Below the pieces are notes generated by a model. That model had not been told where the DNA came from. It worked only from the letters and a program-made list of their open reading frames with translations, and ran no database searches. From Sorex araneus (Eukaryota; Chordata; Mammalia; Eulipotyphla; Soricidae): DNA of 64,000 bases. The stretch spans positions 169,454,172-169,518,171 of the forward strand of contig NC_073305.1 in NCBI RefSeq assembly GCF_027595985.1, given 5' to 3'. Below, piece by piece: positions 1-64,000 of the stretch. Every line of letters begins with the position of its first letter. Positions within the stretch are counted from its first letter, which is position 1. A program made the translations under genes and the position numbers.

Positions 1-225
1 CCACCTGTCACCCCAAATGTTGCTCCTTAGGGGAAAATGCACAAAATGACTTGACAGTTCTGACCAAGTTCAACAATATCTGTCTGTGAGGGAATCCAAA
101 AGGGCACTTCAGTCTCTTCTGCACCAAAAAATAAAATCTGGTCATCAAAAGACCTTGTTTTGGATCAGCTTAATCAATGGCTGAGTAAATAGCAGTACCC
201 CTACATTATAAAAAAGTAAGACTTT

Positions 226-336
226 GTTTTGGGGTCACAGTGGTACATAGAGGACTGTGTAGTTCTAAGGATCAAACCTAGGTTCTCCCTCACAAAAAGT
301 ATGGCCTCAGCATCTTGAGCTATCTCTCTGACCCAG
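226..336 (-). mobile_element. Old tRNA-SINE fragment
   Basis: Degraded antisense copy: GGGGTCACAGTGG at one end, B-box complement GGATCAAACCTAGG and GAGCTATCTCTCTGACCC at the other. Confidence 0.6.
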
Positions 337-986
337 GGAGACATTTTCTATTGGGAATTCTATTTTTAAAAAAGCCAGTCACAATTCAAAAGAAATGACT
401 ATCATATGAGCATTTCACTTGGCACTTGCCAATTTTAGAATCAATCTCCTGAATTTTTAATCAATCTTTAAACATCATTTCATATCTTTTCAACACAGAA
501 GGAAATGTTCTTGTATATTATAACTGAAATCATAACACTTAAGGAAAGGTCCTCATTTTGAAGTTGCTGAGATACAATTATAAACTTTAATAGATTCAGA
601 GGCTATGGAAAAAGCCAAAGGCCTACAGTATAAACCTGGCACGTGGATACCCTGAATTTGCTTCTTGGCACTTATTGGTCTTCTGAGCACTATTTCTTGT
701 GGCTCTGGTTGGGTCCAGCCACTCCTAAGCTGAATATCCAACAATCCAGCTAGCAAATCCAGACTTCATATTGCTGATCATAGCCCTTGGGACCCCTGAG
801 CATTGCTTGAGATTTCAAAAATGAATGAAGCCCTCAGAAAACATGAACTACCATATTTCCCCACCCATGTTGGTTTAAAGAGAAGGACTGAGAGAGACAG
901 AGAGCCTACAGAGTTCTGAGATCTTCTAGGGGTATGGTTCTACATTTTCATATTTTTGTTTTTGTTTCATCTATTTTTATTGGACT
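337..986. other. Intergenic DNA, nothing recognised
   Basis: AT-rich unique-looking sequence. The small open frame at 553-756 (minus strand) has no recognisable domain. Confidence 0.6.
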
Positions 987-999
987 ACTTGAATTAAAA

Positions 1000-1246
1000 G
1001 CCAGAACGATAGCACAGCGGGTAGGGAGTTTTCCTTGCACGCAGCTGACCCAGGTTCGATTTCTCCATCCCTCTCGGAGAGCCTGGCAAGCGCTCGAGAG
1101 TATCCTGCCTGAACAGCAGAGCCTGACAAGCTACTCATGGCGTATTCGATATGCCAAAAACAGTAACAGCAAGTCTCACAATGGACGCGTTACCAATGCC
1201 CACTCGAGCAAATCAGTGAGCAATGGGATGACAGTGATACAGTGAT
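1000..1246 (+). mobile_element. RTE-tailed tRNA SINE, copy B1, full length
   Basis: The copy has a tRNA-like head with A-box-like TAGCACAGCGG and B-box GGTTCGATTTC. The RTE 5' UTR block follows, then the RTE 3' end with the tail ACAGTGATACAGTGATAC. A perfect 13-bp TSD, ACTTGAATTAAAA, at 987-999 and 1247-1259 proves insertion as one unit, so head, body and tail form one mobile element. Confidence 0.95.
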
Positions 1247-1344
1247 ACTTGAATTAAAATTGAAATGTAAGATAGAAGGTACCTTTTCTAACCCTGCTTT
1301 AGTCACACTAGAGTTAACTTAGACTTACCAGTGATGAATAACTT

Positions 1345-1617
1345 TCCAAGTGGCTGCAGCAATAGTGCAGGGGTTAGGGAGCAGACTGTGCATATGTCAA
1401 CCCCCTATTTGGGCTCCCAAGCACTGTCCAGGGCTACCCTGGAGCCTCCACACTTCAAGCCTGCTGGGGTGGCCTGGGTCATCCAGTCTCTGAAGGGCCA
1501 GGATAGCATTGCATCTTCCAGCCCTCACATTGAACCCTTGCCCCATTGACAGAGAATCCCTGGACTGGTCCCTGGGTCTTCTGAGCATGTTCTGGCTCAA
1601 CAACAACAACAAAAAGA
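1345..1617 (+). mobile_element. Old chimeric tRNA-SINE
   Basis: Head-like GCAGCAATAGTGCAGGGGTTAGG, middle TTTGGGCTCCCAAGCACTG and an end GAGCATGTTCTGGCTCAAC with a (CAA)n tail. The insert between middle and end is unlike the A family, so it may be a composite or another subfamily. Confidence 0.5.
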
Positions 1618-2219
1618 GCTTATCAAACTGTGTTAACAGGTATTCCTTTTTAAGGTGGGATAGTCCCCCAAACCTACAAGGGGAACTTGAGTGTTCCCAA
1701 TGGGGATCTTCTTTTGTTTTTTTTTTCTCCATGTTCCTCCTTTTGTTCACTGCCTTCCATGTAATCTCTTCATGTGGGCTGCGACCTCTCATTGCACTAG
1801 AAATTGTCCTTGACTTGCATCCAGAAATGAAGCTGATGAGTAATTACATTTTTACCTGATACCATAACTCTGGATTCATCCTTGGCTCTGAAAGCTCTTC
1901 CCATGTGGTCTGCAAATCAACTTATCCTTGTTCCTCTATGTCTGTTTGTTCCACTGCTTCATCTGATGACTGTTTGTAAGGGGAACGTCTGTCGCTTATC
2001 TGCCTCTTAGGAGGTTTCAGAGATGAATGAGATCATGTGTGTTAAAATGAAAGGAAAGCTCTTAGACTGTTCACTTTGCCAGGGCATAGTGTCACCAAAC
2101 ACATCTTTTTCCCAGAACGCACTTTAATTTAGTCACAGGAAGTGTCCTTTTTCATGTAAAATGAATACAGTTTTCAAAGAGTTAAGAGTATTAGCACAAA
2201 TACAATAAAAGATGTACAT

Positions 2220-2945
2220 AATGCAAACTTAGAGATCAAATATCCAGATTCCTGGAGCTATGCTTGAAGCATTGCTGTCACACACAAAACTCAACAACAA
2301 TAAATAAACCAATAATCGCATCAAAAATGAATGGGAGAGAGGATGAACAGACACTCTCTCAAAGAAAACATATGCACTGCCAACAGGCAAATTAAAAAGT
2401 GATTCTTCATCACTATTGGGGAGATGCAAATCAAAATGACAAGGAGGCATCCCTTCAGGGATAACGGCCTCTATCAGAGAGATCGGAAGAAGCCAGTGTT
2501 CTCTTATCTCATGGGGATCAGAGAAAAGGGAACCTGATTCTTTGTTGGTGGGATTTTTATATAGTGCAGTCTCTGATGAAAAGTATGAATATTTTTCAAA
2601 ATAAGATAGAACGCCCTTATGATCCAGTATCCAATCCTTAACATCTATCCTAAGAACATAAAAATATTAACTTGAAAAAGATGTATGCACATGTATGTTC
2701 ACTGCAGTGCTACCAGTCAAAAGGCAGAAACAAGCTAAGTGACCATGAAAGGTGAATAGATAAAGAATATGTAATCTATGGATGCAGTGCAATACCACTG
2801 AGCTATAAGAAAAAAAAGAAATTTTGCTTTCTTTTTGTTAAAAATTGGATAGAGCTAGTGGGGCTCATTTTGATCAAATTTAGAAGAAGGCAAATATCTA
2901 GGTTTTAACCCATATGTGCATATATAGAAACAAAGTTAGGGAATG
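2220..2945 (+). mobile_element. L1 3' region, degraded
   Basis: Conserved L1 ORF2/3' phrases such as GGAGATGCAAATCAAAATGAC, TTGTTGGTGGGATTTTTATA and GCTACCAGTCAAAAGGCAG appear in order. No open frame of useful length remains. Confidence 0.75.
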
Positions 2946-3082
2946 AACAGTATTGAATGCTAAAAAAACACTTGGACGTTGCCTACAGAAGTTTGATTAC
3001 CAAGGAATGAGAGAAGGGAGAAAGAGAGAGAGTAGAAGGATACCAAGACAGCATGGGGGTCTTGGGTACTCTGATGGTATAC

Positions 3083-3450
3083 ATCACTGTGTCACTGTCA
3101 TCCATTGTTCATTGATTTGCTCAAGCGGGTGCCAGTAACATCTTCATTCATCCCTCTTGCATGCTAATGTAGCCTGATGGCATATTGGGGGCTCTTTCAG
3201 GTCAGGGGAATGAGGATCATCATTGTTACTGTTTTTGGCATATCGAGTACGCCACGGGTAGCTTGCCAGGCTCTGCCTTGCAGGAAGTATACTCTCGGTA
3301 GTTTGCCAGGCTCTCTGAGAAGGAAGGAGGCTTTTGGGGCGGTCTCTAATCGCCTTTACAGGTGTTCCCAGTCTACCAAATGCAAGCTTTTGGTCGACTG
3401 GCATGTTGTAACGATCTGCACACTGACAAACACGGACCTGTCTGCGTCTC
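3083..3450 (-). mobile_element. Internally deleted RTE derivative D1 (5' UTR joined to 3' end)
   Basis: Read on the minus strand, the element has RTE 5' UTR, including GGGAACACCTGTAAAGG and the SINE-body block. It continues through CCTCATTCCCCTGACC and GAAAGAGCCCCCAATATG, as in copy 1 at 21979-22018. It then jumps directly to the RTE 3' end (CAGGCTACATTAGCATGC ... CTGGCACCCGCTTGAGC) and a CAGTGAC-type tail. The deletion junction is near 3183, within a short ATGCC/ATGGC overlap. There is no tRNA head. It is a non-autonomous RTE relic and a plausible ancestor type for the SINE body. Confidence 0.82.
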
Positions 3451-3833
3451 TGATATAATTTATTATTATATTATAACGTTATACTACATAATAAAATATA
3501 CTAAGTACTATACATAAAAGTACTATGTAAAAGTACTATGTACTTTCAAAATTTAACAAAAATGGCAAATAGGAAAAATAGGTTATTATATTGATCTCTA
3601 ATCATGTAAAATACTAAGCTAATAAAGCTTTTAGTTTACTTTGAATTGTTAATATACTCTCTATGCATTGAATCATACATTTCATACTATGTAGCTGAAA
3701 TTGTCTTACATAAAAGTTAATTTCTAAATAAACTAATGTACTTGCTACATAGAATATGGCATCATAAACTGTAACTTATCAAAGGTGACTATGATTAGTC
3801 ACACAAATACTAAGGTGGTATACATAAAAATAT

Positions 3834-4365
3834 AAATGTTAATGCTATTGCAACCCTGTTACTTCAACTACAGTAAAGAATAAAGAATTAAAGAATTAGA
3901 TTAAAAACCACAGTTTTCTCTATTCATACGACATGTAAGAAAGTTGTATTATCATCTGTAAAATAACTTTTAAGACTCTAGAAACTGTTTGTTAGCAATT
4001 ATAAGCATTTACTTTGGAGTAAAATTCCTATAAAAATTCACTTTATAGGAAAAAAGACTAGAATTTCCATATTATTTAGCAGTTCCACTTATTGGCATCT
4101 ATTCTAAGAACACAAATACATGTATTAAAAAAGATATACACATTTCTATGATCATTGGTCCAGATGCACTAAGTACAATAGCCAGGATAGGAAACAATCT
4201 AAATGTCCAATGACAGATGAATTAATAAAGAACTTGTATAAATGCACAGTGGAATATTATGCAACTATTAAAAAGAAGAAATGAAATGTTAACGCTATTG
4301 TAACCCTGTTACTTCGTCTACAGTAAAGAATAAAGAATTAGATTAAAAAACACAGTTCACCTTAC
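3834..4365. repeat. Pair of about 75-bp direct repeats
   Basis: 3834-3913 and 4285-4357 share AAATGTTAAYGCTATTG, AACCCTGTTACTTC, CTACAGTAAAGAATAAAG and GAATTAGATTAAAAA. The left copy has one extra AAAGAATT. They bracket 370 bases ending in an L1 ORF2 fragment. Confidence 0.88.
4060..4285 (+). mobile_element. L1 ORF2 3' fragment
   Basis: AGCAGTTCCACTTATTGGC, AATAGCCAGGATAGGAAAC and GTGGAATATTATGCAAC are typical of the L1 ORF2 3' end. It ends without poly(A), exactly where a direct repeat of the left flank begins (see 3834-4365). Confidence 0.75.
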
Positions 4366-5214
4366 TTATCTGGCTACACTAACACACACACAAATATATA
4401 CACACACATACACTAAGATAAGAAAATAGAGAATACCAAATGACAATAAACTCTTAGTTTTCAATTATAGAACTGAGATTATCAAGCAGCATATGTGGGG
4501 GTTGGGGTTAGTATGGGGAGAGGATGGGGAAGAAGGATAAAGAAGAGGAAAATAAAAGGTGACATAAGAACAATGGTTGAATGTTTTTGCTACTTAGGTG
4601 TTGGTGAAGGGATAGTAGTTTCATATAGCAAAACCATAAATTTTAATACTACAATTATTATAATACTTAAACTACAACAAATAAATATCTTCATACCTAT
4701 TATCCTTATTCTCATAATATAGTATGTTTTCTTTTTGTATAATATTTATCCTCTTTTTTTCTTTAAAAAAAGAACAGGATTTGCCATTTCAAAGGACCCA
4801 CATCCACAGCTCCTGATGCTCTTCTCTCTGCCACACTATAGTACGAGAGATTACTCTCCAGCCTTCATACCTGATGCCCACTATTTCAGTGTACCCATAG
4901 CCATAGCCTCTGAAGCATGTGGGTGCATAGGCAAGGCACGAGATAGCTCATCACATTTCACACCACTCACAGTTATACTTCTTGTCAATAGGTGAAGACA
5001 GGCAGGAAAGGAGCAATTCTCAGCTTAACTTATCAGGGAGTCCCAGGGGATGCTGACTACAAAGATTTACCCTCAGCACAGAAGGGGCACAGCAAACCCA
5101 ATGGGAAAGATATGTAAACACCCACTATGTTCCATGACTGAAAGAACAGCACAAAGGGCTCCATAAGAACCAACCAGATCCGTAAATCCTCAGAGAGTGG
5201 CTTTAGTCACATCA

Positions 5215-5970
5215 TAGTGAGGATATTTAATGAGGTCAAAGAAATAGCACAGGTGGTCAGCAAAGCGCAAGAAAGAATGAGAAAAATACACAAAGAAATG
5301 AAGATTGTGGTAGGTGATATTTTTTTTAAAAATCAGTAGAAGCTCTAAGCAGCAGAACAGCAGCTGAGGAAAAGATGGAGGAAACTGCTAGAAAACAACA
5401 GAAGGTGAAAAAAAGTCTGAAAAGAAATGAACGGCGCACTAGAGGACTAGGAAATGAGTTCAAGAGGAATAATATAGCAATCGTTAGTGACCCTGAAGAA
5501 CACAAAGGCAAATTCAATGAAGAAACAATAGTTAAAGAAATCACAGAGAAGAATTTCCCAGAGTTGCATAATACAGGCAGTGATATCCAAGTAAAGAGTC
5601 CCAGTGAAAATAGAAAGACTCCAAGATACACTGTGCTCAGAATGATGAAATCCAAAGATAGAGAGAGAATATTAAAAGCAGCAAGATCAAAAGAGGGAAT
5701 TTTACATACTAAGGAAAGTCCATAAGAGTCACAGAAGATCTAGCAAACGGGACTCTCCAAGTCAGAAGATAATGGAGGGATACAGCACAAAAACTAAATG
5801 AAATGAACACATCACCAAGACTAAACACTCTATCCGGCAAGATTATCATCCAGATTTGAAGGAATGGTCCAGAGATTCAGGGAGAGATGAGGGAATACTT
5901 AGTCTTTAAACCATCTCCAAAGAAGCATTAAAGGAGCTTCTTTAAAAGGCAAGACAAACTCCTCAGCATT
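5215..5970 (+). mobile_element. HAL1-like element (ORF1-only LINE relative)
   Basis: The frame at 5375-5725 (116 codons) resembles L1/HAL1 ORF1: a charged Lys/Glu-rich N-terminal part, then KEITEKNFPELHNTGSDIQV, RKTPRYTVLRMMKSKDRERI and LKAARSKEG. This order is typical of the ORF1 RNA-binding region. The downstream sequence (AGATTTGAAGGAATGGTCC, GAAGCATTAAAGGAGC) follows the HAL1 pattern rather than ORF2. The frame is only a remnant, with stops before and after. Confidence 0.7.
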
Positions 5971-6234
5971 GGCTAATGAGTATGAAATTCACTTATGCTG
6001 TTTATGATTGTCCTCTAGTAGATTAAGAAAGGTCTGTTTACTCTGATCCTGCTAATGGATTGTATACATTTGTATACAATGTAAAATGCATGAATGTTTC
6101 ATTCATATTGAATGTTATATATCTTATCAGGTGTTTTTTAACATCCATAGATTTTTTAAACATCCATAGATTTTATTACAGTCTTTTACCTACTAATTCA
6201 GACATTAAGCAGTATCTATAATATATTTCCCAAC

Positions 6235-6482
6235 ATCACTGTATCACTGTCACTGTCATCCCATTGCTCATTGATTTGCTCGAGCGAGCACCAGTAATGT
6301 CTCCATTGTGAGACTTGTTGTTACTGTTTTTGGCACATCAAATACGCCATGGGGAGCTTGCCAGGCTCTGCCATGTGGGCGAGATACTCTCAGTAGCTTG
6401 CCGGGCTCTCCAAGAGGGACGGAGCAATTGAACCCGGGTCGGCTGCGTGCAAGGCGAATGCTCTACCAGCTGCACTGTCACT
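6235..6482 (-). mobile_element. RTE-tailed tRNA SINE, copy B2, full length
   Basis: The minus-strand copy shows the repeat tail (ATCACTGTATCACTGTC), the RTE 3' end, the 5' UTR block (GGAGCTTGCCAGGCTCTGCC) and the tRNA head ending near 6482. It lies in AT-rich DNA and codes for nothing. Confidence 0.92.
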
Positions 6483-6682
6483 AATGTACAGTCAATAATC
6501 TCTTAGGATCGAACACACTTTTTTTTCAACTTCTGTAGGCCAATACATATTCTCCTCTTCTATTTTCCTTAAATCTCTTCACTCTTACTAAAATTTACAT
6601 TTGTAGGGTATATCAATTTCACATAAATCTTAAAATGTATTAGTATAGAATTATTCATAATAATATTTTTATATGTATATAC

Positions 6683-6800
6683 TTGTAAAAATGCACTCAG
6701 GGATCACTCCTGGTGGACCATACATGGTGCTGGAGATTAAACCCTGGATTGGTTGTATGCAAGAAAAGCATTCTACCCACTGTACTATTTCTCTAGCCCC
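6683..6800 (-). mobile_element. Old poly(A)-type tRNA SINE fragment
   Basis: CAGGGATCACTCCTGGTGG, then GGAGATTAAACCCTGG and CTATTTCTCTAGCCCC: a diverged antisense A-family copy. Confidence 0.75.
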
Positions 6801-7074
6801 TACACTTAGTATTTCTTATCTTTCATGAAGTATTATTTCTACATTTCATATTGTCATTTAAGTCATATTTATAATGATATGATTACTATATTATTTCAAT
6901 GCTATATTATGTTATTTTACATTACTATTTATTAATAGTATGTTTTATATTACTAATTATAATTCTACTATTAAACTATCACATTGCATGGGGTCATCTA
7001 AGCACTGTCATGAATGATACTTGAGCACAGAGCCAGGAATAGACCCTGGACTTGGCCTAAAAGTGGGAAAGAAG

Positions 7075-7170
7075 TGCTCAGGATGGCTCAGTGGCAAAAG
7101 AAATGGACCTGCCTTGAAAACATTAGGTCAGGAGTTTGATCCCCCATACAGCCCACATGTCCGAGTGTGA
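7075..7170 (+). mobile_element. Third tRNA-SINE subfamily, copy 1
   Basis: AGTGCTCAGGATGGCTCAGTGG, GACCTGCCTTGAAAACATTAGG and GAGTTTGATCCCCC. Its sister copy at 7560-7660 shares the unusual GCCTTGAAAACATTAGGTCA string, which neither the A nor the B family has. Confidence 0.6.
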
Positions 7171-7279
7171 GTCCAGTTGCTCTGCCATTGGAACCCCCAA
7201 TGCTGTCCTCTTCAGTGTGCTTCATCCAAGTATGTGAGTTCCGCAACTAAAGATGTGTAAACACCTGGGTGAATACCCA

Positions 7280-8345
7280 CCCCCACCCCCAGCAAACACT
7301 CAACCAGAATGTGCCTGAGCACCACAACTAAAAGTATGAGAACTACCACCAGCCTACCTTTGTCATTTCCCTACCACCATTGTCCTAGTGTTCCCTTCCT
7401 TTACTTATTCCCCCACTCCCATTCCATGGCAATATTTTTACTGAAGACCAGTTCTCCCGCTCTTCATTTCTATTGCCACTGGGCATTTGTTGTCCCCAAT
7501 AAAGTTTCTTTATATCCCTCAGATGAAAGAGATCATGCTGAGTCTGGGTATAGCCCAGAAGTGAGCAAGGAGTGCTCAGGATGACTCCGTAGTGAAAGAA
7601 AAGGACCTGCCTTGAAAACATTAGGTCAGGAGCTTGATCCCTAGTGCAGCCCCCATGACTGACTTCACTCAATGTGAAACTCTCCAGATCCATCCACATA
7701 GCAGCAAATTGCACAGCTTCATGTTTTCTTACAGCCAAGTTGCATTCCAATGTGTATATGTACCATAGTTTCCTTCTCTGGTCATCTGTTCTTGGACAAT
7801 TGGGTTGTTTTCAGATTTCAGCTATTGTAAGTAGTGTTGCAATGAACGTAGGAGTAAAGGTGTCTTTTCTGCAATGTGATTTCGGCCCCTTGGGGTATAG
7901 TCCCAGAGTGGCCATATGGAAGCTCAATTCTTGCTTTTATTTATTTTTTTAATAATGTCTATATTGTCTTCCAAAAAGGCTGGACCAGTCGACTGAATGA
8001 AGGGAAATGAAGAGTCTCTTATCCCCCACATCCTTGCCAATGCTGTTGCCAATGTTGTTGTTATTTTTGATGAGTGCCAATTTCTCTGGTGTGAGTTGAT
8101 ATCTCATTGTAATTTTGATTTGCATTCCCTGATAAACAGTGAAGTTTTTCATATGCCTTGTGGCCATTTTTATTTCTTTGAGGAAGTTTCTGTTCATCTC
8201 ACCTCCCCATTTTTTGATTGGGTTGGATTTTTTTTTGAAGATTTATACCAGTGCTTCAAATATCTTGGATATTAATCCTTTATCAGTGAATGGTATGCAA
8301 ATAATTTCTCCTAGTCCATGTGCTGTCTTTGTATTCTGGTAATTG
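7280..8345 (-). mobile_element. L1 3' region, antisense
   Basis: Antisense L1 phrases occur in order: CTCCAGATCCATCCACATAG, GTGTTGCAATGAACGTAGG, TCTCTGGTGTGAGTTGATAT and CTTGGATATTAATCCTTTATC. It is interrupted by a SINE at 7560-7660. The open frames on the + strand here are antisense L1 and not genes. Confidence 0.8.
7560..7660 (+). mobile_element. Third tRNA-SINE subfamily, copy 2, within an L1
   Basis: Close relative of the copy about 485 bases upstream, sharing GACCTGCCTTGAAAACATTA. It interrupts antisense L1 sequence. Confidence 0.6.
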
Positions 8346-8441
8346 TTTCTTTTGAGGTGCAGATGAGAAGGAAAATTTTAAATAAACAGTCTAAGTTCTA
8401 ACTAAATTATATTCAATTTCTTCTTTTTCTTTTCCTTTTTC

Positions 8442-8462
8442 TCCTCTCTCTCTCTCTCTCAC
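8442..8462. repeat. (TC)n microsatellite
   Basis: Ten TC units after a pyrimidine-rich stretch. Confidence 0.9.
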
Positions 8463-8632
8463 TTCCCAATTGGTGTTCAGGAACATCACCACCCAGAATA
8501 ATGTTTAAATGAAAAGGGACCAAGGATGTAATGTTGCATGATTGTTATGACAATATCCAGGCCACCCAGGAGCTACTGGCCAACAGACTGCATCCAGCAC
8601 ATCTTAAGCGGCATTGAGGCTGTACCTTAAAA

Positions 8633-8733
8633 TGCTCAGAACCCACCTGGGGATCACATGGAGCCAGGAAATCGAACCAGGGTCAGGTGCATGCAATGCA
8701 TGTGTCCTAAGGATTGTGCTATTTGCAGGCCCT
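8633..8733 (-). mobile_element. Old tRNA-SINE fragment
   Basis: CACCTGGGGATCACATGG, AAATCGAACCAGGGTCAGG and GTGCTATTTGCAGGCCC mark a diverged antisense copy. Confidence 0.65.
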
Positions 8734-9692
8734 TTTTGTTTAATTTTGACTTAAAAAAATTAGGCTGTCTCAGGTCACACACAAAAACATAGTTCAGGAT
8801 CACCTGACACGGGTTATCAGCAATATTATCAGGAAGCCTGTCTTCTGGTTATCGACTTTGCCAAATTTAGCAATATTGTACTGCATCATCTGTGTTGCAA
8901 AGAGCTCGTGCTTATCTTTTATTGTGGCATACCCCTCCCAGGTGGGTGTGATATTTTTGCCTTACAGAGTATGTCATAGGGAATGGCAGGACTCTTCCTT
9001 CCTGGACCACCCTTGATGCAGTCATCCTCAAGGCTGGCAATGGAAGTGTATGCCTGTTTGATAGTTTTTAAAACATTAATGTTGCAGTTTTCTTCAAATG
9101 CTAGACTTGTTGATGTTGTTACAGTGGTTGGTAACTACTGTCAATCTTAGGGCCTCATGCATGCAAGGCATGTGCTCTATCACTTGAGCCAGCCAAATCC
9201 CTGATCCTCCTCTGGAATGCTTAGACCAAAATAGACTCTCACCAACAGTATTGGAGTGTCAGTTGCTGTTCAAACAGTTGCTTTGTACTGTGGTATTTTT
9301 AATCTTAAATAACACTTTCAAACACAATAGGAGATCAACAGATAAGGCTGAAATTTGATCACTCAAAATCCAATCGTAAGAAGCAACAACCAAAAAACCC
9401 AAAACCTGATCATACAAATGTGATTATTCATGAGTAGCTGAAAACAATTTCTAAAAGATTAACAGTAGATATTGTTTCCATTATGAGATTGTTCACTACA
9501 CATCTTATATTAAAAATAATTTTTAAGTTTCTTCTTTAAAAGTTTTTCCACTTTTTTTTATATTTTTCAAATTGAGAATCTGTGACATGTATTTTGGTTC
9601 ATATTATTTATTCTATTTTGTATTCTCTTTTCACTCAATATTATTTCACATTCATTTTCTTAGGACTTTATACTTGTTAAAAATTGACAGCA

Positions 9693-9825
9693 AGGTCTCA
9701 AACAGCTTAGTAGGTAGAGCCCTTGCTTGCAGGCAGAAGGCTTTGAATTTGATCCCTGACACCAGCCCACATAGTAAGTGAGATTTAGGTACTACTGCCA
9801 TTTGGGATCCCAACGCCCTGGCAAC
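9693..9825 (+). mobile_element. Old tRNA-SINE fragment
   Basis: CAGCTTAGTAGGTAGAGCCC, TTGCTTGCAGGCAG and TTTGATCCCTGACACC keep a tRNA-like head. Confidence 0.55.
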
Positions 9826-10480
9826 AAAGTCTAATCTCTAATGCACAGTAACAAAGTATGTGCAAGCACCTCAACTAGGTGAGTGTGTATCGTAACCAAG
9901 CACATGATGAGCATTACAACAAAGAGTGTGCAAATTCCACAACTAAAGTGTGCAACCACTAAGTAGCAAATAGCAAAAAGGGAAGGAAAGTGGGCAGGGG
10001 GAAGATTTAAATAAAAATTAACATCAATGGTTGGCAATTCATTCATTCATCATGTTACATTGTTTTCAATACCTTTGTTTTTGTCATTTTCCTGAAATAT
10101 TTTTGCACCATATTATGGTTCATTGCATTGTTTATAGTACTTTTTATTTTTCTCAATTCCCACTCAATTTTTACTTTGCTCAATAACCCTATTTTGAAAA
10201 GCTTTTTTTGGTGTAATTTCTAGTACATATCTTGGATTATTGAAGTCCTATTAGTGTGTATGTGTGGCTGTACATTAACGACTCACAAAGTAACTAAGAA
10301 ATCCCAAGAGGTTAACACATTCACATGACCTACCTCATTGTTTTTATCCCCCAGAAACCTACATTTTACAGGTTAGGAAGTTGGCAACATTTTTGTGAAA
10401 GAATCACCAAAAATCACCCCGTTGACACAGTGAATAATCAAACTTTTAACTGAGGTTTTCTGATACCTAGTTCTAAGTTT

Positions 10481-10728
10481 TCTGAGTGATAGCACAGCGG
10501 GTAGGGTGTTTGCCTTCAATGCGGCTGACCCGGATTCAATTCTTCCATCCCTCTCGGAGAGGCTGGTAAGCTATTGAGAGTATCCCACCCATACAGGCAG
10601 AACCTGGAAAGCTACCTGTGGTGTATTCGATATACCAAAAAAAGTAACAACAAGTCTCACAATGGAAACGTTCCTGGTGCCTGCTCGAGCAAATTGATGA
10701 ACAATGGGACAACAGTGCTACATTGCTA
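10481..10728 (+). mobile_element. RTE-tailed tRNA SINE, copy B3, full length
   Basis: Head TGATAGCACAGCGGGTAGGG is followed by the standard body and the RTE 3' end (GCCTGCTCGAGCAAATTG). The tail is short. An L1 3' fragment begins about 20 bases downstream. Confidence 0.9.
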
Positions 10729-10744
10729 AAAATTATGACTTCAA

Positions 10745-11064
10745 GTATCATTTCTCAAAGAGAGGGGCAGACATAGAAGGACTGCACTCATTTGTGGAGT
10801 ATAGAATAACATCACATGAGGCTGACACCCAAGGGCAGTAGATAAAAGGGCCGGGAGGATTGCCCCATAGCTGGAAGCCTGCTTCATGAGAGGAGGGGAG
10901 AAGGCAGATGGAATAGAGAAGGGAACACTAAGAATATGATGGCTGGAGGAATCAGTTGGGATGGGAGATGCGTGCTGAAAATAGATAATGGACCAAACAT
11001 GATGACCTCTCAGTATCTGTGTTGCAAACCATAATGCCCAAAAGTAGAGAGAGAGTATGGAGAA
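10745..11064 (+). mobile_element. L1 3' UTR fragment
   Basis: GGGGCAGACATAGAAGGACTG through GTTGCAAACCATAATGCCC matches, in the opposite direction, the antisense L1 ends at 33114-33603 and 38371-38965. The 3' tail is missing. Confidence 0.85.
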
Positions 11065-11333
11065 TAATAAATATGCATGATAAATGTATTACTTGTCTAC
11101 ATATATGCTTTACAATTAAAATGTAAAATATTTAATGTCATGTGACAAAATTAATAGACATATATTAATATAACATATGCCAATTGTATATTTACACTTT
11201 TTTATCTAAGATATCTTTTATGTAATTATCTTCCTTTTTTGGAAGGATGCACAGTGGTTACTCCTGGATTTGCACTCAGAAATTACTCCTAGCTGTGCTA
11301 TCTCTCCAGCCCCAGTATATTCCTTTGTGTTTG

Positions 11334-11445
11334 GTTGTTTTTGTTTTTGTCTTATGGGGCCACATCTGGCTGTACTTGGAGGCCACTCGGGGTGCTGCTT
11401 AGCAGACCATGTAGTACTAGGGACAGACCCAGGGTTCTCATGCCA
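11334..11445 (-). mobile_element. Old tRNA-SINE fragment
   Basis: GGGGCCACATCTGGCTG, GCTTAGCAGACCATGTAG and GACAGACCCAGGGTTCTCATG: diverged antisense copy. Confidence 0.6.
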
Positions 11446-11511
11446 TTTATGTTATTCCTTGTTCCCTGTTCCTAGCAGAAATAAAGCAACTATATCCTAT
11501 AGTACAGAGTA

Positions 11512-11621
11512 TCACTGTATTACTGTCATCCCATCGCTCATCGATTTGCTCGAGCAGGCACCAATAACATCTCCATTGTGAGACTTGTTACTGTTTTTGG
11601 CATATCAAATACACCACGGGC
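11512..11621 (-). mobile_element. RTE-tailed SINE, copy B4, 5'-truncated
   Basis: Only the RTE 3' end and part of the 5' UTR block remain; the tRNA head is missing. A perfect 11-bp TSD, AGTACAGAGTA, at 11501-11511 and 11622-11632 shows that truncation happened during insertion, as expected for target-primed reverse transcription from the RTE tail. Confidence 0.93.
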
Positions 11622-11766
11622 AGTACAGAGTAGGTTTTTAAAAATATATCCGTGGGGCCTGCTCATTTCCAACTATCATTGGAAAGAGAGAGAGAGAGAA
11701 GAAAAGAAATATGCCTGCCATAGAGGCAGGCTAGGGGGAGGAGGGCCTGAGGGAAATCCAGGACAT

Positions 11767-11945
11767 TGGCGGTAGGATAGTACAGCAGGTAGCGCACTTG
11801 TCTTGCATGCGGTCAACTTGAATTCTATCCTGACATTCCATACAGTGCCCTAAGCACACCAGGAGTTATTTGAGAGTGCAGGGTCAGGAGTAACCCTTGA
11901 GCAGTGCTGAGTGTGGCCCATAGAACCAAACACACACACACACAC
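11767..11945 (+). mobile_element. Old tRNA SINE with (CA)n tail
   Basis: Head GGATAGTACAGCAGGTAGCG, body CAGGAGTTATTTGAGAGTGC and GAGCAGTGCTGAGTGTGGCC, followed by a (CA)n run that probably grew in its A-rich tail. Confidence 0.75.
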
Positions 11946-12540
11946 ATACACACATATAATATACATCTATATAATCTGCATGACTAAAGGTGATGCATAA
12001 TGTTTATCTGGTGGTTATTTATTTGGTGGGTAGAGGCTGCTCATCCTCTTTGAGGACACTTGGGAATCCTGGCATCAGCTTTCTCAGTCATCTTCACCCC
12101 AACTGTGAAAAACTCTTCTCTTCAAGTTTCTCTTTCTTCACACCTCCCACAAAATAGTTCCAAGATTCTACCTTTCAAAATAGAATTTTATATAGCAAAG
12201 TGGTAGTAGAGTCACACAGGATCTGGTTTAAATGCCATTCTATTTTTAATCCTATTTTTGTGAAGTGATGAAGCAAAAAGGAGTAAATTTAAGAACCCTG
12301 AGCAGTCTGATTCAGTTCCAGCAGTCTTATGGCTATTGTATAATAACAGAGAACATTGGCACCAGAGCTAAAATAAGGACAGACAACAAGTGCAATGGGG
12401 AATCTATCAGTCACATTAACAGCAAATGCCATGTGAATCATTTACCTCTTATTTACAAACAAATAAGTGTCTTATATCAAGACTCCTGAAGCGCTTCAGT
12501 TCAAAGTTATAAAAAATTTGCAAATGGAGAATAGGAACAT
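11946..12540. other. Intergenic DNA, nothing recognised
   Basis: No repeat family or coding signal identified; the frame at 12265-12489 looks random. Confidence 0.55.
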
Positions 12541-12634
12541 TGTCACTGTCATTGTCACTGTCATTCCATTGCTCATCGATTTGTTCGAGCGGGCACCAGT
12601 AACGTCTCTCGATTGTGGGATTTATTTGTTACTG
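12541..12634 (-). mobile_element. RTE-tailed SINE fragment, copy B5
   Basis: The tail units (TGTCACTGTCATTGTCACTG) and RTE 3' end (CGATTTGTTCGAGCGGGCAC) are present. The sequence fades out after GTTACTG, so this is a strongly 5'-truncated copy. Confidence 0.82.
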
Positions 12635-13392
12635 CTTCAAATAAGAGTAAACATTAATTATAAATGAAAATGAATAGTATATAAGAAAAAAACACCTTCA
12701 GACTACATAACCTATTATATGGAATCACTATAGGAATTATGGTTACAATTATGGCTAAATATGAATCACACTGAAAATATTTGTTCAGATTTACCAATCT
12801 AGAGAAAAATAGTTATCAATGTACTACTTGTAATTAGACATTGGTATAGCCGAAGAATGTGAAATCATTATGTGCTACTGTAATTGTGCCACTCTGTAAT
12901 TCGATTACATTTAGGAAATTTTTAAAAAAAAATGTTGTCATAGTTACTATAAAATTTTGATAAAGGACTTGGAAAGCAATGATCTGTCTTAGAAGTCTAT
13001 TTATTGAGATTGATAGGACTTTTACTCCTTTCTTTGAGCATCAGGTTGCTCTTGATTTCACTTTTAGCATATGAAAAATAAGGTGGGTGGTCCAGATAAT
13101 ATAAAGCGTCTTTTTTAGTTCACTGATACTATAATAATGTTCCTAATTCTGTGCTACTGATAATAGACTATCATATTATAGGAAATAGATTATTTTATAG
13201 GACAAAATTATAAAAGCATAATACTGGAATCTAGCACTTGAGACCCCAAGCACCATTGGGAGCAGAGTCCCACTCCCCCCCCAAAAAAATTATGAAAGCA
13301 TAATATTATTAAAATGTTTTCCATGGTACTTCTTAGTGTGGTTTACTTGAAATGTAGTGATATGTTGTCATTTGTAAAACAAAGAGATACAG
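12635..13392. other. Intergenic AT-rich DNA, nothing recognised
   Basis: No repeat family or gene signal identified. Confidence 0.6.
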
Positions 13393-13482
13393 GGGCAGGG
13401 CTACGGCTCAGCAGTAGAGAACATGCACTGTACATGTGATACCCTGAGCTTGATTCCTACCCTGGAAGTTAAAAAAAAAAAT
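13393..13482 (+). mobile_element. Old tRNA-SINE head fragment
   Basis: GGGCTACGGCTCAGCAGTAGAG and CTTGATTCCTACCCTGG followed by an A-run. Confidence 0.55.
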
Positions 13483-13579
13483 TGAAAAGGTCTACATGGA
13501 ATATTATCTGATTTACTTAAAGTGCTCTACTTAATCATATTTTACAAAGTAAAAGAAGGGAATTAACACATCATAAGTG

Positions 13580-13825
13580 ACTGAAGCAATAGCAGAGTGG
13601 GGAGGGCATTTGCCTTGCACGCGGCCAACCTGGGTTTGATTCCTCCGCCCCTCTCAGAGAGCCCGGCAAGTTACCAAGAGTATCTCGCCCGCATGGCAGA
13701 ACCTGGCAAGCTACCCGTGGCATATTCGATATACCAAAAACAGTAACAAGTCTCACAACGGAGACGTTACTGGTGCCCACTTGAGCAAATCAATGAATAA
13801 CGGGACAACAGTGCTAACAGTGCTA
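13580..13825 (+). mobile_element. RTE-tailed tRNA SINE, copy B6, full length
   Basis: Head GAAGCAATAGCAGAGTGG, body with CGGCAAGTTACCAAGAG, and RTE 3' end ACTTGAGCAAATCAATGA are all present. The tail is a short (ACAGTGCTA)n. B-box is mutated (GGGTTTGATTCC). Confidence 0.9.
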
Positions 13826-14336
13826 TGAAAAATATACTTAAATAAACAGAATTGTGTATTTATATAACCAGTGTTTTAGTGTTCCCAGATACTTTAATTT
13901 TATTTTGAAATATCAGTTAGGATCCAGAAGGATTTAGCGAGTATGTCTTACAAGACTCTGGTCAGAAGTCAGAATGACCGTTGTTCTGCAGGCACCAAGT
14001 GTCACCCAGGTACTCCTGTTGCTTGAGCCTGGCAGCTCTGTTCCCTGATCCCTGGCCTGATGAAGTCTATAGCTGTGGCATGGAACTTGTGTGCCTCAGC
14101 TAAGGGTGCAGCTGATGTATATGCTGCAGCTGCAGGGCTAGAAACTTCTGCAAGCGCTGCAGCTGCATGTCCGTGCCCCTCAAGCAGTGTGCAAGCTATG
14201 GAGAGCACCCTCACTGGGCAGCCTTGCCCGTCATCACACAACCAGCATCAGCATCCAAAACAACACTGAAGGGGTGGGGGGAGGGCACAAAAGTTAAAGT
14301 CAATCAATAACAGTATACACTATTATTGTCACTTCG

Positions 14337-14497
14337 GTGTTTGGGCCATACCCCACAGAGCTCAGGGCTTACTGCTGACTCTGTGCTCAGGAATCACTCC
14401 TTGTGGGGCACAGAGGACCGTATGGGGTGTCAGGGATTGAACCCCGTCAGCTGCATGCAAGGCAAGTGCCTTACGCCTTGCTGTATTATCTCTTCAA
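14337..14497 (-). mobile_element. Old poly(A)-type tRNA SINE
   Basis: Antisense copy with GGAATCACTCCTTGTGGGG, GGATTGAACCCCGTC and GCATGCAAGGCAAGTGCC. Confidence 0.8.
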
Positions 14498-14742
14498 TTT
14501 GATTATGTGTTCATTTGGCATTATGTTCAATCGAGAAACCTGAAGCAAATTGTTCCCCTTGATCAAATGTTCCAATCCTGATTTCTGGAGCCTTAAACAA
14601 GAAAAGATTGCTCCTTTTTTAGTTGGTTTTTAACCTCCCAAGTCGGGCTCAAGAGATTGGAAGGAGTGAAGGACTGATTATTCTTGGCTACCTTGGTGGT
14701 GGTTCAGTGCAAGTTGCAAGAATTCAAGAATATATGATGCTG

Positions 14743-14943
14743 GGGCCGGAGCGATAGCACAGTGGGTACGGCGTTTGCCTTGCACGCTGCCGACCCGTGT
14801 TCGATCCCCGGCATCCCATATGGTCCCCCAAGCACCGCCAGGAGTAATTCCTGAGTGCAAAGCCAGGAGCAACCCCTGAGCATCGCTGGGTGACCCAAAA
14901 AAGCAAATAAATAAATAAATAAATAAATTCTAAAAAAAAAAAA
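14743..14943 (+). mobile_element. Poly(A) tRNA SINE, copy A1
   Basis: The head (GGAGCGATAGCACAGTGGG, B-box GTTCGATCCCC) is the same tRNA-Ala-like head as in the B family. The body differs: CCCATATGGTCCCCCAAGC, GAGTAATTCCTGAGTGC, CCCTGAGCATCGCTGG. The 3' tail is (AAAT)n plus A-run. A perfect 17-bp TSD lies at 14726-14742 and 14944-14960. The A-rich tail suggests L1 mobilisation (inference). Confidence 0.95.
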
Positions 14944-15164
14944 AAGAATATATGATGCTGCTCAGCCCCTGTGAGGCTGGGAATGCCCCAACTTCCATGG
15001 CTGTACCCAGTGATGCTCAAGGTACCATTGGTATTGGGATTCAAATCTGGTCTGGTGTGTGTGAGTTGTGTGCCCTAACCAATATACTACCACCTGGCTC
15101 TCAAGATTGCTCTTTTTCCCCCGTTTCTTTTGAAAGATGTCTACAATATATTAAAACAATTTTA

Positions 15165-15335
15165 TTATAGCAGGAACCCAATAGTTTTAACAGTTACGAT
15201 ATTGAAATACAAATTTACTGCACCCCCACCACTAAAATGCCCAATATTCTCCACCACTGTCTCTATGTCTCTTCTGGTTTATCTCTCCACCCCCTCCACA
15301 CTGCTGGGTAACTGAGTTTTATCTTCCAAAGTCAA
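15165..15335 (-). mobile_element. L1 3' UTR fragment, antisense
   Basis: TGAAATACAAATTTACTGC, CCACCACTAAAATGCCC and CCACTGTCTCTATGTCTC resemble the antisense L1 region also seen at 25795-25980. Confidence 0.5.
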
Positions 15336-16239
15336 GGGGGACATAGCACTGTGAATGACAATCTCTTCCTAATTTTAGTAGAAGCACAGGATGGAGTGTA
15401 TGGTCCCCAAATCTTTCTGAATTTTTTCCTTATTTATAAGCACCGAGTTTCCTCTTTTACTAAATTGCTCAGGCAAAAGACGATTTCACTGGGAGAGTAA
15501 ATACTCCCAGGGAGGCAAGGCAAGCAGGGGAGGGGTGGGGGGGGGGGTAGCTGGCTAGACAGAACCATTGTTATTTGAATGTTTGAATGCTACACAGGTC
15601 CCTAAAGCTTACAGCCTCGCCTCAGGCTCTTGAACATTTACCCAAAGAAATGTTGAGTGACTAGATCCTCTATGCCAGGAACCATGGAGTAGGGGCTGCC
15701 AATCATTTTCTTTATCTCAAGAGAGCTTGATATTTGCCTGAGAGTGAGACAGAGCAGTTCCTTCTTCCTGAAGGCAGGAGGCCCAGGTGCCCACTGAAAG
15801 GTAAGGCCTTGCTGTGGGTTAGATATGAACACAAATTCCCAGCACTTGGTAAGGTATTTGTCTAGAAAAGAAGATTAAGATCCCAGTTTCCTGAGGGCAA
15901 CTGGATTTTTTTTTTTTAGACAAGTACTAGGATTGGATTGAGGTTAGTGCCCAAGTTTAGAATCAGAGACCTTTAGCTAGGGTGGGTTGCAGAGGAGACC
16001 ACCTTTTCATAGCCTCATCCAAGTGGAGGCTCTTACTAGATCAGGAGGACAGACTTTTAAAAACAACAGGAAATGTTCCATCCTAGAGCAAAGAAAATGT
16101 GAGTGACCTTGACTGAGGAAATAAGTGTAACAGAATAACATGGAAAGCTCAGGCTTTTCAAAGGAGGTGAGTGGGTGGTGGTGGTGGGGGCGTGTCATAA
16201 GGGAGGTTTGGGCCACACCTGCAGTGTTCCTGCCTTATT
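15336..16239. other. Intergenic DNA, nothing recognised
   Basis: Contains a G-run of about 13 bases near 15537-15548 and no recognisable gene. Confidence 0.6.
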
Positions 16240-16374
16240 TTTTGGGGGGTGGGATGCTTTATGATCACTGATCACTCCTGGTGGTGCTAAGGAAACCTTG
16301 TGCAGTGCCAGGGATAAAAATCAAGATTGGGTGTTCAAGGCCAGCATTTTAAGCCCTGTCCTATCTCTCCAGAC
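16240..16374 (-). mobile_element. Old poly(A)-type tRNA SINE
   Basis: GATCACTCCTGGTGGTGC and CCTATCTCTCCAGACCC mark an antisense, diverged copy. Confidence 0.65.
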
Positions 16375-16819
16375 CCGAAGGTCCATTTTTTAGGTCTGAT
16401 GTTCTCTCTCAGCAGGAAGTTTAGTATGGGGTCAACTCAAGGAAGAATGAACTACAGGCAAAGGCTGCTAAGGGACAAGAATCCTGTAAGCATTAATTCA
16501 GACTGGAATAAATGGAAGTTAGCCTGGGTGGTGCACAGTTAGTGATTTATAGAGGCTCAGATTAGGTGCACACGAGATTCAATGTTATATGATAGCCTGA
16601 AAGGGATCCTGTGGTAGAAAAAGGCATTGGTTGACACGATAAGACATCTGAAAAAAAAAAAAAACCCACAGACTTTAGAATGTGTAAGTTGCATATAAAT
16701 TATTACAGATTTATTATGATGAATCTAGGGCATTATGCAATGTCAGAGCATAAAGGAAATTATCTTGTACTACTCTGAGTTCTTCTTGGCTGGCAAAGAA
16801 TCCAATAAGCATTATCTAA

Positions 16820-17300
16820 ACAAGAGGGAAAAGAAGAAAATGAAGTTAATAATAGCAGGCGTTCCGCTGGTAGGTATGGGAGAGACCAGAAGGACTAGAA
16901 TTCAGTCACTTGGCTTCAGATACCAGCTTCAAAACCTGAGCTTGGGCAAAAGTCTTGAAGGGGAAGGGGCAGTCAGTGATACGGTCAGCCATGAGGGCAG
17001 TCATAGAACATAAAGGCCTAACTGAGATGCAGATATCAGTTCTGCCGTTATCCCCGAGAGGGCCCGGAGACAGCTCTTCCTGGTCCAGTGAAAGGCCCCT
17101 AAACAATCTCCCTTTTATCTCCATAGCCTCCTCTCCCTCTATCCTCTCTCCTCCTTTTCTTTCCTCTCCCCTTTCTCTGTCTCTCTCCTTTGACCCATAA
17201 TTCCACCTAGAATGAATACCTTCCCTCAATAAAGCTCTTTTTCTTAACTGTCTTCTGACACAGTCTAATCTGCAGCGGGAAGCCTAAAGTCAGGGGGAGA
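16820..17300 (+). mobile_element. ERV LTR-like segment with polyadenylation signal
   Basis: A pyrimidine-rich stretch (17120-17190) is followed by CTCAATAAAGCTCTTTTTC, which resembles the R/U5 region of gammaretrovirus-like LTRs; the AATAAA is at 17228-17233. No clear TG/CA ends or TSD were found and no internal region follows. The short frames here are not genes. Confidence 0.5.
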
Positions 17301-17665
17301 TTAGGAATGGCTTCTTTTCCTGTGAAGAGCGTAACTTCTGGCTTCCTGAAAACTCAGTGGTAGGGAGCTGCTTCCAGCCCATGCAGGCCAAGTGGGTGGC
17401 AGGTACAACTTGACAGCTGCCTTAGTGAGGCTGATGGCCCTTTGTGCCGATGCTGGTCAGTGGCTCATGGAGACCTCTCGGTCTTAATCTCCCTGCTCCC
17501 CTCAGCAATAGTTTGCATTTAAATTGGAAATAATTCTGTATTTAGTCTTTTACTTCTTTTCTTTGTTTTCGTTTCTGATTTCTCTTTGTCTACCCCTCTT
17601 CTTCCTTCTTCCCATCTGTTTCCTTTGTCATCTAATGGATTTCAGTTCTTACTAGTATATGCCAA

Positions 17666-17910
17666 ACTGGAGCAATAGCACAGTGGGTAGGGCGGTTTGC
17701 CTTGCACCTGGCCGACCCGAGTTGGATTACTCCGTCCCTCTCAGAGAGCCCGGCAAGCTACCGAGAGTATCCTGCCTGCACAGCCGAGGCTGACAAGCTA
17801 CCTGAAGCGTATTCAATATGCCAAAAACAGCAACAACAAGTCTCACGATGGAGACATTACTGGTGCCCGCTCGAGCAAATCGATGAACAACGGAATAACA
17901 CTGCTACAGT
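17666..17910 (+). mobile_element. RTE-tailed tRNA SINE, copy B7, full length
   Basis: A complete copy with perfect TSD ACTAGTATATGCCAA at 17651-17665 and 17911-17925. Its 3' part translates in one frame as WRHYWCPLEQIDEQRNN. This resembles the C-terminal residues of the RTE ORF in copy 3 (WRSYQSLLKQIDEQWNDK), so the SINE tail derives from coding RTE sequence. Confidence 0.95.
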
Positions 17911-17925
17911 ACTAGTATATGCCAA

Positions 17926-19054
17926 CTTGTATTCTTAAAATCTACAATTACACTAGTATAAAAGATGTAAAATTGTTCAGTCTTACTGATTTACAGATCA
18001 TCTAGTTCAACCTGGTCTTTTAATTGAAAAAAAAAGTAAGTTCAGGTTTTGTCAAGATAGCTGAACTTGAGCTATGCAATTCCAGAATTGAGCTTAAATA
18101 CGATTATCTACCTTTCAAACAAACACACATTTTACTGAACAATTGCTTTTACTCAAAAAAAGAGAGAAAATGAGAAAGATTTTGGTTACAGAATTACTCT
18201 TGAAAATTCCTGTCCATGAAGAGAAAGACAAATTTGTATCAGTAACTATTTGCCTCAATTTGATCATCTATTATTCAAGCAAGATATTATAAATCCTTTT
18301 ATAGACTCACTTTATTGTCTCTTCAAATGGAAATACTAAGAAACTACGATCTTCTTGGATAACAAGTGCAATCTAGGTAAGTATTAAAATAATTTTGCTG
18401 CCATATGAATTTGCATCCTATCCATTCCCATTTCACCGGTGACGACATGTACTGCAATTTTAGTAGTACAAACTAGCGGGGTTGTTTTAAAATTTCTCCT
18501 TTTAATATTTTTAAAGCTGTATAAGGAATGAAACTACTTTATGATACGGTTACGGTAAGCTTTAAGATATGGTTACTTATGGGAAGAGGCATGCTTATTT
18601 TTCTTATTTTGTGTTCTTTATTCTGTTCTGCACTGTGTGACTGCAGTCTACTAACTGCAATTTTCTCTGAGGAGTTTTGGATTCTTTCCTAAGTGGCATG
18701 CGTTGCACAAGGCCTATCGTAGTGTTCATTCCCTTCCCTGTAAGTTAATCTTTTGCTACATTAAAGATGTTTCCATGTCCTTAGAGAACTTTATTGCCTA
18801 GCTAGTTGGATCAGGTGGGTTACCTTCTTGCAATTGGAGTTATCTAACATGACTCCAGAAGTCAGTTTACTCTTTTGGCAAACTGGGATTGCTGTTTTGT
18901 GGATTGAAGGGTCCTGACCCTGGGGTTCAAGTTGGCTTGAAAGGTTGGTGACTCTCTGGCGCCACACACTGGCACCCAATTATAGGCAAATCTCTTGGGC
19001 AGATAATTCCAGAGAAATCAGTGAAGAAGGCAACTTGGATGGAACTGGAGGTTA
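17926..19054. other. Intergenic DNA, apparently unique
   Basis: No repeat family, CpG cluster or coding frame recognised. Confidence 0.6.
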
Positions 19055-19478
19055 TGGGGTTTAGCCAAGTAAGTCAGAAGGACAAGGACACATGCAAATG
19101 ACCTCACTTATCTGTAGAGTATAAAGAACAACAAGGAAAGAGAATAGAGGTTATCAAATGATGGAAAACCAGTGGCCTTGGATTACAAATCTGAGATTGC
19201 CAAAAAAGGTTTGAGTGGGAGGGGGGAGTGATGAAAGAGCCTGGAAGTTACAGTGACATCAGTTGAGAGTCTGTTAGATTATATTAGTTGAGAGATAACA
19301 GCAATGTGCGTTGTGTCAACAATATTGTAAACATGTGACCTGAACTACAACAATTCAATGTGAAAACAAAGAAATGAGTGTATCACGGAGGTGGGCAGGG
19401 AGAGAAGCATGAGACATTGGTGGAGGGGTACCAGCACTGGTGGTGGCTGTGTGTCGGTACAGTGTATACCTGAAACTC
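19055..19478 (+). mobile_element. L1 3' UTR fragment
   Basis: AAGTCAGAAGGACAAGGACAC, TTATCTGTAGAGTATAAAG and GGTGGAGGGGTACCAGCAC are L1 3' UTR phrases. SINE A2 sits at its 3' side. Confidence 0.7.
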
Positions 19479-19490
19479 TATTATTCACAG

Positions 19491-19682
19491 GGGTTTTTTT
19501 TTTTTGTTTGTTTGTTTGTTTTGGGGGGTCACACCAGGCAATACACAGGGGTTACTCCTGGCTCTGCACTCAGGAATTACTCCTGGAAGTGCTACAGAGG
19601 ACCATATGGAATGCTGGAAATCGAACCCGGTTCAGCCGCATGCAAGGCAAACGTCCTATCCGCTGTGCTATCACTCCAGCCC
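19491..19682 (-). mobile_element. Poly(A) tRNA SINE, copy A2
   Basis: Antisense copy with a T-rich/(GTTT)n tail at the left and the tRNA head at the right (GCTGTGCTATCACTCCAGCC). Flanks share TTATTATTCA-AG as a near-perfect TSD. It lies next to an L1 3' end. Confidence 0.92.
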
Positions 19683-20146
19683 TTATTATTCATAGTTTTG
19701 TAACTCAGCTTGCCTAAAAAAATTAGGTAAGGTTATCTTATTTCCGGATCAGAGATTCGGGACTAGTTGGAGTAATTTTCATCAAAATTTATCTCCTTAA
19801 GGTATTAAAAAATCAGCACTTAGGCACAAGTTTAGTTACCATTTATACCATAGAGTTCTTAACTAAATTTGGTTTTGTTCAAGGAGGAAAAACAGGGCCA
19901 GGATGAGACATGCATGTTTTTACATGAGCAAAACTCAAAAGTCTGAAGCACTACACATGGGCCCCAGCATTGTCAGGGGCAGCTCCCACCAGTTCCACCA
20001 GGTCCATCCCACTCAGACCCTAGCATTGGCCATACCAGTTGACTGAGCATTGCCAGAAATGGCCTCTGGTATCATGAGTAATGCCTGGAAATGAGCCACC
20101 CACAAAAGGAAATAAGTAACACACATTGTTGAGAAATATAATAATT

Positions 20147-20212
20147 TATCACTGTATCACTATAATCCCATTGCTCGTCAATTTGCTAGAGCGGGCACCA
20201 GGAATGTCTCCA
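20147..20212 (-). mobile_element. RTE-tailed SINE fragment, copy B8
   Basis: Only about 65 bases of tail and RTE 3' end are left (TATCACTGTATCACTATAAT, then GAGCGGGCACCAGGAATGTC). Confidence 0.8.
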
Positions 20213-20606
20213 TAAAACAGTAAAAACCTCCATCCCATCCTGCCAAGAAAATACACTGATCACATTTATGTATATCCTTTCAGCTTTTGGACATTTGTTC
20301 ACTGTTTATGCACATATCTCTGTGTGTTTTTAACCAAAATATCTGTGTCTGGAATTTTTTTAACTTAATATATATTGTAGCATCTTTCTAGATCAATACA
20401 CACAGTCATCTTATTTTAAGAGTTGCATAGTATTCCACTCCAATACACGGAGACATCAGAATTGATTAACCAGGACCTCAATCAGAGACATTTGGGTTAG
20501 TTTTGATTTTGTTTTTGTTAAAGGTAATAGAATTATACAGATGTCTGTGATTATTTGGGAAAGTGTTTCTGCATGAGAAATTCCCAGAGTAAAAATTATA
20601 AGGACA

Positions 20607-20793
20607 CGAGGCCAGAGCCATAGTCCAGCGGGGAGGGCATTTGCCTTGCATGCAACCAACCTGGGTTCGATCCCCAGGATCCCATATGGTCTCCTGAGCA
20701 CTGCCAGGAGTGATTCCTGAGTACAGAGCCAGCAGAATCCACTGAGCATTACCAGGTGTGACCAAAAAAAGCCAAAAAAATAATAATAAAATT
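20607..20793 (+). mobile_element. Poly(A) tRNA SINE, copy A3
   Basis: Standard head and body ending in an A-rich tail with (AAT)n. One-mismatch 15-bp TSD (AAAATTAYAAGGACA) at 20592-20606 and 20794-20808. Confidence 0.93.
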
Positions 20794-21088
20794 AAAATTA
20801 CAAGGACAAAAAATGCATGACAATTTGTACTTATAACAAGAACTAGGAAAATCTTTATTTTTCTACTGTCAGACTTAGTGTGTAGATTTTTAATTCTTTT
20901 CAGTCTTTGCCAATATTGGTGGTTTCAGTTTTTAAATACAATAACTAAGTTTGTATATATTTTTATAAATATGTTTAATCATCCTTTGTACTTCTCTTGT
21001 GAACTTTATGTTTATTACTTCTTTTGTATATTTTCTATAGCTTTCCTTTATCTCGCAGATTTGTAAGGAGTTTTAAAATATCTGTTGT

Positions 21089-21273
21089 GGGGCTGGAGTG
21101 ATAACACAGCAGGTAGGGCATTTGCCTTGCATGCGGCCGACCCAGGTTCGATTCTCAGCATCCCATATGGTCCCCTGAGCACTGCCGGGGTAATTCCTGA
21201 GTGTAGAGCCAGGAGTGATCCCTGTGCATCGCTGGGTGTGACTCAAAAAGGGAAAAAAAAAATTTAAAAAATT
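21089..21273 (+). mobile_element. Poly(A) tRNA SINE, copy A4
   Basis: Starts GGGGCTGGAGTGATAACACA, B-box GGTTCGATTCT, tail AAAAAGGGAAAAAAAAAA. Perfect 13-bp TSD AAATATCTGTTGT at 21076-21088 and 21274-21286. Confidence 0.94.
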
Positions 21274-21399
21274 AAATATCTGTTGTTAAATTTCACTCCT
21301 TTTGTCTATTAAATCTTGGTTATATAATGACTTTGGCACATCTTTAACTTTATGGTTTATATTGTGATGCTGTTTAGCAGGGTTTATCTGTTTAAGATA

Positions 21400-21770
21400 A
21401 GTCTCAGTCTATAGACCTATAGCCTATAGACCTCTACTACGCAGCCACTTCCACGCTCCGGGCCGCTTTCTGGACACTTGGGTCAAACCTCATGCATGAG
21501 TGAAGCCCCACAGAACAAGGTAAAGCAGAACTTTGTGACCTTGGACTCCAGGCTCAATGAGACCTGGAAACAAGATCCTCTGTCTGCCTCCTCCAATCTC
21601 AGGTGCACCAGGGATCAAACCCAGATGACCCACCCTAACCGCTCCAGATCAATACCTTATGGGTCGACCTCCACTACCTCCACTACCAAGCCACTTCCAT
21701 GCTCCAGGCTGCTTTCCAGACCCCATGGCCACGAAGCGGCTTCACGATACACCATAAGATACTTACTACC
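21400..21770 (+). repeat. Imperfect duplicated block, possible RTE 5' UTR extension
   Basis: ACCTCTACTACGCAGCCACTTCCACGCTCC at about 21429 recurs as ACCTCCACTACC ... AAGCCACTTCCATGCTCC at about 21668, each followed by a related GCTGCTTTCC/GCCGCTTTCT string. The spacing is about 240 bases. Placement just upstream of confident RTE 5' UTR suggests 5' UTR monomers, but it could be separate DNA. Confidence 0.5.
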
Positions 21771-21865
21771 CTTTTTCCATAATTTTCATGCCATATTTGA
21801 TGGGGCTTAAATATGGAGTGAACCATTGGAACACCTGTAAGGGTGATTGGAGGCCGCCCTAAAAG

Positions 21866-21979
21866 CCTCCATCCCTCTCAGAGAGCCCGGCAAGCGACCA
21901 AGAGTGCCCCGCCTGCATGGCAGAGCCTGGCAAGCTACCTGTGGTGTATTTGATATGCCAAAAACAGTAACAACAATGG
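21866..21979 (+). mobile_element. RTE 5' UTR block shared with the RTE-tailed SINEs
   Basis: This block of RTE copy 1 reads CCTCCATCCCTCTCAGAGAG, then CCCGGCAAGCGACC, CAGAGCCTGGCAAGC and ATGCCAAAAACAGTAACAAC. The same order and wording make up the middle of every RTE-tailed SINE in the window (for example 1065-1175 and 17725-17845). Here it lies inside a LINE, followed by CCTCATTCGCCTGACACCG and the endonuclease reading frame. It is thus the likely source of the SINE body. Confidence 0.85.
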
Positions 21980-22120
21980 GCCTCATTCGCCTGACACCGA
22001 AAGAGCCCCCAGTATGGCAGCCTTAAGAAGGATGAGCAAGGAGAGGCTGATAAAATCTCAGGGACGAACTAGACTGCCAAAACGAAGCACTAAAATGACT
22101 GTACTTTCAATGCACGTATG

Positions 22121-22553
22121 ATGGCATCGGAAGCATCCATTGAGGACCTGATGGTGCATGCGCAGAAGATCAAGTATGACATCATTGGTCTGACCAAAAC
22201 AAGAAGGCATTGATCATGTCATGCCATTTTCAACACTGGAGAAGAACTGCTCCTTGGAACATGTGACAAAAGAGGCGTCAGTGGTGTCGATGTCCTTGTC
22301 AACATGAACTTGGCCATGAGCATTGATTCATTCGAATGCAAAACAACCCAAATTGGACGATTATGCTTGAATAGATGTGGCTCACTGCCGGCAGTTTCTA
22401 TCTTCATTGTCTATGCACCAACATCCAGCTACGATGAAGAAGACATTGAGAAGTTCTACATGGAGCTGGAGAAGTTCTATAAAGAAGACCACACCTTCTA
22501 CTAGATCATTGTTGGTGATTTTATTGCCAAGATAGGACTGAGAAGGTAGCCTA
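22121..22553 (+). pseudogene. RTE APE-like endonuclease domain, inactivated
   Basis: The reading frame starting MASEASIEDL continues through IIGLTKTRRH, VLVNMNLAMSIDSF, IFIVYAPTSSYDEEDI and GDFIAKIG. These match the order of motifs in APE-type LINE endonucleases. In-frame stops occur at 22211, 22502 and 22547. The catalytic Glu expected in the L-T-E-T-R motif is Lys here. The Asn of the G-D-F-N motif is Ile. The domain is therefore dead in this copy. It is in a different frame from the RT segment downstream. Confidence 0.85.
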
Positions 22554-22847
22554 AAAAACTCCATATTAGGCCCCATGGCCTAGAATGGAACAAACAGGGT
22601 GAGAGACTGTCTGAGTTTATCATGTCAACCAAGACCATCCATGGTAACTCACAGTTCCATGGTAACTCACAGTTCCAGAAGGCCGAATCTAAATGTTGGA
22701 CATGGGAGTCTCCCAGTGGACAGTTCCACAAAGAAATTGACCACATCATATTCAAATGAAGGTTTTGTCCACCTGCCCACATGCCAAATTCTGCAGGATG
22801 GATATGTCATTCCTAACATCCTCCCTTCCAAAATCTGATATGCTGTT

Positions 22848-23843
22848 TTGTCGGTCAAGACGCGTACAGCAGCTGGTCCAGACAAGGTCAGACCCGAACA
22901 CCTGAAGAGTCTACCGCCAGTACTTGTCAATATACGGGCTCAGCTCTTCACACGCTACCTGCTCAAATGCAAGGTTCCATCCCAATGGAAAACCAGCAGG
23001 ACGGTTCTATTGTACAAGAAGGGAGACATCCACAACATTGACAACTATCGCCCAATCTGCCAGTTGTCCATCGTCTACAAGTTGTTCATTCGAGTCATCC
23101 TGAATAGAATAGGCAGAACACTAGATGAAGGACAAGCATGCAAGCAAGCCGGGTTCCGAAAAGAGTTCAGCACGACCGACCATATCCACACAGTGACCAA
23201 GCTCATTGAAGTTTCGCGAGAGTTCAAGATGCCACTCTGTCGAACGTTCATTGATTTAAAGAAGGCCTTTGATTCTGTTGAGACTGAAGCGGTCATCGAA
23301 GCCCTAGCCAAACAGGGTGTTCAAACTCAGTACATCAAGATCCTCTGCAAGCTGTATTACAGATTTCCCACCAGGATCTCACCATTCTACAAGGAAGTGA
23401 TCATTGACACAAAGAGAGGGGTTTGGCAGGGTGATACCATTTCACCAAAACTCTTCAGTGCCACCCTCAACAACATCATGCGACGACTGGAATGGGAAGG
23501 AATGGGAGTGAAGATAGACTGTCGGCAACTACACCACCTCCGCTTCGCTGATGACATCATTCTAATAACACCAAACATTAGCCAAACGGCACAAATGCTG
23601 GCCAACTTCGACCGCGAGTGTGGAAAGGTCGGACTGCAGCTGACTCTCACCAAGACAATGTTCATGAAAAATGAACTAGTCCCTGATGTACCATTTGCTC
23701 TCAATGGAACAAACATCTCCAAATGCAGCAGCTATGTGTACCTGTGTCGAAAACTCAACATGAGGAATGACTTGGCGCCAGAACTGTGCAGGAAAAAGAA
23801 CCTCTGTCTCCGGACACATCTTTTCGACTCCATATATATATGA
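22848..23843 (+). pseudogene. RTE reverse transcriptase segment, open for 331 codons
   Basis: This segment retains ordered RT motifs: GPDKVRPEHLK (10-20), TVLLYKKGD and NYRPICQLS (52-74), FIDLKKAFDS (134-143, catalytic Asp), GVWQGDTISP (191-200) and FADD (233-236, catalytic pair). The thumb-like region ends ALNGTNISKCSSYVYL. The reading continues to about residue 328 (HLFDS), but about 20 residues are missing after ELCRKK, and the C-terminal region seen in the copy at 36.1 kb is absent. The ATG is simply the first Met in frame, not a native start. No RTE protein can be made from this copy because the endonuclease is broken and out of frame. The intact RT suggests a fairly young insertion (inference). 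Confidence 0.9.
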
Positions 23844-23850
23844 CAGAATC

Positions 23851-24622
23851 AACTAGAAATGCCTGGATCTATTCACCTGGGGCTCCATTATTTCTGGCAA
23901 GTCCCCAATTATTTCTACAGTCAGAGCTAATGTTGGGGTTGTGTGGTTATTATTATAAATTTAGGAAATGCCTTTACAATAACCATCAGGTAATTTAAAT
24001 AGAGTATTACATGGAGCTTCCTCCTAGCCTTACCATGTACTAAATAATTCTACCATTTGGTAGCTATTTGATAAATAGAAAACCATCAACACAAAAAGTT
24101 ATAACCATCCCCCACCATGTTTATTGGCAAAATTATTTGAAAGAGCTAAATTATGGAAGCAAAGTATCAGATAAAATGTAATAGAATAAAGAAAATGTGC
24201 TAGAGTTATACACTGAAATACTGTTCAGCTTTATTAAATAAATAAAAGTTTTATGCAAAATTAAAAAAATAACCAAAAAGAGCAAGTACTAGATGAGTTC
24301 ACCAGTGTGTGCTTGTAAGGACATATAAAACAGATAAACAGTTTTTTTATCTTAAGTGGACATTTATAACAGGACTAAGATTACCTGAATGGAAGAGGAT
24401 AGGAAGTAGGAGGGAAAAGTGAATAGAAATTTAAGAAAAATAATTGGTGTAAAAATCCCCCAAATCCAATGTAATATGGTCATAATAAAAAAAGAAATGA
24501 AGAGGAGAAGTAGAAAATCTTTTGGGTCATCTTCATATGGATTTACATCAAATTTTTATATCATGTCCTGCTAGATTCAATAATTTCTAAATTATTAAAA
24601 CAATGCTCAAATTAGAAACTTT
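23851..24622. other. Intergenic AT-rich DNA
   Basis: A-rich stretches with weak L1-like wording (24200-24500) but no firm assignment. Confidence 0.5.
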
Positions 24623-24637
24623 TTGAAAGATAGTTTT

Positions 24638-24806
24638 TTTTTTCTTTGTGGGTCACACCCGGCGATGCACAGGAGTTACTCCTGGCTCTACACTTAGGAA
24701 TTACTCCTGGCGGTGCTCAGGGGACCATATGGGATGCTGGGATTCGAACCCGGGTCGGCCACGTGCAAGGCAAACACCCTACCCGCTGTGCTATCACTCC
24801 AGCCCC
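24638..24806 (-). mobile_element. Poly(A) tRNA SINE, copy A5
   Basis: Antisense full copy (GGGTCACACCCGGCGATGC to TATCACTCCAGCCCC) with perfect 15-bp TSD TTGAAAGATAGTTTT at 24623-24637 and 24807-24821. Few differences from the consensus suggest a young insertion. Confidence 0.94.
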
Positions 24807-25410
24807 TTGAAAGATAGTTTTGATGTAGAAACATAAATTCATTTTTTCCATCAACTATATAGTTAAATCTCACAGAAGTTAAATCTTCCAAACAAGTATT
24901 TTCTGCAATTATGTAAAATGTTATTTTGGGGGGATTGAGGGAGCACTTTGAGACAATATTTGGTACCTGGGTTGAACCCTGTGCTCCCATGCAAAATATT
25001 TTCTCCAGAATTTGGAATAATCTCCCAGTCCTGAAATATCATTTTGCCATAGAGTAACTGTAACTCACACATAAATTTAGTGTATTGACCTAATGCTTTG
25101 TTAGTATGAGAATGTTTAAAAATATTGTACTTGGTTAATATCTCTTAATAAATTATAATTAACATTTTATTTATCTTTTGTTTTCACACTGTTCTAACTC
25201 AGCATTTTCCAAATGCAACTTAAAATTAATTTTAAAAAGTTTGGAATGTTATGTTGAATTTTTAATTTTATAACCTGTTTTTATTTTGAATTAACAATTT
25301 TATTAGTCACATTGCTATAAATATATCAAATAACTTTCCTAGCTTATTTTGGAAAGAAATAATATAACTTTGTCAATTGGTCATATATGTCTCTACATAT
25401 ATATGCATGA

Positions 25411-25631
25411 ACTGGAGTGATAGAACAGCGGGTAGCTCATTTGCCTTGTGCCTGGGTTAGATTCCTCCATCCCCCTCAAAGAGCCTGGCAAGCTACGGAG
25501 AGTATCCCACCTGCACGGCAGAGCGTGGCGTATTTGATATGCCCAAAATAGCAATAACAAGTCTTACAATGGAGACGTTACTGGTGCCTGCTCAAGCAAA
25601 TTGATGAACAACGTGATGACAGTGCTACAGT
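25411..25631 (+). mobile_element. RTE-tailed tRNA SINE, copy B9
   Basis: A near full-length copy with small deletions in the tRNA head (the stretch after TTGCCTTG is shortened) and in the body (GCAGAGCGTGGCGTATTTG skips a repeat unit). The 3' part is standard. It is the first of three same-strand copies within 1.6 kb. Confidence 0.9.
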
Positions 25632-25794
25632 GCATATGTATGCACACATGTATATTTTCATTTATCTTATATTCTTTCATCAGTCTAAAGTTCCAGAATA
25701 TTATAAATTATAGTGGTATAAGCAGAAAGACAATTCTAGAATCAATGTTGTTATTTTGGCACTTATTTTTATTATTGAGGGAGCATAATTTATG

Positions 25795-26500
25795 GTAGTG
25801 TTAATGTTTATGTTCTTGATATACAAATTTACTGTATCTCCATCACCACTCAAGTGCCAGAAAACTTTACTCAGCATCTTCAATCATTTCTAGGTCATCC
25901 CTCTCTGCTTACCCACTCCCTTTACTAACCTCAGCTCTACTGTTGAAGTCTAAGGCCTTGTTCCCATTTACCTTACTTGTGTCTTTGTATGGACTGGAGC
26001 AATAGCACAGCGGGTAGGGTGTTAGCCTTGCACTCGGCCGACCGGGGTTAGATTCTTCCATCCCCCTCGAAGAGCCTGGCAAGCTACCGAGAGTATCCCA
26101 CCCACACAGCAGACCCTGTCAAGTTATCTGTGGTGTATTCAATATGCCAAAAACAGTAACAACAAGTCTCACAATGGAGACGTTACTGGTGCCTGTTTGA
26201 GCAAATTGATGAACAACCGAACAGGAGGACACTGATACAGTGATACAGTTTCTTTGTACATCACATATAAATGATGTCAGTTACCATTTGTCCTTTCCCT
26301 CTGATTTATTTCATGTAATGTGGTACCCTCTAGTTTCATATAAGTTGTAGCAAAAGGCAGGATTTCAATGTGTTTTTTTGTAGCTGCATGGTATTCTATT
26401 ATGTAGATAGATCGCAAACTCATCTATCAGATATTTGAGTTGTTTTTGGATCTTGGAAAATAGAGTTGCAGTGAGCATAAATGATAATGTTTCATTAAGT
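25795..26500 (-). mobile_element. L1 3' UTR, antisense, split by SINE B10
   Basis: Left part (CATCACCACTCAAGTGCCAG) and right part (CTCTGATTTATTTCATGTAA, GCTGCATGGTATTCTATTATG) belong to one antisense L1. The SINE at 25990-26250 interrupts it. Confidence 0.75.
25990..26250 (+). mobile_element. RTE-tailed tRNA SINE, copy B10, inserted in an L1
   Basis: Complete copy with tail ACTGATACAGTGATACAG and an 8-bp TSD, TCTTTGTA, at 25982-25989 and 26251-26258. It splits an older antisense L1 3' region, so it is younger than that L1. Confidence 0.92.
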
Positions 26501-26801
26501 ATTATATTTTCTCTATATTTCTTAAAAATCACTCCTTCTCAAGTTAAGGCTTCTTTCTGAGTCAAGGAGACAATTCAGATGTTGAGGTACATAGGCCCAA
26601 CCCAGGTTTGACCCCAGTATTTTCAAAGTACCAGTTTTTAGTTTTATGAATCTTTTGTATTATATTTTTTATTTCTGGGTTATTTATGCTTTAATTTTTA
26701 TTTTATTAATTTTTTTCCTTGTACTAATTTTTGATTCATCTGGGCTTTTGTTGTTGTTGTTATTATTTTTTTCAGTACTTAAAATTTTATATTAGATTAC
26801 T

Positions 26802-27033
26802 TCTGGCTGGAGTGATAGCACAGTGGGAAAGGCGTTTGCTTTGCACACCGCCAACCCAGGTTCAATTCCTCCATCCCTCTTGGAGAGCCCGGCAAGCTGC
26901 TGCCCACACGGCAGAGTCTGGCAAGCTACCCATGGCGTATTCCATATGCCAAAAACAGTAACAAGTCTCACAATGGAGATGTTACTGGTGCTTGCTCGAG
27001 CAAATCGATGAACAACCATTGACAGTGCTATAG
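26802..27033 (+). mobile_element. RTE-tailed tRNA SINE, copy B11
   Basis: Head GGCTGGAGTGATAGCACAG, body with a deletion of about 15 bases (GCAAGCTGCTGCCCACACGG), RTE 3' end GCTTGCTCGAGCAAATCG and a short tail. Same strand as B9 and B10. Confidence 0.9.
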
Positions 27034-27284
27034 TCCTACTGTATGGGGTTCTGAGTGTCACTGAATGCTGTCTTGGAGGCACTCAAGCATGACCAGGTGT
27101 CACCTGAAAGCCTTCATATGGTGTAGGCAAAGTGATTTCTTTCAGTTCTACCTTTAGCAGCAACTATTTTTAGATTATTCTGTATTATTCCAAACTCTGT
27201 TGTACTCATTTATACACCATGACTTAGTGACAAGTGTCAGAATGGATTTACTGTATGTGAGGTTCTGCTATAGAAACTATTCTA

Positions 27285-27974
27285 GGAACTTGAAACAGCG
27301 GGATGCCTGGGCAGTCTCGGGCCAGGACTGGAGCTCGGGCTCTGGCCGAGATTCGATCTGGGTGGCCATGCCTTTGCACAGCCGAGTGGCTGCAGAACAA
27401 GCAGGAGCCAGAGCCAGCTATGTGACTTGGGGTTCCAGCGAGTGCTTGCAACCATGTATCCAGACTGTGAACTAAGCTTTTGCTCCATGCTGCTCCAGGA
27501 AGGGAAATGATTCAATTTCCAACTTAAATCTCCCTGGACTTAATTACTAAAATACAAAAATTGTAAACCGTGGGGCCACTACTGCGGCCGCACGACTTTT
27601 TATCTCTTCATTCTCATCAGTGGAAAACTAATTATCAAATATTTCCTTGTCAATAGGGCTGTATTCTTGGGGGATAAATTCCAACAAAAATAGTGAGTCT
27701 GTGTTGAAACTCCAACAACAATAGTGAGTTTTGTGTTGTAATATGGAATGTAATCAAGGTAAAGAGAAAAGGAAGTGAAATTTATCAGTTACGTGGGGGG
27801 GCAGGGGTGTTTGGGGGGTGAGGGGTGGGATGTATACTGTTTTTTTTTTATTGGTGGTGGAATATGGGCACTGATGAAGTGACGGGTGTTTGAGCATTGT
27901 ATAACTGAGACATAAACCTGAGAACTTTGTAACTTTCCACATGGTGATTCAATAAAATAAATTTAAAAAAAAAA
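27285..27974 (+). mobile_element. 5'-truncated L1 insertion with GC-rich 3' UTR
   Basis: The insertion is flanked by perfect 13-bp TSD AGAAACTATTCTA at 27272-27284 and 27975-27987 and ends in poly(A) after GTGATTCAATAAAATAAATT. Its left part (27290-27480) is unusually GC-rich and holds a NotI-type GCGGCCGC at about 27584. The short open frames there are part of the element. Confidence 0.88.
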
Positions 27975-28379
27975 AGAAACTATTCTATGTAGGGAATCCC
28001 AAAACTTCTCTGATGCTTTCTCACTGATGACCTGTCTATGCCATTTGTGAGGTAGTGGGGTTCCAAACTCTAGGTGGATCAAAATCAAACTCCTGGCAGT
28101 GGATTCTTTGTATATCACAGAGAGTGGGAAATTGATCCAGTACTGGCATGACTAAATAAGGACTTAAATTTCTTTTTCGGCTGGATTTTGTGAACTAACT
28201 CAAGCTACCTGAATTTGGTAAGGACAAAATGTGTTCACGTAGGTGTAGGCTCTCAGAGTTTTAAAACCAATTAAAGGTTCCTTTGGAACAGCTCAGTTCT
28301 CTAGAGCTGGGGCAAAAGCAACACAAAACTGCTTCAGAATAAGCCTACAGAGCATATGACGAACTCTTTAGAAGCATGA

Positions 28380-29090
28380 TGCAATAACTATCACAGAAGA
28401 CAAACCACAAAACCAGTAAGTGGAAAAACTTATTTCAGAGGATGTAGAAATAATAGACTCATTGGAACAGGACTTCACATTAATATATTGAAATAATTTG
28501 AAGATATAAAGTATTTGGCCACACAAGGATAGCAATGACTGTAAATCAAAAAATAGTAAAAACAGGAAGGAGCCTAATTGAAATTTTAAGAGGGAAAAAT
28601 AAATGGTTGCTAAATTAAGGAAAATTCAACATAGGAATTAATTGTAGATTAGACAATTAGGAATAAACCAGATCAGAAAACATGCTTGAGGAAATAATTG
28701 TGAATTTAGCACAGTGGAATAGAGGCATTAAAAACCTGAAATAGAATTTAGGGGATTTGAAGGATAAATGTTTTACCATAGGAGACTTTAAATAAGAGAA
28801 TGAAGAGATTGAAGAGGAGAAAATTATCTATAGATTATGTAAACATATCTGAATACTTTACAAAGCTAAATAAAGATTTAAAATACACAAACATGTTCAA
28901 TATGTATCCCTACCTAGCCATAAAATATCAGAATACCATCAGCAATAAGGGAAAAGTTCTTCAAGCTATCAAGGAGAAATGAAAATTATCTATAAGAAAT
29001 AATAAACAGATTGACAACAAAATCCCCCTTGGCATCAATTAATTCTAGAATTTAATGGCAACATGTATTTAAAATACTAAAGATTTATCA
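28380..29090 (+). mobile_element. HAL1/L1 ORF1-like remnant
   Basis: A-rich, with phrases such as AATAAGGGAAAAGTTCTTCAAG, AATCCCCCTTGGCATCAA and TAGAATTTAATGGCAACATG that parallel the HAL1 region at 5.2-6.0 kb. No long frame. Tentative. Confidence 0.4.
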
Positions 29091-29108
29091 TTAACTTATA
29101 ATTTATTA

Positions 29109-29289
29109 TATGTATTGTCTTTATTTTGCTTTTGGGGTCATACCGGCGATGCTCAGGGGTTACTCCTGGCTCTGCAGTCAGGAAATACTCCTGGGGGTGC
29201 TCAGGAGACCATATGGGATGCTGGAGATCGAACCCAGGTTGGCTGTGTGCAAGGCAAATGCTCTACCCAGTGTATTATCACTCCGGCCC
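29109..29289 (-). mobile_element. Poly(A) tRNA SINE, copy A6
   Basis: Antisense copy with short T tail. TSD CTTATAATTTATT at 29095-29107 and 29290-29302. Confidence 0.93.
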
Positions 29290-29499
29290 CTTATAATTTA
29301 TTTTAAATAAATATTAAGGCTAGTGCTAAAGACATTTTTGACACATAAATATTTCTGACACTTAGCGCCTGTTTACCATCAACAGGTACATATTGAAAGA
29401 TATAATTCAGAAAAAATAATAAGTAATAAGAAAGTCTACAATTAAAACATAATATGGTTCAAAAGAATTAGGGAAAAAGTAGTAGTGAATCTAATTTTT

Positions 29500-29683
29500 T
29501 AAATTTATTTATTTATTTTACTTTTTTGGGTCACACCTGGCAATGCACAGGGGCTACTCCTGGCTCTGCACTCAGGAATCACTCCTGGAGGTGCTCAGGG
29601 ACCATATGGGATGCTGGGGATCGAACCCCAGTTGGCCACATGTGAGGCAAACGCCCTACCTGCTGTGCTATTGCTCCAGCCCC
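29500..29683 (-). mobile_element. Poly(A) tRNA SINE, copy A7
   Basis: Antisense copy with (TTTA)n tail. TSD CTAATTTTT at 29491-29499 and 29684-29692. Only about 200 bases from A6 in the same orientation. Confidence 0.92.
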
Positions 29684-29729
29684 CTAATTTTTAATAATTA
29701 GATTAGCTACTTTGAAAACAAGAGGGAGA

Positions 29730-30010
29730 GATATGGAGAGATAGCTCAAAGGACTGGAACCCCAGCATGACACACTTGAGGTCATGAGCTGATTCCTGAC
29801 AACACATGTCTTCCCCTCAACATCACTGGAAGCCCCTACAAATAACTTGAGAGGCCCCCAGTACTGGATCTGGGGAGCAAGGCACGCCATACAAGCACTC
29901 CGGCATCCCACCATCTCTATCAGGCACAGACCCATCAGGCCTGCACAGCTGTGCTGAGTCTTGCCATTGTGGCCCTGGGGCTCCTTGAGCATTGTTGGGA
30001 TCCCCACCTC
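29730..30010 (+). mobile_element. Old tRNA SINE leading into a (CA)n array
   Basis: GGAGAGATAGCTCAAAGGAC, CATGAGCTGATTCCTGAC and GGGGCTCCTTGAGCATTG. The middle is expanded relative to the A family. The 3' end runs into the (CA)n tract at 30012-30063. Confidence 0.5.
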
Positions 30011-30011
30011 T

Positions 30012-30063
30012 ACACACACACATACACACACACACACACACACGCACACACACACACACACAC
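30012..30063. repeat. (CA)n microsatellite, interrupted
   Basis: CA repeats with one CATACA and one CACGCA interruption, at the end of an old SINE. Confidence 0.95.
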
Positions 30064-30319
30064 GAAGGTAGAACTAAAATACTGATAGTAAATACAGGAT
30101 AAAGGAAGGTCAACAGAATATGAAAGTGTGCCTTTGCAATGCAAGCAGAGAAGCAAAAATGTTGAAAGGCAGAACATAGATACTGTCTTATCTTATACTT
30201 TGTGGGAGGGCGAGAGCATAGAGTTGAATTCAAAGGTGAATAATTATACCAAGAAAAGCATAACTTTCAAAAGAAACAGAAGCAGGGGGGGAATGATCAA
30301 GAAAACAAGTGTAGGTCAG

Positions 30320-30480
30320 GAGAGAGAGCAGAGAAGTAAGACCTTGCTTGTGGCCAAGCTGTGGTTTGCTACCCAGCACCAAATATGGTTACTTGAGCAA
30401 TTGCCAGGAATGACCCCTGAGCACAGAACCAGAAACAATCCTTGAACACTTCCAGATGTGGCAAAAACCAAAAACAAACA
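30320..30480 (+). mobile_element. Old poly(A)-type tRNA SINE
   Basis: CCAGGAATGACCCCTGAGC, GAACCAGAAACAATCC and CCAGATGTGGCAAAAACC match a diverged A-family body. Confidence 0.7.
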
Positions 30481-30529
30481 AAATCCCTACAAAACAAGTG
30501 AAAAAATTAAGACATTACTTTTGTCGCTT

Positions 30530-31450
30530 ACTCAATGACAAAATGTATGAATAGCATAATGCAAATTGAGAAAATACTTGCCTTTTAAAAATAATCACAT
30601 ATTTATTTTTTAAGTTCATCGGAATATTTGAAAGTGCAGTAGCAGTGCATTGTATAATACATTAGTATGGGTCTTACCACTAAAAAAAGAAAATTATGCT
30701 CAACATACCTTTAAATGTTTTTTAAATGTCACCAAAGAAATTGCAAGTTCTAAGAATTATTATAACAGAAATTATTTCCCCTGCCCACAATGCACTAAAA
30801 ATAGAATTCAACACGCGAAAGCATACAGCTAAAGCTAAGAAAAATTGTTTTAATATATGAATCATTAAAAAGAATTAGGTTCATGTTTAAGTAAAATAGC
30901 TATAAATAAAACAATAAAAATGCTGTAAAACATTACCACAATAAAAAACTATTATTCAGAATAAAAATAAGCCAAAATAGTGTAAAATTTAGAAAATAAG
31001 AAAACCAAAGATAAAATATTATGAAATAAAAAACAGAATACAAAGATCAATGAATAAGATATACCTCTCACGAATAAAAACAAGTCAAAAATAAATTAAT
31101 AGTACAGATATAGTAGATAAGTATGCAATTAATAGTATCAACAACTTTATACTAGTGGTTCTGAGGAATAGGTAAGATGAACAAGTTAATTTAAAACAAA
31201 ATCCATAAAACTTCCTCAAGTTTAAACAACTACTGAAGAAATTGAACACTATTAATTGCTATCAATTCATCAGAATAATCCTGACCACTGCAGTGTCTAA
31301 AAACTCCAGATTCTGCAAGCAATCCTTCAGCAAGCCAAGACATAGATAATCTGTATCATATATCAGATATATAAAACATTAGAACAAGAAAAACTGCTCC
31401 TAAAAATGTGAAAAATAACAAGACTAAAAATGCAAAATAGCTCACTTATA
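30530..31450 (+). mobile_element. Degraded L1 ORF2 fragment
   Basis: The A-rich strand keeps faint L1 ORF2 phrases (TAATAGTATCAACAACTTTA, CCACAATGCACTAAAAATAG). Assignment is tentative. Confidence 0.45.
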
Positions 31451-33004
31451 TATATAGAAACATAATTTCAAGATCATTAATAGGAAATTTTGCCAAAATT
31501 TATGTAACATTTTTGTCTTTTGTAACTTTTAAAATAATACCTTAGTTTTCTTTTAATTGTTTATATTACTGGACCAAAAGCTTAGTTTATTTAAAATTTT
31601 CTTTCCTTACTAAGTGCACTTAAGGATAGGCAATTTTCTGTGCGTTGTAGCCATGAATTTTGGGTAGCAAACATGCGAGAAGAGATTCCAGTATCCAGAG
31701 TAACTGACCTGCACAATCTTGGGCAGTGCTCTTAAGTACAGGCTGTTACCTGTCCCAGGCATGCAGAGGGCTAACTGAGGGATTCATTTATTTAATTACT
31801 TAATTACTGCTCTGGAGTCCCCACTACTCACCCAGTCTATTTATTTTAACACCTGTATACTCACTGCAACTGCCACTCCAGGGCATGTATAATAGGATGT
31901 GGTAATTTTTGTGAATAACATCACCCCTAATTATTCCAATGTGTTTATCTCCCAAAGACACCAATCTTTCCATCAGAATATCAACATTGATAAACATTAT
32001 TATTACCTTATCCACAGTTATTATTCAAAATTTTCTAATAGCCAAAACTGATTTAAGACAATAGTTGTTATACCCTTCATTTTCTTTTCATCTCTAACTT
32101 CACTTCATGGGGTCTTTCCTATCTTTTCAGAGTTTGATAAGAGTCCCAAAAGTACTGTTTGCTTCAGTGTGTGGAATATCCTCAGTTTCAATCTCTCCAA
32201 TATCATATTAGCTCATGAACAACTATGCCTTCTTTTATTCAGTGCTTTGTTTTAATTTTTATTCTCCTTCCTTCTTCACTCCCTCCCTCTCTCCTTCCCT
32301 TCATTCCTGCCTTTCTTCTCCCCACAACCCCAGCCACCCCACACTTACTCTTTATATAATTCCTTGGCCAGTGCACTACAGAATGATGCTGTGTTCTCCA
32401 TGGATTACAACCAGAGGTACACAATATTGATTTTACTGATATTTGTGAAATGAACCTTTTTTACTGGGTCACATGTAAATCTACCAGATTTCTCTTTTAA
32501 ATGTATTTTACTTTTGTTTTATTTTTTAATGTATTTTACTTTTAAAACTTTTATGTATTCTTTTTTAGTGGTTGATACATGCTTGCTTATTCTGTGTTGA
32601 ATGTTCCATATTTGATTCTTTGGTTTTACAAAATTAGGGGATATTTCATTTTGCATTTTGAAAGTTTGGAGGCTAGATCTTTAACACACACACACACACA
32701 CATACACAAAATCTCCATACAACTCACAACTCAATAAATTGCTTAGACATGTTATTAATGACGCTCACATTTCCAGTGAATCATAAAAGCCCCATATGAC
32801 TGCTAAAAGATTTGCCAGTTCATCTTTTTCCCTAGATGAATCTCTCTTTTTGAACTCAGTCTTTGGTCTGCATCCCAAATTGGCAATTTTCCCTGTGGTT
32901 AACATGGTGGACATCAATTTCTCAGTCTTCAAAGTTTTCACATCTCTGTAATTTTAATCCATTTCATTCTTTTTGTTTCTAAGACTGTGATTACTTAAAA
33001 AACA
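31451..33004. other. Intergenic DNA, nothing firm
   Basis: Unique-looking AT-rich DNA with a pyrimidine-rich stretch at 32262-32340. No gene signal. Confidence 0.6.
32682..32701. repeat. (CA)n microsatellite
   Basis: About nine CA units followed by CATACACA. Confidence 0.9.
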
Positions 33005-33113
33005 CAAGCAGGAGATGGACAGGTACGGGGTTGGGGTGAGGGGGGAAATATGGGAACACTGGTGGAGGGAAGTTGACATTGGTGGTGGGATTGCTGCTTA
33101 AAAGTCAACTATT
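33005..33113 (+). mobile_element. Host L1 3' UTR, left part of a nested insertion
   Basis: GGGAACACTGGTGGAGGG and GGTGGTGGGATTGCTGC are L1 3' UTR. The element resumes after two later insertions as 33604-33639 and 35791-35809 (CTTTAACC plus A-run). Confidence 0.8.
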
Positions 33114-33603
33114 TTTTTTTAATTTTTAAAATTTTATTGAATCACTGTGAGATAGCTACAAGCTTTCAGGTTTGGGTTACAATCTCACAATGATCAAACG
33201 CCCATCCCTCCACCAGTGCACATTCCCCACCACCAGTATCCCGGGTATACCCCCCCTTTCCAACCCTCCCCTTGCCTCTATGGCAGACAATATTCCCCAT
33301 ACTCTCTCTCTACTTTTGGGCATTATAGCTTGCAACCCAGACACTGAGAGGTCATCATGTTTGGTCCATTATCTACTTTCAGCACGCATCTCCCATCCCG
33401 GCTGATTCCTCCAGCCATCATTTTCCTAGTGATACCTTCTCTATTCCATCTGCCTTCTCCCCTCTGCTCATGAAGCAGTCTTCCAGCTATGGGGCAATCC
33501 CCCTGGCCCTTGTATCTACTGTCCTTAGGTGTCAGCCTCATGTGATGCTACCCTACACTCCACAAATGAGTGCAGTCCCTTTATGTCTGTCCATCTCTTT
33601 TTG
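33114..33603 (-). mobile_element. L1 3' UTR, antisense, inserted in an older L1
   Basis: A 5'-truncated antisense L1 end with T-rich tail at its left. Perfect 14-bp TSD AAAAGTCAACTATT at 33100-33113 and 33604-33617 lies inside the older + strand L1. It closely resembles the copy at 38371-38965. Confidence 0.92.
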
Positions 33604-34129
33604 AAAAGTCAACTATTAATAACTTTGTAAATCACAGTATCACTTGTCATCCCATTGATCTTCGATTTGCTTGAGCAGGTGCCAGTAACGTTTCCATTTG
33701 TCCCTGCCATGTGCTAGTGTAGCCCAATGGTATCTGCTCTCTTCAGAAACACGAAGACCCTCAAACCATTCATTCCGGGTTTTAATGAAGGAGTCTGACC
33801 ATCTTGTAGGTGAGTGGCCACACAGTCTTTTGACATCCTGTGGAATCCAGTCAGTAACAGTTCTAGTCCAGCAGTCATCTCTGAATCACATTATGTGCCT
33901 GGCCCATCTGATTTCTGATGCCTTGGCAAACAGGATAACATCCCTGATTCTTGATCATCAATGGAGGTCAGAACTCCGGATTCCTTCTCTCACTTGAGTG
34001 AAATGTGATACTCCAAGCATAGCTCTTTCGATTCCTCTTTGGGAGACCCGAATAGCATTCTCATCCAGTTTTCGTAGGGTCTAGGTCTCTGAGGCATATG
34101 TTAGTGCAGGAAGAACTGTGGAGTCAAAA

Positions 34130-34461
34130 AGATGTGCCCAGAGCTGGAGATTCTTTGTCCTCTTAACCACTTCTTCGACGCTCTTGAAAGTGTTCCACAA
34201 TGCTCTCTTCCTCCTGTGCAGTTCTGGAGCCAAGTTGTTCCTCATGTTGAGTTCTCGACCCAGGTACACATAACTGCTGCATTCAGAGATGTTCGTTCCA
34301 TTGAGAATAAATGGAACATCAGGGACCAGTTTGTTTTTCATGAACATTGTTTTGGTGAGATTTAGCTGCAGTCCAACCTTTCCAGACTCATGGTTAAAGT
34401 CAGCCCGCATTTGTGCCGTTTGGCTAATGTTTGGTATTATTAGAACTTCTCTGTAGTGCAA
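34130..34461 (-). pseudogene. RTE post-RT domain fragment
   Basis: The minus-strand reading retains DFNHESGKVGLQLNLTKT, LNGTNISECSSYVYLGREL, KSVEEVVKRTKNLQLWAHL and LPALTYASET. It corresponds to the region after the catalytic FADD. It includes the segment that copy 1 lacks after ELCRKK. It stops at the inversion junction on one side and a stop codon on the other. Confidence 0.8.
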
Positions 34462-34526
34462 AATTCCACTTCACAGAGCAAGGACAAAGGACTGCAAAGT
34501 TTAAGTTTTAGAAGAGAACCTCCAGA

Positions 34527-35466
34527 ATGACCACCAACTGGGAGCTCTTTGTCACTACTGAGGCAACGTGGGAAGATGCCATCACTGTTAACATCAATGA
34601 GGAATACGATCAGCACCTCCATGACTGCAAGAGGAATGCCAAGAGTGGGAAAGTCACAAACAGATGCCTGTCTTCGGAGACTCTCGAGCTCATTCCCCAA
34701 TGTGGCATGGCACAAGCATCAAACAATCACAAGCTAATGTCCGAGCTGGCAAAGCTGTGCAGAAAACCGATAAAGGAAGACCTCAAAAAGAGAAGAGCAG
34801 CAGTGTAGCCGATGCAGCAGAAGCTGGGAAAAGGAACACTCGCTTGTCCTTTGCCAACTACAAGACCAAGATGACTGCCCTCTGACCTCCTAATGGATCT
34901 ATCACATCTTCCAGAATGGCAATGGAGAGAATTATTCGCAACTTCTACTTGGATCTCTTCAACAGCCACATCCACCTGCCCACATACCGAATTGCACAGG
35001 ATGGATATGTCATTCCCAATGTCTTCCCTTCTGGAATCCGACACTTCATTTTGTCAGTAAAGATAAAGACTCGTACAGCACCCGGTCCAGACAAGGTCAG
35101 ACCTGAACACCTGAAGAATCTGCCACCAGCACTCGTCAATATATTGGCTCGGCTCTTCACACCTACCTGTCCAAATGCAATGTTCCATCCCAATGGAAAG
35201 CCAGCAGGACTGTTCTGTTATACAAGAAGGGAGACATCCACGACATCAGCAACTATTGCCCAATCTGCCTGTTATCAGTCTTGTACAAGTTGTTCATTCG
35301 AGTCATCCTGAATAGAATAGGCAGAACACTAGACGAAGGACAACCATGCGAGCAAGCCAAGTTCTGTAAAGGATTCGGCACAATCGACCATATCCACACA
35401 GTGACCATGTTCATTGAAGTTTCGCAAGAGTTCAAGATGCTGCTCTGTCTAACGTTCATCAATTAA
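34527..35466 (+). pseudogene. RTE linker and RT fragments in the inverted half
   Basis: Successive frames encode the endonuclease-RT linker (TTNWELF ... LAKLCRKPIKEDLKKRRAAV) and the RT N-terminal half (HLPTYRIAQDGYVIP, RTAPGPDKVRPEHLKNLPPALV, LFIRVILNRIGRTLDEGQPCEQ). Frameshifts separate the pieces. Several stops follow, including one in the first catalytic motif (AATTAAAAGA where copy 1 reads IDLKK). This half holds the linker deleted in copy 1. Confidence 0.8.
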
Positions 35467-36102
35467 AAGAAGACCTTTGATTCTGTTGAGACTGAAGTGG
35501 TCATCGATGCCCTAGCCAAACAGGGTGTTCAAACTCAGTACATCAAGATCCTCCGTGAGCTATATTACAGATTCACCACCAGGATCTCACCATTCTACAA
35601 GAAAGTGATCATTGACATAAAGAGAGGGATTCACAGGTTGATACCATTTCACTGAAACTCTTCAGTGCCACCCTCAAGAACGTCATGTGACAACTGGAAT
35701 GGGAAGAAGTGGGAGTGAAGGTAGATGGTCAGCAACTACACCACCTCCGCTTCACTGATGACATCATTCTAATAACACCAAATCACAGTACTTTAACCAA
35801 AAAAAAATTGTACAACAATAATCCAAAGATATTTGCCTAGCTCTTTTTTATTGCTGTTAAACTATCACAATTCACATTTTTATGAAAAATAGAAGTTAAT
35901 GTCCTTGTCCTTAGCAATTTTTTTCAAAATATTTTGAACAATTTTACTTAGATACTTGATTTAGATAAAATTGTCTCTTTTCCAAAAACATAAATCATGG
36001 GATTTTTTTAACATTTCCAGATCCCATGAACAATGGATTAAACTGAACTTGCAAATGTGAATTAGACTTGTCTCAATTAAAAATGAATACTTATGGTGAC
36101 CT

Positions 36103-36605
36103 TCCTGCACTAACATATGCCTCAGAGACCTGGGCCCTATGAAAACAGGATGAGAACTCTATATTCCTCCCGAAGAGGAATCTAAAGAGCTCTGCTAGGA
36201 GTATCACGTCTCACTCAAGTGAGAGAAGGAAGCTGGAGTTCCGACCTCCGTCGACGATCAAGAATCAGGGATGCTGTCTCATTTGCTAAGGCATTGAAAA
36301 TCAGATGGGCCGGACACATAATGCGATTTGGAAATGACCACTGAATTAGAGCCGTTACTGACTGGATTCCATGAAACATCAACCTAACTTAAGTGGCCGC
36401 CCACCTAAGGCAGTATGGATGGTACCACCTATGGATGGTCAGACTTCTTCATCAAGACCCTGAATGAATGGCTTGAGGCTCTTCCTGTTTCTGGAGTGAG
36501 CAGATGCCATTGGGCTACACTAGCATGCAATAGGGATAAATGGAGAAGTTACCAGAGCCTGCTCAAGCAAATTGATGAGCAATGGAATGACAAGTGATAC
36601 AAGTG
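36103..36605 (+). mobile_element. RTE LINE copy 3, 5'-truncated 3' end
   Basis: The fragment encodes the C-terminal part of the RTE ORF with stops: LTYASETWAL, LGVSRLTQVREG, IRDAVSFAKALKIRWAGHIM. A final frame then reads MDGTTYGWSDFFIKTLNEW through KQIDEQWNDK to a TGA at the 3' end. The 3' terminus is a short tandem tail (AAGTGATAC units) rather than poly(A), as usual for RTE elements. A 10-bp TSD, ATGGTGACCT, flanks it at 36093-36102 and 36606-36615. The last about 60 bases match the 3' end of the RTE-tailed SINEs. Confidence 0.88.
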
Positions 36606-37243
36606 ATGGTGACCTCAGTTATAATTAGGAAAGTGTCATAGGCTTTCTATTCTAGCCTTGAGTATTTAAATCTATTTTTCCTTTTTTATTCTTCTGTATT
36701 TCATCTGACTGGATTATTACACTGACAAATATTATCAGCCCTCTTTTTTCATGCCCTTTAAACAGGGTCACCCGAGGGAGCACATTCACTCTTTACTCTC
36801 ATGTGTTTTTACCTTTCGTTTTCACTCACGCTTCGTGGTATTGATGTTATAAGCATAGGAGATTTATCAGTTTAATGAAATACAGTCTCTGTCCTTATAG
36901 TGATTTTGTGGTCCAGCGAGGAAACAGACAAGAAGAAAGCATTAACAGGTTCCATAACTGGTATATAATTCTAAGTGTGTGTACTTGCTGGTCTTAAAGT
37001 GGGGGCAGGATCTAACACAGAGATGTATAATGAAGTCCAGCCCCATAGTAGTGGATTTTGACAAGATCTCAATACTCAAGAACAGGACTATTCATAACTT
37101 TCAACAGAACTACTTAGTAATGGATTAAGATCTAGTGCTCAAATCTTTTATTCCTGTTGGTAAATATCTTTATATATTCCATATTACAAAATTTAGGTGC
37201 TAGAATGATAAATTGGTAAGTTGAAAATATAGCATAAAGAAAT

Positions 37244-37409
37244 CACTGTCACTGTATCACTGTCATCCCGTAGTTCATTTGCTCAAGTCAGCACCAGTAA
37301 CGTCTTCATTTGTCCCTGACGCATGCTAGTGTAGCTCAGTGGTGTTTGCTCGCTCCAGGAACATGAAGAGCATGTTGTTGTTACTGTTTTTGGCATATCA
37401 AACATATAA
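37244..37409 (-). mobile_element. Internally deleted RTE derivative D2, 5'-truncated
   Basis: On the minus strand it reads GATATGCCAAAAACAGTAAC from the RTE 5' UTR. It then joins at about 37375 to a longer RTE 3' end (GCTCTTCATGTTCCTGGAGC, GAGCTACACTAGCATGCG) and a tail of ACAGTGAT units. The junction differs from D1, so D1 and D2 are independent deletion products. An imperfect TSD, AGCATAAAGRAAT, lies at 37231-37243 and 37410-37422. Confidence 0.78.
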
Positions 37410-37503
37410 AGCATAAAGGAATATGGAAATAATTTATTTTTGTCTATATATCTTGGTTAGTTAAAATATTTAGAGTTGGTCTTTAGGTACAATTTTGACT
37501 ACC

Positions 37504-37504
37504 T

Positions 37505-37543
<39 letters not shown>

Positions 37544-37546
37544 TTT
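37504..37546. repeat. (TTTA)n microsatellite
   Basis: About ten TTTA units at the tail of SINE A8. Confidence 0.95.
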
Positions 37547-37710
37547 GCTTTTTGGGTCACACCTGGAGATGCACAGGGGTCACTCCTGGCTCATGCACTC
37601 AGGAATTACTCCTGGCGGTGCTCGGGGGACCATATGGGATGCTGGGATTTGAACCCGGGTTGGCTGCGTGCAAGGCAAACATCCTACCCGCTGTGCTATC
37701 ACTCCAGCCC
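37512..37710 (-). mobile_element. Poly(A) tRNA SINE, copy A8, long (ATTT)n tail
   Basis: Antisense copy whose 3' tail has grown into about ten ATTT units (37504-37546), an example of a SINE tail seeding a microsatellite. The body is near consensus. Confidence 0.93.
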
Positions 37711-38370
37711 TTAATTACCCTTATTATTCTTGCCTAAATAAAAATTTTATAATTGCTCAAGTTTTGTATAATAGATCAGTTTTTGTTTTATTTCCATTAT
37801 TTTAAGGGTGCCTGCTAACACATAAAAGAGGAATTTCTGAACTTTCAGTGTTTAAAAAAAAAATTTACCCATTCTTCTAATACTCAGTCCTGCTCAAGAT
37901 TATTTTTTTATAATGAGTTAAATGAGAAAGATGCCTATTTTCTGATTTTTTAGGATGAATGTTTATTGCAATATACCAACATTCTTCAATTTTCTGTAGA
38001 AAAAAAATTATTGGATCAAGCTATGTTTGAATGAAATAGGCCTATAGTTTTATGTAGGCATCCCGTTTTGGGTAACTTTACCAGGAATAAAACATTGATT
38101 TTTTTTTGTTAGTTCTCTTCTCAGTTTCTTAAAAATCTCTGCAAACATGGGGGAAGATTTGTCTTACCAGGATGGGCCATGATTTTCATCCAATTTATTC
38201 CAGAACTCCAAAGGTTCACAACTTACCAGAGGAGTCCTGGGCTTTTGTATTAATTAAAACACTTTCCTTTCTTGAAGAAACACAACACACATGCTTTAGA
38301 AGAGACAAATTCCACAGAGGTAGGTACAATATGAATTAATGAATAGTATAAAGAGATGCTGCACCCTAAT

Positions 38371-38965
38371 TGTTTTTTTTAAATTTTTTAAATTTTATTG
38401 AATTACCATGAGATAGTTACAAGCTTTCATGTTTGGATTACAATCTCACAATGATCAAACACTCATTCATCCACAAGTGCACATTCCCCACCACCAATAT
38501 CCTGGCTATAGCCCCCCCCTTTCCTACCCTCCCCTGCCTCTATGGCAGACAGTATCCCCCACACTCTCTATCCACTTTTGGGCATTATGGCTTGCAACCC
38601 AGACACTGAGAGGTCATCATGTTTGGTCCATTATCTACTTTCAGCATGCATCTCCCATCCCAACTGGTTCCTCCAGCCATCATTTTCTTAGTGATCCCTT
38701 CTCTATTCCATCTGCCTTCTCCCCTCTGCTCATAAAGCAGTCTTCCAACTAGGGGGCAATCCCCCTGGCCCTTGTATCTACTGTCCTTGCGTGTCAGCCT
38801 CATGTGATGTTATTTTATACTCCACTAATGAGTGCAGTCCTTCTATGTCTGTCCCTCTCTTTCTGACTCATTTCACTTAGAATGATACTCTCCATGTCTA
38901 TCCATTTATAAGCAAATTTTATGACTTCTTCATCTCTCCTAATAGCTGCAGAGTAATCCATTGAC
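38371..38965 (-). mobile_element. L1 3' UTR, antisense, young
   Basis: Very similar to 33114-33603 over about 490 bases in the same orientation and longer at its right end (CTCATTTCACTTAGAATG). The T-rich tail lies at about 38371-38385. Confidence 0.88.
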
Positions 38966-39100
38966 TACACCCTATTTGTGATGGCATTAATTACAAGGCA
39001 GTGAGGATGAGCTCAGACAGATGACAATGAAAGTCAAAGAAAAGCAAGGATGAAGGATAGCTGACCTGGGCTTTGAGTTGAGTAGCTTTTCTTTTCTTTT

Positions 39101-39314
39101 TTTAAAAAAAATTTATTTATTTATTTATTTATTTATTGTTATTTTTTTGCTTTATGGGTCACACCCAGCGATGCTCAGGGGTTACTCCTGGCTTTGCACT
39201 CAGGAATTACTCCTGGCAGTGCTTGGGGGACCATATGGGATGCCGGGGATCGAACCCAGGTCGGCCGCGTGCAAGGCAAACACCCTACCCGCTGTGCTAT
39301 CACTCCAGCCCCCT
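39101..39314 (-). mobile_element. Poly(A) tRNA SINE, copy A9
   Basis: Antisense copy with (TTTA)n tail and perfect 15-bp TSD CTTTTCTTTTCTTTT at 39086-39100 and 39315-39329. It inserted into a pyrimidine-rich site. Confidence 0.93.
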
Positions 39315-39329
39315 CTTTTCTTTTCTTTT

Positions 39330-40464
39330 ATCTTCTTTTTTCCCAGAGTGATGGAAGGAAAACTAAAAATTACCAGATGGAATAAAACAACACTTTCTGG
39401 TATTAAAGATTTTATAATTTGCTAAATAAAATTTATTTTAGAAAGAAGGAATTTAAAAAATCATAAAGTTGAGAGTTAATCATGAAAACTAGAACTAAGT
39501 TGAATCAAAAGTGCCCTGAAATAGAAAATCATGAAAACTAGAATACCATAGAACTTAATTCATTAAAATAAAAAAAACACAAACCTATGATTTTGTATAA
39601 CGAATTAATTCTTTTATTATTCAGAAGTGATATAGAATTTCTCAGACAAATATGAGGCAATTAGTTGACAAAAGAAACGTTCAAAGTTCTTCAGAGAAAG
39701 GAGTAAATACAAGTAAAACAAAACATGTTGCTTTTTATTCTTAATTATTCAATATATAATACTTGTCCAAGAGAATACTGACAACAATTTGTTTGGAACT
39801 TATGGAATTTTCAGAAAAAATATTAGATTGAAAGAAAGAATTAACAATACTTTGTTAAAAGGTAATTTTAGTACTTGTGAAGTCATATAGTGTTATTTGA
39901 AATAACACTATATTTCACAGTATATTGCAAAACCTGACCAAATCTTAAAGAATTTCTAGAAGAGATTCAATTGATTTGGTAAGACACTAGAGTAAAGGAA
40001 ATAATATAAAATACTCAACTAAAATAGAAAAAAAAATTAGGAAAAGATAAAAGAAATACCAAAAAGGTGCGACAAGAGAAATAATTAATACTAGTTGCAA
40101 AAAATGGAAAACTATATCATTAATTACTTTAAACACAGATTTTTAAATTTACTAATTTAAAGATAGAGATGACTAGAATAATTGCAAAATTATATTCAAC
40201 TATATGTTGTCCATAAGAATTCCATTTTAAGTATAAATACAGATAAATTAAAAGAAATTTAAAAAGATGCACACAATTAAAGGGAATTTACAGTATTCAT
40301 ACTCATGTTATTGAAATTAACTTTGGTAAAAAAAATCAATAATTACTAGATGGAGCTCCCTGTGTTCTAGCCACTACATTATTAAAATCCTAATGCCTAG
40401 TATAATGGTTTAGGAGGCAGGGCCTTGAGAAAATGATTAGGTAATGCAAAAATGATACAAATAT
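39330..40464. other. AT-rich intergenic DNA, possibly old LINE
   Basis: Very A-rich, with faint L1/HAL1-like wording at 40160-40300. Too degraded to assign. Confidence 0.45.
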
Positions 40465-40640
40465 ATGGACCAGGTAGCTCAAAGGACAGGGCACATACTT
40501 TGAGTGATAGAGTCCTCAATTTCATCTCTGGTTCAATTTCCTGCACCATAAACTCTCCTTCATGGAACACAAGAGGAACCCTAACCCTAAACACTGATTT
40601 GGGAGTAGCCTCTAAGGACCACTAGGTGTGGCCCCTAAAT
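40465..40640 (+). mobile_element. Old tRNA-SINE
   Basis: CCAGGTAGCTCAAAGGACAG head, CTAGGTGTGGCCCCTAAATC end, very diverged between. Confidence 0.45.
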
Positions 40641-40775
40641 CTACCATATATATTAGAGAAAGAGTGTACACACATACATACATATATATGTATATACATA
40701 CACATATATGTACATTACTTTTATAAGGATATATATACACATATATTTTTTAAAGGCATAAAATCACTTGTTTTT

Positions 40776-40937
40776 CCCTTTTTGGGTCACACTGGCGATG
40801 CACAGGGGTAACTCCTGGCTCATGCACTCAGGAACTACTCCTGGCGGTGTTCGGGGGACCGTATGGAATGCTGGGTTCAAACCCAGGTCGGCAGCGTGTA
40901 AGGCAAACGCCCTACCGGCTGTGTTATCGCTCTGGAA
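40776..40937 (-). mobile_element. Poly(A) tRNA SINE, copy A10
   Basis: Antisense copy, short tail, head slightly diverged (GCTGTGTTATCGCTCTGG). No clear TSD. Confidence 0.88.
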
Positions 40938-41379
40938 CAAGAGCACTTCTTTGCTCTTTGGCTATGTGAGGATATAAAGAGAGGTTTGTCACCCAAAAGA
41001 GACTACTCAGCCAACTATGTTGGCACACTGATCTCAGACACGCATACTTAAGAACTGAGAAAAAAAATTCTGTAGTTAGTAAACCACCCTCTCCATGGTA
41101 TTTTATTGTCCCAAGTTTAACACAACACTGTAGAGTAATGGAGGCCATTTCCAAGAAAAAAATCTTTAATGTATATGCAACTAACAGCTGAGCATCAAAT
41201 ACCTAAGGGCATAAATATTATAGAAGAGGAAGGAGGAAGACAAATTCAGTGTTATAGTAGAATAACCCAACACCCTTCCATTAGTAACTGACAGGCCCAG
41301 CGGGCAGGAAATCAGTAATGACATAATTGAACTGAAGAATACCATCAATCAACTGGGGTGAACTGACATCCATTCAACA

Positions 41380-42181
41380 ACTTTCTTGCTTTTGTTGTTA
41401 CTCCATCCCAACTGGCAAAGTATATATTCAACTCTGATCACATGGAATCTTATGACAACAGAACACACTCTGTACCATAAAATACATCTTAACAAGATGA
41501 ATAGAAATGGTACAACATATGCTTTCAAACCACAATGAAATTCAATTAGAGATCGGTAACAGAAAGACATCTGGAAAAAGTATAGAAAATGATACAATGT
41601 ATTTTAAAATAACAAATGGGCTAAGAAGAAATCTTAAAAATTTGTAAATATTTTAAATAAAGTGAAGTAGTTTATCAAGATTTATAGGATTAAGTGAAAA
41701 TTGTGATAACATTCAGTGTCCTTAATGCATATAGTAGGAAAAAAGAAAGAGTAAAAAATAAAACAAAAAAACTGCAAGTTTCCACCTTACGAAATAAAAA
41801 GAACAATGTAAATACTAAGTGAGCTGAAGAAAATAAATAATATAAATAAAAACAAAAACCAGGAAGGGAGTTGCGGGCTGAATGAGGGCTAGAGACTGAG
41901 CACAGTGGCCACTCAACACCTTTATTGCAAACCACAACAGCTAATTAGAGAGAGAGAACAGAAGGGAATGCCCTGCCACAGTGGCAGGGTGGGGTGGGGG
42001 GAGATGGGATTGGGGAGGGTGGGAGGGATGCTGGGTTTACTGGTGGTGGAGTATGGGCACTGGTGAAGGGATGGGTTCCCGAACTTTGTATGAGGGAAGC
42101 ATAAGCACAAAAGTGTATAAATCTGTAACTGTACCCTCACGGTGATTCACTAATTAAAAGTAAATAAATTAAAAAAAAAAC
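41380..42181 (+). mobile_element. L1 fragments: ORF2 piece and 3' end with poly(A)
   Basis: 41380-41660 keeps L1 ORF2 phrases (AACCACAATGAAATTCAATTAG, GGTAACAGAAAGACATCTGG). 41865-42181 is an L1 3' UTR ending CACGGTGATTCACTAATTAAA plus A-run. The two may be one internally deleted element or two. Confidence 0.7.
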
Positions 42182-42788
42182 AAAAAAACCCCCAATAGTT
42201 GAAAATGAAAAGCTAAAATAAAATACACATTAGTATTAGAATTAATTACCTTGGTAATTAGTTTAGTATTAGATTTACTAAACTCACCTAAAAAATGTCT
42301 GCAATAACAGAAAAATGACATAAATTCTGATTAAAGAAATGACACATCTCAATAAATGTATATGCCATGTTTATGGGTGGGAAAATTTAACATTGTTAAA
42401 ATGTCAATTCTTCTCAGCAAGATATAGAGGCATTCAATATAGTCCCAATCAATATTCTCTAGAGTTAACTAGATTGGCACCTTTGACCCTTGTCCATTGC
42501 GTGTCAGTCCCAGAGAATGAGGACAGACAAACACATTGAGAGACATACAAACACACACGGACAGTCCAAGCTTCAGGTCACTTGTTTAGCTATCAGTAGT
42601 CTCACAGGCCGGCCATTTATATAATACTATATTTCTCCCCCATTACCCCACCAGCATCCAAACAGGTAAACAATTGTTGACAGAGACATTAAGCACAGTT
42701 AGTAAATGCGTCAATATTCAATAGGGACATAAAGATCTAGGCTGGGATACTTTAAATACCAGAGACACGTTTAAAATATAAAGTCTTG

Positions 42789-42981
42789 GGGCTGGAGCAA
42801 TAGCACAGCGGGTAGGGCGTTTGCCTTGCACGCGGTAGACCTGGGTTAGATTCCCAGCATCCCATATGGTCCCCTGAGCACCGCCAGGAGTGATTCCTGA
42901 GTGCATGAGCCAGGAGTAACCCCTGAGCATCGCCGGGTGTGACCCAAAAAGCAAAAAATAAATAAATAAATAAAAATAAAA
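42789..42981 (+). mobile_element. Poly(A) tRNA SINE, copy A11
   Basis: Near-consensus copy starting GGCTGGAGCAATAGCACAGC with (AAAT)n tail. Perfect 17-bp TSD at 42772-42788 and 42982-42998. A good reference copy for the A family. Confidence 0.95.
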
Positions 42982-43354
42982 TAAAATATAAAGTCTTGAC
43001 AGTTTCCTGCTTTATTTTTGCCCCTGTAATCCCTACATATAAAAGGCCGTAAGCATTCATATTCTATACTTTCTTGGTGTATTTGGCATATATTTCTTAT
43101 CTATCCTATTCGTTCCTGTTATACTATTCTTTCCTGGGTGTAGGTTTTGCAAACCCTGTGCATTCTAAGACCTAAACTGTTTCATCTAGGGGCATAACCC
43201 ATGCTTGGGGTTTGTTGTTAGGGAGGCAAATTTTTACAAACTTTCAGTTTTTTAAAACTGATTTTAAAATATATACACAAATACAAGAAAAATACAAAAA
43301 AAGACACAAAACCAAAGTGGTACGATGGACACTGGCAATAAAACTTACTCTATG

Positions 43355-43520
43355 CCATAGAGACAGTATAGTGGGAGGGCATGTGCCTTGCATGTGGCTG
43401 AACCTGTTTTGATCCCCAGCACTCTAAGTTCCCCTGACCCCACCAGTAGTAATTCCTGAACAAAGAGCCAGGAGTAAGCCCTGAGCACCACTGCGTATGG
43501 CACAAATACCAAAACAATTA
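43355..43520 (+). mobile_element. Old poly(A)-type tRNA SINE
   Basis: GAGACAGTATAGTGGGAGGGC, CCTTGCATGTGGCTG, TTTTGATCCCCAGCAC and GCCAGGAGTAAGCCCTGAGC in A-family order. Confidence 0.8.
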
Positions 43521-43609
43521 TCTTTACTCTATAGCTACAATGATTAAGACTCTGTGGCATTGGAAAAAAAGACAAGCAAAGTGATCATTAGAACAGAGCA
43601 GAGAACCCT

Positions 43610-44255
43610 GAAGAAAAAAAAAACACCCATAAATACATCCAACTAACTTTTGACAAAGGAACTAAATCAGCTCAATGGAGCAAAGATAATCTTTTTAATA
43701 AATGGTACTGGAACAATAACCATGCATAGGGAGAAAAAATTATTCATGTATGAATCTTATACCTCTCACGAAAATGAACCCCACATGGGCCATAGACCTA
43801 AACATAAAATACAGAAAGCTAAAACTTCTGGAAAATAAAAAACACCAGAGGCACAATCATAAAATAAAATATTTATAATCTAGATTTCATTGAAACATAA
43901 ATTTTCTGCTCTGCAAAAATACTAGTAAGAAAATGAAAAAGTAACCTCATATTGGTAGAAAGTACCAATAGCAACATGTCTGATAAGATTGTATGAAACA
44001 TACAAAGAATGGATAAAATTCAACAAAAAAATGCAACTCAACTTAAAATATCCACATACAAAAATCAGTCTGAAAAGACTATATGATACCAAATTATTCC
44101 AACTATATGGCATTTTGGAACAAACAATATTATCGGACCCCTAAAACTGTTGACAATGACTCAGGCAAAGGAAGTAAGAAATAGTTGGAGATCTGGGCAT
44201 TTGGGGGTGAGTGAAGCTATTTAGAATGATACTCTAGTGCGGAAATATGACATCA
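43610..44255 (+). mobile_element. L1 ORF2 3' fragment
   Basis: TTTTGACAAAGGAACTAAATC, AATAAATGGTACTGGAACAA and CATGGGCCATAGACCTAAAC are typical L1 ORF2 phrases in order. Multiple stops. Confidence 0.8.
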
Positions 44256-44367
44256 CATATCTGCTAAAAGTCATGAAATAGCAACATAAAGTGAACCATA
44301 ATTTAATTATAGACTTTATTAATTTTTTAAGTCTGGTTAGCATCAATCTTCAATACATAGTTATAGT

Positions 44368-44368
44368 T

Positions 44369-44400
<32 letters not shown>

Positions 44401-44430
44401 AAAGAGAGAGGGAAGGAAAGGAGGAAGGGA
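44368..44430. repeat. (TG)n/(AG)n compound microsatellite
   Basis: (TG)n followed by (AG)n and GGAAGG-type purine-rich sequence. Confidence 0.92.
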
Positions 44431-45961
44431 GGGATGAGGACTCAATATCGACTCCTTTAGCAACTTTTAAAATATTCAATATTTTATTAGTTATATGCAC
44501 CGTGCATTTATTAATATATATTTTAATAAGAATAATCATTTGTAACAAATACACCACATAATTTAAGATATTAAGAGTGGAAATTGTGTATTACAGGGAG
44601 AGAAGAGAACTTTGGGTACTTTCTGCTCAGTTTTCGTATAAAACAAACTAGTATTAAAAATAAAAATCTAGACTCATTTTCCACTTTGGAGATTGGCCCA
44701 GATGAGCTGTGTACTCTCAGCTTTTTCCTCTCTGGAAAAGCCTGTGTTCTCTTTTTCTTGAACACGTATCTTTTGCTCTTTCAGTCCTCTCACATTTTTC
44801 CGAGTAAATTTAAAAAAATAAAATGATGTTGCCTCAAAAAATTAAGAATTTTTTTTAAAAAAAGAGAAGACTACCCTATAGAAAAATCTTAGATTCATTT
44901 CTGCGCCTATGTGACTTTAGGCAGGTCATTGACAAATTCTAAGCTTCTGTTCCATCCTTAATAAAATAATGGGTCTCTAACTTTGCCTCCAAATAGAAAT
45001 TTCCATCATACTGTGACTATTCATGTAAGTATTCTTGGCCTATAATATATATTAAGGTAGAATAGGGGTATTTTGTAAAGAGACATTCATCAATTTAAAC
45101 AAAGGTTAAAAATATGTCAATTCTGGCAAATAAAACGGAATAAATTGCTGAATGCTTCTGGTGATCACACGTACTTTATGTGAAGGTAATAATAAGAAAA
45201 TAGAGTATAAATAGGTATTGCCAAAGTTTTTGCTTAAATAAGATATAATTCAAGTTTTTAATTTATTTTTATCAGTTTAATTAAAATTCAAGTCCCCATC
45301 TTGGGTATTTCTATCCACCTAAGTGTACCATTTTCCCTTCCAACAACCTCTGGAATTTTAATTATTTAAGTATACTTGTTATTACATGATCATATTTGCA
45401 GTGTTTCATAACACATCAGCTTGCTTTGTGTATCCCATGAAAGTTCTTTTCTACTTCTGTTTTCCGAGTCTAGGTGGATTGTATAGCCTGTTTTTAAGAG
45501 TCTCCAAATTGAATCTTACCTAATTAACACTTCATATTTAAATAAAATTTAAGACACTTAAAAGAATATTTTAAATGCACAAAGGGGTTGAATTACAGAA
45601 TATGATGTAAACTGATGTCAATAATAGGCTAAATTTGTTGTTATTTCATTATTTACCAGAAATTGTGCTAAGCATACCGTATGTGTCTTGTCATGTTTGT
45701 TTTTATTGAGGCCATAACACAATGCTTAGAAGTTAAAACATTGTATGTTTTAGGAATAAATGTTCACATCTTTTAAAGTGCTTTGCCTCAATTAAGCTAC
45801 CATCCAAGTAAAAGACCCTTTACCTCAATTTGTTGGTGTCTCCTGTTTGCTACATCCCCGAATACTAGAGATCGTGTTTTTAATTTTTAAATTAAATTTA
45901 ATTCAGGTAACCATGATTTACAAGAGATTGAAGAGTTTGGATGTTAAATTTTTTTTTGTCT
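44431..45961. other. AT-rich intergenic DNA, nothing recognised
   Basis: No repeat family or coding signal recognised. Confidence 0.6.
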
Positions 45962-46075
45962 GTTTTGGGTATGTACCTGAGTGTGCTTAGGGATTACTCC
46001 TCAAGGTCCAGGGATCAAACCCAGGTTGGCTGAGGGTAAGGCAAACACATAGCCAGTGTACTGTCTCTCTGGCCC
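45962..46075 (-). mobile_element. Old poly(A)-type tRNA SINE
   Basis: GGGATTACTCCTCAAGG, GATCAAACCCAGGTTGGC and GTCTCTCTGGCCCC. Confidence 0.75.
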
Positions 46076-46174
46076 CAGAACATTTATCAACTTTAGGGAA
46101 AACTTTCTACACAATACTTTATAAGGAAAGTATGGTCTGTTTTTAAGAAACTATCAAAGTGCCCTTTCCTTCAT

Positions 46175-47080
46175 AGGAATCTTCCTGTCGTTAGCCCCTA
46201 ATGTAACCTCAGTTCTGCCATCAAAGTGTAAGGATTTATTTTCACCAAGCATGTGTATTTCCTTTGTTTTATTTATATCCCTTCTATGAGTACGATCATT
46301 CAATATTTGTCTTCCTCCTTCTGATTTATTTCAGTTAACACCCTCTAATCCTGTTAATGTTTTTAGCAAGTTCTTATATCTATGTGATAGTTGCTAATGT
46401 ATTTTAATATCACACTATTATGCTCAGAGAGGACACTTCTTGTTATTCCATTTAGTCCAAAAAATAAGGTCCATTTAAGTTATTAGCTACCTCTAAATTA
46501 AATTCTCACAAACACAAAGAACAGCAAAAGAGCAATTTTATATCAGTTTGTAAGAGAAGACCGCAGATTATAGCACCTCAAGGTCTGGTCACTGATGAAC
46601 ATGACCTAAGCCAGGAGGTGTTATTAATCAAGTACAGAGAAATGTTTTGATAACTCCACCATTCTTCACAGCAAAAGAGTCTGGACTTCCCTTTCAAATT
46701 AGTTCTGTAATAACTAGATAAATGAAACTTGTTTTCAAAATTTAAGCTCAGTGGTGTAATTCTTCCAGTGTACAAAGATCCTATTAACTGTGAGATTATT
46801 TCATAGCCAGTTACATCCATATTGTAACAAAAGAGGTTTTTCTTTTCTATAGCTTAGTAGTATTCCTCTGTATATATACCGCAATTTATTTATCCACTTG
46901 TCTGTTGTTTTGGATCAGATCTGAGTTGTAAATGGCACTGAGATGAACATAGGTGATCATACATAATTTTGAATTCAAGCATATTCTGTTCCTGGGACAA
47001 ATACCAGGACATTGAATTACTGGATCATATCATAGTTATACTATTAAGTTTTTGAAAACTTAACATGAATTCTTTTTTTT
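46175..47080 (-). mobile_element. L1 3' UTR, antisense, old
   Basis: CTTCTGATTTATTTCAGTTAAC, TTCCTCTGTATATATACCGC and AATTACTGGATCATATCATAG follow the antisense L1 3' end. 46400-46840 between them is unassigned and could be a later insertion. Confidence 0.65.
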
Positions 47081-47507
47081 CCTTTTTAAATTGTTTATTA
47101 ATTTTACAGAATAAGAATATGTAAGTCATTGTTTTTCATAAATTTCTCTTATTTAGCTATTCTTTTTAACTTGACATTGTCAAATCTCAGCTGGCAAAAT
47201 TTAGTAGACTATCTATTTGGTAACTATTTAGGTTGAGAAAATTTGCACTTTTTTGAATTTGCACTCAAATTTCTAGTAAATTAGTTCACTAGAAGTAAAT
47301 TTAACTTAATAGCCTGAAACGCTAAACCAAAAATGAAGCAAAATATGTATGATTTATTGCATAATGAAAATAAAAGTATAAATAATGAAGTTGTTCAAAC
47401 ACTGAAGTTATTTAATAATTCTTAATTATTAGTATTATGACTTTAGTGTATATTAGACAGAAATTGACTGATTCTGTAAAGTCTATTTTTTATTGAAAGA
47501 CATTGGA
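47081..47507. other. AT-rich intergenic DNA, nothing recognised
   Basis: No repeat or gene identified. Confidence 0.55.
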
Positions 47508-47568
47508 CATATCCAGTTTACATAATCCAGTTTATGTAAACAGTTTGCATATCCAGTTTACATATCCC
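47508..47568. repeat. Local imperfect tandem repeat (CCAGTTTACAT-like)
   Basis: The units ATATCCAGTTTACAT, AATCCAGTTTATGTAA, ACAGTTTGCATATCC and AGTTTACATATCC follow each other. Confidence 0.8.
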
Positions 47569-47947
47569 ATGGGTTAGTGACTCTATTATCAGCAGACATT
47601 TTGCTATCCCCAGACATCCAATTTTTACAACTCTTGTAATCACTGTTTAAAACTATCCAGTCTACCCCCTCATCAAACAAATCACATCTAATATCCTAGT
47701 TTATAGCTAAAATCTATGAAACAATGCAGTAATAGTTTGAGAAAGACCAAATTAATGCATCTTAGTCATTAAGTGTGAAATACCAACTCTACTGGAATGA
47801 CATGTCAGCCTGAATCTTGTGCTGATGTAACACTTTCAAACTTTGTAGTTCACATTAAAATTTACCTTTAACATCTTGTATCCTTATCTTCAAATACACA
47901 TTATGTGCAGATTGAAAAGCATGAATTTTTATAAAAATATATTGATT

Positions 47948-48020
47948 TCAGGGGTCAGAGTAATAGTACTGTGGTTAGGGTGCTTTAGCTAACCCAGATT
48001 TGATTCACCTCTTTTTAATT
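47948..48020 (+). mobile_element. tRNA-SINE head fragment
   Basis: GGGGTCAGAGTAATAGTACTG and AACCCAGATTTGATTCACC keep the head only; the usual body is absent. Confidence 0.6.
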
Positions 48021-48029
48021 TTATTTATT

Positions 48030-48140
48030 GAATGATAAGCTTTTGGGAGCAATGGAAACTGACTGCTCAGCTCCTGGCCGCGGCGTGTAAAGGCTCGCTG
48101 AACTACCAGGAGCCTCTCTCTGCATGAGGAAGGTAAGAGT
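48030..48140 (+). other. Unassigned segment with strong splice-donor-like site
   Basis: CTCCTGGCCGCGGCGTGTAAAGG then CTACCAGGAGCCTC, and ATGAGGAAGGTAAGAGTC, a near-consensus 5' splice site at about 48133. The CTCCTGG/CCAGGAG arms could pair as a hairpin. No coding potential recognised. Confidence 0.3.
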
Positions 48141-48961
48141 CACTTAGCTTTCGGACGGTCAATTCCACAAATAATTTGAATTGACTTCTGGCATTTAGCA
48201 AGACTGCTTAAAGCTACCATCTCTTGTGGAAAAGCATATGTTCCGAAAAACAAAATGATGGTGTTTAGTTTAATTTGACTGAATTCCTCTTTTGTGCTGG
48301 ATGTTTATTAAACTAGTTTCTAAAAGAGACTTTTAACTAGCTCAGAGGATAACTAACACAGAGGGCCAATAAATGAACTGCAGACATTTCTGATGCCTTT
48401 AACTATGGGAAAAAGTTGCTTAATATGGCAAGAAGGACTATCCCATCACACCATTCCTACGGCCTACATTTCTGCAATATTCCTTTTTTTTTCCTGGAGG
48501 CGTGTTGTTTTCCCCTTGCCTTCTATGGACAAAGTTTGAGTCCCAGTGGGATAGTCTTGTTGGCTGCTGGGAACTATACTTTCCATCTCACTAAGGAGAG
48601 TTCATGTGTTCTGACAACCACATGGTCTATAGGATGGCTGCTTCCATGGGAAGAGCGCCCTTGAAGCCTTCCTTGATAAGTCATTGGGGTGTCAGGGATA
48701 CACCTAGGCTGCCTGTTAGGAAAAGAAGCCACAATAACCACTTAGTATAATGTAAAAGTTTCCTTCGTTGGCAAATACGAGCCCAGATAGGCATTATGCC
48801 TGCCAAAGAAGAGTCTTGGGAGATGAACAGACTTCCAACAAATGGAGGAAGTGATTTGCATAGTAATATCTGAGGGTGTGACAAAGTAAAGGTAAATGTT
48901 GAATTTTTACAGGGAAAAGAGTCTACTTATGATAATGAAATACAGAATTGTTATTTGCTGG

Positions 48962-49112
48962 ATTCTGGGCCACACCTAGTTGTGCTCAGGGCTTACTCTT
49001 ATTTTTGTCCTCAAAGTGAGCTTGGGGGATGGTATAGGAGGCAGGGCAGCAAACCTGTGTTGGCTGTGTGCAAGGTGAGTGACCGACTCGCCGTATTATC
49101 ACTCGAGCTCCC
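48962..49112 (-). mobile_element. Old tRNA SINE
   Basis: GGGCCACACCTAGTTGTGCTC, GGCTGTGTGCAAGGTGAG and GTATTATCACTCGAGCTCCC. Confidence 0.7.
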
Positions 49113-49489
49113 AAAATTATTTTTCAAGGTAGAATAATTGAGATTGAAACTCTAGGTGAAGGTGAAGATAAACATGGAAGATGCTGAGCAACATGCCAAG
49201 AGAGTGAGATCTTTTGAAGGCCATGGGAAGTCATTGCATATTTTTGAGGGTAGGAGTGATATAACATAACCTAAGGTTTCAGCATAATCATCATTGGATG
49301 GCAATAAAAGTGACACAAAGATGCAAGTATGAAAGCTGAAGACCACTTATATATCTCATTCAATAAGGCAACAACAGCAGTCAAAGTAGAAATGATGGCT
49401 CAGAATTGAGAAACATTGCAGAGAATGAGTTACTGGAATTGACTATTGATTGAATGTTGTGGTAGAAACTGTTAGTGGTCTCCTAACAT

Positions 49490-49840
49490 CTGTTGTCTCC
49501 CCTGAATTAATCTCCTAGGGCTTCCATTAACAAAGTACAACAAACAGAATCATATCATAAGTGTCTGGTCTGATAGAAAGCAAGGTGTGGGCAGGACTGA
49601 TTCCCTCTGAGAGCTGTAAGTTGTAAGAGGAAATCTTTTTCTCTCTTCTAGCATCTGATGATGCCTGCAATCTTTGATATTTCTTGGCTTGTAATAACTT
49701 TGATCTTGCCTTCATTTTCACAGGGCAGCCTTTATTGGTCTTCATCATATTTTTAGGATACCAGTTCTAATGGAGTATGGACCTACCTTACTAAGTCATT
49801 ATCAAGTCATCATCCTAACTAATTACACCCACAATGTTTT
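49490..49840 (-). mobile_element. MLT1-type MaLR LTR, antisense
   Basis: TCTCCTAGGGCTTCCATTAAC, AAGGTGTGGGCAGGACTG and TTTCTTGGCTTGTAATAAC follow the antisense MLT1 pattern. Old and diverged. Confidence 0.7.
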
Positions 49841-50185
49841 TTTCTATATATGGTCACTTTCTGGCATTAGAACAGAAGTATTTTTTTATGAGGAGAGAGA
49901 CTTTTAAACTCATAATAAGCCCTTTCATATTTATAGAGTCCTGATTTGGGTGTAGCAACAGAACTTTTCCACAAGCTTCTCACCATGTGTTGTTTCAGAG
50001 AGAAGGCAGAAGTGGACCATGGCTGCTGCTTCTGTAAAATCATTTACATGTGCCCTTCTGACCAGCCTTTATTTTGCCTTCTCTCCTGATTTCATCAACA
50101 AGATTGTCAAATACAGTTGAAGTAATTTAGCTCTTACAGATAAGGAGTAGGAGTGAGAATAATTCTGAAGCAGGCTGACTGGATT

Positions 50186-50240
50186 TTGGGTACATTGTAC
50201 AATGTTACAATGTACAATGTACAACCTGGGTACAATGTTA
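50186..50240. repeat. Cluster of TACAATGT units with a 14-bp palindrome
   Basis: GTACATTGTACAATGTTACA is followed by further TACAATGT units. ACATTGTACAATGT is a perfect palindrome. Confidence 0.85.
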
Positions 50241-50702
50241 ACAAGATTTTCCTTCAAAGGATCAACTGAAGGTCCCAGCCTACACCCTGTAACATGATAT
50301 AATTAAAAAAAAAATTGAACTAAAATGCAGCTAGGTAGGACATTTAACTTAGTTTTCATACTCAATCTTCTATAAACTTTGCACCTAGCTTTACCTCTCA
50401 GAACTGAAAGAAATGGTAACTGTTAGAATGGTTACTCAATTGACTTGTGGTCATTATCCTTTTGCTATAAATGCAAATATCAAATCATCATGCTCTCTAC
50501 CACCGGGTCATATGTGGTGGTGCTCATGTGATACTGAAATGCATGGAGCTTCCTAGTTCAAAGCATATGCTTCAGCTGTTTAGCCTATCTTCCCACCCCA
50601 TTAAATGGTGATTTCTTAACTGGTTTGAGGTACAAATAATCCCTAAAAGAAAACTTTGTCACTCAAAAAACAGGTATTACAGCACATTAAAAATAATACA
50701 TC

Positions 50703-50806
50703 TTGGTGGTGGAGTATGTGCACTGGTGAAGGGATGGGTGTTCGAGTATTGTGTAAGTGAGACTTAAGCCTGAAAGCTTTGTAACTTTCCACATGGTGAT
50801 TCAATA

Positions 50807-50842
<36 letters not shown>
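50703..50842 (+). mobile_element. L1 3' terminus with (AAT)n tail
   Basis: GGTGGTGGAGTATGTGCAC and GTAACTTTCCACATGGTGAT match the 3' terminus at 27840-27955, followed by (AAT)n instead of poly(A). Confidence 0.85.
50802..50842. repeat. (AAT)n microsatellite
   Basis: About 13 AAT units forming the tail of an L1 3' terminus. Confidence 0.95.
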
Positions 50843-50844
<2 letters not shown>

Positions 50845-51278
50845 AGAACTAGGAACAGCCTAAAAACACAAATTCAGGGCAATGTTTCAACAGATATTAC
50901 ATATTCATAGTTTGTTGCGTTATATCATTATTAAACAACTTTCACAATGCTTTAAGTAATAATAGAAGACTCATTACATTTAAGGCAAAAAATAGCTAAT
51001 TATGTATTATGGAAAAGATGCATGTATATGTTAAAATGTTTCAGTAATTTTTCCTGGGTAAAGTAAATTTTTCTTCTTTCTTTTAGGCTTTCCTATTTTA
51101 ACATCACAAATATGCACTGAATTTTTATAATGAAAAAAATTAGACCTCTAAAGAAATCCTTTCTGTGATAATGACAGAATTTCCCCCATGACCAAAGGGA
51201 CACATCTCCTTTTTCACCCTTGTATTCTGAGTCATGAAAGGGAGAAATTATTTATTTAAATACATCAATACTGTTAGA

Positions 51279-52425
51279 TGTGTAAAAATAAAAAGAAAAG
51301 GAGCACAGGCAGCGAGGCAGGCAAAGGAAGGAAGAAGGCCAAACTGGTTGCTCTATCGGTTTATTTCATGTCCATCTCCATTCTCCTCTGATTCTCCTCC
51401 TGCTTCTTTCTCCCCCATCCTACTTCATTCTCTCTCTCTCTCTGCCTCTCTCCCAGCTCTCGGTCTCTCTCTCGATCTGTGGATCTGGCCCCCGTGGATC
51501 TGGCCCCCGTGGATCTAGCTCCGTGGATCTGGCCCCCAACCCACTCTTACAGCCTAGTTAAATCTCCACAGCATGAGGGGGTTGGGGCATACACATAGGT
51601 GTGGTCAGCAATAGGGTAAGGTTCTTTTCCCTCAGGGGATGCTTCTCCTAGGACTTAATTCTCTTTCAGCAGGAGGATCCACCCAAGGGCAGAGTCCCAG
51701 GAATGTGTTTCTCTTCTCCTCAGCCAGCAAACATATAAGAATTCATAATATTAATCATTTTGTATGGACACAATAAGAGATGCATTAAAGCTTATAGAAT
51801 TGCTCTCCTGGGGCCATCTCAACCTCAGACTACAGTGCTCAGGCCAGATCAGTCTTTCCTATCCCTGGCAGGGTCCCAGTCTCATAATTACTATTGGATC
51901 ATGACAGCATTTGTCTATGATCAAGCTCTTAACTTATAGTTAAGAATTAGGCACTTTGGCCAGGCCCATCTCATGCCAGGGTAGCACATAACTCACCGCT
52001 TGCCCTGGATCCTTCCCGTCCCACGTCGGGGACCCTACTTTGGGGTGCTAGGAACTGAGGGCAACTGAGGCTTAAGTGGAGAAAGCAGATGCCCAGAAGG
52101 GAATAATATTCGAGGCCAATTAAGTCTTAAGTTATAAAAACATAATATTGTCTTCTTGTGTCTATACAAAAAAGACATAGCTTTAAAGTAAATTATTCAA
52201 AAGGCATAAAGAGGAGAGAAAGGCAATGTTATAATATTCAGTGTCCTAGAAAGTTCTGACCTTACCAATTAACAGAGTTTGATTAAGGGAAGAGCAGATA
52301 AACTGATAGAAATGGTTACAGATAAACAAAGGAATGGGAGTGACTTGGGAGCACTTTGATGGGTGTGACTGATAAACCTAAGCTCCTAGGGCAAGGGGGA
52401 AAGGACAAACCAATGATATCCAACA
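51279..52425 (-). mobile_element. Solo ERVK-like LTR with 6-bp TSD
   Basis: The 1147-bp unit begins TG and ends CA on both strands. It is flanked by perfect 6-bp repeats GTTAGA at 51273-51278 and 52426-52431; 6-bp TSDs are typical of class II (ERVK/beta-like) retroviruses. Read on the minus strand, an AATAAA (51360-51365) lies near its 3' end, followed by a short pyrimidine-rich U5. No internal region or coding sequence accompanies it, so it is a solo LTR left by recombination. A minisatellite of GTGGATCTGGCCCCC units lies inside. Confidence 0.85.
51476..51540. repeat. Minisatellite inside the ERVK-like LTR
   Basis: About four units of GTGGATCTGGCCCCC lie head to tail, one altered to GTGGATCTAGCTCC. 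A (TC)n stretch lies directly before it (about 51427-51475). Confidence 0.9.
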
Positions 52426-52461
52426 GTTAGAAAATATAAATACAGAACCAAAGGCAAAAAG

Positions 52462-52498
52462 CTGTGTATTATATATATATATGTATATATATATAAAA
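52462..52498. repeat. (AT)n microsatellite
   Basis: AT dinucleotides interrupted by a single TGTA, just outside the ERVK-like LTR. Confidence 0.9.
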
Positions 52499-52718
52499 CT
52501 AAGTCTTCCCGATTATGTTTTAATCATAGATCCATAGTATATAAAGTTGAAGGTCTGATAAATCAATATAAGGATGACACAGGGGTCCCATTCATTTCCA
52601 AAATTAGTAAGGATTGTCATCACCAACATGTCATGAGTGCTCCCCTTCAAAAAAAGAAAAAGCAGAGGATGGAAGATTTAAATCATAAGCTTTTAGAAGG
52701 ACATAAAAAATGTCTTCA

Positions 52719-52906
52719 TAGGGCGGGAGCTATAGCACAGAGGGTAGGGCATTTGCCTTGCACTCGGCCGACCTGGGTTCGATCCCCGGCATCCCATATG
52801 GTCCCCCAAGCACTGCCAGGAGCAATTCCTGAGTGCAAAGCCAGGAGTAACCCCTGAGCATTGCTGGTTGTGACCCAAAAAGCAAAAAAAAAAAAAAAAA
52901 AAAAAA
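52719..52906 (+). mobile_element. Poly(A) tRNA SINE, copy A12
   Basis: Copy with intact A-box-like and B-box sequences and a pure A tail of more than 20 bases. Short TSD GTCTTCA at 52712-52718 and 52907-52913. The pure A run suggests a recent insertion. Confidence 0.93.
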
Positions 52907-53204
52907 GTCTTCAGCCCATATAAAGACTGGTGAGAGCAATTGCTCTAATCAAAGACATACAACTAGAAGTCAAAAGAAGGCCTTAAAACAGTCCCTTAGG
53001 GAATGTGATTTGGTGAAACTCAATTGTTTATGGCTGTTCTTCATTCCCACTAGTTGTATTATAGATGGGAAAGCTGAAAAAGTGACATGCAGATAATTTT
53101 TTACATAATAAGTACATTATTTTCTAACTGATATAAAGTCATCTCACAAATACTTATTAATGAATACCAGTTATAGTTTATGAAAAGATAAATTTATTTT
53201 ATTT

Positions 53205-53358
53205 TCTGGGGGGAGGCATACTGATCAGAGTAAGCTCAGGTTACACTCCTTGCTGTATGCTCCAGTGCTTGGGGAACCGTATGTGGTGCCAGGGATGAAA
53301 CTTTGGCCGGCTTCATGAAAGGCAAGTGCCTTAATTCCTGTACTATCTCTAGTACCCT
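53205..53358 (-). mobile_element. Old tRNA SINE
   Basis: GCTCAGGTTACACTCCTTGC, GGAACCGTATGTGGTGCC and GTACTATCTCTAGTACCC. Confidence 0.65.
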
Positions 53359-53847
53359 AAAAAAAGATGAATTTCTAATGAGAGAAACTTAAAGAGCAAT
53401 GTCTCACTGGTACATATACGGTAAAAATGTACAATCTATGTGTAGATTATTTTTTCCAAAAAAAATATTTAAAACATGCCTAAGACTAAGAAAAACACTA
53501 AATTCACAATTGTGGCTAAGTCACAAAATAACAAAAAGCAAACCCATTAGATAATAGTTACAAACCAGTTGTATTTTATATTGATTTCTAAAAACTGACT
53601 ACAGAAAAGTTTTAAGTACCTTTAGGAGAATATAATTTTCATTATGAAGGCATTAAAGCTTGTTAATGAATTTTCTAAAATATAAGGTAGGACACTATAA
53701 ACAGAATTTTTATTGCTGTATACTGTCATTTTGCTTCAAAAAAAACTTCAAATTTTAAAAGCATGATTCAGAGGAGGGGCTTTTTTATTTGAGCCTGACT
53801 TTCTTGCATAAAATTATTTTGTAATTGATCTTAGGACTTTGTCTTTT

Positions 53848-53960
53848 TTTTGGGGGGGAGCATACTTGGTGGTGCTCAGACTTTTCTCTTGAGTCTCCCT
53901 TAGGGATCACTCCTGCAGGTGATTGAGGGACCTACCAGCTGTACTATCCCTCTGGCTCAG
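53848..53960 (-). mobile_element. Old tRNA-SINE fragment
   Basis: GGTGGTGCTCAGACTTTTC, GGGATCACTCCTGCAGG and CTGTACTATCCCTCTGGC; the B-box part is deleted. Confidence 0.6.
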
Positions 53961-54059
53961 ATACTAGCACTTTCTTATCAATACAAATTTACTGAGGATG
54001 AGGTGACTTCACTGGTGTGCCTCTGAGACTCACTAATCCGAATATAGACTCTCTGATCC

Positions 54060-54475
54060 CATAGGAATTACAGGACAACCCATCATGCAATGAACAATTT
54101 GCTTTTGTTATTATTTTGCATGTTACAAAACACTGGCCTACAAGAGTATAAATGTGAACATCCCAGACTCATCACCAAAGTGCCAATATTGCCTCCAAAA
54201 CAGTCCCCAGGACCCTTTCCTTCACTCCCCCTCCCCCACCACACATAGGTAATCTCAGTTAGAATCTAAAGGTTTTTTTTTATTGGCCATTGACTATTTC
54301 CTTAATTCTCCTTTCCCACCTTACATTGAATCACTAAACATTGAGTTTGCTGTACACCAGGTAAAAGAAACAAACATATTGTCGAGAACTACTTTTAAAT
54401 TTTTGACCAGTACCCCACGGTGATTTACTAATAAAAATTAAAAATAATAATAATAAATAATAATAATAAAGAAAA
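54060..54475. mobile_element. L1 3' end remnants in both orientations
   Basis: 54060-54340 reads as antisense L1 3' UTR (CACCAAAGTGCCAATATTGC). 54403-54475 reads as a sense terminus (CCCCACGGTGATTTACTAAT) with an (AAT)n tail. Confidence 0.55.
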
Positions 54476-54677
54476 CTACAAAGGGAAGCAGAAGGAAACA
54501 AAGAGAAAAGTATTATTATTTTTCTAAAAATATAAATGCATAAAATAAAATATTTTAAATGTTACAATAACTGTATAAACTTTCCTAGTCAAATAATTAG
54601 AAATAAATCTCATATTTTAAAATGTGTACTTGAAATCTTTGATATAAAATGTAATTCTATAAGAAGAGTCTTAAACC

Positions 54678-54860
54678 TTTTTTTTTTAAGTTTTTTTTCT
54701 TTTTGGATCACACCCGGGGATGCACAGGGGTTACTCCTCGCTCATGCACTCAGGAATTACGACTGGCATGCTCAGGGGACCATATGGGATGCTGGGAATT
54801 GAATCTGGATTGGCTGCGTTCAAGGCAAAGGCCCTACCCACTGTGCTATTGCTCCAGCCC
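54678..54860 (-). mobile_element. Poly(A) tRNA SINE, copy A13
   Basis: Antisense copy with T tail, several substitutions and a degraded B-box (GGGAATTGAATCTGG). Flanks GAGTCTTAAACCT and GAGCTTAAAACCT look like a diverged TSD. Confidence 0.9.
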
Positions 54861-55332
54861 TGAGCTTAAAACCTCTTAAAATAACCCCAAATTAAAATTT
54901 AGAATTTATTTATCAAAAAAAACTTTTTGACCAGTAACTGAATCCTTATCAGAATTCTTTGTTTCTTTACATACCCCATGGGAGAGTTTATCCAATATTT
55001 GCTTTACTCTAAATGCCAAATATTTTTGAAAACTTACTGAAGTGTCTGGTCTGGGCAAGGCAACACTTCTCAGATCTTAATAGCTCCCTGAAAATTTTAA
55101 GATATATGCTCCAACGGCAGGGCCATTCCTTATTGTCCATGTACAAAGCTATGCAGGCACCTCGGGAAGATCTTAAGACACAGCAATCTTTGTGAGCCAT
55201 CCATTCCAAATAGTGATGGAAACCTGCGCAGTGATCTCATGAATTTAATGGAGGACTATGTTTCCAACCTCCACAAGATTTCTCCTTCTAGACAGATGCT
55301 ATAATAGTTTATATAATAGTTTATATAATCTC

Positions 55333-55555
55333 TGTATTACTGTCATCACTGTCATTCCCGTTGCTCATCGATTTGCTCAAGCGGGCACCAGTAATGTCTC
55401 CAGTGTGAGACTTGTTATTGCTTTTGGCATATTGAATACACCATGGGTAGCTTGTCAGGCTCTGTCCAGCGGACAGGATACTCAGTAGATTGCCAGGCTT
55501 TCGGAGAGGAATGGAGGAACAGAACCCGGGTTGGACGTGTGCAAGGTAAATGCTA
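55333..55555 (-). mobile_element. RTE-tailed tRNA SINE, copy B12, with 22-bp TSD
   Basis: A minus-strand copy from tail (TCTGTATTACTGTCATC) to the tRNA anticodon region (ACGTGTGCAAGGTAAATGC); the first part of the head is missing. Perfect 22-bp direct repeats at 55311-55332 and 55556-55577 flank it. The left repeat overlaps an older local TAATAGTTTATA duplication. Confidence 0.92.
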
Positions 55556-55577
55556 ATATAATAGTTTATATAATCTC

Positions 55578-57000
55578 CTATAATAGTTTCTGGAACTAAC
55601 TTTGAGAGCAGCTCACCTCGTGCCATCTCCAGTACCTTTGGCCCCTATGCAGCAGAGAGGGCTAAGAACTACCGATTGAACAGATGCATCCAAGATCGTT
55701 CTGTTAAAAGATGGCAGCTCAGTTAAATCTGACTTTAATTCCCTTCATTTCTCTTCTCTTTGGAGCAGTAAGTGTATCTATTCCATCATGGGTTTGAAAC
55801 ATGTTATTCCTGTATTGACTTAGTGAGGGACATCATATGTTATTGTCTTGTAAAATATTCTCATTATAAGATTACATAGCCTGCAGTGACTCTATGTTGA
55901 ATAAATTATTGACAAGGGGAGCTTCACTCTCTGAGCAGTGATAAATTCAGCAAAGCACATACGAAGTCATGCATATTTATTAAGAAATTATTGAGAGAGC
56001 TCTTTAGTAGGCAGACATTTTAATTTTGCAATCTCATGAACGTGGACACAATAAAAAATAAGTTCAACTCCCATGAAGATAAAACTACAGTTCATCAATA
56101 ATGCATACTTTAATGGTAGTCTAATCTTCATGGAATTATCTTCGTTCTTGTGAAATCAATTTCAATAGAAATAAACATAATGGCATTTAAAATAAAGTTA
56201 GTGTTTTTTTTTTTTTGTTGGTGGGGGAGAGGGGGTTAGAGCCAGATTTAAAAAAAATCAGGACGACATCTATGAGTAGCTACTTGCTCTTTATCTCTGT
56301 CACTGTCTTTCCCAATCCTTTCCCAACTATACAACTACATTCGATGACTCAGAGGCTATTTGGAGAGGCCACCTGTTTTAAATGGCACCACAGGAAACAC
56401 GGTTGTCTTCTCATAACTTGACCCTACATCTGATTGGTTGAAACGTGAAGGATTTAAGAAAAAAAAAATATTGTCAATAGACTGATGCATCTTCAATGTG
56501 ATATTTACTGGAAGGCAGCGGGGATCCAGTTTATATTTATTTTCCTCTCACGAAACATTGGTATTGTCGTGAAGGAAAACGTAAAGTAAGCCAAAGGGCA
56601 GAAGGGAAAAACGGGCAAAACTCCTCCAAGGACAAATGGGTTCAGCGCCCATACTTGTCTTGACAATCACTGTTTGACAGTTGAAGGCAATCCCGTAGCA
56701 GAACGAGCTATGCCACGCCCCCACTCCCCTTTCCTGGATAACCTTTTATCTGGAAACCTCGGGTCGAAACTTCACCCCTTCTTTTATTATCTGCTGATAT
56801 GATATTTATAAGCCGCCGCTGGAAAAGTGCTGGCAGTCTGTCTACAGTTACACAACTTAGCAGGGAACTTCAGAGCCGGCCTCTGAAAAGTTGCCTAACA
56901 CTCCAACGTGCAACTTGAGTCCCACCTAGTGCAAGAAAGACCCTCGGAGGCTGCAAGGGAGTAGCACCTCCCAACTCACACGGTCACGGGGTCCTCTGCT
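55578..57000. other. Apparently unique DNA upstream of the AIG1 CpG island
   Basis: No clear mobile element lies in this stretch. GC content rises from about 56500. It holds the TATA-like element and single KLF/Sp1-like motifs, and may contain distal promoter elements. Confidence 0.55.
56813..56822 (+). promoter_or_regulatory. TATA-like element upstream of the CpG island
   Basis: TATTTATAAG is followed by a GC-rich segment (CCGCCGCTGG). It lies about 640 bases before the AIG1 ATG in apparently unique DNA that also holds CACGCCCCC at about 56714. It could mark an alternative upstream TSS, but nothing in the sequence proves transcription there. Confidence 0.25.
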
Positions 57001-57219
57001 GGGAGACCCTCCCTCCTCTCCCTCCCCTACCCCCCTCCCCAGTTTAGCCCCCAGCAAATATCCCCGGCACCGCGGCTGCAGTTCCCGGGGTGCAAAGTCG
57101 GTGCACGGGGGTACGTTTCCCCGCAGCTGCCCCGCGCCCACCCGCTGCAGCGGGGGGCCCCTCCCGGTCGGCGCGGGCAGGGGTGGGGGGACCCGGGCCC
57201 GGCGAGGCCAGTTGCAGAA

Positions 57220-57248
57220 TGACGGCGATGACGGAGGAGCTGACGCCA
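57220..57248 (+). promoter_or_regulatory. Cluster of three CRE half-sites (TGACG)
   Basis: TGACG occurs at 57220-57224, 57229-57233 and 57241-57245, all on the + strand and all within 26 bases. It is the CREB/ATF half-site, which is active in CpG-island promoters. The cluster lies about 205-230 bases before the AIG1 ATG. The motifs are seen directly; binding is inferred. Confidence 0.5.
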
Positions 57249-57451
57249 CAAGGCCCGCCCGCCCGTCCGCCCGCCCGCGCAGGTCGCCCGGCGCTCGCGG
57301 TGCCGCCGCTCCCGCGGCCCCTCCCGGCCCGGCCCGGCCCGCCACGCCCCGCCCGCCGCCGCGCCCCGCCCCGCCGCCCGCGCGCCCGGGTTCCCACGCC
57401 GCCGGCCCCCGCGCGCCCCGCCAGCCCCGCCGGCCCAGGCCCGTGGCGAAC

Positions 57452-57592
57452 ATGGCGCTTGTCCCCTGTCAGGTGCTGCGGGTGGCCATCCTGCTGTCCT
57501 ACTGCTCCATCCTGTGCAACTACAAGGCCATCGAAATGCCCTCGCACAAGACCTACGGCGGGAGCTGGAAATTCCTGACGTTCATAGATCTG
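57452..57592 (+). CDS. AIG1: AIG1 coding exon 1 (androgen-induced gene 1), partial gene
   Basis: This exon encodes 47 residues beginning [18 protein letters not shown] and ending WKFLTFIDL, which I recognise as the N-terminus of AIG1. AIG1 is a multi-pass membrane protein of the AIG1/ADTRP family that hydrolyses fatty acid esters of hydroxy fatty acids (FAHFAs). The family uses a catalytic threonine; Thr43 is present here (codon 57578-57580), while the partner histidine lies in a later exon outside the window. Residues about 8-24 form the first hydrophobic membrane segment. The start is supported by an A at -3 and a G at +4, and by the conserved MALVPCQ opening. The exon ends in phase 0 at CTG|GTAAGG. 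Compared with the human protein as I remember it, position 11 is Val instead of Met and position 33 Lys instead of Gln. There is no frameshift or premature stop. Confidence 0.96.
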
Positions 57593-57598
57593 GTAAGG
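57593..57598 (+). promoter_or_regulatory. AIG1: Splice donor of AIG1 exon 1
   Basis: GTAAGG follows the last codon (CTG, Leu47). Translation continues open past it, but the downstream residues are low-complexity Pro/Ala/Arg unlike AIG1, so the exon end is placed here. Confidence 0.9.
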
Positions 57599-57700
57599 CC
57601 GTCCCCGCCCCCCTGTGCCCCCCCTCCTCCACCCCTCCCCGCCCCGCGCCCCCGCTGCAGGCTCCCGCGCCTGGCCGTGTCGGGGCGGGCGCGGGCACCT

Positions 57701-57719
57701 GCGCGCGCGCGCGCGCGCG
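57701..57719. repeat. (GC)n dinucleotide tract in intron 1
   Basis: An uninterrupted alternating GC run of 19 bases lies about 110 bases after the AIG1 splice donor. Alternating GC is the classic Z-DNA-prone sequence, and the tract lies in the CpG island. Confidence 0.9.
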
Positions 57720-57949
57720 TCTCCAGCATCCGCCCCTGCCCTCGCCTCTCCCCCCTCCCCCCATCAAACCACCCCCCTCCGCGACGATCGCGTCTGAAGG
57801 CCTCGGCTGCTGCTCCCCCGGCCCCCCCGCCGCGGCTGCACCTTCTGAGCCACCCCCTGGTAGGACCTGATCGCTGGGACAGCGAGGGAGGAGGTGGGGC
57901 GCAGCCAGGTAGTGGGGTTCTTTGGAGGGCGACACAGACCAGCTTCTAA

Positions 57950-60680
57950 GAGGTGACACGGCCAAAGAGTCTCAGTTTAGCCAATGGCTCAGGGGACGGA
58001 CGACCTTGATCCTGGGTGAACTGAGCCGCCCCACCCCCTGCCACCTTCACCACCAGGTGCTTCCCGGAGCACCCACCGTGGGAATCAACTCTCAGCCAGT
58101 GAAGGAAACTGGATATGGTCGAATTACTTGGAGCTTCCTTGGAAAGCACCAGAAGCAGCCTCAAGAAGAAGAGAAAGCGCCTAATAAAGTCTTCTTTGCT
58201 CGCCTTCTGTCCATTGTCAGCATCTCTCCCTACCCACCCCCTCATCCCCCCCAAGTGACAGGGGAGAGAGCTTTTCCAAGTGCATTCCCATTGTGATTTT
58301 ACACTCTGCTGGCTTTCCCAGTGTGGTTTTACACTCCGAGTGTTTGCATAAGCAGCTCCTCCGTTGGCACACAATAGCCTTGGCAGTTGAAGTTGTTTTT
58401 CGTTTGCTCTTAAAAAAAAAAAAAGCATCTTCACTTTTGGCACTGAAAGAACCAAAGGACTCAAAATCAGTCACATGTGCCCCAAAGTCCAATAGTGACT
58501 CGGGACTTCTGGGTGAAAGGTGGCTAATTAACTTAGACAAAACCAAACAAGTTGAAAGGTGATCCAGTCTCGTTAAAGGACTAAAACAAAAGCACCAGTT
58601 GGAGGACTGAGGAAAGGAAATGTAGCAGCCATTTCTGGGATGGGCAGCTTGCCAGGATCAAAAACAGGGTTGGCAACACAAGACACAAGCAAGATGGGAA
58701 TCTCTAGTGTTGACCCTCCCCATTTTGATGAAAACTAGATATCATATAACTGAGTTTGAATAGGATCCCTCAAGGAAATACCATCAGAGGGATTTTTCTT
58801 AGAAATAACCACCTTAGATTTGTATTCTGTTAGATGCTTTTAAAGAGGATCCTAAGGCTCCCAGTAGTCTCCAAATGGCATATGTGCCCTGAAGCACGCC
58901 TGACTTCCCAGGAAATGGAGTGTTTCGAGGGATTCAATGTTCAGATCCTCAACTTCTGTTCCTTTTGTTGAAACTGATCTTCCTCTGAACATGGCTGATG
59001 CCTGCCAGATCTTCCTCCCCATTCACCCAATGCATTAGCACCTGGCACGTCTCTGGGCTGTACTAGTCTGTGCCTTTAAGCAGTCAGAATACACAAGAAA
59101 ACACATGTTTGTCCCTAGGACTAGTCAGACTTGTTGTGACAGCAAGTCCTACTGACTTGATGGACTGATCAATGGGGATTGACTCTGCCAATTCTGTTTT
59201 ATACATTTTCCGTGGATTGAATGAGCTCAGTCTGCAGTTCCTGAGAGTCTGATAAATAGGTTTCAGAGCCTTATAACGTATATATTCCTTTACCCAGGCT
59301 ATCTACTCATGTCAAAAGTGGCTATATGTAACTTTAAAATAGATGCATTTACTCGGAGGGTTCTGTAGCATCCCTTTTGGACCACCCCTTTATTACATTG
59401 CTTAGCTGGCTCTCAGTTAGATCTGGCCTACATGGGTGTTGCTAAGGAGTAGCACTGAGGTAAAACACAGGTGGACACCCCTCCAGAACCACAGGAACTT
59501 TCCAGTTCCCAGAAACACATTTTTGCTATAGGTGCTGATACAAGTTGGGTAGAGCAGAGGGGAGAGAATAGAGGGTGAGAAAGATAGAAATTCAGGATAT
59601 AAGTTAACACATGAGTGATGGCTCTACCTCAAATTGGCATTACTTATTATATTCTCAAGATCTCAAGAAATGAATACCTCTCATAATCTTTGACATGAAA
59701 CTGTAGTAAAATCAATTTATCTCTGCTAAAATTCATTGAGTTTATATTTATATAGCATTTGATTATGTTTGCTTTTTAAAAATCACACTAAACATGACAA
59801 GTTGACTTTTGCTTGCCTGTATTTCAGGTCATAAATTCAGATTTGAATCTTTCACTTTGTTTCATTTTTCAATTTATTTCTATTTCATTAAAAAAGCTTT
59901 GAGTCAATTACTTAAAAAAAGTTTGAATATTAAATAGTAGTACTATGGCTTTTGATTGAAATATAAAAACTATCTTTAGCCAAGAGTTCTATTGAGAAAG
60001 TATGCCTAAAATATATTCATAAATCCAATTAAAGTGATTTTTTTTTTGAAATCAGAGATTTGGGATCTTTAAAGCTTAAGCATCATACAGCTGTTACAAC
60101 AACCAACCTGTCAATTCTAAATAATAGCATGAATAGATTAGGCCACTATAATTTATCCGTTTAACTTTGTTTTTGTATGTGAGTGTGTGTAAAAACAAAG
60201 CAGTAAAGTTTATTTTTTGGTCCATTGGACAGTTTTAATGATTCAAAGGTTGTTAGCTCAATTTTGAGGTCAGACCCCCTTTTTGGTCTACAGTGGTTGA
60301 AAAGTAGCAGGGTATGGCATATATCTGATATATCATATGTATGCATACACACACACACACACATATAATGGGTGATTCCATGTTCCCTGACAGCAGTCTA
60401 CCAGAATGTAGGCCAGGAATTGTCATGCTACATGGATCCAGGAACAGATGGTTATGTGGCAGTGACCATTCCAGATCTGTCCCTATTTTTTTCTGAGTTG
60501 GAATATCAGCCCACTGGAATCAGAGCTCATGGTTAAAAACTGAAACACAAGTTACTGCTCTCAGCAATCTAACACTGTTTTTTCTCCAACATTTTCTCTT
60601 AGCAATGAGCAACTTTAAGGAACTATAGTGTTTCAGGGAAATTCAAGTTAATTGAAAATGGAAGCATCTGCATGGTGGGC
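57950..60680. other. Intron 1 DNA without recognised elements
   Basis: Apparently unique sequence; a short A-run at 58411-58423 and a (CA)n at about 60349-60362. The open frames here show no recognisable domain. Confidence 0.6.
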
Positions 60681-60689
60681 AGAGTACCG

Positions 60690-60877
60690 TGCCCTCCAGC
60701 ATATCCATATCAGAATCCCTAGGACTTGTCCCTATGATTCAGAGCAAAAAGGAATTGGCTAACAGCTCATCCGGAAGTGAGGCAGTTGAAGCAATTGAGT
60801 GTCCCAACCTGTGGAACTGGATAACGGGGTTCAGGAGGAGAGGGTGTGAGAGTGAGAGGGAGAGGGGAGACAAGCAT

Positions 60878-60929
<52 letters not shown>

Positions 60930-61577
60930 GTGAGCAAAAGCAAAAGGTACTTTATTGTAACTCCACAGCACTCATGTATGCTTAGGCTTCAACCTACTTG
61001 TGTCATGGCCTTAAGATAAAACTAAAAGTAACTAATGGCACCTGGGGCAACTAGGGGAGATAACAGTAGATATCCAGAAGGCTGATCTATCTGTTCCTGT
61101 TGGCTAACCATCCTGCTCTTGAAAAATATCCCAGTCCTCCGGTTCTTGTAAAATGGCTTTCTCAACCTGTTAATGTGAATGTTTGACCGCAAGCTATATG
61201 CTTAAGGCCTGCTCACTACAATTGAGTAATGAAATGGACTTGCATCTTTGTATGATTACAGAGGCTCTGTGAAGGCAAGGGATACAGGAAAGATGTGAGT
61301 TGTAGAGAGATGTGACTGCAGAGATGTGATATTGTTGGCTTTGAAGATGGAGGAAGTGGCCAGGAGCCAAGGAATGTGGGAGGTGTCTAAAAGCTGGAAA
61401 GAGCAAGAAAACTGTCTACTTAAGCTTCCAGAACAAACATATTCCTATTGATACCTTGATTTTAGCCTTGTGGGGCCCGTTTTGGACTCGCGCCTATTAG
61501 AATGTAAAATAATAAATGAATGTTATTTAAGCCATTGAATTTATGGTAATTTGTTAGAGCAGCAATAGAAAATGAGT
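60690..61577 (+). mobile_element. MLT1-type MaLR LTR in AIG1 intron 1
   Basis: The left part (CATATCCATATCAGAATCCC) and right part (GAAGATGGAGGAAGTGGCC, ACCTTGATTTTAGCC, TTAAGCCATTGAATTTATGG, GTAATTTGTTAGAGC) match an MLT1 LTR. A (CA)24 microsatellite and about 250 bases of unassigned sequence lie between. AATAAA-type signal at about 61511. Confidence 0.75.
60879..60926. repeat. (CA)24 microsatellite in AIG1 intron 1
   Basis: 48 bases of uninterrupted CA within the MLT1 LTR. Uninterrupted arrays of this length are usually polymorphic. Confidence 0.97.
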
Positions 61578-62094
61578 ATGCTTAAATTTCTCCTCTGACC
61601 TACTGGGTGAACAACATTGTTTCTATATTTATTCGGTGACTCAACTACTTCTTTACATTAGATAACTGGTTAATTTTTGTTTTAAACCAAAATACAGGTT
61701 TTGAGGGTACTTCATCTCTGGATTCATGCATAGGGGACATGTAACAATAGGTAATATAAGAATCTAAGAATCTATAAAAATTCACAGCACTGGAAAATCT
61801 AGGTCTCTTTTTTACTGTGAAGTATTTTTAAAAGCTATCATTATGCAACATGCCTTGCCAGGAGAAGGAATACTGGAAATAAGCTGGAAAGAAAGAAAAT
61901 TTAAATTACCGGATGTTCAAATATTTCCTTGACTGACAGTACAGTAGATGAATGTTCTTGAAATGAGGTTAGATGTTAGCTGGGTCATAGAAATTTCTAA
62001 CCTCCCCCCCCCGCAATTAAAATAATGAATGTATGAAACCATGGTTATGAAACCACGGTTATATGTGAACATGGACTGATTACCATCAAGATGT

Positions 62095-62144
62095 ATTATT
62101 TAAGAGGAAAGAGTAGGATATTATTTAAGAGGAAAGAGTAGGAT
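62095..62144. repeat. Perfect 25-bp tandem duplication
   Basis: The unit starting ATTATTTAAGAGG and ending GTAGGAT occurs twice head to tail (62095-62119 and 62120-62144). Another short duplication (ATGAAACCAYGGTT) lies at 62034-62062. Confidence 0.95.
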
Positions 62145-62605
62145 ATTTTAGGTGAGATGGTCATGAAGTAAGAATCTGATGCCAGGTATAGTTCAACAAT
62201 AGAAACCCCCAAGTTAATATGGGCCTGGAGCTAGAATTAGCCTATTCAGAAATTAAAGGATTATTCCCCAAAATATGTAATAATTGCCTCAATGATAATG
62301 AAAAGGAGGGATAAGAACAAAACTGGCTTAAAAATATTAAATGAAAAGGGCAATTGTATGTTAATGACTCAAAATAGTGCTGAGTATAATAGAGGAATAG
62401 TAAGTATTTGGATAAATGGAAACTTCTTTCCAAAATCTCAGTAAGCACCCTCTTCTTGTCCTTTTCCTTTTTCAATGTGTAAAATAGTAGTGATATAAAA
62501 AACATATGTAGAACTTCATGTGATGTACATAGGAGACTCTCTGAGTCAGAATCAGCTGAAACACATGAACTGAACATTTATTATTAGAAGTAAAATTAAG
62601 AGGGG

Positions 62606-62785
62606 CCTGGAGACAGTGAGTAGGATGCTTGCCTTGCAAATGGCCCACCCATGTTTGATTCCCTATACTCCTTATGGTCCCCAGAATCCTACTAGGAGTG
62701 ATCTCTGAGCACAGAGCTAGGCATAAGCCCTGAGCACGGCCAGGTGTGACTCCCAAAATTTAAAAACAAAAACAAAAGCAAAAAA
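62606..62785 (+). mobile_element. Old poly(A)-type tRNA SINE in AIG1 intron 1
   Basis: GGGGCCTGGAGACAGTGAG, GTTTGATTCCCTATACTCC, GGAGTGATCTCTGAGC and GCCAGGTGTGACTCCC followed by an A-rich tail. The only clear SINE found in the intronic part of the window. Confidence 0.85.
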
Positions 62786-64000
62786 AGAAAATAGTTATAC
62801 TTGATTTAAAATATACTCTTATTTAAAGATGGAAACAGGAAAATGACAGTCTTACTTGCTCTTGTACTTTTCATCATGTCTTTGAGCTCCCCTACTCCCA
62901 ACTTCACTGACTTTCAGTACTTCCTTGGGCAGAATATTATTTAGAAGCATCCCAAAGCATGGTCTGAGGCTAGCATGAATGACCCGATCTGGGAGCCACT
63001 AAGAAATGTCGAGCTGTTTTGGATGATGTATTCATAAATGATGTATGGAAAATACAATTAACTAATGTAAATTCTGGTACCTCAATAAAAATGGTAAATA
63101 AAATTCACACACAGTAAACAAGAAACAAGCAAAAAAGTAAAAAAGAAATGTGCAACTTCTCCATACTTTCTGAGTCAGAGGCTATACTTTAAGAAGGTAA
63201 TTCTTCTGTACTAATTCTGGTTTGACTAATTCTGCTCTAGGCCACTGTTTTGGTCTTGTAATCTGACATAGTTTATGGGACACAGCTTCAATGTATTGTC
63301 TGCCTGTACTACCTAAAGCATAGACATCTCAAAATATATTTAAGATGAGGTTTACTGCAACACAATTAGAAATGTGAAAGAAATATTTTTAAAAACATTA
63401 TGTACCTGTGTATTTATTAGGCTGCTAGGATAGGTTGTCTCTTGCTATGGAGAAACAAATTCAGTTAATCTTCAGGGAAACGAGAGTTAAAAGGAAGATA
63501 CTCTTGGTTGCATTATTTTATAGTCCCAAGAGGCTTAACCCTTAAGTAGGAAAAGTGCTATTCTTCCCTGACAACAATTTTTCAAAATTATTTATCACTC
63601 AGTCCCAAAAGAGACATTGGAAGCATTTAATTAAAATTGAAAGTAGATATTGCTATTGCTTGCTGTTGCTTTTTAGCAGAATATACAGAAATATTCTTAT
63701 AGTTAATGTTTCTTATATTAGGATTTTATGAAAACCAAAGCTAAGGAAGGTCATACTTTTTTTTTTTCTGGGTGAAGGCACTTTTTGGTGGAGGCTTAAA
63801 GTAATATAATCTGGGTACCTACTTATTTTTTTAATCTAACTCTATTTCAAAAGAACTTTAGAAATCCACAGTGGGAGCAAGATAAATAAGGGCTCAGATG
63901 TAGGAATACTTTGGGGGTTCAAAGAACAGGAAATGGCCACGCATACCTAAAGGATGTATTTTCTTGCTGTTAACCCTGCTAAGAATTTTTGACATTTAAA

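Follow-up and report, generated by a model that had tools for sequence, protein, structure and literature searches.

In ruminants, the SINE Bov-tA is listed with a tRNA-Glu head and with Bov-B as its LINE (PMC3747384, Table 1), and the same table gives RTESINE1, MAR4 and RTE1-N1_LA as elements in which an RTE 5' end is combined with an RTE tail. First exons of host genes are found in the SVA subfamilies SVA_F1 (MAST2) and pt_SVA_D6 (STK40), for which 84 and 94 copies are given (PMC6139936). For shrews, the Sor SINE is on record (PMC11240701), and horizontal transfer of the LINE RTE1_Sar between nematodes and Sorex has been reported (PMC6542046); the word 'SINE' appears nowhere in the main text of that report, and the consulted part of PMC5753468 mentions only tree shrews. 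A literature search outside Repbase, Dfam and SINEBase found no description of SINE B or of the VAV3 composite, the two elements reported here from a 64,000-nucleotide stretch of the Sorex araneus genome (the window). Searches of viral contigs and phages returned nothing usable.

SINE B is an abundant three-part element of about 245 bp (246-bp consensus), with a head, a block from the 5' UTR of a resident RTE element and the 3' end of that RTE, and it is mobile as a unit. The sequence-only reading had described a SINE with a tRNA-type head and both ends of a resident RTE, and this was confirmed by BLAST (with two copies as queries) and by a profile built from nine copies, which had no matches in 20 shuffled windows. 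Nine copies in the window are three-part elements: those at 1004–1244, 10483–10725, 13581–13822, 17667–17911 and 25994–26242 (all plus strand) are complete, the one at 6238–6482 (minus) is near complete, those at 25412–25632 (plus; internal deletions) and 26807–27034 (plus; one internal deletion) have complete ends, and the one at 55339–55556 (minus) starts ~23 nt into the head. Three further copies, all on the minus strand, are fragments truncated at the 5' side inside the body (11513–11623, 12553–12637 and 20150–20213); the last may equally be a truncated RTE, because only the 3' part is present. The earlier figure of at least 12 three-part copies is thus reached with the fragments counted, and nine is the number that have three parts.

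Exact target-site duplications surround the copies at 1004–1244 (14 bp), 17667–17911 (16 bp), 55339–55556 (16 bp) and 11513–11623 (11 bp), and imperfect ones those at 25412–25632 (11/12 bp) and 25994–26242 (10/11 bp). Flanking duplications were looked for and not found in four of the nine three-part copies (6238–6482, with an internal repeat only, 10483–10725, 13581–13822 and 26807–27034), nor at 12553–12637 and 20150–20213. A duplication score of at least 11 was obtained for 4 of the 12 copies and for 3 of 300 random placements (a score of at least 8 is reached by 33 of the 300). Since duplications surround several copies, the composite moves as one unit, as had been claimed from the perfect duplications around the first two. 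Across the genome, 11,141 copies match both SINE B seeds exactly (reversed-pattern control: 0), and 5 full copies were found in a total of 50 kb taken from five other contigs. Extrapolation puts the genome total at a few hundred thousand.

The head of SINE B is of the same type as that of a second SINE of the window, family A, and the two consensus heads differ at 3 of 63 positions. Family A heads lie at 24729–24802 (minus; called tRNA-Ala(tgc) by ARAGORN, and by sequence comparison the same as the SINE B head) and 39235–39308 (minus; ARAGORN, profile and sequence comparison). The letters of family A match published shrew SINE primers (PMC8608897), and on this basis we read family A as the Sor SINE of shrews. 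Relative to tRNA-Ala, Sor and SINE B heads have nearly all departures in common, and at the CCCGGG position SINE B is nearer to tRNA-Ala than the Sor consensus of the window. ARAGORN called tRNA-Ala in four Sor-type heads and no tRNA in the SINE B heads of the window; the SINE B consensus head contains both pol III boxes, A (TAGCACAGCGGG) and B (GGTTCGATTCC). Beyond the head the two families differ: family A goes on with a body of its own and ends A-rich, and SINE B has an RTE body and tail. The sequence-only reading was right in describing a tRNA-type head and incomplete in that this head belongs to the resident Sor SINE.

The middle of SINE B aligns over 111 nt, with 11 mismatches, to positions 21866–21976 (plus strand; profile and alignment) in the 5' UTR of RTE copy 1. 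This block begins at CCTCC, where the SINE head also ends, and is preceded in copy 1 by a stretch GGAACACC..AAAAG (21828–21865, plus) that is absent from SINE B on comparison with genomic RTE copies. Further upstream lies a module, U2 (21431–21827, plus), so that the RTE 5' UTR continues for at least ~375 bp upstream of the block, a point missing from the sequence-only reading. Twelve other coding RTE copies of the genome were compared, and U2 precedes the block in nine of the 12, one of which, L089, has only its last 36 bp; U2 was not seen in L082 and L083, and the sequence examined for L079 stops before the U2 position. Because U2 lies upstream in these nine copies, GGAACACC was dismissed as a candidate for the 5' end of the RTE. 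Downstream, copy 1 contains an open reverse transcriptase fragment of 334 aa (22839–23843, plus; Pfam RVT_1, E 2.5e-28) whose nearest listed proteins are from strongylid nematodes, and copy 2 is a 3' part with the C-terminus (33631–34470, minus; BLAST and protein comparison).

The tail of SINE B corresponds to the 3' end of RTE copy 3 (36539–36606, plus; profile, sequence and protein comparison), with the match itself covering 36539–36601. It encodes QWRRYWCPLEQIDEQRDD, of which 15 of 18 residues are identical to the C-terminus of Nippostrongylus brasiliensis P0029 (E 3e-12 when only the 246-bp consensus is searched), bearing out the proposal that the last SINE bases still translate like the RTE C-terminus. 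The proposed join of the 5' and 3' parts at a shared AATGG was not confirmed, as it does not lie at the AATGG of the 5' UTR: in this region the RTE copies have AACAATGGGCCTCATTC, with close variants, and SINE B has AACAACAAGTCTCACAATGGAGACG. The AATGG of the SINE belongs to the 3' part, and the 5' part appears to extend to GTCTCA.

Among the best 120 of 935 protein matches to the RTE, 115 are named, all from strongylid genera, and 5 are unnamed. In a tree drawn from these 120 matches alone, with no BovB protein in it, the shrew RTE has support of 0.95 for a group with Haemonchus, Nippostrongylus and Heligmosomoides; since only these matches entered the tree, a position inside the nematodes is to some extent predetermined. 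The strongylid matches fit with RTE1_Sar, which comes from the same animal group and has the same nematode relatives, and judged by protein neighbours and species the resident RTE is most likely RTE1_Sar, which would make the latter the likely autonomous partner of SINE B; RTE1_Sar is reported to be absent from hedgehogs and moles. The reported exchange of this LINE with nematodes had been missed in the sequence-only reading.

Other internally deleted RTEs were found. At 37249–37404 (minus; BLAST, 17-bp imperfect duplication) the 5' UTR end is joined to a longer 3' end, by a join other than that of SINE B, and headless forms with other joins also occur elsewhere in the shrew (L021, L025, L037 and L043). 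Headless elements with the SINE B join gave 13 matches in the genome, a number that can be set against 11,141 only as a rough guide because the headless seed had 10 nt and the head seed of the SINE B count 14 nt. From eight such elements inspected, four have the front (U1) of the VAV3 family described below, one has the RTE front U2, two start bare at CTGGGAACACC and one has an apparent remnant of a Sor head. An abundant headless precursor with the SINE B join is thus not supported, since the 13 matches are rare and five of eight carry the front of another RTE family.

The VAV3 family is represented in the window by a 5'-truncated member at 3085–3450 (minus; aligned with 10 genome copies) whose sequence begins within U1, downstream of the VAV3 portion. 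Longer members have the spliced first exon of VAV3, followed by U1, on a mini-RTE. The homology to VAV3 ends at CCCAG in 25 of 25 copies (point changes and 1-bp indels allowed) and the gene continues with GTAAGG; the exon is joined exactly at its splice donor. U1 was considered as VAV3 intron 1 and rejected, because after exon 1 the gene reads GTAAGGCGCGG and the copies read GTGCTGCCCAGAG or variants. First-look searches yielded 2,761 to 3,543 candidates, of which 150 were scored per search, all matching.

We consider it very probable that SINE B is a non-autonomous retroposon assembled from a Sor head, a piece of the RTE 5' UTR and the RTE 3' end. It begins with the initial ~63 nt of the resident Sor SINE, including both pol III boxes, continues with ~110 nt of the RTE 5' UTR, taken from its 3' portion, and closes with the last ~60 nt of the RTE, that is the final ~18 codons plus a CAGTGATA-type tail. 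Transcription would be by RNA polymerase III and start at the Sor head; the 3' end common to SINE B and the RTE would be recognised by the RTE reverse transcriptase (the ~60-nt tail being, by analogy, the putative recognition signal), and insertion would proceed via target-primed reverse transcription. The probable origin of the composite itself is a template switch that involved Sor RNA and the RNA of an internally deleted RTE.

The coincidence of the block start with the CCTCC at the end of the SINE head could mean that a piece of SINE had landed in RTE copy 1 and forms the block there, which would restrict the RTE-derived sequence of the SINE to its 3' half; the sequence-only reading had named this as the case that would refute it. 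All 12 other coding copies examined carry the block with the same downstream sequence, nine with U2 upstream, and 20 of 20 VAV3-type loci have the block too; the 12 copies refute the insertion, barring an ancestral one fixed in the RTE master ahead of the spread of all copies, and leave this explanation scarcely credible. The block is genuine RTE sequence, as had been proposed. Capture in the reverse direction, with an older SINE B as the source of a portion of the RTE 5' UTR, is very improbable: coding RTE copies do seem far rarer than SINE B, but RTE 5' UTR and coding sequence flank the block upstream and downstream, no remnant of a SINE head or tail was seen there, and the tail of SINE B clearly derives from the coding part of the RTE.

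The architecture of SINE B is of the same type as that of Bov-tA, and descent of both from a common BovB ancestor, rather than convergence, has therefore to be weighed. For comparison with Bov-A we used the L039 element (on a contaminated contig), which we take to be Bov-A2. Of 500 shuffles, only 6 to 18 equalled the score of the SINE block alone in comparison with Bov-A2 monomers (uncorrected, several tests), but 29 to 65 equalled that of the whole SINE body and 103 to 369 that of the RTE 5' UTR (three scoring schemes), the latter no better than chance. Homology of the RTE block to cattle Bov-A was thus not borne out, the SINE block being marginal. Together with the nematode-like reverse transcriptase, this makes common descent very improbable, and the independent origin suggested in the sequence-only reading is supported by the different LINE and the lack of convincing similarity between its 5' UTR and Bov-A2.

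Returning to SINE B as a composite of Sor and RTE parts, we think it likely that an RTE of nematode affinity, once in the shrew lineage, came to form the core of several composites, with a Sor head (SINE B), with VAV3 exon 1 plus U1, as headless mini-RTEs and as mosaics, which differ in heads and internal deletions. If so, one horizontally acquired LINE captured both the promoter of a resident SINE and the first exon of a host gene, and the LINE reported as a worm–shrew transfer would be the founder of a very common short repeat and not a dead-end immigrant. The time of transfer would then set the maximum age of the SINE, so that its birth, head capture and spread could be dated on the shrew tree, and with SINE B and the VAV3 family side by side the rules by which composite retroposons exchange their heads become testable.

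Such a history would place parallels to ruminant Bov-tA and hominid SVA_F1 within one genome. Like SINE B, Bov-tA with its tRNA head and Bov-A2 with its LINE 5' end sit on an RTE-clade tail, and Bov-B, like the shrew RTE, is reported as horizontally transferred; SINE B differs in its Sor tRNA-Ala-like head, in place of tRNA-Glu, and in a LINE with nematode relatives, in place of Bov-B, and would be a second, independent tRNA-plus-RTE composite. RTESINE1, MAR4 and RTE1-N1_LA join both RTE ends, as SINE B does, and are listed without a tRNA head. The VAV3 family would be the RTE-based parallel of first-exon capture by hominid SVAs: in SVA_F1, pt_SVA_D6 and the shrew family alike, the head of a composite retroposon is a host first exon that ends at its splice donor. 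The described SVA families have fewer than a hundred copies each, against the thousands of first-look candidates in the shrew, and the core of the VAV3 family is a mini-RTE, with the SVA core (Alu-like, VNTR and SINE-R) not present.

Searches of the window by BLAST with two copies, and with a profile built from nine, agreed on a real three-part SINE (SINE B), in which the head resembles tRNA-Ala, the middle comes from the RTE 5' UTR and the tail from the RTE 3' end. The sequence-only reading had counted at least 12 three-part copies; nine have all three parts, and the other three are truncated fragments, one of which (20150–20213, 3' part only) may instead be a truncated RTE. The profile gave no matches across 20 shuffled windows. 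The proposal that the composite moves as a unit was borne out by its target site duplications, which are exact at three of the nine three-part copies (14, 16 and 16 bp) and near-exact at two more. An exact 11-bp duplication surrounds one fragment; the remaining four three-part copies and the other two fragments showed no duplication, or merely an internal repeat. In the control of 300 random placements, a duplication score of ≥11 was obtained in 3 and of ≥8 in 33.

Abundance was assessed in the 2.4-Gb genome, in which the window lies on contig C4. Exact seed pairs (head-body plus body-tail, at the right spacing) identified 11,141 copies and the reversed pattern none. Full copies numbered 14 in 114 kb (9 in the window and a further 5 in 50 kb taken from five other contigs), which extrapolates to roughly 300,000 in the whole genome, a figure with few counts behind it. 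The mean divergence from the consensus was 10.2%, and 5.9% outside CpG sites, for 42 copies (8 from the window and 34 from the fetched loci L001–L038); this sample is biased to young copies, because most of these loci were chosen by exact seeds. The corresponding values for the Sor-type SINE were 9.8% and 6.7% (13 window copies).

The open reverse transcriptase stretch of the RTE (22839–23843) contains Pfam RVT_1 and yielded 935 protein matches. Among the best 120 listed, 115 were named and all of these are from strongylid nematodes (Necator 42, Angiostrongylus 37, Haemonchus 21, Ancylostoma 7, Nippostrongylus 4, Heligmosomoides 2 and Parelaphostrongylus 2); 5 were unnamed. A midpoint-rooted tree of 96 sequences out of these 120, with no outgroup such as BovB, placed the shrew RTE in a group with Haemonchus plus two unnamed sequences (support 0.94), and Nippostrongylus and Heligmosomoides join this group one node deeper (support 0.95). 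According to Dunemann and Wasmuth 2019 (PMC6542046), RTE1_Sar was transferred horizontally between strongylid nematodes and Sorex araneus, and reads of hedgehog, solenodon and mole did not yield it; the word 'SINE' is absent from the main text of that paper.

The assignment of the 3' part of SINE B to the RTE coding end was upheld at the protein level. In one frame the consensus encodes QWRRYWCPLEQIDEQRDD, and all 11 proteins among the 120 listed that retain this C-terminal end, as judged by a motif filter (9 from named nematodes, 2 unnamed), align to this frame. The best match was Nippostrongylus brasiliensis P0029 (15/18 identical, E 3e-12, with the 246-bp consensus alone searched).

The middle part likewise proved to be RTE 5' UTR. 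Block 21866–21976 is present too in the minus-strand element 3368–3082. A genome-wide search with coding RTE sequence just downstream of the block (22067–22400) gave 5,777 first-look candidates; 40 were scored and 40 matched, the window's own copy included. For the 12 best of the 39 other coding copies, some 640 bases lying upstream were retrieved. The block was found in 12/12 with the same downstream sequence attached, and is therefore native to the RTE 5' UTR; L079 and L089 have since received insertions, that of L089 being a Sor SINE within the block. Module U2 (21431–21827) lies directly upstream of the block in 9/12, over 36 bp (L089) to ∼375 bp (L081), so the 5' UTR is longer than first thought. 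In L082 and L083 no U2 was seen; the L079 piece is too short to show it. An internal repeat is present in U2 (window 21431–21827; L049, L080, L081, L084–L090).

We read family A of the window as the Sor SINE; three primers or probes published for Soricidae SINEs (PMC8608897) match the window exactly, once, twice and once, as fits shrew DNA. ARAGORN called four family A heads as tRNA-Ala(tgc), and no SINE B head in the window as a tRNA. Since the A and B consensus heads differ at 3/63 positions, and nearly all departures from what we take to be the tRNA-Ala gene sequence are common to both, the head most likely derives immediately from Sor rather than from a tRNA gene. At one position, CCCGGG, B is closer than A to that tRNA-Ala sequence. 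The head stops just past the B box; CCTCC, which lies 38 nt downstream of GGAACACC, marks the start of the RTE part.

A join of the two RTE parts at a shared AATGG was not confirmed. RTE copies have AACAATGGGCCTCATTC or close variants in this region, whereas SINE B has AACAACAAGTCTCACAATGGAGACG; AATGG is part of the 3' segment, and the 5' part apparently runs on as far as GTCTCA. In 37404–37249 (minus strand) the end of the RTE 5' UTR is joined to a longer 3' end, and headless mini-RTEs with yet a third join, again unlike that of SINE B, occur in fetched loci L021 (1104–1400), L037 (1851–2150), L025 (2897–3132) and L043 (1270–1545). As several different joins exist, internal deletion of the RTE occurred several times. 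L021 and L037 terminate in ATG repeats, so RTE forms of two tail types coexist; L043 has none, and L025 is cut by the locus end.

Headless elements with the SINE B join gave 13 matches in a genome pattern search. A stretch termed U1 precedes the RTE part in 4 of the 8 loci fetched, and upstream of U1 in L045, L047 and L052 the sequence resembles the beginning of VAV3, the L045 peptide matching PDB 2d86 with E 2.6e-29. A genome search with this peptide gave 3,543 first-look candidates, and 150/150 scored matched. The order VAV3 exon 1, U1, RTE 5' UTR block was found in 20/20 fetched loci, which include the L045 locus a second time; at the level used, the next 5' UTR segment was matched in 16/20 and the tail in 14/20. 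U2 pieces lie upstream of VAV3 in 7/20. The VAV3 gene itself is locus L073 (96% to human, against 87% for the next best), from a search with 2,761 first-look candidates and 150/150 scored matching; its exon 1 ends in CCCAG, followed by GTAAGG. In 25/25 copies examined, homology to VAV3 ends at the exon 1 end, tolerating point changes and 1-bp indels, and is succeeded by GTGCTGCCCAGAG or a variant, a boundary such as a spliced transcript would leave. Window 3085–3450 (minus strand) is a truncated member of this VAV3-first-exon/mini-RTE retroposon family (others L053–L072, L074–L078); it has the 5'–3' join common to ten chosen copies, which is unlike that of SINE B. L057 has a deletion at the join. 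In L045, L047, L051 and L052 a VAV3-type front is apparently joined to a SINE B back; such mosaics suggest that composite families recombine or undergo template switching with one another.

SINE B would be transcribed by pol III from the Sor head, in which A and B boxes are present, and the RTE enzyme would recognise the 3' end common to SINE and RTE, by analogy with SINE/LINE pairs such as those treated in PMC3747384. Assembly would have proceeded through template switching. The literature searched, mostly open-access, held no recognisable description of either a SINE with RTE ends in shrews or a VAV3 retroposon; an entry in Repbase, Dfam or SINEBase is quite possible, above all for SINE B.

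Ruminant-type DNA, which we take to be Bov-A2, was encountered at 2122–2143 of L039, a bacterial record (Murimonas intestini) flagged UNVERIFIED_CONTAM. Against the Bov-A2 monomers of this record the shrew RTE 5' UTR scored at chance level (103 to 369 of 500 shuffles attained at least this score under three schemes). The SINE block alone was marginal (6 to 18/500, uncorrected), and the whole SINE body was reached by 29 to 65/500. SINE B and Bov-tA have the same kind of architecture but differ in both LINE and head, which makes SINE B look like an independently arisen case of the Bov-tA-type design.
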